Shown one piece after another: positions 1-64,000 of a stretch of DNA of 64,000 nt (within the stretch, counting starts at the first letter, position 1; each line of letters begins with the position of its first letter). The stretch is from Brachypterus glaber (lineage: Eukaryota; Arthropoda; Insecta; Coleoptera; Kateretidae). A program made the translations under genes and the position numbers. The notes under the pieces are model-generated. The model saw only the letters and a program-made list of their open reading frames with translations. It did not search any database and had not been told where the DNA came from. The stretch is from positions 39,729,816-39,793,815 of the forward strand of contig OY294044.1 of NCBI GenBank assembly GCA_958510825.1, written 5' to 3'.

Positions 1-60
1 TACCGAGCACGCATTTTGGAAATATGGGTCATTCCATACAGAGAGGCACAATTTTGTACA
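1..60 (-). repeat. 3' LTR of the BEL/Pao element, first 60 bases only
   Basis: This stretch is identical to 7231-7290. It is the 5' part of the 3' LTR on the minus strand; the rest lies outside the window. No mismatch is seen over the 60 bases. Confidence 0.9.
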
Positions 61-290
61 CTCCCCCCCGATGAATGGACCCGGTCCATTCATGACTACT
101 AATAAAAAAAACTATTTAGTAGCAAAAAACAAAATAAAGATAAACGATAAAAATAAAAAAAGTAATCGCATTATCCTGCAATGAGGTAAATAACCCAAAT
201 TAGTTAATAATTAATTATACTAATACTAAAATTCCCCAACTTCTAAATCTAAAAATATAAACTAAAGTTAAAGTTAAAGAATGATTGGTC

Positions 291-3200
291 CTACTGCGAA
301 GGCAGTGGACAAAGTTTGACCAAAGGTCGCTTCAAGGTGCCATGCGCCGTACGAACGGATGCTACTCTTGCCACCTTGTCAGTACCACGGTGGAACTCTA
401 AAATTCTACCAAGCACCCACTTACTAGAAGGTAAGTTGTCCTCCTTTATAACTACTAAGGAACCCTCCAAAGGAGGATCTTCGGACTTATGCCACTTTTG
501 GCGCTGTTGAAGCGTTTGCAGGTACTCAAGCCGCCAACGTTGCCAAATATGTTGCTGGAAACTTTGTATAAGTTGCCAACGGGAGAGACGACCGAGGGGG
601 ACCGCGGTCAAATCCTCATCTGGAGGTGAGGAAACTGGCTCCATATTGAGGAAGTGATTGGGAGTAAGAGCGGTGAGGTCATTCGGGTCAGTGCTCATGG
701 CCATTAATGGTCGGGAGTTGAGTACTGACTCGATTTGAGTCAAAAGAGTGGTGAATTCCTCAAAGGTAAGAGTTTGTTCACCAATAGTTCTAGCAATGTG
801 GCCCTTCACGGACTTAATGGCCGCTTCCCAAAGGCCGCCCATGTGTGGCGCGGAAGGGGGGTTAAAGTGCCACGTAATTGCGAGGTGATCACACGCTCCT
901 TTCATTAACTCCAAGAACTGTCGGTCGGCACCGACGAAGTTAGTACCACAGTCACTGTGGATATCCGTTACAGGTCCTCTACGGGAGGAAAACCTACGAA
1001 ATGCCCCGATAAAGGCATCCGTGCTGAGACTGGATACCAGCTCAATGTGGATAGCTTTCGTGGCAAAGTAAACAAATACACAAATATAAGCTTTATACAT
1101 TTTTGCTCCACGGTATCGCCCCATAGATACCTTGTATGGACCCCCCATGTCAACCCCACAGATAGTAAAGGCCTTAAACTGCGTTACTCTATGTTGGGGT
1201 AGGTTTCCCATTAGGGGGGTAAGTGGTTTAGGATTCACCCTAAAACATTTATAGCACCTGGAGAGACAGCGATTAATCGCTCGCTTTGCTCCCAGGATCC
1301 AAAACTGCTGACCTATAAGATAATGTAGTGTTTGGGTTCCGGGGTGCAAATGTTTCTTATGAAAGGAAAATATAATTAAATCAGTAAAAGCATGATCTCT
1401 TGGCAGAAGAATTGGAAACTTCGATTCAAAGGATAATTGAGAGTGCCTTAATCTGCCCCCGACGCGTATTATCCCCTTTTCATCCAGAAAGGGAGACAAC
1501 TTGCGGAGAGGTTTTTCACATAATTTGTTGCGATCTATAATTGTGATTTCCTTACTGAACACAGACTGTTGAACTGCTTTAGCTAACATAATGGTAGCAT
1601 TGTGTAGTTCTGTCTCTGTCAGCGCACCAAAGTGGGTGTTTTTCTTTCTACAAATATTAATGAAACGCAACAAATATGCCATAATTCCCTGAATTTTTCT
1701 CAAAGACGAAAACCGATTAAATAATTTCTCAACTATGCCCTTATCTTCAACTATCAAAAGCGAGAGTTTCGGCGGCTTAGCTGCCTCCAATTCTGCTTCT
1801 AAAACCGGTGAAGGAAAACTAGAAATAGGCCACTCACTCTGTGGTAAACTTAGCCAGGGAGGGCCTTTAAACCAAAGCGTATTTCCTAAAAATTCCAGTG
1901 GTAGTATACCACGACTAGCGACATCTGCCGGGTTATCGGCAGAACATACGTGTCCCCAACAGGCAGGTGCTAAAATTCCTGAAATATAGCTTGTCCTATT
2001 TGCAACAAAGGTCTTCCACCTCTTTGCAGAATAATTTTTTATCCAATAAAGTGTAATTGTTGAATCGGACCATGCAAAAATCCTGTCGACTTTTATTTTG
2101 GTTTTAAATGTATCCAAAACAAACTTAAAGGTTTTACTCAATAGAACTGCACCGCACAACTCCAGACGAGGGAGTGAAACTTGTTTAAGTGAAGCCACTT
2201 TGGATTTACCGCAAAGTAAATATACAGAAATACGACCATCAAAATGGATGGCACGCAGATAGATAGAGCAAGCATAACCTTTTAGGCTACTGTCACTAAA
2301 ACCGTGCAGTTCAAGGCGAACTTTATCATACTTGATATCCAAAAGACGTTCTATTTTTAAACTACCAAGATGTGTAAGTTCAGATTTAAATTGAGTCCAC
2401 TTAGACACAACTTCAGGGGGAGGGGTTTCATCCCACTGTGCCCCAACTGACCATAAAAATTGAATCAGGTGTTTGGCAAAAAAGGTGATAGGTGCAAGAA
2501 AACCTAGTGGATCCCAAATCCTAGCCACGTCAGATAAAATAGAACGCTTTGTAGGTAGCGTATTGTTCACACTCGTGTGAAAAGCAAAACAGTCTGAAGC
2601 AGGAATCCAGTGAAGACCCAGGATTTTCAAAACACTATCTTCTGTGTCAAACGTAATGGTTTGACACTCCTCGGCCGGTAAGTTATGCATTAGACGTGGA
2701 CAATTGCTTGACCACTTTCGCATTTCAAACTTGCCTTTGCCTAGAAGGGATACTAACTGAGACTGCAGTAGCTGTGCCTCTTCTAGGTCATCCGCCCCTC
2801 CCAAGCAATCGTCCACGTATAAAGAGGAACTCAAGGCCTGGGCGGCTAACGGATAATTATGGCCTTCATCGTTAACCAGCTGCGCAATCGTGCGCATAGC
2901 GAGATAAGGTGAACATGAAAGACCAAATGTGACCCTTGTTAAAACATATTCTTCAATGGGATCTTCTGGAGTAAATCTCCAAAGAATTTTTTGGTATTTT
3001 TGATGCACTTTAGTGATCAAAATCTGTAGGAACATTTTCTTAATATCTCCACATACTACAATTTTTGGTAAACGAAAGTTTAATAACAAGGCAGAGATAT
3101 CTGCTTGTAATTTGGGGCCTGTCATAAGAAGGTCATTTAGAGATTTTTGATTGGAACTCTTTGCACTGCCATCAAATACAACGCGGAGTTTAGTGGTTGT

Positions 3201-5444
3201 ACTATCCAATTTACAAACTGCACTGTGTGGAAGGTAGTAATTTGCTCCGTTTTCCGAAGTGGGACCGGAAGCTTTTACTAGATGACCACTTTCCAGGTAG
3301 TCTTTGATGACTTCGGCATAAGAAATCTTTAACTCTGGATCCTTATTAAATCTTCTTTCCAATGAATGGAACCGTCTAAGTGCCATTGATCGAGATTCAC
3401 CCAAAGAAAATGGCTCGGGGTCTCGAAATGGCAAATCTACTATATATCGCCCGTCAAAGGTGCGCTTGACAGAATCTACGAACTTTTGTTCGCATAAAAT
3501 GTCTTCCGGAGAAGCGTCTTTTCTTTCAGGGACCTGTTCTATCTCCCAAAAACGTGTGGGATCAAAGCTTTCAACGGTAGTCAACAAAGCAATGGTAGGG
3601 GAAGCAGAATATGAAATTTTTCCCATTATTATCCAACCAAAGACTGTATCTAGTGCAATAGGTTCCCCCTCTCCCCCTGAAATTTTACCTGGCTTTACTA
3701 TCTGAGAAAAAATATCAGCACCAAGAATCATATCCACTGCACTGGGGCTATGATAATGGGGATCTGCCAGTTGCAGATTTTCTAAGTGTTGCCACTTAGA
3801 TGATTCCAAAGAATTCAAGGGAACATTTGCGACCAAATGCGGTAAGATGACAGCTTCCGCGGAAATAATAGGACCAGGCCTATTAAAAGGTTTAAAAAGG
3901 CACTGTGTTATTCCTTGTGAAACTACTGGAGAATTTGCATTGATACCTGTAACCGTCGAGCAAACATTACTTTTTGTTAAACCCAATTTAGTAACACACC
4001 TTCGTGTCATAAAGGATGCCATACTGCCCGTATCAAGTAGACAACGAACTGGTTGAAAACTATTGCGAGAATCTTGAACTAATACCAACATAGTAGCCAA
4101 CAAGACTGAAGAATTAGACGTAGCAGCAAGAGTAACTTTATCCTTCTCAGTGCTACCACCTTGTGCTGAAGTGCTGGAACGCGAAATGGGTTCTGTTGCA
4201 CTTCGACTACTGTTGCCAAAGGAAGCAGTAGTAACTGAGCCCTCAAAATGAAGTAAGGAATGGTGCTTATATCTGCAAGATATGCAGTTATTCTTAGCAG
4301 TACAATTTCTTACACTATGCGGTTTTAAACAATTGATGCATAAATGTAATTCTTTGACAATATCATAACGTTGTTTGGGATTTTGTCTTAAAAAGGAGTG
4401 ACAATTATTAATTGAATGATTGGACTTACAATATCCACACTTAGAATCGACAGAATTTACCACAAAAGAGTGTTTACTCCCATTTGGATTAAATTTGAAA
4501 TTAGAATTTGATGAAATATTTTGTTTGGTTTCGACTACCTTTTTCCCTGCAACCGCTTCAACAGATTCCAGACCTTTGCAGTGGTTAGTCAAAAACTTTT
4601 TAAGGTCATCAAATTCTGGTAAATCGGAACTATCCTGCGCTGTGCTTTCAAATTTAGTACACAGGTGCTTGGGCAACCTCTTAAATACAAGGTCAAAAAT
4701 AATAAAGCTCCACTCATCAGTGTTTAAACCTAAAGAGTTGAGAACTGATAAATTTTCAGTTACTGTGTTGAGTAGATTGTATAATGCAGTAGAGTTATCT
4801 GAAATACTAGGCGGCAAGTTAAGAATGGCATGCCAATGTGTAGTTGCAAGTATGCGTTTATTATCATATCTATTGCAAAGTTGTTTATATACTATTGGAT
4901 AGTTAGCAGAAGCGAGAGGTACGCCCCTGACTAAATTAAGGGGGTCCCCTTGGACGGCACCTGTTAAATGAAGAAACTTTTCCACGTTTGATAAATCTTT
5001 ATTGAAATGCACTCGATTATCATACAAGTCCTTAAACCCTTGCCACTCACAAAATTTACCACTAAAGGTAGGCAAAGGTAAAGGTGGCAATTTGGTATTG
5101 CTACTACCTGAACAACTACTATTACGGCTAGAACCGCATAATCTTGCGTGCTTTTCAAGTACAGCCCAATAAAGTTTATCAACTTTTTGCATATCCTCCC
5201 TTTCTCTAGCGATATCTTGCTTTATGATCGCCTCAGTTCTTGCAGAATCTTTAGCGACCAAATCAATAATATCGCTCGAAATTTTTTCGCAAAGTTGATA
5301 ACTTATTTCTAGAGTGCCAAAACTTGCTTTAAATGTCTCTAATTTAGTGATGTCCGCCTCTGCTTCTGTTGCGAGGTTATAAATCCGCTTTATCCGCTCA
5401 TACTGAGCTTGCCTCTTATAAATTAAGGCGTTCTGTGTCGACAT
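291..5444 (-). CDS. BEL/Pao gag-pol polyprotein
   Basis: This 1717-residue frame has no internal stop. In order it shows: a gag region of the DUF1759 type (about residues 120-290, with the PTFSGKFCEWQGFKD motif); cysteine/histidine knuckles (about 335-400); an aspartic protease with LLDTGS (near 470); the reverse transcriptase core of the Pao type with YVDDCLGG (near 877); an RNase H-like part (FSDSS, WSDSTITLYWI); an HHCC zinc-binding region (about 1370-1400); an integrase core with HSDCGTNF (near 1497); and a C-terminal DUF5641-type tail (about 1650-1715, KWVLGRILEFHRG). The length and single-frame organisation are normal for autonomous BEL/Pao elements. No env-like frame follows. The start is the first ATG after the 1.5-kb leader. 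It is probably translated from the full-length element RNA. Confidence 0.95.
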   Translation of the reverse strand: MSTQNALIYKRQAQYERIKRIYNLATEAEADITKLETFKASFGTLEISYQLCEKISSDIIDLVAKDSARTEAIIKQDIAREREDMQKVDKLYWAVLEKHARLCGSSRNSSCSGSSNTKLPPLPLPTFSGKFCEWQGFKDLYDNRVHFNKDLSNVEKFLHLTGAVQGDPLNLVRGVPLASANYPIVYKQLCNRYDNKRILATTHWHAILNLPPSISDNSTALYNLLNTVTENLSVLNSLGLNTDEWSFIIFDLVFKRLPKHLCTKFESTAQDSSDLPEFDDLKKFLTNHCKGLESVEAVAGKKVVETKQNISSNSNFKFNPNGSKHSFVVNSVDSKCGYCKSNHSINNCHSFLRQNPKQRYDIVKELHLCINCLKPHSVRNCTAKNNCISCRYKHHSLLHFEGSVTTASFGNSSRSATEPISRSSTSAQGGSTEKDKVTLAATSNSSVLLATMLVLVQDSRNSFQPVRCLLDTGSMASFMTRRCVTKLGLTKSNVCSTVTGINANSPVVSQGITQCLFKPFNRPGPIISAEAVILPHLVANVPLNSLESSKWQHLENLQLADPHYHSPSAVDMILGADIFSQIVKPGKISGGEGEPIALDTVFGWIIMGKISYSASPTIALLTTVESFDPTRFWEIEQVPERKDASPEDILCEQKFVDSVKRTFDGRYIVDLPFRDPEPFSLGESRSMALRRFHSLERRFNKDPELKISYAEVIKDYLESGHLVKASGPTSENGANYYLPHSAVCKLDSTTTKLRVVFDGSAKSSNQKSLNDLLMTGPKLQADISALLLNFRLPKIVVCGDIKKMFLQILITKVHQKYQKILWRFTPEDPIEEYVLTRVTFGLSCSPYLAMRTIAQLVNDEGHNYPLAAQALSSSLYVDDCLGGADDLEEAQLLQSQLVSLLGKGKFEMRKWSSNCPRLMHNLPAEECQTITFDTEDSVLKILGLHWIPASDCFAFHTSVNNTLPTKRSILSDVARIWDPLGFLAPITFFAKHLIQFLWSVGAQWDETPPPEVVSKWTQFKSELTHLGSLKIERLLDIKYDKVRLELHGFSDSSLKGYACSIYLRAIHFDGRISVYLLCGKSKVASLKQVSLPRLELCGAVLLSKTFKFVLDTFKTKIKVDRIFAWSDSTITLYWIKNYSAKRWKTFVANRTSYISGILAPACWGHVCSADNPADVASRGILPLEFLGNTLWFKGPPWLSLPQSEWPISSFPSPVLEAELEAAKPPKLSLLIVEDKGIVEKLFNRFSSLRKIQGIMAYLLRFINICRKKNTHFGALTETELHNATIMLAKAVQQSVFSKEITIIDRNKLCEKPLRKLSPFLDEKGIIRVGGRLRHSQLSFESKFPILLPRDHAFTDLIIFSFHKKHLHPGTQTLHYLIGQQFWILGAKRAINRCLSRCYKCFRVNPKPLTPLMGNLPQHRVTQFKAFTICGVDMGGPYKVSMGRYRGAKMYKAYICVFVYFATKAIHIELVSSLSTDAFIGAFRRFSSRRGPVTDIHSDCGTNFVGADRQFLELMKGACDHLAITWHFNPPSAPHMGGLWEAAIKSVKGHIARTIGEQTLTFEEFTTLLTQIESVLNSRPLMAMSTDPNDLTALTPNHFLNMEPVSSPPDEDLTAVPLGRLSRWQLIQSFQQHIWQRWRLEYLQTLQQRQKWHKSEDPPLEGSLVVIKEDNLPSSKWVLGRILEFHRGTDKVARVASVRTAHGTLKRPLVKLCPLPSQ

Positions 5445-5989
5445 TTTATTTTAAATAAACCGCCGAAGGCCACAGAAAAAACTATAATTTTATAAATAAA
5501 AAAAATATATTTTTCAAGATTATCTTGAAAATAAAATACCTTAATATACCACTGCTTAACTTGTGAAATAATTATTTGGACCTTTTGTCACTTGTGCAAA
5601 ATAATGTCAAACTATTTCGTAAAAAGAAAATAAAAATAAATATTATTTTTTAATATCTACGCCACTGGCCAAAAGATAAAATTGTAATAGATTTAAATTT
5701 TATCTATTACTTAAAAAACTAAGAAGAGAAATTAGCCTGAATATTACCGAAAATTTGCACAAATAGATATGTACGCCACTGTCAGGTGGCAGAATATACA
5801 GGCAAAAAATCCTAATACTCTTTAGAAAAGAAGTAAAATTAATGAAAAAATAATAGAAAATCGAAAGTGCGAAATCTACTACTATATGCACGACACTGTA
5901 AATGGACGCGGGTTTTATCTCTTAGAAAAAATTAATGTGAAAAAAAAATAAAGTAATCTTGACCACTAATTTTGAATAATTGAGTAAAT

Positions 5990-6860
5990 ATATCTTGGAA
6001 TAAAATGGGTGAGTAAGCCACTGACTATTGCTTGCACTAAATGCAAAAAAAAAACAAATCTTCTACACCAAAATGGGCGAGAGAAAAAAATTAAAATTGG
6101 TAGGTAATGCTACCACTGGTTAACTTGCACTAGATGTGCAAAAAAACAAATATTCTACGCCGAAATGGGCGAGAAAGCAAAGAAAAATGGGTAGGTAATG
6201 CTACGCCACTGGTTATCGCTTGCACTAAAATGCAAGCGAAACGCAAGATATTCCGCACCAAAATGGGTGCAAACTTACTCAACTGCTAAACTTCCAAGAC
6301 ATTATTTATTCAAAATCAAATTGTGTCCCACTAAAGGTGAATTACTCTGTATAATTTTCAATCTACTCAAACAGAAATTTTATTTATTTTCCCTGAAATA
6401 AATAATAAATACCTATATCTGAAATAAAGTATAATAAAACAATTTGTTTTATTTTAAATAAAAATAAATTATTTTCCAAGAAAATGCGAAAACTTTCCTT
6501 TAAAATTTTAAAATATTACGCGAAATAAGTAAAGGTGTCACCGTAGCTACAAAATATGCAAAAAATAAAACTACGGACTTGACGACTTTTAACCAAATCG
6601 TTAAAAAATCTATAAAAAAACCACGAGTGATAAAAACACCATTAACCGGCTATGAATTTATCGAAATAAATTATACTTATTTCAATATAATTGAATTAAA
6701 TATTTTTAAATTAGCAGAAAATGCTGCTATTATTATTTTTACAATATTTTTTGCAGAAAATGCCGCAATAAATTTTACGTAGAATAATGCTACGCAAGTA
6801 AAAAAAAAACAGATTTACGTAGAAAATGCTACGAAAGTAAAAAAAAAACAGAAATATACC
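5990..6860 (-). repeat. Short tandem repeats in the BEL/Pao 5' leader
   Basis: Between the 5' LTR and the gag start, a unit of about 95-100 bp recurs near 6004, 6069, 6163 and 6263 (core AAAATGGGYGAG followed by a GCCACTGG-like segment). A shorter unit around TTTACGTAGAAAATGCTACG repeats at about 6770-6860. Internal leader repeats are common in LTR elements. Their role here (packaging or length variation) is unknown. Confidence 0.6.
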
Positions 6861-6931
6861 AGAATATGCAAATTAGCGCCTTTTATTAGCTTTAATTAAA
6901 CAATTAAACTATTTGGCTCTGAAGGTCCATG

Positions 6932-7290
6932 TCCAAACGGCTCAAGTGATGTTAAGGGTTGACTGTATTAAATTCGTTACCTTAGAAAATATGTGAAGTG
7001 ATGTGTGTAGGTGCACCTGTTAAATCCTCGTAACGAATCTCCATAGGCTGATTCGAGTTTGTGTGTAATTTCCACGAATAAATAGTCGCCCTTTGCTTTT
7101 GGCAATTACTGTTTACATTTAGAATGTTGCATATTTTTTATACCGGCCACGATATCGAATCAATGAGACGCGTAAACCGTCGCTTATTGTGCTAATTACT
7201 TGACTGACTTGACGCGTGCCGAGGTATCTTTACCGAGCACGCATTTTGGAAATATGGGTCATTCCATACAGAGAGGCACAATTTTGTACA
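6932..7290 (-). repeat. 5' LTR of the BEL/Pao element (inner edge estimated)
   Basis: The outer edge at 7290 is fixed by the match with the left copy. The inner edge is inferred from a ...CCA/TG junction at 6931/6932, where a primer-binding site starting TGG on the minus strand would abut the LTR end. I could not match this site to a specific tRNA. The resulting 359-bp length is plausible for the superfamily but not proven, because the left LTR is truncated. Confidence 0.5.
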
Positions 7291-7713
7291 GCTGGTAATT
7301 GTCTTATTATCTGTATGTATTGGATAAAATAATTTTATAGAAATATAAACTGATTTAAAGAATTTATTATGTATTATACTAAATGTGTACAGTATACAAG
7401 ATAAAATAGTTATTTAATAAGGAAGAAATTCACCGACCGAATATAAGAGATCGAAATAGATTACAGATTATAAAGAAATTGCATGGAATGATTGTATATA
7501 ACACTGATCTATTCTTTTTCTGAGAGAACAATTAATAATAATATTAATATTATTAATATTATCAGTGTAGTATTTATATCATACATTGTCCTAAACAACT
7601 TTAAATAAATATATAAAATATTCTCCGTCCGTAGACTTTAAGGTTAGTGGCGGGCCGGATAGCATCTAATTATTGCTGTTGTTGATGTTTATTTAGTTTT
7701 AATATGGGTTTAG
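7291..7713. other. AT-rich spacer, no gene seen
   Basis: No coding frame of note. A short palindromic run of AATATT units lies near 7535-7562. Confidence 0.6.
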
Positions 7714-10071
7714 CTGTGATATCGCGAGAGGATCGTACAAATTTGGGGGTTTGTTCTACAACAGATCTTAGGTTCTTTTGATAATTTATTATTGCAATCG
7801 TACATCTAAATTAATGATAAATCTTAGATTTAAAATCTAAAATATTTCTTTCATCTGACATCCAGTTCTGCCTCCAGGGACAAGGAATACTGGCCGTATA
7901 AAAAAGTCATTTCATTATTCTATCATAATAAATTTATTTAAAAAGTTAAAAATTTGAAATTTGGTTACAAGTTGGCTCTTGTGGTTACCTATGTTTTTGT
8001 GAAAAAAATGTTTCAAATTTTTGTGCATAGAGGGCGCTGCAGCCAGTTTAGGGTAAAAAATGGCTTTTTTCGACGCCGACAGATGGAGTAAGCAACGCTT
8101 GTCAGAAAAACCAAATATGCCTTTCGATAATATAAATATTCCTTTATTAATTTTTATATTTCCATTAACGACACTTCAAGTGCTCGCTATTTAGCCTATT
8201 TTAAAGTGGGGTCTGCAGAAAAGCGTCGCGGCTTCAAACTGTAGTCCTTAAAAAATTTATTTCAAAAGTTAAAAATTAGAAATTTGTTTACAAGTTGACT
8301 AGCATGATTAGCTATGTTTTTGCAAAAAAAAGTTTTCAAATATTTATACATAGAGGGTGCTGCAGCTATTTTTCGGTAAAAAAAGTTACTTCTTTCGACG
8401 CCAACAGATAGCGTAAACAACGCTTGTCAGAAAAACCAAATATGCCATTCGATAATATAAATATTACTTTGTTAACTGTTTTATTTATATTGATTATACT
8501 TTAAGTACGCTTGATTTAGTCCATTTTAATGTTGGGTCTGCAGCGAAGCGCCGCGGCGCATCACACTGTAGTCCATCAAGGTAGACTTGATTCTTTTCTA
8601 TTGTCTTAAAATTTTTATTTTGGTATATCTATTAAAATCTGATAATATCAGGGTAATCAAACTTCTTCCCCTAATTGGGCCCCTAAAATTCGTAAAATTT
8701 AGGAAAATTTAAATTGAAATATTATTTTTTTTGTTTTTGAGCATACAAAATTATATCAAAATCATCAAAATTCTACGTGCCGGACATCCGCCAAAATTGC
8801 CCTTAAAACACTTAAATTGGGTAATTAACAAATTTAAAAATTTTAGGGGCTCAGTTAGGGCCCTTAAAGAAATTTGATCACCCTCATATTTTAAAATTTT
8901 CTAGTTCCTACTCCAAGATAAAAATTTTCAAGGAATAAAAGTTAATAACTTCCACCCTAAGGACCACAGTTTGAAGCGAGGGAGCTTCGCTGCAGACCCA
9001 TATATAAAATAGGATAAATGGCAGGTACTTAAATTGTAGTAGATATAAATATGGCAAATAAGAAAGGAATATCTATGCTAGGGAATGGAAAAATTGTATT
9101 TTCTGACAAGCCTTGCTGACGCCATCTATAGGCGTCGAGAAAAAGCTCTTTTTCTTGGCGAAAATTGACTGTTTATTGAAATTTTAAACTTTATTTTCAA
9201 AAAATTATAGCTAATATCGAGAGTAAATTTGTGAAAAAACTTCAAATTTTTAACTTTTCAAATAAAAATGTTATGGGCCATAGTTTGAAACGACCTCGCG
9301 CCGCGGCGTTTTGCTGCAAACCCAAGGTTAAAATGGACTAAACGACGGGTACTTCAAGTTTAATCAATATCAATAAAACAGTTAACAAAGGAATATTTAT
9401 ATTATCGAATGGCATATTTGGTTTTTCTGTCAAACGTTGTTTACGCCATCGGTTGGCGTCGACAAAAACATTTTTTTTACTGAAAACTGGCTGCAGCGCC
9501 CCCTATGTATAAATACTTGAAAACTTTTTATTACAAAAACATAGCTAACCATGCTAGTCAACTTGTGAAGAAATTTCTAATTTTTAACTTTTGAAATTAA
9601 TTGTTTAAGGATCACAGTTTGAAGCCGCGGCGCTTTTCTGCAGACCCCACTTTAAAATAGGCTAGATAGCGAGCACTTAAAGTGTCGTTAATGAAAATAT
9701 AAAAATTAATAAAGGAATATTTATATTATCGAAATGCATATTGCCATTTTTTTACCGAAAACTGACAGCTCCCTCTATATAAAAAAATTTAAACTTTTTT
9801 TTTACAAACACATATCTAACCAAGCGAGCCAACTTCTGACCAAATTTCAAATTTTTAGCTTTCCAAATAAAATTATTATGCTAGAATAATAAAATGTTGA
9901 CTTTTTTGTAGGGGCAATATTCTTTAGCCCCTAGGCATAGAACTGGGGGTCGGATCAAATAAATATTCTGGATTTGTGTGTAATTTGTACGTAGGAACGA
10001 AACAAAAAAAAAATCAAAAAGATCTGAGATCTGTTTTAGATCGACCGTACGATCCTCTCGCGATTTCACAG
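7714..10071. mobile_element. Foldback DNA element with inverted arrays of a ~330-bp unit
   Basis: The ends are an imperfect inverted repeat. The left end reads CTGTGATATCGCGAGAGGAT. The right end gives CTGTGAAATCGCGAGAGGAT on the other strand. Inside, a unit of about 330 bp occurs twice in direct orientation (about 7915-8245 and 8245-8570) and roughly three times inverted (about 8950-9290, 9290-9640, 9640-9870), around a centre at 8570-8940. The unit carries motifs such as ATAGAGGGCGCTGCAGC and GTTTACGCCATC. The flanks are TTAG (left) and TTAA (right), not a clean target duplication. There is no coding capacity, so it is presumably moved by another element's transposase. Confidence 0.75.
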
Positions 10072-10699
10072 TTAAAAGTTAAAGTTGATTTAAATTCAAC
10101 GTTTTTTTCATGAAGAAATTGGAAACAAAATTCATGAGTATGAAAATTCCTTAAGGAAAATTATGTACCTGGTGTATAGGCGCGATTCGAGGCTCTTAGT
10201 TTCTTTAGAAAAAACTTTTTTTCTCAGACTGGGCAAGCAAATTAAAACCTAATATTACCAATTTGTATGTAGTATATAATATATAGTATATATTTGTATA
10301 TATTATGCAATCTGGAAATATGTGAAAAGGAGAACAAGAAGAAACTGTACCATAATATTTTATAATCACCATCCGCAATTTGCGGACGGCAAATCACCCT
10401 TAAATTAAGATTTTGTATCCCCTTTAATCAAGTTTGTATAGGTCAGGAGCGGATTTATTTAATTTTAAGGGGGGGTCATCCATAAAGATAAAATTGAGCA
10501 TTCACCAAAAATATAATTTTGAAGGTATTTCTATGCTAATACATCTCGCAACAATTACTACTAAATAAACAGTTTAAATTGATTAATACTCCATTTCTTA
10601 TCATTTTAAACCTAAAAACACTTTTAATGTGGCCCAAAATACCCCCCTTTGTGTAAATAATATGTAATACGCTCGCACGAACTATGGGCTAGAATTTTT

Positions 10700-11035
10700 T
10701 TTCCGCGGCCGAAATTCCGTAAATCAGTAGATAGGGGTTTTCGAGGTCGCTAAAACTGAATCCAATATTAAAAATTCAAAATGGCGGATCCAATATGGCG
10801 GAAGAAAATTTTTATTTTTAACGTATTTTGATAAAAATTGGTATCTAGGGGTTTTTGGGGCCTTTGAATTCGAATCCAACATTGAAAATTAAAAATTCAA
10901 AATGGCGGATCCAATATGGCGGAAGAAAATTTTGATTTTTAACGGATTTTAATAAAAATTGGTATTTAGGGGTTCTTGAGGTCGCTGAAAGCAAACGTAA
11001 TATTAAAAATTTTAGATTAAAAATATTCGATTCAA
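10700..11035. repeat. 121-bp repeat, about 2.5 copies (GGTCGCTGAAA family)
   Basis: ATGGCGGATCCAATATGGCG occurs at 10781 and again at 10902, a 121-bp period. Each copy has a phrase like TAGGGGTTTTTGAGGTCGCT followed by a GAATCCAATATTAAAA-like segment. Diverged relatives of this unit occur at 47400-47770, 52390-52870, 58600-59280 and 62100-62290. The stretch 10072-10700 before it shows nothing identifiable. Confidence 0.65.
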
Positions 11036-11230
11036 TATGTTTTTTTTTTGGTGGATTTTGGGGCACTTAAACTAAAAATAAAATTCATAATGATCTTTGA
11101 TAAAATATAATGCATCTTGATGAAGTTAGAGTTAAAGCAAAGACGAGTGACAATTTTTTAATCTTTGGTTAAAGTATTTAAAGATAAAAATAATGTATTT
11201 TGTTATTCGCACAAATCTTCATCAGATAAT

Positions 11231-14200
11231 TCAATCTAAATACTCGTAAGTTTCTGCTAAACCAGGAAGTTTTACGATCTCATCTTCATCTTCTGACTCT
11301 GATTCATAATCTGTTTGAAGAATGGAAAGTAAATCCCTCACTTCCTTGGTAAGTTGCATCTTTTTCTGTTTTTTCTTTGATTTTGAACTAATTTAATTTA
11401 TTAAAGGATCTGGGGAATCTATTGCTCTATAAAACATACACGGTGCACTTCTGAGGGGGGTTTTTCGAACTTGCGGCGAACTTTAGTTTTTCTTTATATT
11501 CTTGTTATTTATGTAGTAACTAACGAATCAAAATCAAAATTAAAAAAATCTATCGGTTAGTTTTTTTTTTTTTAATTTAGATTTTTTTATAAAAATCTGC
11601 ACCTATTTAATTATTTGGCTATATCTCAGCTATTTCTAATTATAATACAAATATTATTGAAAATAAAATAAAGACTGCTTAATAATCTACAAAAAAAGCA
11701 AATACAGTTTTTTTTATATCTTTTGCCGTTTTGTCACAATACGTGATTAAAGTTTGAAGTAAAACAAAAAAGTATAAATTCATTTTTATATTTATTAAAA
11801 ATTATCTAGGAAGGCTTATTTTACTGTAAAATGTCAAATTGCATTAACACATTATTTCTTTTAATCAAGGTGGCTTGTGGAAAATTTTTAAAACTGACGT
11901 TTATTATTTTTTATGATAGATAGTTTTCAATGTTAAGATTTAATGTATTTTTGTAAGAAAGTAGTTTTTTAAATAAAAATTAATTTAGATAATCATGAAA
12001 CAAATAAAAAAATATTGTACACTGTTTGTTTTACAATAATCAAAAACATTAAACCAGTTCCAAGTACATTATTTTGGTTACTAATAAAAAAAATGATGAT
12101 GTCCAAATGTCCAAAAGCATGTTTGTTGGGGCTCTCCATGACACTGTTGCATAAAATCCTGCCACTAAATAAATAAATTTATTAATAAATAAATAAATAA
12201 AAATTTATTACCTATGCATAAAAAAAGTAATTAAGTAAATTTTTAACTTTTTTACTTTAAAAACTAAAATATAATAATTATTTACGGAAATCAAAATTAC
12301 TTTTTACAAAATAATGTACTTGGAATTGGCTTAATGGTTTTGATTTTTGTAAAGCAAACAACGCACAATAATTTTCGATTAGTTTTATGATTATCTAAAT
12401 TAATTTTTATTTAAAAAACTTCTTTCTTACAAAAATACATTAAATCTTAATATTGAAAACAATCATAAAAAAATAAACAACTTTACGTCAGTTTTCAAAT
12501 TTTGCTAGAAGCCACCTTAATTAAAAGAAATAACGTGTTTTAAGGTAATTTGACGTTTCACAGTAAAATAAGCCTCCCTAGATAATTTTTATAAATAGAA
12601 AGATGAATTTATACTTTTTTCTTTTACTTCAGACTTTAATCACGTATTGTGACAAAACGGCAAAAGATATAAAAAAATGGTATTTACTTTTTTTGTAGAA
12701 AATTAAGCAGTCTTTATTCTATTTTCAATCATATTTTTGTTATAATTAGAAACAGCTGAGATATAGACAAATAATTAAATAGGTGCAGATTTTTATAAAA
12801 AAATCTAAATAAAAAAAAAAAAACTAACCGATAGATTTTTTTAATTTTGGTCCTAAATTGTTGGTTACTACATGAATAACAAGAATATAAAGAAATACTA
12901 AAGTTCGCCCCAAGTTCGGAAAACACCCCTCAGAAGTGCACCGTGCATATCGCTAATATTGGCGTGGCGATTGTGTTTTTTGCTGTGAGATTAAATTGTT
13001 TACAATCCTTGTTTCAGGACTCTGATGCTTCTTCAGCAAGCATTCCAACTGGCAAAATACTTGTTCTAAGGATAGCAGCTCCATGGATTAAAATCTTATG
13101 TAATGTGGCTGGCATATGGTACCAATGGTACTTCTTAATATACTCTTTCGTAGTATGGTCGCATTCTTCAATTTTTTTGTCATCAATGGAAATGTGGCAT
13201 GACAAAGCTATTAAAATTGTTTTGAAAAAGAAAGTCCAAAGAAGTTTCAAATCAAGACCCAAATACAAAAAGTTCTGGATTTTAAAAGGCTCTACGTGCT
13301 GTGTTTCCATTGTTTGTACTACCAGAACCTCCTGGTTTAGGCTTGTCTATTATAAGTCCCAACTTTTACCATAGTAATGCTTGAACTTTTTTCCTATTTT
13401 CTGCAACTATTCTATTTTTGCCTCTTGCTTGCCAAACAGGTAGATCTATACCAATTCTATATGAAATTTTAAGACATTAAGAATTCTTATCCAATCATGA
13501 AAAAGTCCATATTGAAGTGATCTTTGATATGGTATAAAAGTTCCGTTTTTTTTATTGTTGAGAATATTAAACATTTTGGGAGTTACATGGCAAATTGGAC
13601 AAGTCTGCATTGAACCTGTGTTCGTAATGATGTTCAAAACTTTAGCATCTATTAACGTAAGATGTAAAGAAAAATGTATTTAAATAGTATAATTGTCATC
13701 TAAATTCATTTCTACCATCTAAATTAATTTCTACAACTTGTAATCTGTTAATTTGTTTGTCCTCGATATTGCTTTTTTGTTCCAGTACAACCTCTTTTGT
13801 TTCTTTAATATATTCCATTTTTATAGGGCGGGAAGTTTTTGGCGATTGCGATGTTCCACAAGACTATATTATTTCTTAATAATCTTAAAGGTATCAGTGC
13901 GGTTACAGAGAGATTTTGATTAATTTGTGGCATATTTACTTTTTTCTCTTCGTCCTTGTATCTTTGATTATAACCCGAAAACCCAGAGCTTCCATTGAAA
14001 CCCTAGGAATATATAATGTGATGAAGAATTACTTCTGACTGCAGATATATAATCCTTCCTGTCGTGTGTTGAAGAAGTGATTGAAGGGTGACTTCTGCTT
14101 TTTTTTTTGAATTGGTTGAATCTTCTTTTGATGGTCTACACTCTGATTTGGTAGATCTAACATGATCGTATGCCGGCCACAAATCTGCTCCTCGTGATTT

Positions 14201-14340
14201 ACTTTCAAACGCATCTGTTGGTAAACCTCTTTAGATAATGAATTATCCAATAAAAAGGATAAAGCCTCTATTGGCGTCGCTTACTTTATTGTTACTGACG
14301 CGTCACCTAATAATTTTTTGGTCTTCCTGGGTTCTTCTAG
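11231..14340 (-). pseudogene. Transib-like (RAG1-related) transposase, broken
   Basis: Minus-strand fragments match the order of a Transib transposase. Near 14140-14260: SFLLDNSLSKEVYQQMRL. Near 13715-13830: SRPIKMEYIKETKEV. Near 13560-13640: a CPICHVTPK zinc motif. Near 13490: LQYGLFHDWIR. Near 13300-13340: KPGGSGSTNNGNTARRAF. At 13014-13080: HKILIHGAAILRTSILPVGM then AEEASES, the catalytic-glutamate block that resembles RAG1. At 11231-11434: the acidic C-terminus, ending ETYEYLD and a stop at 11231. Lesions include a TGA directly after EEASES (13011-13013, where a CGA arginine codon is expected), a stop near 13375, frameshifts, and a 1.5-kb insertion at 11439-12945. The N-terminal limit is approximate. 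It is dead as a protein gene. Confidence 0.82.
11439..12945. mobile_element. Palindromic non-autonomous DNA transposon inside the Transib pseudogene
   Basis: Arms of about 640 bp (11439-12080 and 12300-12945) are inverted copies around a 220-bp centre. The ends read CACGGTGCACTTCTGAGG on both strands. CATA flanks each end (11435-11438 and 12946-12949), a 4-bp target duplication. If the element and one CATA are left out, the transposase frame reads on through the junction, which confirms the boundaries independently. There is no coding frame. The CAC terminus and 4-bp duplication fit a Chapaev-type element. The CACGGTG heptamer also resembles Transib ends, but those make 5-bp duplications. Confidence 0.85.
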
Positions 14341-15019
14341 ATAGGCTTTTTTCGGATTAAAAAAGTTTAAAAAAACCAGGCAATTGTAGTCTATGGGTAA
14401 TTCCAGCAAATCCTGACATGGCTGGCTTAAAATAAAATACAGATTATTATTAGCATTTATAGGCATAATGGTAACTTATAAACTGAATTTTCTGGTAGGA
14501 GCCATTTCATAGTCATCAAGGTGGCTGTTTCTTAAATAATTACAGTTTTATTTAGGGGTACGTGATTCGTGGACAATTCACTCCGTATTTGGCGTCAATT
14601 AACAACGCAAAAACTGTGGTTTAAACTATGTTTCTTTGAAGCTAACTATTTTTGTATTATAGATTATTTTATATATTTTCGTTGACTATACATTTTAGAC
14701 GGTAAGTAAACGATTTATTATTTTTTTTCTTGAAATATGAAAAATCATCAAAAAATTGTAACGTAAGCAACAAAAAAGTATATTTTTTTGTTTTTTGACT
14801 TAATTTTTTACTTAATACTCTTCTACTTTTAGATTATCTTAATTTAGTGTAATTTTTATTTAATTATGTAATTATTTTATTTTTTAAAATTTTTTATTCT
14901 CTAAAAAAAAGTATTAACTTTGTAACATAAGCAACGCGTAATATTAAGGATCGCCTATTACTTTATTGTTTCACTTGGATTTGCTTTGATAATTCCATAA
15001 TTCCCCAAATTATTAAAAA
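14341..15019. other. AT-rich stretch with TGTAACGTAAGCAAC motifs
   Basis: No gene seen. The 15-mer TGTAACGTAAGCAAC or a one-base variant occurs near 14757 and 14921. It links the stretch to the repeat at 23490-23890 and 43915-44315. Confidence 0.4.
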
Positions 15020-16240
15020 ATAAACAACCCGAAGCACCGTGGTCCAATTCTGAAAAAAAGTTGGTCAAAACCTCATTTGCTTATTTTTCAGTGGTTTGGA
15101 TCACCCATGTGATATGAAAGAAACACATAAACAGAAATATTATTTAATGCACAGTGGGTTAAATGTCATAAAACATAAACAAGCCAGAGTGTATTTGTCG
15201 GTTTGGTCATTCCACAATTAGACAAATTATTAAAAAAATAAACAAACTGACGCACTATGGTCCGAATTCGTAAAAAAGTGGTCAATATTTTTATAGCATT
15301 TTTAATGTCCGCTTAAGTATGGTAATATAAAAACTATGATTTACCGCACAGTGGCCATAACATAGTTTTTTACATTTTTAAGCATGTTGTACCCCAGATT
15401 TCAATAAAATAATTTAAAAATGAAGACTAACGCACTATGGTCCGAATTAGAAAAAAGTGGTCAAAACTTTTTTTTTGTGTTATAGCATTTTTCATGTCTG
15501 CTTAAATATGGCAACATAAAAATTAAGATGATTTACCGCACAGTGGTCATAACATAGTTTTTTACATTTTTAAGCATGTTGTACCCCAGAGTTCAATAAT
15601 ATTATTTAAAAATGAAGGCTAACGTACTATGGCCCGAATTAGAAAAAAAGTGGCCAAACTTTTTTTTGTGTGTTATAATATTTTTCATGTATGGCAGTAC
15701 AAAGAACTATATTTAACTGTGATATAATATCTATACTTTAATTTCCAATTTTGTGACATTTTACAATTTTATTTTATATGTTAATTAATTCTTAGTACTT
15801 ATTTATATTACTATTAGGCCTAGTCACCAGTTTTCTTGTACTGTTTTTAGGTCATAAATAAAATTAAATTAAAAAAAAAAAAACAAAATTAAGATGATTT
15901 ACCGCACAATGCTCATAACATATAGTTTTTGCATTTTTAAGCATGTTGGATCCCAGAATTCAATAAAACTAGTTAAAATATAGTCAGTCTAACACACTTC
16001 CAATTTGAAAAAAAGTGTTCAAAACTTTTTGTTTCTGTTACCGCATTTTTCATGCCTGTACGACAGATACTGTATATAAATTTATTATTATTATTATATA
16101 TTATTTATTTAAAACTAGTTAAAAATTTAGCCTAACACACTGTGGTCCAAATTTGGAAGAAGTGGTCAAAACTCTTTTGTGTATTATCGCATATTTCAGG
16201 TCTGCTTAGGTACGACAGTAAATTAAAATGATTTAGCCAA
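15020..16240. repeat. Degenerate tandem array of ~180-200 bp units with CACTATGG and CACAGTGG boxes
   Basis: Two sequence blocks alternate. One is like GCACTATGGTCCGAATT (near 15034, 15254, 15431, 15625, 16135, the first as CACCGTGG). The other is like CCGCACAGTGGTCATAACAT (near 15151, 15337, 15536, 15900). Several units also share TTTTTAAGCATGTTG. The boxes resemble Transib-type terminal heptamers, and a Transib pseudogene lies just to the left, so the array may derive from element ends. That link is inference. Confidence 0.6.
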
Positions 16241-16249
16241 AATCTAAAA

Positions 16250-16703
16250 ACACTTCTGCGCATAAATATGTTTTACCAAACACTACTGCGCATGGTATAT
16301 TTGTAATTGTTTCCTAGAATACTTTTGGGCATTCGTATGTACTATTAAACACTTCTGCGCATAAATATGTTCTACCGAAACCTTCTGCGTATGATATATT
16401 TATATATGTTTACCAAAACACTTTTGGGCATTCGTATGTACTATTAAACACTTCCGCGCATAAATATATTCTACCAAACACTACTGCGCATGTTATATTT
16501 GTATATGTTTGCCAGAACACTTTTAGGCATTCGCATGTATTATCAAACATTTCTGCGCATAAATATGTTGCACCAAACCCTACTGCGCATGGAATATTTG
16601 TATATGTTTGCCATAACACTTTTGGGCATTCGCATGTATTATCAAACACTTCTGCGCATAAATATGTTTCACGAAACCCTACTGAGCATGTTATATTTGT
16701 ATA
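16250..16703. repeat. 99-bp satellite, five copies
   Basis: The segment CACTTCTGCGCATAAATATG recurs at 16251, 16350, 16449, 16548 and 16647, an almost perfect 99-bp period with few differences between copies. The array continues at 17421-17597 and at 22914-23080 on the far sides of later insertions. Short open frames here are translations of the repeat. Confidence 0.9.
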
Positions 16704-17418
16704 CAGTGCGGTCCAAAAGTCACCCCCCCCTTAACTTTTGAACGAGTTGAGATATCGACTTTAAATTTAGAACTCTTAAATAAGACAACTTAAACTATCT
16801 TTTAGCATATATTTGATATTTTCAGCTCTTAAAATGTGGGCAGGGGGGCATGGGGGACATTTTTTTAAATAGAAAGGGGGGTCGTGTGATACATCATTTT
16901 AAAGCTTATAAAATTCTCTATTTAAACTAACATTTTTAAATTTTTTATAAATGTTTTTTAAGGTTTTGACTTTTTAATTTTTTGTGCTAAAACATTCGAT
17001 TTTTTAAGTTTTTTTTTATAAATTTTTATTTATGTCGACTAAAATTAGTTCAAAAGTATAATTAACATTTTTTATGATGAAATTAGGCATTTTTAAAAAA
17101 TTATTTGTTTTTTTTTAGAGGAATTTTGACATTAATACCCATTTTCAACCTCATTTTAAACCCAACATTTTTTTTAATTTAAAAATATGGAGTTAAATGG
17201 AGAATTTTATAAGCTTTAAAATGATTTATTACACGACTCCCCTTTCCATTTAAAAAAATGTGCCCCCATGACCCCCTGCCCACATTTTAAGAGCTGAAAG
17301 TATTAAATATATGCTAAAAGATAGTTTAAGTTGTCTTATTTAAAAGTTCCAAATTTGAAGTCGATATCTCAACTGGTTCAAAAGTTAAGAGGGGGGGGGT
17401 GACTTTTGGACCGCTCTG
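16704..17418. mobile_element. Mariner-type foldback MITE, copy 1 (715 bp)
   Basis: The ends are CAGTGCGGTCCAAAAGTCAC and its inverted partner (CAGAGCGGTCC...), flanked by TA on each side. The inverted arms extend over about 220 bp (16704-16930 against 17190-17418). There is no coding frame. It sits in the 99-bp satellite. Confidence 0.88.
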
Positions 17419-17420
17419 TA

Positions 17421-17597
17421 TGTTTGCCAGAACACTTTTGGGCATTCGCATGTATTATCAAACACTTCTGCGCATAAATATGTTCCACGAAACCCTACTG
17501 CGCATGGTATGTTTGTATATGTTTGCTAGAACACTTTTGGGCATTCACATGTATTATCAAGCACTTCTGCGCATAAATATGTTTCACGAAACCCTAC
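17421..17597. repeat. 99-bp satellite continued, about 1.8 copies
   Basis: CACTTCTGCGCATAAATATG recurs at 17463 and 17562, still 99 bp apart. The last five bases (CCTAC, 17593-17597) are duplicated at 22169-22173 by the gypsy insertion. Confidence 0.88.
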
Positions 17598-17660
17598 TGT
17601 TATACAAATCTGGTAACTGTTCCACATTAGAAAAGGATTAGATACTGACATAAGTTCAAT

Positions 17661-17814
17661 TGTTGTGATTGTAGCAAAAACCTACTCAAGAAAACAGTAT
17701 TTTCCAGTAAATTGTAATTTATTTAACATGAAAACTTAACTTCATACATGTCAAAAACTTATGTCAGTATCTAATCCTTTTCTAATGTGGAACAGTTACC
17801 AGATTTGTATAACA
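17661..17814 (-). repeat. 3' LTR of the gypsy element
   Basis: On the plus strand it starts TGTTGTGATTGTAGC and ends GTATAACA. It is 154 bp and near-identical to 22015-22168 (differences include ACCTACTCAAG against ACCTTCTCGAG). Confidence 0.9.
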
Positions 17815-17872
17815 CCTCTCCTTGTAAAAAGAAATACATTTCTTAAAATAAACATATTAAAATAAACTAGTA

Positions 17873-19954
17873 TTACAAATTTAATCTTTGTGGAGCTTGT
17901 CTAACTCTGCTTGATCTCCTAAGAATTGGAGAAGTAACTGTTTCACCAGTTATGGATTCTGTATTTATATTTGTGTGAGCGTCACGACCTACGTTTGTAG
18001 AAAAGTCAACATTTGGAACAGTAGTATCATGATTTTCACTTACACTAGAATTAATTAAGTCATTTTCGGGTAAAGCAATAGGTACATCAGATAAAATAGG
18101 TGGTTCATCTATTTTAATATTTTGACCAACTAATCTTATTTGATTAATATGTTTTTTAAAAATACGACCATCATCAAGTTGTATATTATAATGAAGTTTG
18201 CCAAAACGACTCACAATGCAACCAAATAACCATTTCGGTTCTATAACGTAATTGCGAGCAGCAACTCTTGTACCTATTTTAAATTCACGAATAGGTATTT
18301 GAACTGTAGTTTCAAAGGGTTTTGAATTTATAACGGGTTTAATTAAATCAAGTCTTGAGCGAATTTCACGACCAAATAATAACATTGAAGGAGAGACTCG
18401 CGTAGTTGCATGTGGCATTTTTCGATATTGTAATAATAATTTTGCAAGCGAATATTCAATGTAATTATTTTCATTTTTCATTGCCCGTAACGATTGTTTT
18501 AAAGTTTGAACATAACGTTCTACCTGCCCATTAGTAGCTGGATGATATGGAGCTATTCGTTTATGAGAAACTCCGTTTAATTTAAGAAAAGTTTGAAACT
18601 CCAATGAAGTTAATTGTGGTCCGTTGTCTGAAACTAACGTAATTGGAATCCCGTATCTTGCAAAAACAGAACGTAATATATTTATAGTACTTTTTGTCGT
18701 GATATCCTTCATTGGAAAAATCTCCGGCCATTTAGTAAAAGCATCTACAATTATTAGAAAATAATAATTATGAAATTTTCCAGCAAAGTCTATGTCAATC
18801 CTTTCAAAAGGACTAGTAGGCTTTTCCCAAGGATAAACCGGTACTGCTTTTGGGTTATTAGCGATTTTATTGCAAAATGAACAATTTCTAGCAATTTCCT
18901 CAATATCAGTTTCTATGCCTTTCCACCAACAATAACTTCTTGCTAAACCCTTCATTTTGTATATACCAAAATGAGCAGTATGAAGTTCTTCTAAAACTTT
19001 TTGTTTTAGTTCCGTAGGAACAACTACTCTTATGCCGCGCATAAGACAATTATTTTGTAAACTAAACTCTGTTTGGTCAATGTTAAAACGTTTTTCAGGC
19101 CTTAGTATTTCACCTGATTTTAGCGCATTTAATAAAGGTAATAAACTTTCGTCTTGTAATGAAGAATTTGCAATATCCTCTGACGTAATCGGTAAAGTTT
19201 CAATTTGGTGTAATTCAAAAACGTCAACGGCATCAAACATAAAGGAGTCTTCTGAGTGCAAAGGTAATCTGGACATTGCGTCAGCATTTGCGTGTAATTT
19301 TGTATTTTTATATTTAATATCATAAATAAATGTTTGAAGAAATAAAGCGTAGTGTTGCATACGAGTAGCACTTAAAGTAGGAATACTCTTTACAGGAGAA
19401 AAAATATGAACTAATGGCATATGATCTGTATATAAAATAAACCGCCTTCCAAAAAGATATTGGTAAAATTTACGTACACCGAAAATAATGCTATAAGCTT
19501 CCTTATCAATTTGTGAGTATTTTTGTTGTGTACTCGTCAATGTTTGTGATGCAAACTGTATAGGACGTTCAGTACCGTCAGGAAACACGTGTGAAAGAAC
19601 CGCCCCAACGGCGTATGGACTTGCATCGGTTGCAAGGACTATTTCCAAGTCCGGATTATAATGACATAAAACGTCATCTTGTTGCATTCTTTGTTTTACT
19701 GTAAGAAAAGTTTTTTCGCATTCTTTGGACCAATTAAAATGAACATTATCTCTTAGTAGATAATTCAGTGGATGTAGTAAATCACTTAGATTTTTAAAGA
19801 ATCGCCCATAGTAATTTATAAAACCCAAAAATGCCCTAACTTCTGTCTTATTTGTAGGTCTTTTCATTTCTTGAATTGCATCAATTTTTGATTGTACTTT
19901 ATGTATTCCCGATTTGTCAATTAAAAATCCACAGTATTCAATGAATTCTTGCAT
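17873..19954 (-). pseudogene. Ty3/gypsy pol, C-terminal part: RT end, RNase H, integrase
   Basis: This frame of 693 codons starts inside the reverse transcriptase (CGFLIDKSGIHKV). It then shows RNase H (TDASPYAVGAV near residue 110, YTDHMPLVHIF near 175), an HHCC zinc-binding region (about 320-362), and an integrase core with IDIDFAGKF (near 388), VSDNGPQLTS (near 438) and HPATNGQVERY (near 471). The C-terminal region ends RRSSRVRQAPQRLNL, typical of gypsy integrase tails. It is separated from the upstream frame by a one-base shift in the RT near 20010-20025. The break falls inside a folded domain, so it reads as damage rather than programmed frameshifting. Confidence 0.9.
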
Positions 19955-19980
19955 AAAAGCACATTTTCCTAGATTAATTT

Positions 19981-21867
19981 TTAATCCGTATTCTTGTAAA
20001 CGTTTAAAAGTAACTCTAATCTTTGTAAATGACTTTCATCATTAGGACCTGTAATACGTATATCGTCAATAAATACTTTTACCCCGGGTATACCTTGTAA
20101 AATATTCTCCATGTTTCGTTGCCATATTGTTGGCGCAGATGCCACTCCATATAACAAACGCGTACACGCAAAAAGACCTAAATGTGAATTTAAAGTAAGT
20201 AAATGTTGATCGTCCGGATGAACTTCTAAATTTAGGTAAGCTTGGCAAATATCAATTTTCGAAAAAAATTTTCCACCTGCCATGCTAGAAAATAATTCAT
20301 CCGTCGTCGGTAAAGGATAATCGTCAATCTCTAAATATGGATTAATTGTAACTTTGAAATCGCCACAAATACGTATTTTTCCTGAAGCCTTAACTACCGG
20401 AACGACCGCAGTACTCCAATCGCTAGTCTCTATTTTTTTTAAGACACCCTGTGAAACTAGATTTTGAATTTCCTCCTCAACTTTTGGAAGTAACGCAAAT
20501 GGAACCGGGCGTGCTTTCATAAACACTGCTTTTGTATTTGGTTTCATTCTAATTCGTGCGGTCATGTTAGTAATTTTACCTATACCTGGCTCTGTAATGA
20601 CTTTGTATTTTTCGAGTAATATTGTAACTTTATTTGAAACTTTGTTAGTAACTTCACAATTGTAAATTTCCGACCAGTCTAGTTTAATCTGATGTAACCA
20701 TTCCCTACCAAACAATGGTCCTTTATCATGATTAACAATATATAAATTAAGTAATTTTGTACAATTTTTGTAAGTGACATTAATGGGAATATAACCTAAT
20801 ACTTCAATCTTATTTTGACAATAACTTACTAAAGTTAAATCAGATTTAAGTATTTTGTAATTTTTAAATATTGTATTGAACTGATTTATTCCCATTATTG
20901 ACACGGCAGCACCAGTATCTAGCTCAAATGAAACATTTACATGCTCTAATTTCACATCAAGTTTAAATTTATCTCTAAATTTTAAATTATTTTGGTTAAA
21001 CTCATTAACATGCAAAATTTCATCGATTTCTTGTGTAGAATCCCTTTCTGATAAATCAGTAGCAGTATTTACGGCCCTAATAGCATGTGGCTTAGTAGAA
21101 TTCAAAAATTTTAAGCAAACTTTCTTTAAATGTCCTTTTGTCTGACAAAATGAACATATCACATTAATTTTATCACATTTATTCGCTAAATGTGATTTAT
21201 TACCACAGCGGTAACATGCTCTCGTTTGTAAATTGTCATTTTTACCTGTATTATGTTCTTTTTTCACTTGCTTGTATTTATTTGGTATGCCAATGTATTT
21301 AACAGCTGATGAGCTTGTTGCTGCATTGGTTAATTGTATTCTTGCAGCATCTCTCATTGACATCTTCATGCCCCTCGCTTTTTCTATTGCAGTTTTCATA
21401 GTAAGTCCTGAAAGCTCCAACAATCTACTCTGAATATTCTGGTTTCTGATACCGAAAACAAATTGATTTCTTATGGCTTTCTCCAAATGAGTACCAAAGC
21501 TGCATGTAATAGCTAGTTTTTGTAAAGCTGTCACAAATTCTTGTATGGTTTCACCTTCATTCTGTACTCGTTGTTGAAACTTGAAATTTTCCATAATTTC
21601 TAAGGGTTCAGGATTGTAGAACTTTTTAAGAATTTCCACGATTTCATTGTAAGTTTTGCTCGTAGGGTCATTTGGCTCCAAATTGGTCGCACAAGATATC
21701 GTATGCCTCATGTCCCATGTAATGTAGTAAGTACTGGGTCTTCATATTCTCCGATACCTTGAAACTGAAAAAGCCCCTTCAAGCCTTTTAATCCATCTTG
21801 GCCATGTATATTTTGTAGCATCGAATTGTTCAATATTAAAACTAGTTTGTATTACTGTTTCCGTCAT
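19981..21867 (-). pseudogene. Ty3/gypsy gag, protease and N-terminal RT, frameshifted
   Basis: From 21711 down, one open frame of 576 codons shows the gag C-terminal half, two CCHC zinc knuckles (CYRCGNKSHLANKC and CSFCQTKGHLKKVC, about residues 165-200), a protease with LDTGAAVSIMG, and an RT with YPLPTTDELF and FIDDIRITG. The true gag start is probably the ATG at 21865-21867, which begins MTETVIQT. At least two frameshifts between about 21680 and 21790 separate it from the rest. The frame ends at 19981 through the RT frameshift. The gag type resembles the one-frame gypsy elements common in insects. Confidence 0.88.
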
Positions 21868-22014
21868 CGTAATTTTTGAAAAATTGTCAGTACTCGATTA
21901 AGTTGTCAGTAATAGATTAAGTGGTAGGTAGTTACCTGCTATTTTCTTCGTAAAATTTGTAAAAATTGTAATTGTAATGTAACCACTATGAATTCTTCCT
22001 GCCTCGTCACCAAT

Positions 22015-22168
22015 TGTTGTGATTGTAGCAAAAACCTTCTCGAGAAAACAGTATTTTCCAGTAAATTGTAATATATTTAACATGAAAACTTAACTTCATA
22101 CATGTCAAAAACTTATGTCAGTATCTAATCCTTTTCTAATGTGGAACAGTTACCAGATTTGTATAACA
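22015..22168 (-). repeat. 5' LTR of the gypsy element
   Basis: This is a 154-bp LTR. On the minus strand it is followed by ATTGGTGACGAGGCAGG, where the primer-binding site should be. I did not match this to a particular tRNA. Confidence 0.88.
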
Positions 22169-22194
22169 CCTACTGAGCATGTTATATTTGTATA

Positions 22195-22913
22195 CAGTGC
22201 GGTCCAAAAGTCACCCCCCCCTTTAACTTTTGAACGAGTTGAGATATCGACTTCAAATTTAGAACTCTTAAATAAGACAACTTAAACTATCTTTTAGCAT
22301 ATATTTGATATTTTCAGCTCTTAAAATATGGGCAGGGGGACATGGGGGACATTTTTTTAAATGGAAAGGGGGATCGTGTGATACATCATTTTAAAGCTTA
22401 TAAAATTCTCTATTTAAACTAACATTTTTAAATTTTTTATAAATGTTTTTTAAGGTTTTGATTTTTCAATTTTTTGTGCTAAAACATTCGATTTTTTAAG
22501 TTTTTTTTTTATAAATTTTTATTTATGTCGACTAAAATTAGTTTAAAAGTATAATTAACATTTTTTATGATGAAATTAGGCATTTAAAAAAAAAAAATAT
22601 TTTTTTTTTTTAGAGGAATTTTGACATTAATACCCATTTTCAACCCCATTTTAAACCCATTTTTTTTTTTTAATTTAAAAATATGGAGTTAAATGGAGAA
22701 TTTTATAAGCTTTAAAATGATGTATTACACGACCCCCTTTCCATTTAAAAAAATGTGCCCCCATGCCACCCTGCCCACATTTTTAAGAGCTGAAAGTATT
22801 AAATATATGCTAAAAGATAGTTTAAGTTGTCTTATTTAAAAGCTCCAAATTTGAAGTCGATATCTCAACTGGTTCAAAAGTTAAGAGGGGGGGGTGACTT
22901 TTGGACCGCTCTG
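22195..22913. mobile_element. Mariner-type foldback MITE, copy 2 (719 bp)
   Basis: It has the same ends and TA flanks as copy 1 (16704-17418) and is near-identical along its length. The flanking satellite is the same too, including a GAGCAT variant where other monomers have GCGCAT. That points to duplication of a satellite-plus-MITE segment rather than two separate insertions. Confidence 0.88.
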
Positions 22914-23080
22914 TATGTTTGCCAGAACACTTTTGGGCATTTGCATGTGTTATCAAACATTTCTGCGCATAAATATGTTGCACGAAACCCCACTGCGAAT
23001 GGTATATTTGTATATGTTTGCATGTATTATCAAACACTTCTGCGCATACTTGTTTTTGCCTGAGCAGTACTGCGCATGCG
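22914..23080. repeat. 99-bp satellite, right remnant
   Basis: About 1.5 diverged monomers follow MITE copy 2, then the array decays into unrelated sequence near 23080. The stretch 23080-23480 shows no identifiable feature. Confidence 0.75.
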
Positions 23081-23489
23081 GAAATAAAACAAACTCAAAT
23101 TTACCTCAACTATACCGAATATACCCGAACATAAACAAAAAAAACTCAATTATAACGAAATATACCCATAAAATCCAAAAAAACATGTGTAAGCTTGTTT
23201 AAAGGCTTTAGCCCGCTTTATCTCGAAGCCCTTAGCTAATTTATTCTGCAATATTATGATTCAATTCCTTTATAATGAGGGCCCCATGCTATGAAATCAT
23301 CAACGAGCCTTTCTAATAAACTAATACAAGGTCCCTACTTTCATGATTAATAAAATAATTATAAATAATAAGTTTCCAGCGAGGAGTCCCTAATAAACTT
23401 CGGGTGGGGCCCGGGCCGCTTCTACGGCACAACGACCTTGCCAATCTGCCGTTAAGTCGAAGTACGCTCTCGGATTTGCAAAACATAAA

Positions 23490-23890
23490 CATACTTTTAA
23501 TGTAACGTAAGCAACGGATATTTCATTTTTTAATACATAATTCAGAAATTTATTTAGATTTAAAACATTATAGCCTGACTTCTAAAACATTCTCAAATCC
23601 ACATTTAGTTCCAAAAAAAATATATATTTTGGAATAGAACAGAAATTTAAAGATTTATGTTCCTAAGTCAAAATCTATGTCAGAAAATGTAACGTAAGCA
23701 ACACTACATAAAATTATAAATTTCTCACAAATTAAACTTATTATACTAATTATAAATATATGTTTTGTTACTTTGTATTTACTGAAAAATAATATTGTAT
23801 TTAAATATTATGTGTTTTAATATAACTGATAAATTTATACATTTAAAAGTTAAAATATGAGTAAAAATGTAACGTAAGCAACGCTGGAAT
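23490..23890 (+). repeat. Repeat with three TGTAACGTAAGCAAC boxes
   Basis: TGTAACGTAAGCAAC occurs near 23501, 23692 and 23868, about 180-190 bp apart, separated by AT-rich sequence. An inverted relative lies at 43915-44315. Probably a short mobile element; the superfamily is unknown. Confidence 0.65.
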
Positions 23891-24279
23891 TACCCCTATT
23901 AATTCTACAGACAGGTCCAGGCAACGCGTTGCAACGGTGTACAAGAAATTCGCGGATGAAATTGCTTTACGGTAAATTCATTGCGCGAGGCACATAGATT
24001 TTTAAAATATTGAATTCATCTTAAGCGACTTGCAAAACCCCAGTGTACCAAATGTTATCACTGATAACATTGATAACTTATCAGGTTAATAAAAAAATGT
24101 AAATATTTGTGGTTCTATCACTTCAATTAAACCACCCCGCGGGGGTGGATTTAGACAAAAATATTATCAGATTCAATATCAGTAACCTCAAAAACCCCTT
24201 TACAGCAATTCTCAATTTTTTATAAAAAAATATTGTTTTTCACCATCTTCAGTTATCGACCGATCACATAATAATGTCT

Positions 24280-25170
24280 ACGTGCAAGTGGTTACTGTTG
24301 CCGCCTAAGGCCTATCGTCTCGCTATCGTCTCGTTATCGTTTGGACTTTTTGGACGAACGATCTCGCTATGTGGTGGAAAAATATCGTATCGTTGTAACG
24401 ATAACAAGAGGCCTCTCGCCCGTAACGAGACCGAAGCGAGAGCGATAACTATCGTACAGTTAAAGACAGTCGAATGTTGAAGCCACCTAAAATGAGATAA
24501 AAATATTTGACACAAACGTCATTATTTATATTTTGAAATTTAATGATTTTTAAAATGCAAATAAATTCTTTAATAGGCATTATGCATACATACATTTTGC
24601 TTTTTCCTTCTAGCACAATACTTTATGAGAAGGTAAAAATGGGAAAGCAAAATATATAAAGACTATTAACATTGATTTTTAGCACTCAAATACTACTAAC
24701 AGCAGCTCTGGCCTTTTTACCTTCTTTTAAATTACCCCTCGTATTAGTCAGATACTACCGTACTTACTATAAGCCTAATTAGGTACTTAGTGCAAACAGC
24801 CAGGAGTTCATATTTTTATATCTGCTATAAAAATAGGATAATGTTGAAGCAGTTTCTGCCTGCGATACGATATTAAAAGATAAAAGCTATTTATAATGAG
24901 CTAATGTATGCAGCAAAATATCCTTTTACTAGGATATATATGCATTTTAGTAATTTTTGACATATTCTTTTTAAATGTGACATTTGAGTCATATTCGTTT
25001 AACTAATATTAGATGGCTGAAATATTCAACTTTTACGCTGGAACGAAGTATCGTTATCGCGAGAGGTAGGCGATAACGAGAGGCCTCTCGTTATCGTTTG
25101 TGCGAGACGATTATTTTTGAACTATCGCATCGTAATTACGCTACGAGAGGTATTTATTGGCGATAACTAA
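24280..25170. repeat. Region rich in GATAACGAGAGG palindromes
   Basis: Both ends of this stretch (24310-24470 and 25050-25170) are dense in ATCG/CTCG motifs in both orientations, such as CGATAACAAGAGGCCTCTCG. It includes a perfect 26-bp palindrome at 25071-25096 built from CGATAACGAGAGG and its complement. The middle (24480-25040) is ordinary AT-rich sequence. It may be an element with complex inverted ends. No target duplication was identified. Confidence 0.45.
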
Positions 25171-25959
25171 ATTTGGTAATAAATGCCTCGACTATCCCTA
25201 AATCAAGTGCTTTTATCCTTTTTAATTTTGGCCGCGCAAGAAAAATTCTAGCCCATAGTGGCACGCCTATGTGTCGGCGTTTCCTCGTCAAAGGAGCTAG
25301 TCGGGTCTATGCAATAACACTTATAGTATATTCATCTTCAAAATGAAGTAAACAAACGCACGTGACAACAACGGATTTAGCGACAGGGTAGGACTCAAAA
25401 CAAAATATTTCTACATAACGGTCCATTGCAATGCATTGTACGCTTCATCGCAAGTGCTCACGTACTGACCTGTTTAATTTTCTACATCCCTACTCTCGCA
25501 ACATTCGAGTCTTTTAACTAATGAAACCACGCGCCAGCTGCGGCGTGCGCGATTCTTTTATTTACCTCTACTGAATCTTGAAGTTGAATATACTGTAGCG
25601 TATATTATTTTACATACTTATATTATTTTAAAGATATTGTGAAAATAAATATTAACTTTTTGGTATCATTTTAAAAAGAATATTGATTTGGCTCGGCTTA
25701 ATTAGGCATAAATTCGGGTAAAAGCCAAAAATGTGTTTTCCAAGCTTAGTTTTCGTGTAAAATTAAAAGTAAACATTTTTTTTATTGATTGGTATTTTTC
25801 TATCAATATTTGATCCAAAATGAATAGATTTAGTTACTTTTCAGATAAAAAAAATCTAAAAAAAAATTATTTAAAAAATGTTAAAAGCTGTCAAAATTTG
25901 ACAAAAACTTAGGATAATACACAGAATTAAATGGAGAATCTAAATATATAAAAATATAT

Positions 25960-26155
25960 AGGGTGTTCCATTTAAAAATCAAAAGTAGGGGTTATTTCCG
26001 GTTAAACCGGAAGTAAACGAAAAAATTACTTTAGGGATATAATTCAAAATATGGTCTTATAGACACTCTGTAAATTTATTTTATTTATCTCTAGGAATAA
26101 AAAAGTTATAGGTGCGAGCCACATTTAAAAAACACCCGGTATAATACTATGTGAC
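25960..26155. mobile_element. Short MITE with GGGTGT termini
   Basis: The left end TATAGGGTGTTCCATTTAAA and the right end TTTAAAAAACACCCGGTATA are imperfect inverted repeats with TA-like flanks. There is no coding frame. Its right half is included in the 143-bp duplication described at 26092-26649. The stretch 25170-25960 before it shows nothing identifiable. Confidence 0.55.
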
Positions 26156-26649
26156 CCACTAAAATTTCAAATTAAAAAATTTGGAGGTCTCACCCCTTAA
26201 ATTTGTTTGGACTTTTAATGCTACTATCTATTCTAGTATCAATATAAAAAAATCATCACTTATTTTGTTATCAGCCTTGGCTCAAAACAATGCTAAAGTT
26301 CAAAAACATTGTGTTGATACAGGGTGTATAGCTTTGTTGTTAAAAATCATTTCTTTAGATTCTAATGAGTTGGTGAAGTCTAGTACTATAACAGCTCTAG
26401 GTTCTGTTTTAAGGGGCTATCCAGCCGGTCAATTACGGTTTATTGAAAACGGTGGTATATCTGTATTTTCTAAATTATTTGATACTAGTTTTATAAAACT
26501 TCATGTTAGGAATAAAAAAGTTATAGGGGCGAGCCACATTTAAAAAACACCCGGTATAATACTATGTGACCCACTAAAATTTCAAATTAAAAAATTTGGA
26601 GGTCTCACCCCTTAAATTTGTTTGGACTTTTAATGCCACTATCTATTCT
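26092..26649 (+). repeat. SIL1 exon fragment copied between two 143-bp direct repeats
   Basis: 26235-26508 is a base-for-base copy of 274 bp from the SIL1 exon (27513-27786). It is flanked by 26092-26234 and 26507-26649, which are copies of each other with two differences seen. The left junction shares ATTCT with the exon and the right shares a short TTA/TAGG overlap. The copy covers the first armadillo-like repeats but lacks usable splice context and both ends of the exon. Not a gene by itself. Confidence 0.88.
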
Positions 26650-27030
26650 CCCCCACTGCTTAGTTGTGTCACAACATTCATTTTTTAAAATATTTTTTCC
26701 CTAGTTTCTATATTCTACCTATGAATTTAAAGTTTTCATAATCTAAGTTTGGTATTTTTTAACAATTATTGATTCCCCAATCCAAATTTGTCCAAAGAAT
26801 ATTTTTATCTCCCAGGATTTTAGAACAGAAGAGGGCTAAAATTTTGTATTTTTTTTTACTTTATTTTCTCATAAACTTGAGGTAATAGAAACATGCTGAG
26901 GTTAGATTTGGTCTCAGCGAGCCAAAATTAGTTTAAAAACATATGATATCAAAAAGCGTTTTGCCTAGTATAATTATAAATAATTATAATTATTATAATA
27001 TAAGCATTTAAACTTAAATATTTTTTACAG

Positions 27031-28172
27031 GTCAGAAAATTCCACAAGGACTTCATGTTAGAATGAATTTTGAAACTGGAGTTACAGAAGCCAAGCTATT
27101 GGATGATAATAAGCCAGATAAAAATAAAGCACTCACACCATTAGCTGATAAACTAAAAGATATGGAAACTAAACCTATTAGTTATGACGGGCTCAAAAAA
27201 GCTCTAAAAGATATCAAGGATTCGAGATTTGAACCTGATGTTAAAGAAAATGTAAAGAATAAATTTAAATCTATGGAACAAATTAAGAAGGAATTGGGTG
27301 ATATTAATTTATCGCCAAAATTAGATGCTGTACTAATGAAAGAGTTGTTTGAAGAATATGAGAAATATGTGGAAAAAAACGTGTATCCAGATGCCAAACT
27401 TTTGAAAATCATAAAAGACTTTGATTATCTTGCTCATCAGTACGACAATGCGGTAGAATTCGTGAGCCAAGATGGCTTTAACAGGTTTATATATAAAAAT
27501 TTAAATAATTCTAGTATCAATATAAAAAAATCATCACTTATTTTGTTATCAGCCTTGGCTCAAAACAATGCTAAAGTTCAAAAACATTGTGTTGATACAG
27601 GGTGTATAGCTTTGTTGTTAAAAATCATTTCTTTAGATTCTAATGAGTTGGTGAAGTCTAGTACTATAACAGCTCTAGGTTCTGTTTTAAGGGGCTATCC
27701 AGCCGGTCAATTACGGTTTATTGAAAACGGTGGTATATCTGTATTTTCTAAATTATTTGATACTAGTTTTATAAAACTTCATGTTAAAATATCAAACTTA
27801 GTTATTGATTTAATAACAGAACATAAAAATAATATATTAGATTCGAGTCAGAAAGTAGTAAGTCTCTATAAAAATATTAATTTTGAAAATTTAATGATTG
27901 AGAATAATTATTGCGCCAATTTAAACAAGTTGCTTTATAATTTGTTTGAAATTGAAGACTTAAATGGCATTGAAAATTGTCTACGTGGTATTCAAATTAT
28001 TTTACCCAAATGCCAAGATCAAATTAATGGTTCCTTACTTTTGGAAATTGAAGTATATTTCCAAAAATTAGTTGTCAGTGAAAAAGATTTACCTGAAGAA
28101 TCAAATAGAATTGAATATTATAACGAAATTATTCAGTTAATAAACAGTGTTTTAAGTATGAAACAACAATAA
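27031..28172 (+). CDS. Sil1: SIL1-like nucleotide exchange factor for BiP, last coding exon
   Basis: SIL1 releases ADP from the ER Hsp70 BiP (GRP78). The exon follows an acceptor TATTTTTTACAG (ends 27030) in phase 1 and reads QKIPQGLHVRMNFETGVTEAK, a signature of SIL1 proteins. From the internal ATG at 27063 there are 369 further codons. They hold an acidic and lysine-rich helical part (to about residue 130), then armadillo-like helices (about 150-330) with LLSALAQNNAKVQKHCVD and LRFIENGGISVFSKLF, and a helical C-terminus. It ends SMKQQ. No KDEL-like retention signal is visible, unlike many homologues. The upstream exon(s) with the signal peptide were not found to the left. It could be confused with cytosolic HspBP1, but the GLHVRMN block favours SIL1. 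Confidence 0.87.
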
Positions 28173-29650
28173 TAAGACTGATTTGTGATTTATTCTGTTT
28201 TATTTTCCAAACGAAAATATGCCTTTCCGGATGCTAACAAAAAGTGTACAAAGAAAGCTGAAAAAAAATTCTTTAGTTTCCCCCCTAAAGATTTGTCGAA
28301 AAACCAAAAAAGGTACTTTTATCCGCACATTTGTCTATCAAAGTTCATCATATATACATTTTTATAAAAAAAAAATATTGCAGAAATTTGCAGTTTATTA
28401 TAAAATCCAAAATTTTCAATATTAGTAAAATAACACATCTCATCGCAAAAAAAGATTTTCGGAAATCAACAAGGGTGTGATATATCGTTTCCTATAGCTA
28501 TTCCGTCTTCGCCATTAAAGGAGACTACCGAGATTGGCCTGTAAAGAGGGAACGAGGGAGAAAGTGCACGAATTACAATAACGAAGTGAATGTCTTAGGG
28601 AGGCAATAGGGAACTAGCCTAGTCAGTAAGTCACTGCGGAAAATTCACAGGTTGAACAACCTCGAGCGAGTCAGTGCTTTGGCGGGTGACCCATTGATTC
28701 TTCAAAGGGAATGGCTTATTGTCCTACGTTGAGAATACTACTTTGCAGAACTAACTCCCGTCGCGTTCTACGAACAAGTAAGGAGCATGGCTTATTAGGG
28801 CAGACTGATAGGCACTAAACAAATATTTATACACTTCGCCTTTTAACGTTTTCGCAGGTAAAATAACTGCGTTTCCCCGAGGATTGCTTTATTTCCCTTG
28901 ATAGCTCACATAATGATCTATCTAAAAACACCATTGGTTTTAACATTGTAACTTGTAATCTTCAACCTGTTTGGATTAAAAAAGTCGTCAGTACATAGGT
29001 TCTCATTGAACATTAAACCCTATTTCAACCAAATTAAGTGCATACCAATCTGTAGTTCAATCCACCACAAGGTGGCAGTCCCGTGCGCAGGATTTGCTCG
29101 TGGGGGGGGGTATATCAAATTTCATAAAAAAGAAAGAAGTATTTACAAAGAAAAATATCATTGTTAATTCAACAAATATATGTACATAATATATATCATA
29201 TAATTATAAGATTATCATGATAAAGTTTTGCTTGATTCAAAAGGAAGTTCATAAAATTTTAAAATTTTTAGTTAAAAACCCTCCTGGGGAGATCAGCGCA
29301 TCTGGATTTCCAGATATACTACATGGAATCTGATGAAAGTTTGTATTTTCATCAGAAATCTTTTATAGGGCGTGGCTCGGCTCGTCATTTTAAAACACAG
29401 TAACTCACGTTTGGACTTTTTGCCAGTATTCCCATGTAAATTTCCGGAAAAAAATCCAAGGCCAAATGTGAGTTAAAAGAAATGTAGGTAGCTATTTAAG
29501 AATAATCATGTATGTTTCTATTACTAATTGCGCTGAATTTGACCAAATTTTCAAATTAATACAAACATATAATATTTATTTATTAAATCTTCGAATTAAA
29601 ATAGGTTATCAGTGAAGTCAACGCAAAGAAATAACAGTATTTGTTATCAT
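28173..29650. other. SIL1 downstream region with a GC-richer island, no gene recognised
   Basis: 28490-28800 is visibly richer in G and C than its surroundings and has no repeat partner in the window. It matches no rRNA, tRNA or snRNA that I know. 29070-29120 holds a CCGTGCGCAGGATTTGCT sequence followed by a G-run, which recurs near 55453. ATCTGGATTTCCAGATATAC at 29300 recurs near 31649. Confidence 0.4.
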
Positions 29651-29674
29651 TTGCTTTTTGATAAACCAATCATT

Positions 29675-29706
29675 TATATAGGAGTGTTTTCCTCAAAAAA
29701 TTTAGT
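29675..29706 (+). promoter_or_regulatory. Likely core promoter of the DUF1397-like gene
   Basis: TATATA at 29675-29680 lies about 30 bases before an initiator-like TTTAGTTG (29701-29708) and about 52 bases before the start codon. The spacing is normal for an insect TATA promoter. Inferred from sequence only. Confidence 0.5.
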
Positions 29707-29731
29707 TGTGAAGTAACTGTAGCTGTATAAT

Positions 29732-29768
29732 ATGAAGACTTTTGTGATTTGTTGTGCTGTTTTAGCAG
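29732..29768 (+). CDS. DUF1397-like gene, exon 1 (signal peptide)
   Basis: Twelve codons plus one base encode MKTFVICCAVLA. The donor is GTAATT. The start is the only ATG after the TATA box and gives a normal signal peptide once joined to exon 2. Confidence 0.82.
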
Positions 29769-32700
29769 GTAATTATATCATTAAATTATTAAGAGTCTTA
29801 TTTTTTTTGTTTTTGGATTTAGTTTATCATAATAATTATTAATAATAGTAGTAATAATAATAGCAATAATATAAAAAATAAAAATGGACTACAATTGTAG
29901 CCCGTACGATCAAACTTGTAACAAAAATTAGCGCGACTAACGAAGGGTTAACCAGACTAATTTTTTATTCCGTATTACTGAAAAAGAGTTTGATAGTGAA
30001 AAGATCCCTTAACTCCAATTTTTGTTAAAAAAAAAACTGCAAAAAGGAAGACGGGCTAGCTCGAGATCTTCAAGGCATCTAAACTATTAAATTTTTGGGA
30101 TCCTAATGTTACTTTATAAAGGGACCCTGCCATTATCTATATTTTTGATCCTGCCACTCGGTCTAAAATTGACTAATAAAAAAAACACACCCCTTTTAAC
30201 ACATCAAAATTTCTCAGTGGTCTTCTTTTATTTCATAAAAAAACCCTGTTCCCATCATGTGACTCTCATGGAAATGTTTGATCGATGATCACTTTAGTCA
30301 GATTTTTATAAACTCAATTTAAAAAATCCGTGAAGATATGTAATGCCACGTATTCCATTATATATTATTCACAGTAAATAGTATGCAGCATTGGGAGGCA
30401 TAGCGTAGTGGCTAGCGCGTATGTATAGCAAGTCTACTATCGTGAGTTCGATTCTCACTGGCGCCGATTTGCCTTTTTCAGTTAATTAATAATTGAAATT
30501 TGGCGAAGGCGATAAGTGAAACGGACAATCCCTAGAAACTGGTTCGAAAGTCAGTATAAGCCGGTGGTTCCCTCTACTACTAGCCCACACAAGTCCTGGA
30601 CTTAGGGGATGCTTAATTAAGTAGAATAGTACGAGGTTAAACAAATAAACAAAAACAATAAATTTCCCAAAAAAAAAAATAATTTTCAAAAAAAAAATAA
30701 AAAAATTACATTTTTTTAAAAAGATCCTTTTTAAAAAACAAAAAATTATTAAAAAACAATTTTTTTTTCAAAAGACGTTTTTTTATTTTTCAATTTTTTT
30801 TATTGAAATTTCTTTTTTCGAAAAACGAAAAAAGTTTTTTTTTAAAAATATAAAAACTCAAAACATTAGTCAATTTTTTGTTTATTTTTTTTTGTTTGTA
30901 GAATTGATCCTTATAATAAAAGTAATTTTTCCTGGAAAAAATACGTTAATCGGAATTTTCTTTCGGCATTTTTCGATTTTTTAAAGAGTTTAACCCCCCA
31001 TAACTTTTTTGAGGGTAAAACTTTCAAAAATAATAGGGATCTTCCACTCATAGAACTTTTTTGAAAATTCGAAACTACCGTATACTATTCTAGCGCTGGC
31101 GCTGTGAATAAAATAATTACTCTGGGTAGCACGGCCAACTCAAAGTTTTCGGCAGTCAAAATGCTGCATTTTTGCTTACTTTTTGGTATGGATAAAATGA
31201 AAAAAATATATGCTAAAATTCCTTGCTACTCGGTAAAAAAATTAAAATACACATAAAAAACTCAAGAAATCTCACGAATTTTTATATGGAAATTCCAAAA
31301 ATCGCATTATCTGATATCTTATATATAATATAATACAGTGCAACCTCAGTAATCCGGATCCTCGGTAAACCGGATTCTTCGATATTCCGGACAAGCATTT
31401 GGCCGGATTATCGAAGTATCCTTTTCTAGACAAGGATCAAGCAAAAAAATACAAATTACTTAACAAAATAATATAAAATGTAATAAGTATGCTTCTGTTT
31501 TACATACTTTTTAGTTTTTGTACTATTTTCTAGTTGTTTTGTATTAAATGTTTTACTTTTCAATACAAAAACTGTCCCGCTTCAGTAATCCGGATTATTT
31601 GCTAATCCGGATCACCGGATTGTCGAGGTTGCACTGTATTATCAGCACATCTGGATTTCCAGATATACCACATGAAATCTGATAAAAGTTCATGGGATAT
31701 CAAAGTATTTACGATGTAAAATTTTTATAGGGTTTTTAGTAAAAACTTTTCGGGATCGTTATAACGACTATGGTCTTTTCTTTTGAGACAGAAAACGTCA
31801 AAGCAAAATTCAGTGACTACAGATCATTACTTCCACGAACGCTACGCTTTTTATTAAACTTTTCGGCTTACCAAAAAGATGTACATTTTTTAAGGGGCAC
31901 GTTAACCTTGCAAAAAAGATAGTCTGTCGGTATGTATATGCTAATTTTGAACTACAAAAATTGGATAACGCTTTAAGCTTAAAGCTTTAAATTTTGCCGT
32001 AAAAAGTTAAAATTTTACCCAATAAATTTTCTTTTCTTTGTTTTTGATTTTTTTTGTAGTTTTTTATAGAATTTCAATATACAATGTACATGTATAAAAT
32101 TTTAATTTTCTTTGCTGTAAAAAGGTAGGAGGAGAAATAATTGTTTTCTTTGTAGCAGTAGGCATTTACTGCAAATGTTTGACTGTTATTATCAGTAGAC
32201 TATAGACTAAACTATCTAGAATTGAACCAATGAACTTCTACAATCTATAACACTAGTTTACAAATTTATACTTTTTTGCACGAAGATTATCACATTTTCT
32301 TGTGTCATTTTGTCTCCTCGTGAGAAAAAAGTTACAGGGAGCGCCACTTAAAAGAAAGTAGAAAATTTCCAATGCAATATAAATTAAGTTAACTTAAACC
32401 TTTACCAGAAAAAAAAACTACTTGTAACTTCGAGGAGTATACCTATATAATGCGAAATATTATATATCTTAATGGGCTGTTTTTTGTTTTTTTTGTTTTT
32501 AAGTAAGTAGTCTCAGACAGCTAAAGCGGTTTGCTGTTCATGAGTAGGAACCGTGGACGACTTTTCTTTTTCATCAATTTTTTTTTTTTGGGGAAGGGGC
32601 ATGAAATCTGTTTCAGGGCAGCAAAGGAGGATGTCAGGAAACGGAGATTTTTGGCCTCGCTACGGAACTTTTCTGACCCTAATTAAATCATTGTTTGGGT

Positions 32701-35700
32701 CCTTAGGACAGAAAATAACCATCATTTTTCCCAGAAGTGAAGGGAACATTCTTAGAATGCACAGTGAACTTGGAAAACCAAAAGTCTGTCAAAAATGTGA
32801 ATTTTTGCATACGACTATTTTTGGTACCGCTGATTACGAATACAATAGTAAAAATTGTGAAAAAAACCGCGTCTTTAGGGTGTTCATATTTTGTTGTTTT
32901 CGTCCGATTTTGATAAAATTTGGTATGCAGGTTTCTTCTGATGACTTATGTGTGGATCTGTACCCATAAGTTCAAAATTCAAAATGGCGTAGAAAATATG
33001 GCAAAAGAAGTTTATAAACATATTAAGGTGCCAAAATACCCGACAAAAAAAAACTAAACTAAACGTTTTTATTGCCTTTGTCACTCGCGTATTCAAAACG
33101 AATTTTTTCTTGCATCAGTCTTTAAAACCGGTCTAGTCGTTTCGGCTTTAGGTGGGAACAAACAAACAAACCAAAAATATAGTCAAAACTCTTGTTTCGC
33201 GTTGCTATGGTCAAATGAAATATCTGAATTGCTGCCCATGTGCGGTAAGTAAACAATAGCTACAACAATTAAAATGGATAAGATAATGTTTATCTGACTA
33301 TTTAGCTAGTAACTTCGGCATTGGGTAGGTTGGGGGGTGGTAAATTGAGAGTCCAAACAAAGGTCCATTTTTAATTATAAGCACGTGTCAGCAATTCGGC
33401 GATTTAATCCGGCCATATCAACGCGCGAAACGAGAATTTTGTTTATATTTTTATTTGTTTGTTTATTCTTACCTAAAGCCTAAACTACTAGACCGATTTT
33501 AACGATTGAGGCAGCAAAAGATTTGTCTTAATTACGTGAGTTAAACAGATAATATGAATATTTAGTTTTATTTTTTTGTCGGGGTTTTGGCACCTCGGTA
33601 TATTTAATAAACTTCTTTCTCCATATTTCTACCCTATTTTGAATTTTAAACTTACGGGTACTGATCCGACCATATTTCTACCCTATTTTGAATTTTAAAC
33701 TTACGGGTACGGATCCGATCATACGTCATCACAAAAAACCTGCTTACCAAATTTTATCAAAATCGGACTAAAACAAAAAAAAATATCATCCTAATGACGC
33801 GGGATTTGTTTTTTAACAATATTTTTTATTATATTCATAATCAGCAGTATCAAAAATAGTCGTATGCAAAAATTCACATTTTTAACCGACTTTTGGTTTT
33901 CCAAGTTCACTGTGCATTCTAACAATGTTCCCTTCAGTTCTGGGAAAAATTATCGTTATTTTCTGTCTTCTAAGGACCCAAACAATGATTTAATAAGGGT
34001 CAGAAAAGTTCCGCAGCGAGGCCAAAAATCGCAGCTTCCTAATATCCTCCTTTTCAACCTCAATTTTTTTCCCTCGATTTATTTAAATATAAAGGGTAAA
34101 AATTCGTAAGACACTGTTAAAAAGAACTTCGACGCAAAACCCTTGTAAACTACTGTAATTTAACGATCATATTACAAATATAATTTTACAAACATATTTA
34201 TAATTATTTTTTTCCAGTAGTTATTAATCAGTCGTTTTCTGATAACTTTTAAATGACTTTAAATATTTAAATAAAATTTTCTTGTACGTTGTATTTTGTT
34301 AATTGATAAATATTCTCCTTACAAAATATGTTTTCCACAGACTAATCAATTTTACAGAGAAATTACTATTGTCAAAAAATACTTTTTCCCAAGGGTGTAA
34401 TTTTACGGTTAGTAATTTTTTCCGTCCCTAAACAGTTCTTTTCCGTCCCTAAATACTTTTGTTTAATCGTCATTAACGACCTAGTTTAAAGTTGTGGTGT
34501 GGTGAAAATTCGTAATAATTTTCGTATGCGGCGATAGTGCTTTCTTATATTTTTGAAATTATAAAACTCTTTTAAAATTAAAATAGGCCATCATATTAAG
34601 CATCTTTCGCTTGCTGTGCTAGTGCTTTCTTACGTTTTCTTTCACGGCCAGGGGTTTAGACAGTAAAACTAAATGATGAAGAATAATTTAAATGAAAATT
34701 ATTTTTAGAAGAAAAAAAACTCGAAATTACATTTTTTATAAAAAACTAACCAAGCTTGGGACAATGGGAGTAATTTTTTTAACACAATTTTAGATTTTTT
34801 TTTATATTTTTTTTTGTCATATAATTAAATATAGGGAATCTATTCTTTTGTAAGCAGCATTATTTTATTTGAAACTTATTTTTTTTAGCTTTGGGAGTAG
34901 TAAACTGTCAGGGCGAATTTAGCCCATCAAGTTTATCCTCTCTTAGAGAATATGCATCTCATCAAAGATTGGAAAAAGCAAAGGAAAAGATAGAATCTAT
35001 CTGTCCAGGTTATGGAGATAGATTTGAAGTAAGTACCTAGGGACTGTTCAACAATTATGTCACACGGCTAGCCTTAAACAAAGTTAAATGGAAAGTCAAA
35101 CCACCCCGGATCTTTTGACTTTAGGTTGTTTTTGGGACATTTCCAAATAGTTTTTGACAAAAATTAAAATCGCTCACGAAGCCGTTTAAAATAAAGTCAT
35201 TCCTCTTCTTCTTTAAGTTTTTTCTGACATCACTATACGGAGTTTTTTCTATGACACCCTATAGCATAGGTACTACCCATGATACTCAATATAACCGCGC
35301 ATACATTGTTAATTTCCAAAAAATAAATAAAATTATGTTTGGAAATGTCCCAAAAACAACCTAAAATCAAAAAATCCAGGGTGTTTTGACTTTCCATTTA
35401 ACTTTGTTTAAGGCTAGCCGTGGTCACTGCTCGAGCGCGCTCTAGGGGAGGGGACAAAAAGTGACACAGTATCAGGTAAAGAGTGACGTCACTTTTTTTA
35501 ACATTTCTTACAATTTATTGATTTTGCAAATTTGACCATTAAAAGTTATTTTTAAATAATTTAAAAATAAATGTTGCATTACTATGTGACGTTTTACAAA
35601 AAGATTATACAATTAATAAACAAATATCGGGACTAGGACTTTAAATAAAAACACTAAGTTTTATGCACTAGCGACGTTTCGCTATGTACACGTAGACGTT

Positions 35701-38700
35701 TCTATAGTTTTCTTTTATTGTTCGTAATTGTTTATTTAAATAATATTTATGTTAAATGTAGTGTTTTAAGTATGATAAGCTTGATAAAGTCTTAATTAAA
35801 GGCGAAACGTCGCTAGCGCATAAAACTTTGTGTTTTTATTTAAAGTCCTAGTCCCGATATTTGTTTATTAATAATACAAATAATATTAACAAGATAAAAG
35901 CCTAAGATGTTGGGTATTAATTAATAGCATTATTATATTTACATTTGATTTTGTGTATCACCTAAGCAGTGCTTGTGTGTGATTACACAATCTTAGGATT
36001 TTTTCGACAAAGATATTTATGTATTAAAAAAAAAATTAAAAAACTGTTATACACTGATACTAAACAAAAAAAAACTATTTGTAATAACAATAATAAATAA
36101 AATTTAATATTTATTTAACAGACAGACTTGTTAAAAAAAATATGTTGTCAAGAAATGTATCATATATCATCTATATTAAATGTATTAAATGTATGTTATA
36201 TCGATACTGTGAAATAAATGTTTTTTTATTGGGATATTATTTTTCAAAAATCTTCTTGATATAAACTTCTATCTTAAACTTTTTAAACTTATTTGAAGAA
36301 CTTAGGACTTATTTCTTTAGATAACAGGTTATGTAATTTTGGTGCAAAATAAAACGCAGTCCTTTGCGTAAAGTTATTTTTAAAAAGAGGAATAGGAAAT
36401 ATATTTTTTCGGTAGATCTGCTGTTATACTAGGAGGAGACCGCTTTAGTTTTCTTTTTGTTTACCCAAAATATGCACTGGATAACATAAATGAAACGAAC
36501 TTTCGGCAAAACCGATTCATTATACTGGGTGTATCAAGGTAGACAGATCAGACGATTTGTGGCGATATTAACAAAGATATCAAAATGAAATTTTTACCAG
36601 CTAATATAGACTTAATTATCTTCAATTGACTCTTGTCTTTGTTTACCCAAAATATGCACTGGATAACATAAATGAAACGAACTTTCGGCAAAACCGATTC
36701 ATTATACTGGGTGTATCAAGGTAGACAGATCAGACGATTTGTGGCGATATTAACAAAGATATCAAAATGAAATTTTTACCAGCTAATATAGACTTAATTA
36801 TCTTCAATTGACTCCAAAGAAAAGTTTTCTGCTCTCTTTTGTTTTTGAGCTAGAGCTCCACACAAGCATTTTTTTGCCCATAGCAACATTTTTAAATGCC
36901 AAAATTTAAAAGAATTATAATTTTTCTTTTTTTTACAGTACTTTTTTTTTTAAAAAACATTAACTTTGTTGTAAATTTTGGAGTTTAAAAAACCTTGATA
37001 AATGGAATTTACATTATGGAACGACCCCACCAACATAAAAAATAGGATGCCTTGAAAAAACTTTAAATGATGACATTAAATGCCAAATCTGATTAGACTA
37101 TCTTGCGGCGGCTTCAGCTGACGCCGCTAGATAGATAGTTGGATAGAAACATTAAACATGAGGCAATTTAGTCAATTTTATTATATTCTAACTAACTAGG
37201 TACATTACAGTCAATTAAAAAATAAAAACTAGGTAATCTATGTAATAAAGCAACTATTTTTGATCAATTTATTTTTGTAATATTTAAAAAGTTACAACAC
37301 GCTCGTAGTTTTTTGAGGGCACAATACAAAAGTAGTGTGTTCTTGCTTTTTGGTTTTCTTATAAAAGGGATGGCTCTATTTTACTAAATTTTAATAACTG
37401 ATAAGTAGATAGGTAAATTATAATAAAAATTAAGTGACACCAAATCACTGTTTTACTTTTATCTTGTCTTGTTTCGATAAAACACTACAAATCACAGTAT
37501 TTAATTTTCACTTCAGTTTTCATTAGTCGTAGTATAACATTCACATTGTAAGGACAGAAATTTTTAATTTTAAACAAAATTATAAAAATATTAATTTATT
37601 ATTCCATCAATCTATTTTCTATTAGAAAATAGATTGATGGAATAATAAATTCACATTGTGCTGCATTTAACTTTATTTTTTCAGGCCATTTTAATAAAAC
37701 CACAAACTTTGAAAACATCAAAAACTATCCATATTTTCTTTTAATTTATAAATTGTTTTAAAAATGAGAAACCAATTAACTTTTATTATAACTTCTTCAT
37801 AAGGTTTTACAAAAATCTTGCTTTTTAAATGTACCATTTTAAATTATGTTACATAATATATGTATGATACATCTAAATCAAAGATAACACAGCCACACAA
37901 AATTTTTCTTTTTTTAAATATACAGAGTCTTGACCAGGAAAATCCTAATATCTCCTAAACCAGAAGTAAAAATGTAAAAAAATAAAAAAGAAAATATTCA
38001 TTAAAACTGCGGCAATAAGTGGCGTACCATGCAAGTCCTAGAAGATGGGGTAAAAAACATAGTTGTACATTATTTGTTGCTGTTAACACGAAAAACAAAA
38101 TTAATCATTCTTAAAACAAAAGTAGAGAATGTTTAAGCTTAAAAAAAAAGAATCAATCAAATCTATTAATTAGTTATCGAAATATTTGAATTTAAAAAAT
38201 GTAAATTTTTTAGGTGTCCGGAATTTAATGTGCGGCAGTGTACATACTTTTCATTTTAATTTCAAAGCATTCTACTTTTCCCGATAGCGGGGTCATTTCA
38301 AAATACAAATCCCATTTTTTAAGTTTTTTTTTTATTTAAGAATTTACTTGAAAAATGTTTTCAGTAAAGAAAACTTATATAGATAAAGAAAAATAGTAAT
38401 TCTTTCTTCAATATTTGTTGGCATTTAAAAATTCTGTTATGTGCAAAAAAACGCTTGTGTGGAACTCTAGCTCAAAAACAAAAAAGAGTAGAGAACTTTT
38501 GTTTGGAGCCAGTTGAAGATAATTAAGTCTATATTAACTGGTAAAAATTTCATTTTAATATCTTTGTTAAGAACGCCACAAATCGTCTAATTTGTATACC
38601 GTGATACACCGAGTATAACATAATATGTTAGTTAATGTTATAGAAAAACTTCAAAACAAGATTCTCAAAATCATATTTAAAAATCAATAATATTATTATA

Positions 38701-41700
38701 TTATTCCATCAATCTATTTTCTAATCATCGTACAGAGTGATATTGGTAGACTGACAGTTTCGGGCTGCTGGCCCTCTTCAGTACCAAGAGTCAACTAATT
38801 TTACGTCTAACCACCCGTTAGTGGTACTATGTGCTTGAGACACACAAGTCTTCAACTTGCTACCATTCAAAGTCTCCAGATAAGGAGAGGTATGAGTAGT
38901 TGTCTACATCTAGAAATAGATGGCGCACAAGTCTACATCAATCTAATGGCTATATTCCTTTTGCGAGTAAAGTCTAAAAACGTTTTCTTAATCAGCGTGC
39001 AGAGTTGACTCTTGGTACTGAAGAGGGCCAGCAACCCGAAACTGTCAGTCTACCAATATCACTCTGTACGATGATTAGAAAATAGATTGATGGAATAATA
39101 AATTAATATTTTTATAATTTTGTTTAAAATTAAAAATTTCTGTCCTTACTAATTTTACGTCTAACCACCCGTTAGTGGTACTATGTGCTTGAGACACACA
39201 AGTCTTCAACTTGCTACCATTCAAAGTCTCCAGATAAGGAGAGGTATGAGTAGTTGTCTACATCTAGAAATAGATGGCGCACAAGTCTACATCAATCTAA
39301 TGGCTATATTCCTTTTGCGAGTAAAGTCTAAAAACGTTTTCTTAATCAGCGTGCAGAGTTGACTCTTGGTACTGAAGAGGGCCAGCAGCCCGAAACTGTC
39401 AGTCTACCAATATCACTCTGTACGATGATTAGAAAATAGATTGATGGAATAATAAATTAATATTTTTATAATTTTGTTTAAAATTAAAAATTTCTGTCCT
39501 TACTAATTTTACGTCTAACCACCCGTTAGTGGTACTATGTGCTTGAGACACACAAGTCTTCAACTTGCTACCATTCAAAGTCTCCAGATAAGGAGAGGTA
39601 TCAGTAGTTGTCTACATCTAGAAATAGATGGCGCACAAGTCTACATCAATCTAATGGCTATATTCCTTTTGCGAGTAAAGTCTAAAAACGTTTTCTTAAT
39701 CAGCGTGCAGAGTTGACTCTTGGTACTGAAGAGGGCCAGCAGCCCGAAACTGTCAGTCTACCAATATCACTCTGTACGATGATTAGAAAATAGATTGATG
39801 GAATAATAAATTAATATTTTTATAATTTTGTTTAAAATTAAAAATTTCTGTCCTTACTAATTTTACGTCTAACCACCCGTTAGTGGTACTATGTGCTTGA
39901 GACACACAAGTCTTCAACTTGCTACCATTCAAAGTCTCCAGATAAGGAGAGGTATCAGTAGTTGTCTACATCTAGAAATAGATGGCGCACAAGTCTACAT
40001 CAATCTAATGGCTATATTCCTTTTGCGAGTAAAGTCTAAAAACGTTTTCTTAATCAGCGTGCAGAGTTGACTCTTGGTACTGAAGAGGGCCAGCAGCCCG
40101 AAACTGTCAGTCTACCAATATCACTCTGTACGATGATTAGAAAATAGATTGATGGAATAATAAATTAATATTTTTATAATTTTGTTTAAAATTAAAAATT
40201 TCTGTCCTTACCAATAATATTATTATTAAAATCAATAATATTATTATTGATTTTTTAAATATGATTTTTCGAATCTTGTTTTGAAGTTTTTCTATAGAGT
40301 TCATGGATTTATCGTAACAACCCCCACGTGCAACTAGTCCATATCTTAGGATTTCACCAAACTATAATAGGATTTTTTTTACTTAGAAAGTCTGTTATTT
40401 GATAAAAGTTATTATTTTGTAATGAATGAATGAAGGAAAAAAATGAATTTCTGAAGGAAAAGTCGGATTAGCGTATCTTTTTTAAGAAAAATTACTTTTA
40501 TAATAAGGATTAATCCTACTGCTTTTAAAAAAATACTCTAAAAATTATTATTGAGGCGGTACTTGACTAGAAGATTTTGTTTAAGATATTAAAGACCCCG
40601 ATAGCGCAACTTTTTTGTAAATCGGTCATTCTACGAAAAGGTGGCGGTAAGGTGGTAGGTAAATTATCATTTTAGGAAGGGCAGCCTAGTGCAATTTTAT
40701 ATAGCATTTTAGATTCCTAATTATCTAAAGACACAGATCCCCTGAGCCTACTGTAGGTTTAAAAAAGTTGTTGAAAAAATCTGATGGCGGATTCTGTTAG
40801 TGGGACCTCGATACAATATAAACCCGTTTTTAGTAAAATCCCATCCGCTTCTTTTTGGAAGATAATGTTAACATTTCTTCAGCAGCCTCAGCAGTACAGC
40901 CAAAACAATGTTGAAATATTTTCGCGCATGGATCCTAAATGTACTTTTAAGGAGGATTTCGATTCCGTTTCTAGAACAGCTCTATCTATTACCGATTTCT
41001 AGAAAATAATTATTAAAGTAGACACTACTTTTTTTGGGGGTTAAATTGACACGTATATATGTTTTTAAAGAGAGGTCGTAGAATGTTATGCCTGGGACAG
41101 AATGAAACCAAAAAACTTCAATTTTCAGTTTATATACAAAGCATATTCAGAATTCTCCTCTGAAATATTTATGAACATATTTTTAATAGGTTAAAATTTG
41201 ATAAAAAATATTATTTAATATATTTGTCATGTAGTGTTGAAACTTTTCTTTAAATTCGACATTTTTGTCATTTGTCTCCATATAACTAGCAACGCTAATA
41301 CTTGTTTACTTATTTTATAACTCATTTTTATAGTTCTAGCAGAATACGTTTCATGTCAAGTGGCTATCAAGTGTTTGAAATATAATATATTAAATTTTTT
41401 TATTTTCATATTGTAGAGTATTTTGGTAAGTATTTTATTCTTGATAGCTAAAGCACGTTATTAATAAACTTTTTACAGGTTTGTAAAAACATGTCTGCTC
41501 TTGATCATGAGGAAAACAGAAAAAAAGTTTGTGCTCCATGTGGCAAAAAAATTATTTTTGGTAAAAAAGGGGTTAACTATTTCAAAATTACGCAAAATTT
41601 AGATAATTTATTAAAATTACATGTAAATAGAGATTTCGACTTATTAGACAAAAGATACCCAACATCCATTTGTGGAACATGTCAAGTGGTGTTAAGAGAA

Positions 41701-44700
41701 TACAATCGTGGTATTACACTTCGATCATTACCTGTAATGCCCGATTATAACACTTTGATAAAAAGAAGTGACATAATAATGAAGTCGACCTGTTGTTGTT
41801 TTATATGTATACTTCGACGGAATACATGCACTTTAAAACAGACAATCAAAACAGAAGATAAGAATTTAAGTGAAGAAATATGCAAGAAGTGTTTTAACAC
41901 AATTGGTAAGGGCAAAAGGCATTCTTGCTCTATCATAAATGCTCAAAAAAATGCAAGCAAAATTGTCGAAAGTCTTCCAGAAAAACAACAGGAAAAAATT
42001 GCAAGTAAAATTATTAAGAGTAATTCAGATGCACATCAAAACAGAAATTCAACGCTAAGTTTATCAACAGGAGGTACTCCTTTAAAAGTAATTCTTCATC
42101 CAAGTATCGAAAAAAAAACAAAATTTTCAGTTGAAAGCCTTAATAAATTTAAAACTGTAACGGGATCTTCACTAAAGCAGATGGAAACATTAACAAATTT
42201 TATACGTAGTTTTGCTGGAAAAAAATCTATACCTTCGTATTACCGACAACAGGCTTCCGAAAATTCAAAATCTTTGCAAAACATATACAAGGAAGGCTCA
42301 TTTCTTTTTGATATAGAAGAAAACAAAAAAGCAGAAAGGCCAATTGTATATGCAGATGCGTCTGAACTTTTAGATGCGGTAATACATCAAAGGCAAGACA
42401 TAGGGAACAATTATTCTATTAAAATCATGGCAGATGGGGGTCAAGGGTTTTTCAAAATTTGTATGTCGATATTTCCTGAAGACATTTTGGATGGGTTGGG
42501 TGATATGGAAGAACAAGAAAAAAAAAGAAGTACGTATTCTGCTGGCGGCAGCATTGAAAAGGATTTTAAATTAAGTGGCGTAAACAAATTAATTATGGTG
42601 TGTATTGTACCTCAAATAAAAGAGACATATGATAATATGAAACTTTTATTTGATGTTACAAACATCAATAATATACCGTTTCGGTTTGTATCCGACTTTA
42701 AACTTCTGCTAATTATTAACGGACAGCAAACCGCCAGTTCCACGTACCCAAGTCCGTATTGCTTTATTTCTTTAAATGACTTAAAATTAAACAAATATAT
42801 AGAGCGAGAAAATGATATTGCATGTGATACTTTAAATACCAGTGAAGAATGTTTAAGGCTTAAAACATACGGAGATATCAGAGAGGCGTATAAAAAATAT
42901 TGTTTATTAGGAAATAACAAAAAGCTCGCAAAAGAATGTAACAGTACAGTTAATCTTCCACTTTTTCACGAAGAAGATGATGTGTATGTTATAGAAAAGT
43001 GCATAGTTCCGGAGCTGCACATTCTTCAGGGCTTTGTTAATCATTTGTTTTGGAATGGCTTGGTTCCCATTGTCGGGCGCGAAAGAGCTCTAAACTGGCC
43101 CAAAAAATTAAATCTTATCCCAAAAAATTATCATGGTGATTGTTTCGAAGGCAATGCATGTAGAAAACTGACAAAAGAAGCTGACAAAATAAATGATGAA
43201 GAAGTCTTGGGGGATGTACCGTTTCTTAGATTATTACCTTTAGTTAACGTCTTTAAATCATTAAATAAAGTCATTAAAGATTGCTTTTCAACAAGAAAAG
43301 TAGGGGAAAATTTGGACATTTAATGAATTAAAAAAAATGTTTTTGGCCATTGAAATGGGCGAGACTTTAAAAATTCACGTGGCTCTTCACCACCTTAAAC
43401 ATTCTCTACATTTTTTTCCAAACAATGGATTGGGTATTTGGTCGGAACAGTCTGGAGAGTCAATCCATCGGGAATTTCTAAAATTTTGGTCTAGATATAT
43501 AATTAACATTCTTGAGGATAAAAGCTATGCTAATCATCTAAAACTGGCAGTAACTGAATTTTCCTCAGAGCATTTATAAATACTTGTTAATTCAAACAAT
43601 TTGTTTTTTAAAAAGTTATCTATCTATCTGTCGTTAAAATCAAATGGACAGGAAACAGTGTATAGCACTATTTCATCAGCACTGTCTATCCTGTATGTTG
43701 TTAATATTGAAATAAAAACGTTAGATGTGGTCACTATTATCTCATCATTTGTTCCCAAAAGGCAAATCGCCACAATTTAGGGTGTATAGTGCTATACACT
43801 AGTGTGCACTATTTCTTATCCATTTGATTTTAACGACAGATAAGAGATAACTTTTTAATATATAGAGTAATTCCAGCTTAGATAACTTTTTAATATATAG
43901 AGTAATTCCAGCGTTGCTTACGTTACATTTTTACTCATATTTTAACTTTTAAATGTATAAATTTATTAATTATATTAAAACACATAATATTTAAATACAA
44001 TATTAATTTTCAGTAAATAACAAAGTAACAAAACATATATTTATAATTAGTATAATAAGTTTAATTTGTGAGAAATTTAAAATTTAATGTAGTGTTACGT
44101 TACATTTTGTGACAGAGATTTTGACTGAGTATCTTTAAATTTCTGTTCTATTCCAGAATATAAAATCTTTTTAAAACTAGAGGTGCATTTAAAAATGTTT
44201 TAGAAGTTAGGCTAGCATGTTTTTAACCTTTAACAATGGCTGAATTATGTATTAAAACATGAAATGTCTGTTGCTTACGTTACAAGGGAAAACGTTGCTT
44301 ACGTTACATTAAAAGTGCCTATATTTGTTTGCATTATAAACTGACTATCTTGACAATGTATTGCAATACCAAGAGTGTACTTCGACTGGTACACTTTCAG
44401 TTTTTGTCCTAGGTATTGCTTTCCCATTTTAATGTTTTCAAATGTTGAAAAAGCCTTGTTTTCGTTCAAAAGCTTTAAAAATTTTTTTTTTCGTATTTTT
44501 TCGTATTTTTTCGTTTTATGAAGTTTTATATCGATATAAATCAAAAAAAAATAAAATGGCGGTCGATGAGTGGGTCGGATGATCGTTTGGTCCATTGGTC
44601 GGTCGATCGGTTGGTCAATCGGTCGGTCGATTTATTTTTGTCGTTCGTTCTGCCCGAGAAATCTAGTGGGCATGATAACTTATGAACACCTTAAGCTAGC

Positions 44701-47700
44701 CAATAATAATCTGCATTTTATTTAAATCCAGTAATGTTTTTTGTTCGTAAGTTAATTAAAATATAAGGTTTTAGACAGTTCTGACAATATTTGAGATAAG
44801 ATTATGAAATAAAAAAATTTATTCCATAACCAGGATTTAAACCGGATACCTTTCGAATACCAGTTAAATGCTCTTCCAACTAAGTTACCATGGAAGTCAA
44901 AAATTTTATAACTAGTCGGAAAGCCTTTTTACAAATAATATTATCAATTTCTTAGTCGAAATTATACAGAAGTTAATCTATCTATATGATAATACTGCGC
45001 ATAATCTAAAATTACTTTTATCGAGGGGTGTCTCACCGACAAAGTTTTGTATAGAGGAAATGCGCCTAATTTCGGATGGTTTCCAAATTTCGGATAGTAG
45101 TGTATTTAAGATACTGTCTGCAAAGGTAAACAGAAACCTACTTTTATGTGAAGCCAAAAGCCAAACTAAATCTGTCCTGTAATATGATAACGGTAGAGCT
45201 TCTCCCCTTTAAATGGCAGCACAAATCGTTTATATTGCAAATGGCAGTTTTGTGCTCAGTTGCATTATTATGCTTGTTTATTTTATAAATAATCGTTATA
45301 AAAGTTCGTGATTCTGTCTTGGGTAAGTTATGATGTTAGTTAAGTTGATCCACTATTCATAATTAAGCAATTTGAAAACGTAAACATTCTACAAATTTCT
45401 AATCTAAAAAGCTGAAAGTTGCCTAATTTCGGATAGATCATTTTTGTGCATTTGATTCACAATTTCGGATATCCGCAAGGTAATTATTATTCAGGATAAC
45501 CAACCATTAATTATTATTTTTATAAGGATACAACAAACTAAGATAAACAATTTTGAAAAAACGAAAATTACCTAAGATACTAAGATATTCGAAATTGGGA
45601 ATCTAAAATTATAGTTCCTATAGTATTTCGTAGAAAATCGCTTAATGATTAAATTACGTCTTAAATGTGAAGGAATAACAAGAAACATAAGCAATGGGAT
45701 CCAGATCCACTCTTGAAAAAATTTTTTCGGATATGTCCGAAATTAGGAGCCCTTTTTCAAATGCACAAAAATGCGCTGATTTTTTTTAACCGTGTTTTTT
45801 GGAAAAAATAAACTGTAATAAAATTGCTTTTATAATTAATCATGGTTCGCTATAATAAGTTGTATCTGGTTATATAAAAAAAATATCAAAAAGTAATACC
45901 GAGTATTAAATATTGAATACATTGTAAATGGTATCCGAAATTAGGCGACTTTCCTCTATGTATTGTCAAAAATGCCAAATATTGTCAGTAATGTCCTACA
46001 CGAGGAACAGTTATTGTAAAATTTACATAAAAAATTTGAAGTTTGGTTACTTATGTTTATTTTTGTAAAAATTCGCATTTTTTAAATCATTACAAAAATA
46101 TCGCAAACTGAAAACTAAGCCGTCGTAACTAATTTTTTTTCAATTTTGAGATTTTGTGCTAAAACGACATAAAGTTATGTTTTTATCGTTTTAGCACAAA
46201 ATCACAAAATAGAAAACAAAATTAGTTGTGACCATAGATAAGATTCGTTGTGACGGTTTAGTTTTCATTGTGCGATATGTTTTTTATTGTAAGTTTTGTT
46301 GTTAAAAATCTTGTAAAACATAAAAATATACAGGTGTTTAGTATAAACTGCTCGTTTCATTGTACTATTCAGGGACGATTCAAGGAGGTGTGGGTGTGTC
46401 ACACCCCCTTACGAGAAGTGGTAGCCGGCAAAATTAGTTAGCAGTCGGCAAAATCAGTCAGTAGAGGGCAATATTATATATAATATATATATTATATATA
46501 ATAGTTGTGTGGTGTGAAATTTTTTCTTAGCAGAAACTGGAAACTGCTCAGGAAAAAAGCTTTTTTTTCAGGCAATTACCTTTTTTTTAGTCGTCAAATT
46601 TTTTGGATAGTAGTAGTAGTAGTAGTAGTAGTAGAAGTACTAGTAGTTCTCTTTTTTTAGTATACATTACATACTTTAAAAGATCACTTTACTGTCTTAG
46701 CTTACAAGCTTATAAATAAAAACACAGTACTCAGTACTAGTCAGAATTTACACTATACACTAAAAAGAATGACAGTTTTTTATGACAATTCTATATAACA
46801 CTGCGTGACAAATAAATTAAATAATATTTTTTATCAAATTTTAACCTATTAAAAATATGTTCATAAATATTTCAGAGGAGAATTCTGAATATGCTTTGTA
46901 TATAAACTGAAAATTGAAGTTTTTTGGTTTCATTCTGTACCAGGCATAACATTCTACGACCTCTCTTTAAAAACATATATACGTGTCAGTTTAACCCCCA
47001 AAAAAAGTAGTGTCTACTTTAATAATTATTTTCTAGAAATCGGTAACAGATAGAGCTGCTCTAGAAACGGAATCGAAATCCTCGTTAAAAGTACATTTAG
47101 GATCCATGCGCGAAAATATGTGAATATTGTTTTGGCTGTACTGCTGAGGCTGCTGAAGAACTGTTAACATTATCTTCCAAAAAGAAGCGGATGGGATTTT
47201 ACTAAAAACGGGTTTATATTGTATCGAGGTCCCACTAACAGAATCCACCATCAGATTTTTTCAACACCTTTTTTAAACCTACAGTAGGCTCAGGGGATCT
47301 GTGAAGAATACGTAACAGTGCTCAGCGGCGCACTTTTTGCGTTATTTTTTTTTAGTTTTTTTGGCTAGGGAGGCACAAATGGGAAAAACATATTTTTTTA
47401 CAAAAATTTGGAAATTGTTTTTAAGGTTGCTAAAATAGAATCTGATAATAAAAAAAATTCAACCTCCGTTGGGGTAAGGGGGTAAATATTGTTAAATGTT
47501 TTCAATATTGTCGTCAAAATTAGTATACAGGGGTTTTTAGGGTCGAAGAAATTGAATCTGATAATAAAAATTTTCTAACTACTCCGGGGATGGGGGGTGA
47601 TTATTTTTAAATGATCTCAATATTTTCGTGAAAATTGGTATATGGGGGTTTTTTAAGTAGCTAAAACTGAACCTGATAATAAAAAAAATTCTAAATCCAC

Positions 47701-50700
47701 TCCGGAAGGGCGGGGAGTAATTTTCTTAAAAATGGGTATATTGGGGATTTTAGGTCGCTAAATATGAATCTTGGAATAATTTTTTTCTAAATCTAAAAAT
47801 ATGACCTTGAACTACATTTTGACAGGTTGTAGATTGGTGTTGTTGCAGGGACCACCTATACCGAATTTCATGTTTCTAGATCGGGGAGTTTAAAAGTTAA
47901 CAAAATATGACTTTAAACTGATATTTTGACAGGTGCGTACATTGGTCTTGTATTAGAGACCACCAATACCAAATTACATGCTTCTAGGTCTAGGTGTTTA
48001 AAAGTTAGCAAAATATGACCTTGAACTGTCATTTTGACAGTTGCGTAGATTGGTCTTGTTATAGGGACCACCTATGCCAAATTTCATGTTTCCAGGTCAA
48101 AGCGTTTAAAAGTTAACAAAATTTGACCTTGAACTGTCATTTCGACAGGTACATAGATTGATCTTGTTTCAAGGACCATCTGTACCAAATTTCATGTTTT
48201 AATTTAATTATTAAGTACACCAAACAAAAAAAAAATGAAAATTTACTTCGTTAGAAAGTCTACACGGTTTTTACGGTTATTTTAGATTTTCTACCAGAAA
48301 TCTTTTTCATGTCAATTTGTAATTTTAAGGTTAGAATTCCATAATATATGCCTAATTGAAAATTAGACAATTAATTAATTATTAAATAAAATCAACAAGT
48401 TATAACTAATAATAATAATTATTAGCGTTAGAAAGTCTACAAAGAATAAATCCACGCTCTTAAGGTTTTTACTTTTGTGAAAATATATAAAAAAAACTCA
48501 CCTTTTAAAGAAACACTCTTCACAAGCCCGACACAATAGACGACTATTGCTGCCAACTAAGACCTTAAACTAACGAAAATGTTTCCAGACAACTCTAAAA
48601 CCAGCGTTAAAAAGTCTACATTGGAAAAATATGAAACCTTCTTATTTTTTTTTATTTGTTTTTTTTTGCTATGGGAATGATATTTCAGAGTCCATAGTAT
48701 TTACGTATTACAACTATTTTATTTAAAACTTTATATTTATATTTTTAATTTACTCTTAAAGTAGCAAAAAAAAATCCGGGACATGGCATTTTTACTGACT
48801 TTTTTACATAAAAAAATCATAATATCCTCAAAAAGACACGTACTTTAACCAAATCTATAGCGCTAAACTGACAAAACATTAGCGTTTCCAATAATATTAA
48901 AAAAAAATTGTATTTCCAGACAGCCTAGTGGCCACAGTTGGTAGACTGACCGAAATATGAACTATTTTATTATTTTTTTGGGAGCAATATTTTTGAATTT
49001 CACTAATTTTAGGAAGCTTTGAAAAAAGTAGGTGAATGTGAATCGGAGAGGGAAAGGGAAGACGAAACCTTATGCGCTTCCATGAAAGACCTCACCTGCA
49101 TCAAACCAGCTATCAAATTAATGGAAGAGTGTCTTCCTCAACGTTCTCGTGAAATTCCTTCGTTAATCTTACAAAGTATTCAAGACGTTACACAATACGC
49201 TTGTGCTACCAATGGAGAACATATTTTTGGTAAGTATACAAAACGGAGAAATCAAATATCAAGGCTGACGTGATTCTTTTTAATGAAACACAGCGCATTG
49301 GACGGGCCGTCTCCCCACTACAACCACGTCAGCCTGGATCGTTTTATCTTTGTTTTCTCTGTATTGTATAATTTCAAACAAATGGTATTTACTGACCCAT
49401 CCAACCAATAGTTCTAATTACACAGGCCTACATTTTAAAACTCTGAATAATTCTTGCATTTTTTAGTAATATGTATATTTACTGAAAAAACAACCCTGAT
49501 TTCAGAATTTTACCAAAACCTTTAAAGTAGATTTTTCTAAAAAAGGATAAATTTGGGCTTTGCCCTTTGTTTCCCTGATCCCTTTAATTTTCTTTTATAA
49601 TAATCAGGGACCGGACTTTTTATAAACAAGCCTTTCTTACTTAATACTAGCATTCATTTGCCGAGGGCTCGCAAAAGTTAGAATTTTATAAAGACTATTT
49701 TTAAATTAAATCGGCACTTTAAACGATATTTTACTAACCAGGCCATCGCGATGCATCTTGTCGAAGCTATTATTACATAGTGGCTTATCTACAGATGTGT
49801 ATAAACATGGTGTTCCAGTTAGTAAAATATTATTTAAAGTTTAAAGTATACCTATGATTATAATAATACTATAATATTATTACTAATAATATATTTTTAA
49901 AAATTGTAAATTTTGCGAGCTGCTGGTAAATGAAAAAGTCCGGCCTCTAATAATAACGCCGGCCCACAAAAAAAAGTATATTGTCCTGGGGTAGAGACAT
50001 ATCTATTCCTATAGATTTTGAGGCGCTGACTTCAAATCTGGTGTCAAATCAAAATTCTACCGGCTGGTTTTTTGACTATACTCAAAAAATGGGCGAGAAT
50101 ACTCAAAAATCTCATATTTTAAATAATTTCTCGCACATTTGTTAAAGAATGTGACTTGTTTCCGACTGTTCATGAATTTTGAGTGGCTGAAGAAGAATCG
50201 AATATCCATACAGCACCGTAATAAACTCATTTTTTTCTGGGTTCGAAAATGAGTAAAATTACTCAAAATTCACTTTTTTTTTTTAATTTTTATTATCATA
50301 TTTCAAATAAATACGTGTGCAGAAGTAGATATCAAGCTACTCTTATGTATTTTGAGCTGCTGAGATCGAATCCAACGTCAAACAATACAATAACCAGATT
50401 GAGTCTGGAGTAAAAACGCACAAAAATTTTACATACAGCCTGTTCCAGAACTCGCGTACAGAAATTTGAGGATATATTAAAAACCCTCTGGAAAATATGA
50501 AAAAAATTAAAAAAAAATCCATTTTCAATACTAAAAGGTAATTTAACATCAGTATATACAGCCTGTTTCAGAACTCGCTTACAGAAATTTGAGGGTATAT
50601 TAAAAATCCTCTGGAAAATATGAAAAAAATGTAAAAAAAATCTTCGTTCAATTCAAAAATAAGAACGCTTTAAGTGGACCAATGCTGTTGCTGATGTTAA

Positions 50701-53700
50701 ATTACCTTTAAAAGTTGAATTTGTAGTAATGGAAGCAAATTTAATTATTGCAGGTACATATTCTGTAGGTTGACATGGTAATTAATGTGACATAAATATT
50801 TATTAATGTCAAAAAACCACCGCCGGATGGAGTGACCCTATAAAAATAGAATATTTGATAGCCTCTGTCGGTTTTGTCGAAATATAATAACTTAAAAAGA
50901 TTCTAAAGTTGAAAGTCTCAAACAATGCACGCGTCAACAATTAAAATGCAAACATAGATACTAATAAGTAGGGAAAAACTAATTTGTAGGTAATTTAACA
51001 TCAGCAACAGGATTGGGTCTGTCAAGTTAGCCCCCCCCAGTTAAAACTTAGGGTCGAAAAATACATAGGTAGTTTGCACACAACTTGCACAACCTTGCAC
51101 AACCAAAAAAAAAAGCTTGCGCACTAACCATTGGTTAATTATATGAAAAAAACCGTGGGGGGGCTAACTTGACCTTAGCCCCTTCCCCAGTAAAAAAGTT
51201 AAAAATTTTCACAACAATCTAATAGTAAATAGCTTGCACAAGCTTGCACAACCAAAATAAAAGCTTGCGCACCCTTAACAAGAGCGGTGAGGAGTAAATA
51301 ATGTTTACCGACAGCACCCCCCCAGAACTAAAATTGACCGAAAAATGTTGTAGTATGTTAAAAAAAAGCTTGCACAACCTTGCACAACCAAAATAAAAGC
51401 TTGCGCACCCTTAACAAGAGCGGTAACGGGTAAATAATGTTTACCGTCAGCCCCCCCCAGAACGAAAATTGACCGAAAAATGTTGTAGTATATATAAAAA
51501 AAAGCTTGCACAACAAGAGCGGTAACGGGTAAATAATGTTTACCGTCAGCCCCCCCCCCCAGAAAGAAAAATGTTGTAGTATATTAAAAAAAGCTTGCAC
51601 AGCCCCTCACAAACAAAGTAAAAGCTTGCGCACTCTTAACAAGAGCGATGAGGTGTAAATAATGTTTACCTTCAGCCCCGCGCAGAACTATTATTTAATA
51701 AAAAAGTTTAAAAAAATTATTACTATCTAATTACAAGTCCCTTGCACAACCAAAATAAAAGCATGCGCACCCTTAACAAGAGCGGTGGGGGTAAATAGTG
51801 TTTACCGTCAGCACCCCCCCCCTCCCCAGAACTAAAATTGACCAAAAAATATTGTGGTATATTAAAACAAAGCTTGCGCAAACTTGCACAACCAAAATAA
51901 AAGCTTGCGCACCCTTAACAAGAGCGGTGAGTGGTAAATAATGTTTACCGTCGCCCCCCCCCCCAGAACTAAATTTGACCAAAAAATGTAATATATTAAA
52001 AAAAAACTTGCACAACCTTGCACAATCAAAATAAAAGCTTGGGCACCCTTAACAAGAGCAATAAGGTGTAAATAATGTTTACCTTCAGCCCCGCGCAGAA
52101 CTATTATTTAATAAAAAAGTTAAAATTTTTCATTACTATTTAATAGTAAGTCTCTTGCACAGCCAAAATAAAACCATGCGCACCCTTAACAAGAGCGGTG
52201 AGCGGTAAATAGTGTTTAGCTAAAATTGACCAAAAAATATTTTGGTATGTTAAAACAAAGCTTGCGCAACCTTGCACAACCAAAATAAAACTTGCGCACC
52301 CTTAACAAAAGCGGTGAAGGTAAATAGAACTATAGTGCTTACCGTCACATTTTTTATGATTTTTTTTTGCCTTAGGGTGAGCACTATACCCCGGTCTCCC
52401 CTATGGCTTTTTAAGGCTGCTGAAATTGAATCTGATAATTTTTTTAACTCCACCCCCGCGGGGGTGAGCGGATAAATATTTTTAAATATTTTCAATATTT
52501 TCGTCAAAATTAGTATATAGGGGTTTTTGGGGTCGACGAATATGAATCTAATATTATTTTCAAATTTCACCCCCTGAGTGGGAGGGTAGTTTTTGTAAAA
52601 ATTGTTATATTGGGGTTTTTGAGGTTTCTGAAAGTGAATCTGATAATGAAAAAATTCTAACTGCACCCCCTGAGGGGCGGGGGTAGTTTTCTTGAAAATT
52701 GATATATGTTTTTGAGGTCGCTTAAGCAGAATCTTAAAATATTTTTTTTCTAAATACACCCCCTGAGGGGCGGGGGGTAGTTATCGTAAAGTTGGTATAT
52801 TGGGGTTTTCAAGGTTGCTAAAATTGAATCTGATAATAAAAAATCCATTTCACGCGCGGAAGTGAAAAATGGGAAAGCTCTTTTACTGGGCAGTGTATTT
52901 TTTATCTTCAACAACAAAATAAATAAAATGAAAATTTTATTAGAAAGAAGTTTTTAATAAAAAACTTTTAAGTCACTAAAAAAAATAAATTAAGTACCTA
53001 CCCACTGCCGCCAACAAATTATTGATTTACGTAAAAAAAGTATTGTAGGCTACTTCAAAAGTGCATTTGCTTTTATTTTATACTATAACATTTTTTGGTC
53101 AATTTTAGTTCTGAGGGGGCTTGTTAAGGGTGCGCAAGGTTTTATTTTGGTTGTGCAAGGTTGTGCAAGCTTTTTTTTTAATATACTACAACATTTTTTT
53201 GTCAATTTTAGTTCTGGGGGGCTGACCGTAAACATTATTTACTCCCCACTGCTCTTGTTCAGGGTGCGCAAGCTTTTATTTTGGTTCTTCAAAGATGTGC
53301 AAGCTTTTTTTTAATATACTACAACATTGTTTGGTCAATTTTAGTTCTGGGGGGGCTGACGGTAAACATTATTTACTCCCCACCGCTCTTGTTAAGGGTG
53401 CTCAAGCTTTTTATTTGGTTGTGCAAGCTTTTTTTTAATATACTGCAATAGTTTTTAGACAAATTTAGTTCTGGGGGGGGGGTGATGGTAAACATTATTT
53501 ACCCCTCACCGCTCTTGTTAAGGGTGCGCAAGCTTTTATTTTGGTTGTGCAAGGTTGTGCAAGCTTTTTTTAATATACTACAGTACTATTACATTTTTTG
53601 GTCAATTTTGTTCTGGGGGTGGCTGACGGCAAACATTATTTACCCGTTACCACTCTTGTTAAGGGTGCGCATGCTTTTATTTTGGATGTGCAAGCTTTTT

Positions 53701-56700
53701 TTAATATACTACAACAGTTTTTAGTCAAATTTAGTTCTGGGGGGGAGGGGCTGACGTTAAACATTATTTACCCCTCACCGGTCTTTTTAAGGGTGCGCAA
53801 GATTGTATTTTGGTGGTGCAAGTTTTTTTAATACACTACAACATTTTTCGGTCAATTTCAGTTCTGGGGGGGGGGGGGGCTGATGGTAAACATTATTTAT
53901 CCCTCACCGCTCTTGTTAAGGGTGCGCAAGCTTTTATTTTGGTTGTACAAGGCTGTGCAAGCTTTTTTTTAATATACTACAACATTTTTCGGTCAATTTT
54001 CGTTCTGGGGGGGGGCTGAAGGTAAACATTATTTACCCGTTACCGCTCATGTTAAGGGTGCGCAAGCTTTTATTTTGGTTGTGCAAGCTTTTTTTTAACA
54101 CACTACAACATTTTTCGGTCAATTTTAGTTCTGGGGGGGGGGCTGACGGTAAACATTATTTACCCCTCACCGGTCTTTTTAAGGGTGCGCAAGATTTTAT
54201 TTTGGTTGTGCAAGCTTGTGCAAGCTATTTACTATTAGATTGTAGTGAAAAATTTTAACTTTTTTGCTGGGGGCCTTAGCCCCCCCACGGTTTTTTCATA
54301 AAATTAACCAATGGTTAGTGCGCAAGGTTTTTTTTTGGTTGTGCAAGTTGTGTGCAAACTACCTATGTATTTTTCGACCCTAAGTTTTAACTGGGGGGGG
54401 GGGGGTAACTTGACCGACCCAACAGGATTGGTCAGGTTAAATAGCTTCCTTTTTAATTAGTATTGAAGATGGATTTTTTTTTGAATTTTTTTTTCATATT
54501 TTCCAGGTTTTTAATATACCCTCAAATTTCTGAACAAATCCGATTTATTTCCAAAACTAAAGTTAATGTACTGGGGTTCACGGTACCCCTCAATATTATT
54601 AAGTTACAAAAAATGTGCCCAAAATCTAACATCGGATCCTAGTAGTGGAAGGTCTGAACATTAAATAACCACTTTCAGTAAAATCCCAACCGTAGCGCTT
54701 TTGGAGAAAAGGCTTAACATCTCTTCAGGAGGATTCACGCTTCGTACCATTTATTTTTAGAAATGAGTTTACTTTAATCTTATATAATTTTTGCTGCAGA
54801 ATTCGAATCCACTTGTAAAATTTTGCTAACTATTTGCATTTTCTATAAAAACGCAATTACTTATGCATTTAATGCTATTTTAGAACGACCATATTAAAAC
54901 AGTCTTTTAGTCTAACGGTTTTTTAGCAAGCTAAGAATAAAGCTTTATTCTTATACTTTAAAATTGTAAAATTATAAAACATAATATATTTATGTTTTGT
55001 ACCTGCTGACCCATTTAAAAAAAGATATTTAGAGATGCTTAAGCCTAAATGTGTAGACTAGTGTTATTAGAAATGTTATTTTTTCTGACAGCGGTTCTCA
55101 ATAAGTCATCAGTTCTTATTAAGGTTTTATAAAAAAACGTTATGTTTAAACTAAGGAAAAATGCCATTTTTACATTGTTTAAAAATAATTATGTTGCTTT
55201 ATAATTTTAATTTCTAAGTGTTTTTTTTATTTTATGAACTGGATCTATAATTAAATTTCAAAACAATTTGTATTTGATTTTAATTATTTTTACTGAACTA
55301 TGGCAAGGTGAACTGAGGGCTATGTTTTTTATATATTTGTATTTATGCATGCATATTTATTTAGTACCTTCTATAGCCTAAACTACTGGGTCGATTTTAA
55401 CGACAGGCAAAAATCAAAAGAATTATCACGCAAGTGATATAGGCGATATCAGGGCCGTGCGCAGGATTTGCTAATGGGAGGGGGGGGGTTATCAAATTTT
55501 TCAATCTTCAATAAAAGAACGTAAAAAATAAAGTATATTATAGAAGGAGAAGCGTTATTTGAGATCGTGTAAAAAACCAAAATCATAAAAACGACGGGTA
55601 TTTTCATTTTTAGGTTTCCCAAGATGATTAAGACCATTTACAGAATAATGTTTATCTGTTATAACCCAGGATCAAACCGTTCACCCAATCATATAATAAT
55701 AAACCCATTTATTTTTTATTGATTATCTAGAAAAAAAAATATCTGTTTAAGTCTGACTAAACGAAATTTTACCACAAAAAGTATTTTTGTACTTTTAGTA
55801 AAGTATAATGTATTAAATTTTGGTTTTGGGACCGCTGCATTTAATCTCCACGATTCTGCTAAATTTGACACTATAATCAAAATTTGACGGATAGCACAAA
55901 AGTCTACAAAGTTAAGCATAAATATCTGAAACTATGGTTTAATTAAAGGGTCTGAAAGTGCAATATATACACATATTATGCTTTGAACTTTTACGATTTT
56001 AAAGAAGAAGCGTAAAGCTGAATTTTAGGCTCGCCAAAAGAGCGTTAGGTTAAAAAACTATTTTAATATGGTTGTTCTAAAATGGCATTAAATGCAGAAG
56101 TAATTGCGTTTTTCTAGAAAAAGAAGAGAGTTAGCTAAATTTTTCAATGGGTTTCGAATTCTGCAGCAAAAATTATATAAGATTAAAGCAAACTCATTTC
56201 TAAAAGTAAATGGTACGAAGCGTGAATCCTCCTGAAGAGATGTTAAGCTTTTCTCGAAAAGCGCTACGGTTGGGATTTTACTGAAAGTGGTTATTTAATG
56301 TCCGGACCTTCCACTACTGGGATCCGTTGTTAGATTTTGGGCACATTTTTTTTTAACTTAATAATATTAAGGGGTACCGTGGGTTGAGACCCATCTATCC
56401 TTATGTACTTTGAGGCGCTGAATTTAAATCTAATGTAAAATTGAAAATCTACTGGCTGATTTTTTAACTAGACTCAAAAAATGAGTAAAAACGCACAAAA
56501 ATCTTACATATATATTTACAAATCTGCTTTATTTCGAAACAAAGGTTAATGTCCTGGGGTTTAGACCCATCTATTCTTATATATTTTGACGCGCTGAATT
56601 TAAATCTAATGTCAAATTGAAAATCTACCAGTTAGTTTTTTAACTAGACCCTAAAGATGAGTGAAAACACACAAAAATCCAGATCAGTAATTTTTTAGTC

Positions 56701-59700
56701 TAGTTGATAAACCAGCCGGTAAGTTTCCAGTTTGGCATTATATTTGAATTCAGCGCCTTAAAATACATAAGAACAGATGGGTGTTAGTCGAGGACATTAA
56801 CTTTTGTTTTAAAATAAAGCGGATTTGAAAATGTATATGTAAGATTTTTGTGTGTTTTCACTCATCTTTTGAGTCTAGTTGAAAAACTAGCCGGTAGATT
56901 TTCAATTTGACATTATATTTGAATTCAGCGCCGCAAAATACATAAGAATAGATGGGTCTAAACCCCAGGACATTAACCTTTGTTTCGAAATAAAGCAGAT
57001 TTGTAAATATATATGTAAGATTTTTGTGCGTTTTTACTCATTTTTTGAGTCTAGTTAAAAAATCAGCCAGTAGATTTTCAATTTTACATTAGATTTAAAT
57101 TCAGCGCCTCAAAGTACATAAGGATAGATGGGTCTCAACCCACGGTACCCCTTAATATTATTAAGTTAAAAAAAAATGTGCCCAAAATCTAACAACGGAT
57201 CCCAGTAGTGGAAGGTCCTGAGGACATCAAATTTTGTGTCGAAAAGAAGTAAGATTTTTGTGTTTTTACTTCTTAAGAAAAGTGACCTGGTTATGGTATT
57301 GTTTGACGTCAGATTCGATCTCAGCAGCTCTAAATACATAAGAAAAGCTTGATATCTACTTCTGCACATGAAATTATTTGAAACAATAAAAAATTCTAAA
57401 AAAAAATTGTGAATTTAGAGTAATTTGACTCATTTTCGAACCCAAAAAAAATGAGTTTATTACGGTGCTATATGGATATTGGATTCTTATTCAGCGACTC
57501 AAAATTCATAAAAACAGTTGAAAACAAGTCATGTTTTTTAACAAATGTGCGAGAAATTGTTTCAAATGTGAGATTTTTGAGTATTCTCGCTCATTTTTTT
57601 GAGTCTAGTTAAAAAAACAGCTGGTAGATTTTTAATTTAACATTATACATATTTAAATTAAGCGCCTCAAAATACATAAGAATAGATGGGTCTTAACCCT
57701 AGGACATTAACTTTTGCTTCGAAATAAAACGGAATTGAAAATATATATGTAATATTTGTGTGTGTTTTCACTCATTTTTTGAGTCTAGAAGAAATGTTAA
57801 CCGGTTGTGGTGTTATTTGACGTCGGATTCGATCTCAGCAGCTGAAAATACATAAGAGTAGCTTGATATCTACTTCTGCACATAAACTTATTTGACATAA
57901 TATAAATAAAAAAAAAATAATTTTGAGTAATATCACTCATTTTCGAACCCAGAAAAAAATGATGTTTATTACGGTGCTATATGGATATTGGATTATTATT
58001 CAGCAACTCAATTCATAAAAACAGTGGGAAACAAGTCACATTTTTAACAAATTTTCGAGAAATTATTTCAAATATGAGATTTTTGAGTATTCTCGCTCAT
58101 TTTTTGAGTTTAGTTAAAAAACTAACCCGTAGATTTTCGATTTGACATCAGATTTGAATTCAGCGCCACAGAATCTATAAGAATAGATAGGTCTCTATCC
58201 CAGGACAATATACTTTTTTTTATGGGCCTGTGTAATTATAAAAAGGAATTATATCTATATTAGTAATATATATTTTTGACAGCCATAACATAAACATATT
58301 TTTTCCAGAATTAATTTAAAATATAACAAGAACATATTTTTTTTAGAATTGACCAACCCATGTCTCTTCAACATGAACTACCGTACTCAAAGATGCATTA
58401 ATATAGAGTCCATGTTAAACTGCAACAGTACCAAACCAAAACTCCATCAAAAGATGAACTTTGCGAGTGAGTAATTAATATTTTTTAATAACTAATAATA
58501 ACTTATTAAAGTTTGATATCACCGAACCACAAAAAATACACTACCCAATAGAAAAGCTTTCCCAGTTTTCCACCCTGGTCGTGAAGATGGATTTTTTGTT
58601 ATTTAAATCAGTTTTAGCGACCTCAAAAACCCTAATATTCCAGTATTCACAAAAATATTATAAAAAATATTCGGTTAATATTTAAAATTAATTTAAAATA
58701 ATAATTATTATTATTATAATAAATAAGTAAAATACATTTTTTGCCTTCTGCCCCGCGCGGGTAAAGTGGAACCATTTTTATTATCAGATTCACTTTCAGC
58801 AACCTCAAAAACCCCAATAAACCAACTTTCACAAAAATTGCCCCCACTCACAGGGTGAATTTGAAAAAACGTATTCTAAGATTTAGTTTTAGGGAACGTT
58901 CAAGAATTACGTAACGCAAAATGTACCAAAAGCCATACACTTCATACCTCGGTTCTCGCGTTATTCAAGGCTGTAGAGATTTCATATTTTGGCTACCCCA
59001 TGACATGCAGTGTATGAATTTTGATACAATTATCGTTACGTAATACTTTAACCTCAATATACCAATTTAAAAAAATACCCTTCGCCCTTCAGGGGGGGTG
59101 GAGTTTTTTTATTCTAAGGTTTAGTTTTAACGACCTCAAAAACCTCCACATACCAGTTTTCACGAAAAGAATGTAAATATTTAAAATTAATTACCACCTC
59201 CCTTCGGGAGTGAAGTTACGATTTTTTTATTATTAGATTCAGTTTCAGCTACCTCAGGACATATTTGGTTTCATCGACCTCAGAATCCCTATACTGGGTG
59301 TTTCACGATAGACAGATCAGACGATTTGTGGCGTATTAACAAAGATATTAAAATGAAATTTTTACCAGTTAATATACACCTATATAGCTATCTTCAATTG
59401 ACCTAAACAAAAGTTCTCTACTCTTTTTTGTTTTTGTGCCAGAGCTCCACACAAGCATTTTTTTGCACATAACATTTTAAAATGCCAAAATTTAAATGAA
59501 TTACAATTTTTCGTTTGGACTTTTTTTTACAAAAAACGTTAACTTCGTTGTAAATTTTTGATTTGAAAGAACCTTAAAAATGGGGATTTGTATTTTGGAA
59601 TGAACTTCATAAAAAGTAGGATGCTATGAAATTAAAATGAAATATGTATGCCGTGTGATGACACTAAATGTCAAATGTAATATTGAAATGTATCATACAT

Positions 59701-62700
59701 AATACACTTAAAAAGCAAGATTTTTTTAAAAGCTTATGAAGAATTTATAATAAAAGTTAATTGGTTTCCCATTTTTAAAACAATTTTTAAATTATAAGTA
59801 AATGGATAGTTTTTGATGTTATAAAGTTGAATTCAGCACAATGTGAATGTTATGCTACGAAAACTGGTGAAAACCGAAGTGAATATTGAATAATGTGATT
59901 TGTAGTGTTTTATCGAAACGAGACACGAAATTCAAGATAAAAGTAAAACAGCGATTTGGTGACTTAAGGTAAAACACCCAATAGTTGACACTACCCCAAC
60001 AGTTAATAGTTTTAAATAAAACAACCTGAAATAAGATTACATTACATTTATTAAGGCGAAATAAATTAATAAATGGGCACCTAGTACCATCTAGTCTTAG
60101 AATTTGCAACTGAAGATCACGTGATGAGTTGCGTTTTAATATGGCAGACAATTTTTTAGTGGAGTGTTTTTGTTCGCAATTTTTTTACAGTTCCTTAAGG
60201 CAAGTGCTAGGTTTGGAGTTTGGGTGTTTTTAATTTTCAGTATTTAGTGCATAATACGTATTTATGAATGCATCTTAATTACAGGCTTTTATGGTTTCAA
60301 GTCAAACTTTTTCTGATTATTTACAACTCAATAAGACGGTTTTAGCTTTTTACATAGGGGGTGTCAACCACTAGATTAAAAAATCTACAAATTTCAATAG
60401 TTGACAGATCTGTCAACTATTGGATTTAAAATATATTAATATAATATATTATTAATTTTTTATCATTCATAACTATCTAAACCATTTTAGGTCTTTTTTA
60501 ATATGAGTTTAAAAAAAAATAGCTAAACTTTTTCATTAGTTGGCATGCATGTCAACTATTAGTTTTTTATGTCAACTATTGGTTTTTACTGCAATATCCA
60601 GAATATACTATGAATGCAGCATACAAAAAAAAAGGATTCCTTAAACCCAGGAAACGTGTCTTTCGATATATATAAGCCATATTCTCTTGTTTCAAGGCTA
60701 TAATTTCTTTGAATCGAAGGTCAGTGACCTTGAATAAAGAGCGCAGAACTTCATTCAAAAACATTCAAAGAAATGTTAGCCTTAAAACAAGAGAAAATGT
60801 CTTTAAACATATCGAAAGACACGTGTCCTTGGTTCAAGGAATCCTTTTTTTCTGTGACCTTAATGAGGCTACTTCACTTCCCACTTGTTTTGCTCAAATA
60901 ATCTACTGCTTTTAATAAACAGTGTACAAAATTCGAAAAATATGTCGTTTTTTTGATAAATGACAACGTCGAATAATTTTTTAATGTCATTTAGATAACA
61001 TGACATGGCGTCTACACGACAGCTAATTTTACGGCTCTTGGGAATCGTTTAAAATACTGTATTATACACCTCAGGGTGACCACAGGTTTTTTTCAAATTA
61101 AGATTTTCTGATTTTTTCCTGATTCTTCCCTGATTTTTTCATGATGCTTTCCTGATTCTTCTCTGAACTCCCTGATAAAAATTAAAAATTTTCCCTGATT
61201 TTAGTACAGATCATGAACGTAGAGATACAACAAAAGTTTGTGAAGCCAATATTCGTAAAAAATTTGAACATCCTGTTTTATTTTGATTTTTTATTTTTTT
61301 CAACCTTTTTTCTGTAAAACTGATCATCATGTACACCACATCTTTTTTTCAGTTTCCCTGATTTTTTTACACTTGACCAAATTACCTGACTTTTCCCTAA
61401 TTTCCCTGTTTTCCCTGATCAGTGGACACCTGCACATTTAATAAAGATCTAAATGTGGATGGGTGTTTTAAAATTAATGTTTTTTTTTATATAATTCCAA
61501 TAAAAAATAAAATATATCAAAGTATTTTAACTAAAATGCTCATCTCTTATTTTTCGTATTTTGCTAAGAACTTCACTTTTTTGTAAAAAATTTTTTTTTT
61601 GGATGTTTTGTAAAAAATATACATTCCTTGTGTAAAAATACATAAAAAATATCATATAGTGTAACACTGTAGAAGCAACCGTTTAAAAAAAAATCCAGTT
61701 AAGAGGAAGTAACATAACACCAAAAACGTTACTTTTTAAAAGGCTATTACTCCTTTAATATAAAATTTGGGTATTTTGATGAAGAATACTATTTTGCTCA
61801 GTTTTAAATAAAGAATCACCCTGCAGCATTAAAATTTTATTCATGCTTTTTTTTTTGTTCCCCATTCAATATGTCATCTTCCTTAGGGCTCATTTCCGGA
61901 CCAACCTTTATAGGAACTTTTTTTTCATATTTTTGGATGTAGAATCAACTTTTAAATTTTGGCATGGCAGTTACTGATCACCCTGTATATTAGCTGGTAA
62001 AAATTTAATTTTAATATTTTTATAATGACGCCACAAATCGTCTGATCTGCCTACCGTGAAACACCCAGTATATCAATTTTGAAAAAATAAGGAAAATATT
62101 TTAAAATATTTAACCCCGCGGGGGTGGAATTAGATAATTTTTATTATCAGACAATTTCAGCAAACTTTAAAACCTCTATATACTAATTTTCGCGAAAATG
62201 TAAATATTTTAAAATAATCGCCCCCACCCCTGAGGGTGGAGTTAGAGTTTTTATTATAAGATTTAATTTTTGCAACCTCCTACGCAATTTTTCTATTTTT
62301 GTGAAAAAGTATTGTGTTTATTACCTCGAAATTGATTTATATAAAAAGTTACAATTAAGGTAAATGTCCCAATATTGGACACGACCCAATTATCGGACTC
62401 TTTTTCACGTTTTTTACAAAAAACAAGATATTTAAGGTAATAAAAAACAAATATTTTTTATTCGAAATTATGAACATATTTGAATTACAGTGTATCATTT
62501 GCCACATACGTATTTTTTAAGCCCTAATAACTAATAGTCATGTGTCAGCAGCCACGAAATATATAGCCTTTTTCTAAGCAAACTAAGTAAGCCAACGTTT
62601 AACTGAAATTTTTTTTTTTTTTTAATATTAGTTATTGTTAAAATGTCTATCTAACTCTTTCTAATTCATAATATTGTAGTTTTATACCAATTTAAATCAT

Positions 62701-64000
62701 TTTTGATGTTATTTTTAAGATATTTTTACATTAATACGGTGTCCGATAAATAGGACAATAAAATACAGACAGTTCCATATATCGGACGGCCGTCCGATAT
62801 ATAGTACAATGTAGATGTATTTTTAACTTCCAATATAAAATAAAGGAAATATTTTTTTTAAAACTAATGTTATATAAAATAGTTCTAAAGAGTATAAGCT
62901 TTTTCTACCTATTTATCGGACTAGAACTTTCTTTCAAATAAGCTGTTTATTAGGCATTTTTAGTAAATGTCCGATATTTGGGTCTACCCTATAGTTTTGT
63001 AAGACCTAAATATCGGACACCATAAATTAATGCAAAGTCCATGGACTTTATGGCAATATTATCTGGATGATTATTTGAGTATATCGGCTATAGTTAATTA
63101 TAATCATGCAATTAAGCATTTCTGTTCATAGAATCGTTATTTCAATTCTCTCATTAATTTTAAAGACACATATTAGTCAAGTAAAAGCCTATGGGTGGTA
63201 TAGGTATTCTATAATATAATAATAATATTAATAATAATAATATAAAATTTTATAATGTCATAAAACCTGCAGCAAGTAAGTTTATAAAAAATAATGAGAA
63301 ATATATACATTTGCATTATATTAAGAAATTATTTTTGTTTTAATTAATTCATTATACATAGTCCGATATTTAGGACATTCGTGCTTTTTTTCATATTTTA
63401 AATAATATTAAAAAAATATCAAAAATTAATATATATTTAATTACTTTTTTTGACAAATGAATAAATTTGAAAACTAGAAATATTAATTATATAGTTATTA
63501 AGGTTCATATGTAATTTTAACACACCATCAAAGTACTAAATTGCTCTAAAGTGTCCGATATATGGGACCGTTACCATATTAAAATTTGGGCCTTTATACT
63601 ATTTTTACCATGTAGCAAACAAAATTAACGTGAGGAGAAAATGAACATAATTTTCGATTTCAACAAATCGAAGTCTATTCTATAGTCCGAGTAATAATTT
63701 TTTTAAACTGTTTGTGCTTCAGTGTAATTATAATAACGAAACTAAAGGGCATTTGACATGTTATAAAAGAGCTCTGAAAGCCCTATTGAACTATCTATTT
63801 TTTAATTACTTTAAAATAGTTTTGGGGAGTAAAAATTTTTAAATTAAAAAAAAAAAATGTAAAAATTTTTGTACGCCTGTTTTTTTTTTATTTTAAATCT
63901 TTCTGTTCAAAATTATTACTTGTTTTTTAGATTTATGGGATCTTTAAGAGGTTGTCTCCAATCACATGTTACCGAAGCCTGCGGAAGCCCAATTACAAGA
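29732..64000 (+). CDS. Secreted cysteine-rich protein like the 27-kDa hemolymph glycoprotein (DUF1397), five exons seen, 3' end outside
   Basis: Exons: 29732-29768, 34889-35028, 49013-49229, 58347-58470, 63931-64000 (continuing). Intron phases are 1, 0, 1 and 2, all with GT-AG ends. The joined frame has no stop over 196 codons. Residues 1-20 form a signal peptide (MKTFVICCAVL...VNCQ). The mature part is helical and charged and shows 11 cysteines so far, in blocks such as ESICPGYG, KVGECESE, EDETLCASMKDLTC, EECLPQRS, YACATNGEHIF, NPCLFNMNYRTQRC and RGCLQSHVTEACGS. The cysteine pattern and the NPC and GEHIFE blocks fit the family of insect hemolymph/venom glycoproteins of unknown biochemical role. 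Known members are about 230 residues, so perhaps one more exon is missing. The introns (5.1, 14.0, 9.1 and 5.5 kb) are filled with mobile elements. Confidence 0.85.
30394..30465 (+). tRNA. tRNA-like sequence, AGC (Ala) loop, degenerate
   Basis: Box A TAGCGTAGTGG and box B GTTCGATTC are present. The T-stem is perfect (GTGAG/CTCAC), and the acceptor stem GGAGGCA/TGGCGCC has two mismatches. The anticodon stem is weak; its loop reads ATAGCAA. CTTTTTC follows as a possible Pol III stop. It lies in intron 1 of the DUF1397-like gene. A SINE head or tRNA pseudogene is as likely as a working tRNA. Confidence 0.45.
30660..30900. repeat. Low-complexity A/T-tract region
   Basis: Long alternating A- and T-runs in intron 1, with no other structure seen. 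Confidence 0.7.
31336..31636. mobile_element. Pogo/Tigger-like MITE, 301 bp
   Basis: The ends are CAGTGCAACCTCAGTAATCC and the inverted CAGTGCAACCTCGACAATCC, with TA on both sides (31334-31335 and 31637-31638). Inside, AATCCGGAT-type boxes recur in both orientations near both ends. The termini resemble those of pogo-type elements. There is no coding frame. Confidence 0.8.
32600..34070. mobile_element. Foldback element of about 1.5 kb
   Basis: 32600-33180 and 33430-34070 are inverted copies, for example GAGATTTTTGGCCTCGC against GCGAGGCCAAAAATC. The centre is near 33300. The right arm holds a 46-bp direct duplication (33622-33667 and 33668-33713, with the segment TATTTCTACCCTATTTTGAA). Exact ends and target duplication were not resolved. 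The open frame at 32553-32969 lies wholly in the left arm. Confidence 0.7.
34889..35028 (+). CDS. DUF1397-like gene, exon 2
   Basis: Acceptor TTTTTTTTAG (ends 34888), donor GTAAGT at 35029. It completes the signal peptide (LGVVNCQ) and encodes the start of the mature chain to GYGDRFE. The next mobile element begins only 34 bp after the donor. Confidence 0.85.
35063..35422. mobile_element. CAC-terminus MITE, 360 bp
   Basis: Inverted ends CACGGCTAGCCTTAAACAAA match over about 85 bp (35063-35150 and 35335-35422). GTCA flanks both sides (35059-35062 and 35423-35426), a 4-bp target duplication. It has inserted into an older repeat of the GGGACTGTTCAACAATTATG type, whose other part resumes at 35427. 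Confidence 0.82.
35617..35872. mobile_element. Palindromic MITE with AATATCGGGACTAGG ends
   Basis: 35617-35690 and 35800-35872 are inverted copies, from TTAATAAACAAATATCGGGA to a GCGACGTTTCGC segment. The centre is about 100 bp. The flanks are palindromic themselves (TTAATAA), so the target site is ambiguous. Confidence 0.7.
36458..36820. repeat. Direct duplication of about 182 bp across an element boundary
   Basis: The stretch starting TTTGTTTACCCAAAATATGC is present twice in tandem. Each copy contains about 70 bp of flank plus the first 110 bp of the element at 36535-38613. The two copies are nearly identical. Confidence 0.85.
36535..38613. mobile_element. TA-flanked element with CTGGGTGTATCA ends
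   Basis: The left end CTGGGTGTATCAAGGTAGAC and the right end (inverted, CTCGGTGTATCACGG) pair over several hundred bases (36717-37000 against 38150-38613), with TATA flanks. A better-kept relative is at 59294-62068. No coding frame seen. Because the left end is duplicated, the true left end may be 36535 or 36717. Confidence 0.72.
37550..37648 (-). mobile_element. Minimal relative of the retrozyme element, no ribozyme
   Basis: These 99 bp are flanked by an 11-bp direct repeat, ATTCACATTGT (37539-37549 and 37649-37659). On the minus strand it has the ATTATTCCATCAATCTATTT inverted motif, its partner TTAGAAAATAGATTGATGG, and the tail ending TTTCTGTCCTT. Those are exactly the end pieces of the element at 38700-40212, in the opposite orientation. 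The unit core with the hammerhead is missing. Confidence 0.8.
38743..38787 (-). ncRNA. Hammerhead ribozyme, inverted copy
   Basis: This is the inverted partial unit at the left end. On the minus strand it has stem I TTGGTA/TACCAA, CTGAAGA, stem II GGCC-AGCAG-CCCG region, and GAAA with GTC before the cleavage point. All core bases are kept, as in the plus-strand copies. Confidence 0.8.
39012..39056 (+). ncRNA. Hammerhead ribozyme, unit 1
   Basis: Stem I TTGGTA (39012-39017) pairs perfectly with TACCAA (39051-39056). The core is CTGAAGA (CUGANGA consensus, 39018-39024). Stem II is GGGC-CAGCA-ACCC, with its inner fourth pair lost by a G-to-A change at 39034. Then comes GAAA (39038-39041). Stem III is ACT/AGT around GTC. 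Predicted cleavage follows the GTC ending at 39050. Confidence 0.82.
39366..39410 (+). ncRNA. Hammerhead ribozyme, unit 2
   Basis: Stem I TTGGTA/TACCAA, core CTGAAGA, stem II GGGC-CAGCA-GCCC with all four pairs, GAAA, stem III ACT-GTC-AGT, cleavage after the C at 39404. Exactly 354 bp after unit 1. Confidence 0.88.
39720..39764 (+). ncRNA. Hammerhead ribozyme, unit 3
   Basis: Same sequence and pairing as unit 2. Predicted cleavage after 39758. Cleavage at units 2 and 3 would free a 354-nt RNA. Confidence 0.88.
40074..40118 (+). ncRNA. Hammerhead ribozyme, unit 4
   Basis: Same sequence and pairing as units 2 and 3. Predicted cleavage after 40112. The last unit of the array. Confidence 0.88.
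41426..41478 (+). other. Likely 53-bp intron in the transposase 5' UTR
   Basis: GTAAGT at 41426 and TTTTTACAG ending at 41478 bracket a short AT-rich segment just before the start codon at 41491. Inferred from splice signals only. Confidence 0.5.
41491..43579 (+). pseudogene. Chapaev/N-RAG-TP-like transposase with RAG1-N-type zinc region, one frameshift
   Basis: The first frame (41491-43323, 610 codons) starts with CAPCGKK, then YPTSICGTCQVVLREY and CCCFICILRR. This spacing of cysteines and the PTSICGTC block resemble the N-terminal zinc-binding region of RAG1. A further CKKC...HSC cluster follows (about residues 131-145). The catalytic part shows MADGGQGFFKICMSIFPE (about 314-331), FVSDFKLLLIINGQQ and YVIEKCIVPELHILQGF, all known from transposase-like proteins of Hydra, aphids and molluscs. 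The end of the domain, with WSEQSGESIHREF and a probable catalytic glutamate, is in a second frame (43337-43579). So a small shift near 43320 breaks the protein. No TIR ORF seems to belong to it. Recently inactive, or a sequencing error. Confidence 0.78.
43627..43842. mobile_element. Small palindromic MITE, ~216 bp
   Basis: TATCTGTCGTTAAAATCAAA at the left and its inverted copy at the right bound the segment. Inner GTATAGCACTA/TAGTGCTATAC also pair. A 34-bp direct duplication (TAGATAACTTTTTAATATAT core) follows at 43847-43915. Confidence 0.65.
43915..44315 (-). repeat. TGTAACGTAAGCAAC repeat, inverted relative of 23490-23890
   Basis: Read on the minus strand, the boxes TGTAACGTAAGCAAC stand near 44311, 44280 (TTGTAACG variant), 44100 (degenerate) and 43926, with intervening sequence alignable to 23490-23890. 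Compared with that copy it has one extra box of about 31 bp. Confidence 0.7.
44574..44638. repeat. Imperfect GGTCGATC-type simple repeat
   Basis: A run of GGTC/GGTCGATC units of about 60 bp inside the Chapaev-like element. Confidence 0.7.
44823..44894 (-). tRNA. tRNA-like sequence, GGT loop, possibly a SINE head
   Basis: The acceptor stem TCCATGG/TTATGGA has five Watson-Crick and two GU pairs. The D-arm is ACTT-AGTTGGAA-GAGC. The anticodon arm TTTAA-CTGGTAT-TCGAA has one mismatch and a GGT triplet. The T-arm TCCGG-TTTAAAT-CCTGG has one mismatch and matches box B. The 72-nt length is right, and a T-run follows. GGT is not a usual nuclear anticodon for threonine in animals, so a tRNA-derived repeat is likely. 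Confidence 0.5.
45054..45956. mobile_element. TA-flanked MITE with repeated AATTTCGGATA boxes
   Basis: The ends GAGGAAATGCGCCTAATTTC and (inverted) GAGGAAAGTCGCCTAATTTC are flanked by TA. The box AATTTCGGATA or its complement recurs inside near 45094, 45425, 45462, 45726 and 45930. There is no coding frame. Confidence 0.72.
46126..46226. repeat. 100-bp hairpin
   Basis: CTAATTTTTTTTCAATTTTG at the left pairs with its inverted copy at the right. The TTTTGTGCTAAAACGA/TCGTTTTAGCACAAAA part is perfect. Confidence 0.65.
46608..46634. repeat. (TAG)n microsatellite
   Basis: Nine consecutive TAG units, followed by diverged ones. Confidence 0.95.
47330..47770. repeat. GGTCGCTAAAA-type repeat, about four diverged units
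   Basis: Phrases like GGGGTTTTTAGGGTCGAAG and GAATCTGATAATAAAAAA recur roughly every 100 bp, each followed by a C/G-rich GGGG block. Same family as 10700-11035. Confidence 0.65.
47820..48200. repeat. 107-bp tandem repeat, four copies
   Basis: TGACAGGT-like starts lie at 47821, 47928, 48035 and 48142. Each unit contains GGACCACCTATACCAAATTT and ends near AAAATATGACCTTGAACTG. Confidence 0.85.
48240..48620. repeat. Three GCGTTAGAAAGTCTACA boxes
   Basis: GTTAGAAAGTCTACA or a close variant occurs near 48251, 48426 and 48605. Possibly the repeated end motif of a short element. The bounds are unclear. Confidence 0.45.
49013..49229 (+). CDS. DUF1397-like gene, exon 3
   Basis: Acceptor CTAATTTTAG (ends 49012), donor GTAAGT at 49230. 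It encodes 72 residues from EALKKVGECE to ATNGEHIF with six cysteines. This is the longest visible exon. Confidence 0.88.
49256..49345. repeat. Short hairpin beside exon 3
   Basis: ATCAAGGCTGACGTG and CACGTCAGCCTGGAT bracket about 60 bp, starting 27 bp after the exon 3 donor. Confidence 0.5.
49605..49949. mobile_element. hAT-type MITE, 345 bp
   Basis: The ends CAGGGACCGGACTTTTT and (inverted) TAGAGGCCGGACTTTTT are flanked by ATAATAAT (49597-49604) and ATAATAAC (49950-49957), an 8-bp target duplication with one change. Inner CTCGCAAAA/TTTTGCGAG also pair. Confidence 0.75.
50440..50650. repeat. 128-bp direct repeat, two copies
   Basis: TACAGCCTGTTCCAGAACTC starts a unit at about 50433 and again (TACAGCCTGTTTCAGAACTC) near 50561. 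An inverted relative lies at 54440-54540, on the far side of the nested element. Confidence 0.75.
51015..54420. mobile_element. Foldback element with inverted ~125-bp arrays and 9-bp target duplication
   Basis: AACAGGATT flanks both ends (51006-51014 and 54421-54429). The ends read GGGTCTGTCAAGTTAGCCCC and (inverted) GGGTCGGTCAAGTTACCCCC. The left array (about 51230-52330) has roughly eight units with TTGCACAACCAAAATAAAAG and a C-run. The right array (about 53090-54230) has about as many, inverted. The centre (52380-52870) is GGTCGCTGAAA-type repeat. A 9-bp duplication fits Mutator-like elements, but there is no transposase to confirm it. Confidence 0.82.
52380..52870. repeat. GGTCGCTGAAA-type repeat at the foldback centre
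   Basis: About four units near 100-110 bp with TATAGGGGTTTTTGGGGTCG and CACCCCCTGAGGGGCGGG blocks. Open frames here are repeat translations. Confidence 0.65.
54579..56381. mobile_element. CAC-terminus foldback element, 1.8 kb
   Basis: The ends CACGGTACCCCTCAATATTA and (inverted) CACGGTACCCCTTAATATTA are flanked by GGTT (54575-54578 and 56382-56385). The arms are about 390 bp. The target is a unit of the surrounding 8.3-kb element (ACTGGGGTT...GGGTTGAGACC). No coding frame. The centre contains the CCGTGCGCAGGATTTGC sequence shared with 29074. Confidence 0.86.
56310..57216. repeat. Inverted duplication including one end of the CACGGTACC element
   Basis: 56310-56600 and about 56930-57216 are nearly identical inverted copies. 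Both include the terminus CACGGTACCCCTTAATATTA plus neighbouring array sequence with GACCCATCTAT. The second terminus (57139) has no partner end, so it was copied rather than inserted. Confidence 0.78.
58347..58470 (+). CDS. DUF1397-like gene, exon 4
   Basis: Acceptor TTTTTTTTAG (ends 58346). Two donors are possible: GTGAGT at 58467 and GTAATT at 58471. Only the second keeps exon 5 open and in the family pattern, so it is chosen; exon 1 uses the same GTAATT. It encodes LTNPCLFNMNYRTQRC to MNFAS. Confidence 0.84.
58600..59280. repeat. GGTCGCTGAAA-type repeat units (inverted orientation)
   Basis: AGCGACCTCAAAAACCC and CAGCAACCTCAAAAACCCC phrases recur at 58615, 58797, 59140 and 59248, with GATTCA/CGGGGG blocks between. 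A small element interrupts at 58894-59053. Confidence 0.65.
58894..59053. mobile_element. Short MITE with GTTCAAGAATTACGTAACG ends
   Basis: GAACGTTCAAGAATTACGTA at the left and the inverted GTTAAAGTATTACGTAACG at the right bound about 160 bp. An older, broken relative of this end type surrounds the MITE at 35063. Confidence 0.6.
59967..60591. mobile_element. MITE with repeated CAATAGTTGACA boxes
   Basis: The ends are AGGTAAAACACCCAATAGTT and (inverted) CAGTAAAAACCAATAGTTGA. The box recurs inside near 60395 and 60410 (as an inverted pair), 60546 and 60570. No coding frame. Confidence 0.65.
60615..60865. repeat. 250-bp near-perfect hairpin
   Basis: AAAAAGGATTCCTTAAACCC at the left pairs with GGTTCAAGGAATCCTTTTTT at the right. 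Pairing extends through ACGTGTCTTTCGATAT to an inner TTCAAAG pair. It would form a long hairpin RNA. Confidence 0.7.
61068..61435. repeat. CCCTGATTTTT-rich repeat
   Basis: CCTGATTTTTTC-like phrases recur more than eight times between CAGGGTGACCACAGG (61072) and CAGTGGACACCTGCA (61421), which are imperfect inverted ends. Confidence 0.6.
62358..63576. mobile_element. TA-flanked MITE with repeated TCCGATATATAGGAC boxes
   Basis: The ends AGGTAAATGTCCCAATATTG and (inverted) TGGTAACGGTCCCATATATC are flanked by TA. The box TCCGATATWTAGGAC or its half recurs near 62393, 62742, 62785, 62920, 62970, 63010, 63362 and 63553. No coding frame. It ends about 355 bp before exon 5. Confidence 0.7.
63931..64000 (+). 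CDS. DUF1397-like gene, exon 5, cut by the window edge
   Basis: Acceptor TTGTTTTTTAG (ends 63930). In phase 2 it reads FMGSLRGCLQSHVTEACGSP and stays open to the edge. The other phases give a stop at once or lose the cysteines. Confidence 0.83.
   Translation, partial: MYGIFKRLSPITCYRSLRKPNYK

Follow-up and report, generated by a model that had tools for sequence, protein, structure and literature searches.

The window analyzed here, a single stretch of 64,000 nucleotides, contains a 1512-bp element (38700-40211, plus strand) that is probably a non-autonomous animal retrozyme spread by a Penelope-like reverse transcriptase. The tandem array, the ribozyme core, an inverted part, the target duplications and the end positions common to two insertions can all be read directly from the letters. 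An earlier note on this DNA had proposed a retrozyme-like tandem hammerhead element; the proposal is supported by the element's anatomy, its target duplication, the target restored on excision and a further insertion that shares its ends.

Array anatomy, target and host gene

The element comprises an inverted partial unit followed by four direct 354-bp units. Both parts had been described in the earlier note, the head-to-tail units being borne out by TRF and by alignment of the units to one another. TRF returned a single array (38794-40215; period 354, 4.0 copies, 99% matches). Exactly 4 x 354 bp make up the direct part (38796-40211), with plus-strand units at 38796-39149 (unit position 100 round to 99), 39150-39503, 39504-39857 and 39858-40211, the last base of the fourth being the 3' end of the element at unit position 99. 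The 96-bp inverted partial unit, likewise found where it had been placed at the left of the array (38700-38795, minus strand), matches the unit from position 308 to 49 (308-354 and 1-49) with 0 mismatches; it carries the hammerhead core (at 38781) and the inner stem I, the 5' outer stem I being absent. Only two columns vary among the four units: one reads G/G/C/C at 38894, 39248, 39602 and 39956, and the other is an A at 39034 in copy 1, with G in the remaining copies.

The unit length lies within the ~150-450 bp tandem-repeat range of metazoan non-LTR retrozymes, and the GC content of the unit (35.9%) is below 50%, as in that group. No frame of 80 aa is present in the element, and the longest stop-free stretch round the unit circle, 65 aa, gave no Pfam match. 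Endless translation of a circle (354 = 3 x 118) was rejected because stops occur in all frames, and a tRNA-like sequence in the unit was rejected on the grounds of no Rfam tRNA match there and no ARAGORN gene. Scans of viral contigs yielded 0 matches with the ribozyme and 0 with the unit junction. Of 116 database hits in one search, 16 bear a species name, 12 of them beetles and 4 wasps; among the 120 listed of 976 hits in another, the first three with a species name are beetles, with many insects and other animals further down.

Flanking the element is a target duplication, CAATAATATTATTAT, at 38685-38699 and 40212-40226, which is 15 bp long rather than the 14 bp given previously. The target is itself a palindromic element whose left arm (38639-38699) pairs with its right arm (40227-40296); excising the insertion while keeping one CAATAATATTATTAT restores a near-perfect 131-nt palindrome.

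The insertion likely lies in an intron, as the earlier note had placed it, because an exon and a candidate exon flank it on the same strand, their splice signals canonical and their phases matching. The downstream exon (49013-49229, plus strand) has a Pfam DUF1397 match, with TTTTAG directly 5' and GTAAGT directly 3'. The upstream candidate (34889-35028, plus strand) has an AG acceptor and a GTAAGT donor, and its end is in phase 0, as is the start of the exon at 49013; database searches with it gave no match. A protein search with a composite of the host-gene exons found nothing at E 0.001. An exon at 63931 was rejected as the next exon, since splicing it straight onto the exon that ends at 49229 gives a stop.

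Predicted hammerhead ribozymes

Each direct unit contains a predicted type I hammerhead on the plus strand, at 38990-39076, 39344-39430, 39698-39784 and 40052-40138, with cleavage predicted after 39050, 39404, 39758 and 40112, exactly as the earlier note had positioned the sites. Its account of the stems held in part. The GGGC...GCCC stem II is present in three of the four units; copy 1 reads GGGC...ACCC, one pair being lost through the A at 39034. The six pairs given for stem I exist as the inner part of a longer stem, with an internal loop followed by 10 + 5 further pairs. Stem III amounts to the claimed 3 bp if the A-U next to the cut is counted, and otherwise to two ordinary pairs, with a 3-nt loop.

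Taken at face value, the covariance-model test speaks against a hammerhead element: at the gathering threshold Rfam reported no hammerhead anywhere in the window, and a search of 38600-40350 up to E 10 was equally negative, probably because stem III has only 2 bp plus A-U. A type I descriptor and shuffled sequences were therefore used for confirmation. The descriptor, composed after the motif was already known, gave 5 matches when both window strands were scanned, all inside the element (4/4 units and the inverted part), and 0 matches on 200 dinucleotide shuffles. Strings of the form CTGANGA...GAAA occur 17 times in the window, including 5 in the element; the other 12 were considered and none satisfies the full type I descriptor.

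Stem III lies in a self-complementary segment, ACUG-U-CAGU, with a central U-U, and the monomer has a computed preference for an inactive fold (-36.2 vs -28.1 for the active one), suggesting that the ribozyme may act as a dimer, needing two units together. Judging by its title, Lunse 2017 reports dimeric cleavage by small hammerhead variants associated with Penelope elements. For two units, the tandem double hammerhead (-65.4) is computed to be more stable than two active monomers (-56.5) and less stable than two inactive ones (-72.7). The local fold of copy 2 stands out (z = -4.86), and the best fold there differs from the hammerhead. Two of the observations that count against the preferred explanation concern folding: the best computed fold of two linked hammerheads (-73.2), and that of the circle, is non-hammerhead, and the inverted part, when present in the transcript, could pair with the ribozyme of any one unit (complementarity of 96-97% across 111 nt).

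A second insertion sharing the array's ends

The earlier note had asked for further copies that share the ends and have target duplications, and one was found within the window. It spans 100 bp (37550-37649, minus strand), lacks the ribozyme, and joins an inverted part (unit 24-52) to a direct part (unit 26-97), unit positions 98-99 being common to element and target. It is bounded by TTCACATTGT at 37540-37549 and 37650-37659, a duplication of 8-10 bp depending on whether GT belongs to the element, and a paralogous repeat (59703-59967, minus strand) preserves the empty site with TTCACATTGT once.

Direct and inverted partial repeats thus occur in 2/2 insertions, and their ends fall at similar places in the unit. 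The direct parts end at unit 99 in the array and 97-99 in the second insertion, ~99 nt downstream of the ribozyme cut, whereas the inverted parts end at 49-50 and 52-54, respectively, ~50 nt downstream of the cut; the inverted ends agree within 2-5 nt. By a crude estimate, the chance of shared ends is 3/354 for ends within 1 and 11/354 for ends within 5. Beside the inverted-end starts, target and RNA are identical at 4/6 bases in both insertions (3/6 and 2/6 at the direct ends), and annealing in the AT-rich sequence may be possible there. Both insertions have the 3' end CTTAC, without poly(A) or a simple repeat tail, although AATAAA stands at unit 47, and poly(A)-primed copying was rejected for lack of such a tail.

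This end layout resembles the two-site internal initiation of Penelope-like elements. The anole element (Poseidon of Anolis) is described in PMC11167929 as beginning to copy at two internal sites, with both target strands cut and extended; its hammerhead cuts 26 bp into the ORF and its commonest start is at 111-118, which by subtraction places the start 85-92 nt past the cut. The same account calls the 30-40 bp stretch between the two starts a 'tail' and regards it as unique to Penelope-like elements. PMC3846280 describes insertions of Penelope that carry an inverted partial repeat, 8-10 bp duplications and an optional 31-bp tail on one inverted repeat. Counting against the comparison, the tail here is ~45-50 nt, a figure drawn from two insertions only. 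Pfam searches of all 53 window frames of 80 aa or more found no Penelope-type reverse transcriptase, the reverse transcriptase matches being confined to Bel/Pao and Gypsy frames.

Proposed mechanism and alternative explanations

From these features we infer cleavage, circle formation, dimer action and a Penelope-type enzyme, which could be combined as follows. Transcripts of the array would probably be cut once per unit by a neighbouring hammerhead pair, a double hammerhead sharing an extended stem III, and the 354-nt pieces would be closed into circles by a host ligase, a step suggested by the literature; the inactive fold preferred by a single unit would protect the circle. Such 354-nt circles could arise from the host transcript, in which four cut sites allow at most three complete monomers. 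A Penelope-like reverse transcriptase/endonuclease would cut both strands of AT-rich DNA and begin copying within the RNA, one broken end taking a start ~99 nt past the cut site and the other a start ~50 nt past it. The resulting pair of cDNAs would then meet head to head, giving the inverted partial unit, the direct units and the target duplication. Simple rolling round one circle does not explain why the array starts at exactly unit 100, nor does it explain the G,G,C,C order of the variant.

The nearest alternative is an internally deleted Penelope-like element, whose units would be solo pseudo-LTRs of an autonomous element of the same genome and whose ribozyme would be a by-product. An architecture and cut-to-end distances similar to those of Penelope-like elements speak for it, but the long two-part stem I contrasts with the minimal motifs that PMC7761336 describes for Penelope and the 65-aa frame matches nothing in Pfam, so that this origin is possible though rather unlikely. 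It differs from the retrozyme reading mainly in ancestry, and both could hold together. That the ribozyme is dead and the element a copy of a formerly active family would fit the Rfam miss, the inactive best fold and the stem II mismatch of copy 1; the near-absence of variation among the four copies and a core intact in 5/5 point instead to a recent element, and we consider a dead ribozyme unlikely.

Movement by an ordinary LINE, through target-primed copying from the RNA 3' end with the inverted part made by twin priming, seems more doubtful still. A 15-bp duplication and a 5' inversion are also LINE-like, and the 15-bp duplications of Nematostella repeats were compared with those of LINEs in PMC4918200. 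The shared bases at the inverted-end starts would, moreover, permit annealing. However, the 3' tail expected of such copying is missing from both insertions despite the AATAAA, the 3' end of the element falls inside the unit, and the second insertion has overlapping inverted and direct parts, where twin priming would draw on adjacent stretches of template. Satellite DNA that resembles a hammerhead by chance and grew through unequal exchange or a Helitron-like DNA rolling circle would account for the exact unit number, the near-identical units and the paired variants, all of which fit local DNA amplification; yet the target duplication, the restored target, the inverted part and a dispersed partial copy with the same end require insertion beyond expansion, leaving this explanation very improbable. 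Expansion following insertion is compatible with the data.

Implications

Animal retrozymes are described in PMC7761336 as having no conserved motif from which to deduce their machinery. Two insertions with both ends in common, in a layout near that called peculiar to Penelope-like elements, offer a clue to what moves them. We give roughly even chances to a broader proposal: that Penelope-like reverse transcriptases copy animal retrozymes from two fixed internal starts, ~50 and ~100 nt past the cut, with each broken DNA end using one of them and a circular or uncut multimeric RNA serving as template. A retrozyme would then amount to a Penelope-like element reduced to its minimal cis-acting RNA (a ribozyme and two starts), with the inverted partial unit as the product of second priming. 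If this were true genome-wide, it would settle the partner question of animal retrozymes, point to the cis-acting RNA, and imply a template that spans the ribozyme cut site (a circle or an uncut multimer) rather than a cut linear monomer. The shared-end pattern also provides a sequence test applicable to any retrozyme-bearing genome.

Comparison with known systems

Plant LTR retrozymes, as described in PMC4918200, share with this element a hammerhead, a non-autonomous character and a circular RNA model, but have a type III hammerhead, 4-bp duplications and LTRs, whereas the array here has a type I hammerhead and a 15-bp duplication. Likeness to Penelope-like elements (PMC11167929, PMC3846280) extends to the inverted partial terminal repeat, AT-rich targets and duplications of 8-15 bp, and may extend to a one-sided longer end and a copying start ~85-100 nt past the hammerhead cut. 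The element differs from them in carrying no reverse transcriptase/GIY-YIG endonuclease ORF, in its long two-part stem I and in a tail of ~45-50 instead of 30-40 nt; compared with the minimal Penelope hammerhead without stem III, it has a stem III of 2 pairs plus A-U and a long stem I.

A very short stem III with a self-complementary loop is shared with the newt and axolotl satellite hammerheads (PMC7229834), for which dimers were shown, and with the Aedes repeat-type hammerhead (PMC3088659), for which dimer action was proposed; the sequence and host differ, the segment here being ACUG-U-CAGU with its central U-U. Among the closest known systems are the metazoan non-LTR retrozymes of Cervera and de la Pena 2020 (PMC7229834), described there as tandem repeats of 170-400 nt with large duplications, the amphibian ones acting as dimers through a weak stem III. 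Tandem units, a type I hammerhead, low GC content, no coding capacity found, target duplications of >4 bp (here 15 and 8-10) and a weak stem III, as in the amphibian members, are all common to both. What distinguishes the present case from that description is that two insertions have readable ends, which fall at similar points ~50 and ~99 nt past the predicted cut.

Results

The element at 38700-40211 (+) is a real, recent-looking animal retrozyme and a new member of that group. With the unit numbered from the base following the hammerhead cut (GTC/T), the element comprises 96 bp of inverted unit (positions 308-354 and 1-49, zero mismatches) followed by a direct part of exactly 1416 bp, which corresponds to four 354-bp units running from position 100 round to 99; these copies vary in only two columns. 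The target duplication at both sides of the array measured 15 bp (CAATAATATTATTAT), correcting the 14 bp of the earlier note, and joining the flanks with a single CAATAATATTATTAT yields a near-perfect palindrome of 131 nt. Because this palindrome is restored on removal of the element, both array boundaries are independently supported. The insertion site lies close to the tip of a MITE-like palindromic repeat (38639-40296 minus the element).

The unit motif TTGGTA-CTGAAGA-GGGC/CAGCA/GCCC-GAAA-CTGTCAGTC/TACCAA shows the invariant core and element order of a type I hammerhead. Stem I extends beyond an internal loop (TGACTC/TATC) through CGTGCAGAGT/ACTCTGTACG and then AATCA/TGATT, and stem III consists of C-G, U-A and A-U pairs with a GUC loop. 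A hammerhead descriptor, drawn up once the motif was already known and requiring a 6-bp stem I, the core, 3-6 pairs in stem II, GAA, one or more pairs in stem III and UH, matched 5 times in the 64 kb, every time inside the element, and 0 times in 200 shuffles. The hammerhead proposed for each unit therefore held with respect to the descriptor and the core; the perfect GGGC/GCCC stem II did not hold for the leftmost direct unit, which has a C-A mismatch. At face value, the proposed covariance-model check went against the hammerhead: at the array, Rfam returned nothing at the gathering threshold, and relaxing the limit to E 10 still gave no hammerhead.

Searching the window by BLAST with the unit as query detected a second insertion, a 100-bp unit fragment at 37550-37649 (-), laid out as inverted unit 24-52 and then direct unit 26-97, with 98-99 common to the target. 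It is flanked by the target duplication TTCACATTGT of 8-10 bp, and a paralogous repeat (59703-59967) carries this target once, without the insert. This fragment contains no ribozyme; both arms end at unit 24-26, within the outermost part of the hammerhead's stem I, which suggests that copying halted in that stem. By eye, the second target (37540-37659) holds CACA-T-TGTG; the family may prefer hairpins as targets (n=2). BLAST gave no further unit insertions in the window, the remaining matches being short and AT-rich. Combined, the array, its target duplication, the restored palindrome and the second insertion support the retrozyme-like tandem element of the earlier note, and of the other copies with the same ends and target duplications that its test asked for, the window contains one.

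Both insertions likely lie in an intron, with the array in sense, between a candidate exon at 34889-35028 (AG and GTAAGT borders) and an exon at 49013-49229 preceded by TTTTAG, followed by GTAAGT and matching DUF1397 (Pfam 26.0 bits, cut-off 25.7). The intron originally claimed is favored by the DUF1397 exon and by the matching phase of the candidate exon; the candidate exon has no significant family match and the exon composite no homologue. Inside the presumed intron, a single-frame 623-aa protein without Pfam match (41452-43320, +) looks like the gene of a repeated element, with many relatives, one of them called ZAD domain-containing, on short contigs as well as in named insects. The host is an insect; 12 of the 16 species-named homologues of this protein are from beetles and 4 from wasps.

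Pfam analysis of every frame reaching 80 aa (53/53) detected no Penelope-type reverse transcriptase in the window, the only reverse transcriptase matches being in Bel/Pao and Gypsy frames. The Bel/Pao retrotransposon (291-5450, -) has an uninterrupted 1719-aa frame, and the Gypsy-type retrotransposon (17873-21741, -) has two overlapping frames of 586 and 720 aa; among the best 120 of 976 matches to the Gypsy protein, the first three with a species name come from beetles. TRF reported a 182-bp unit duplicated in tandem with 100% matches (36456-36814), and oppositely oriented arrays of a similar ~130-bp unit with C-runs and G-runs (51227-52218 and 53120-54230; consensus units compared by eye). 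Frames at 26163-28169 (+) look like a SIL1-type nucleotide exchange factor, without Pfam support, the presumed N-terminal part being downstream of the armadillo-like part. Two Rfam tRNA matches (30394-30466, +, and 44822-44894, -), one just at threshold and neither reported by ARAGORN, are possibly tRNA-derived repeats.

Discussion

In the minimum-energy fold, computed as all energies here without tertiary contacts, core CUGA pairs with stem III UCAG in an inactive structure (-36.2 vs. -28.1 kcal/mol for the active fold). A computed double hammerhead of two linked copies, in which stem III lengthens to 4 + 4 pairs flanking a U-U, reached -65.4, compared with -56.5 for two active monomers, -72.7 for two inactive monomers and -73.2 for the optimum. 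Inactive folds are thus computed to be more stable than the double hammerhead, and dimer action does not follow from the energies. Our reading that the array ribozymes may act as dimers draws instead on the self-complementary stem III and on precedents, namely amphibian retrozymes (PMC7229834) and an Aedes hammerhead for which dimer action was proposed (PMC3088659).

Since every cut site within the array was copied intact, the array's template would have been a circle or an uncut multimer. Repeated copying of a single monomeric circle predicts neither that the array starts at exactly the unit position next after its end, nor the order G,G,C,C of one variable column from unit to unit (38894, 39248, 39602 and 39956); jumps from one RNA to another, or an exchange among units at a later stage, could give both.

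The ends of both insertions lie inside the unit and lack poly(A). Direct parts end at unit 99 (array) and 97-99 (second insertion), and inverted parts at 49-50 and 52-54, respectively; with n=2 insertions, this apparent clustering is suggestive only. As described in PMC11167929, a purified Penelope-like protein uses two internal start sites, the interval between them forming the genomic tail, and cuts and extends both strands of ATT-containing targets; its commonest start is 85-92 nt past the hammerhead cut (by subtraction from +26 and 111-118). Penelope insertions have repeats in direct and in inverted orientation, one of which may bear a 31-bp tail, and 8-10 bp duplications (PMC3846280). Because the shared ends fit these descriptions, we read the inverted part as second-end cDNA, which would have been primed on the other broken DNA end from the nearer start site and then met the main cDNA in a head-to-head junction; in the array this junction has microhomology AC.

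According to PMC7761336, animal retrozyme repeats have no motif indicating the machinery used. Penelope-like elements have been considered a strong candidate, since both groups have type I hammerheads and tandem copies and co-exist (PMC7229834), and reduction of retrozymes from such elements has been suggested (PMC11722881). No report of tail-type ends in retrozymes was found in titles, abstract starts and passages, and such ends may nonetheless be published. The end anatomy of the array renders the Penelope link directly testable. The two insertions resemble what PMC11167929 describes for the Penelope-like protein in having apparently fixed internal ends without poly(A). The absence of homology between target and start is stressed in that source, whereas here the final 6 target bases agree with the RNA at 4 positions at both inverted ends (at 3 and 2 at the direct ends), and the tail is 45-50 nt here versus 30-40 nt in Penelope-like elements.
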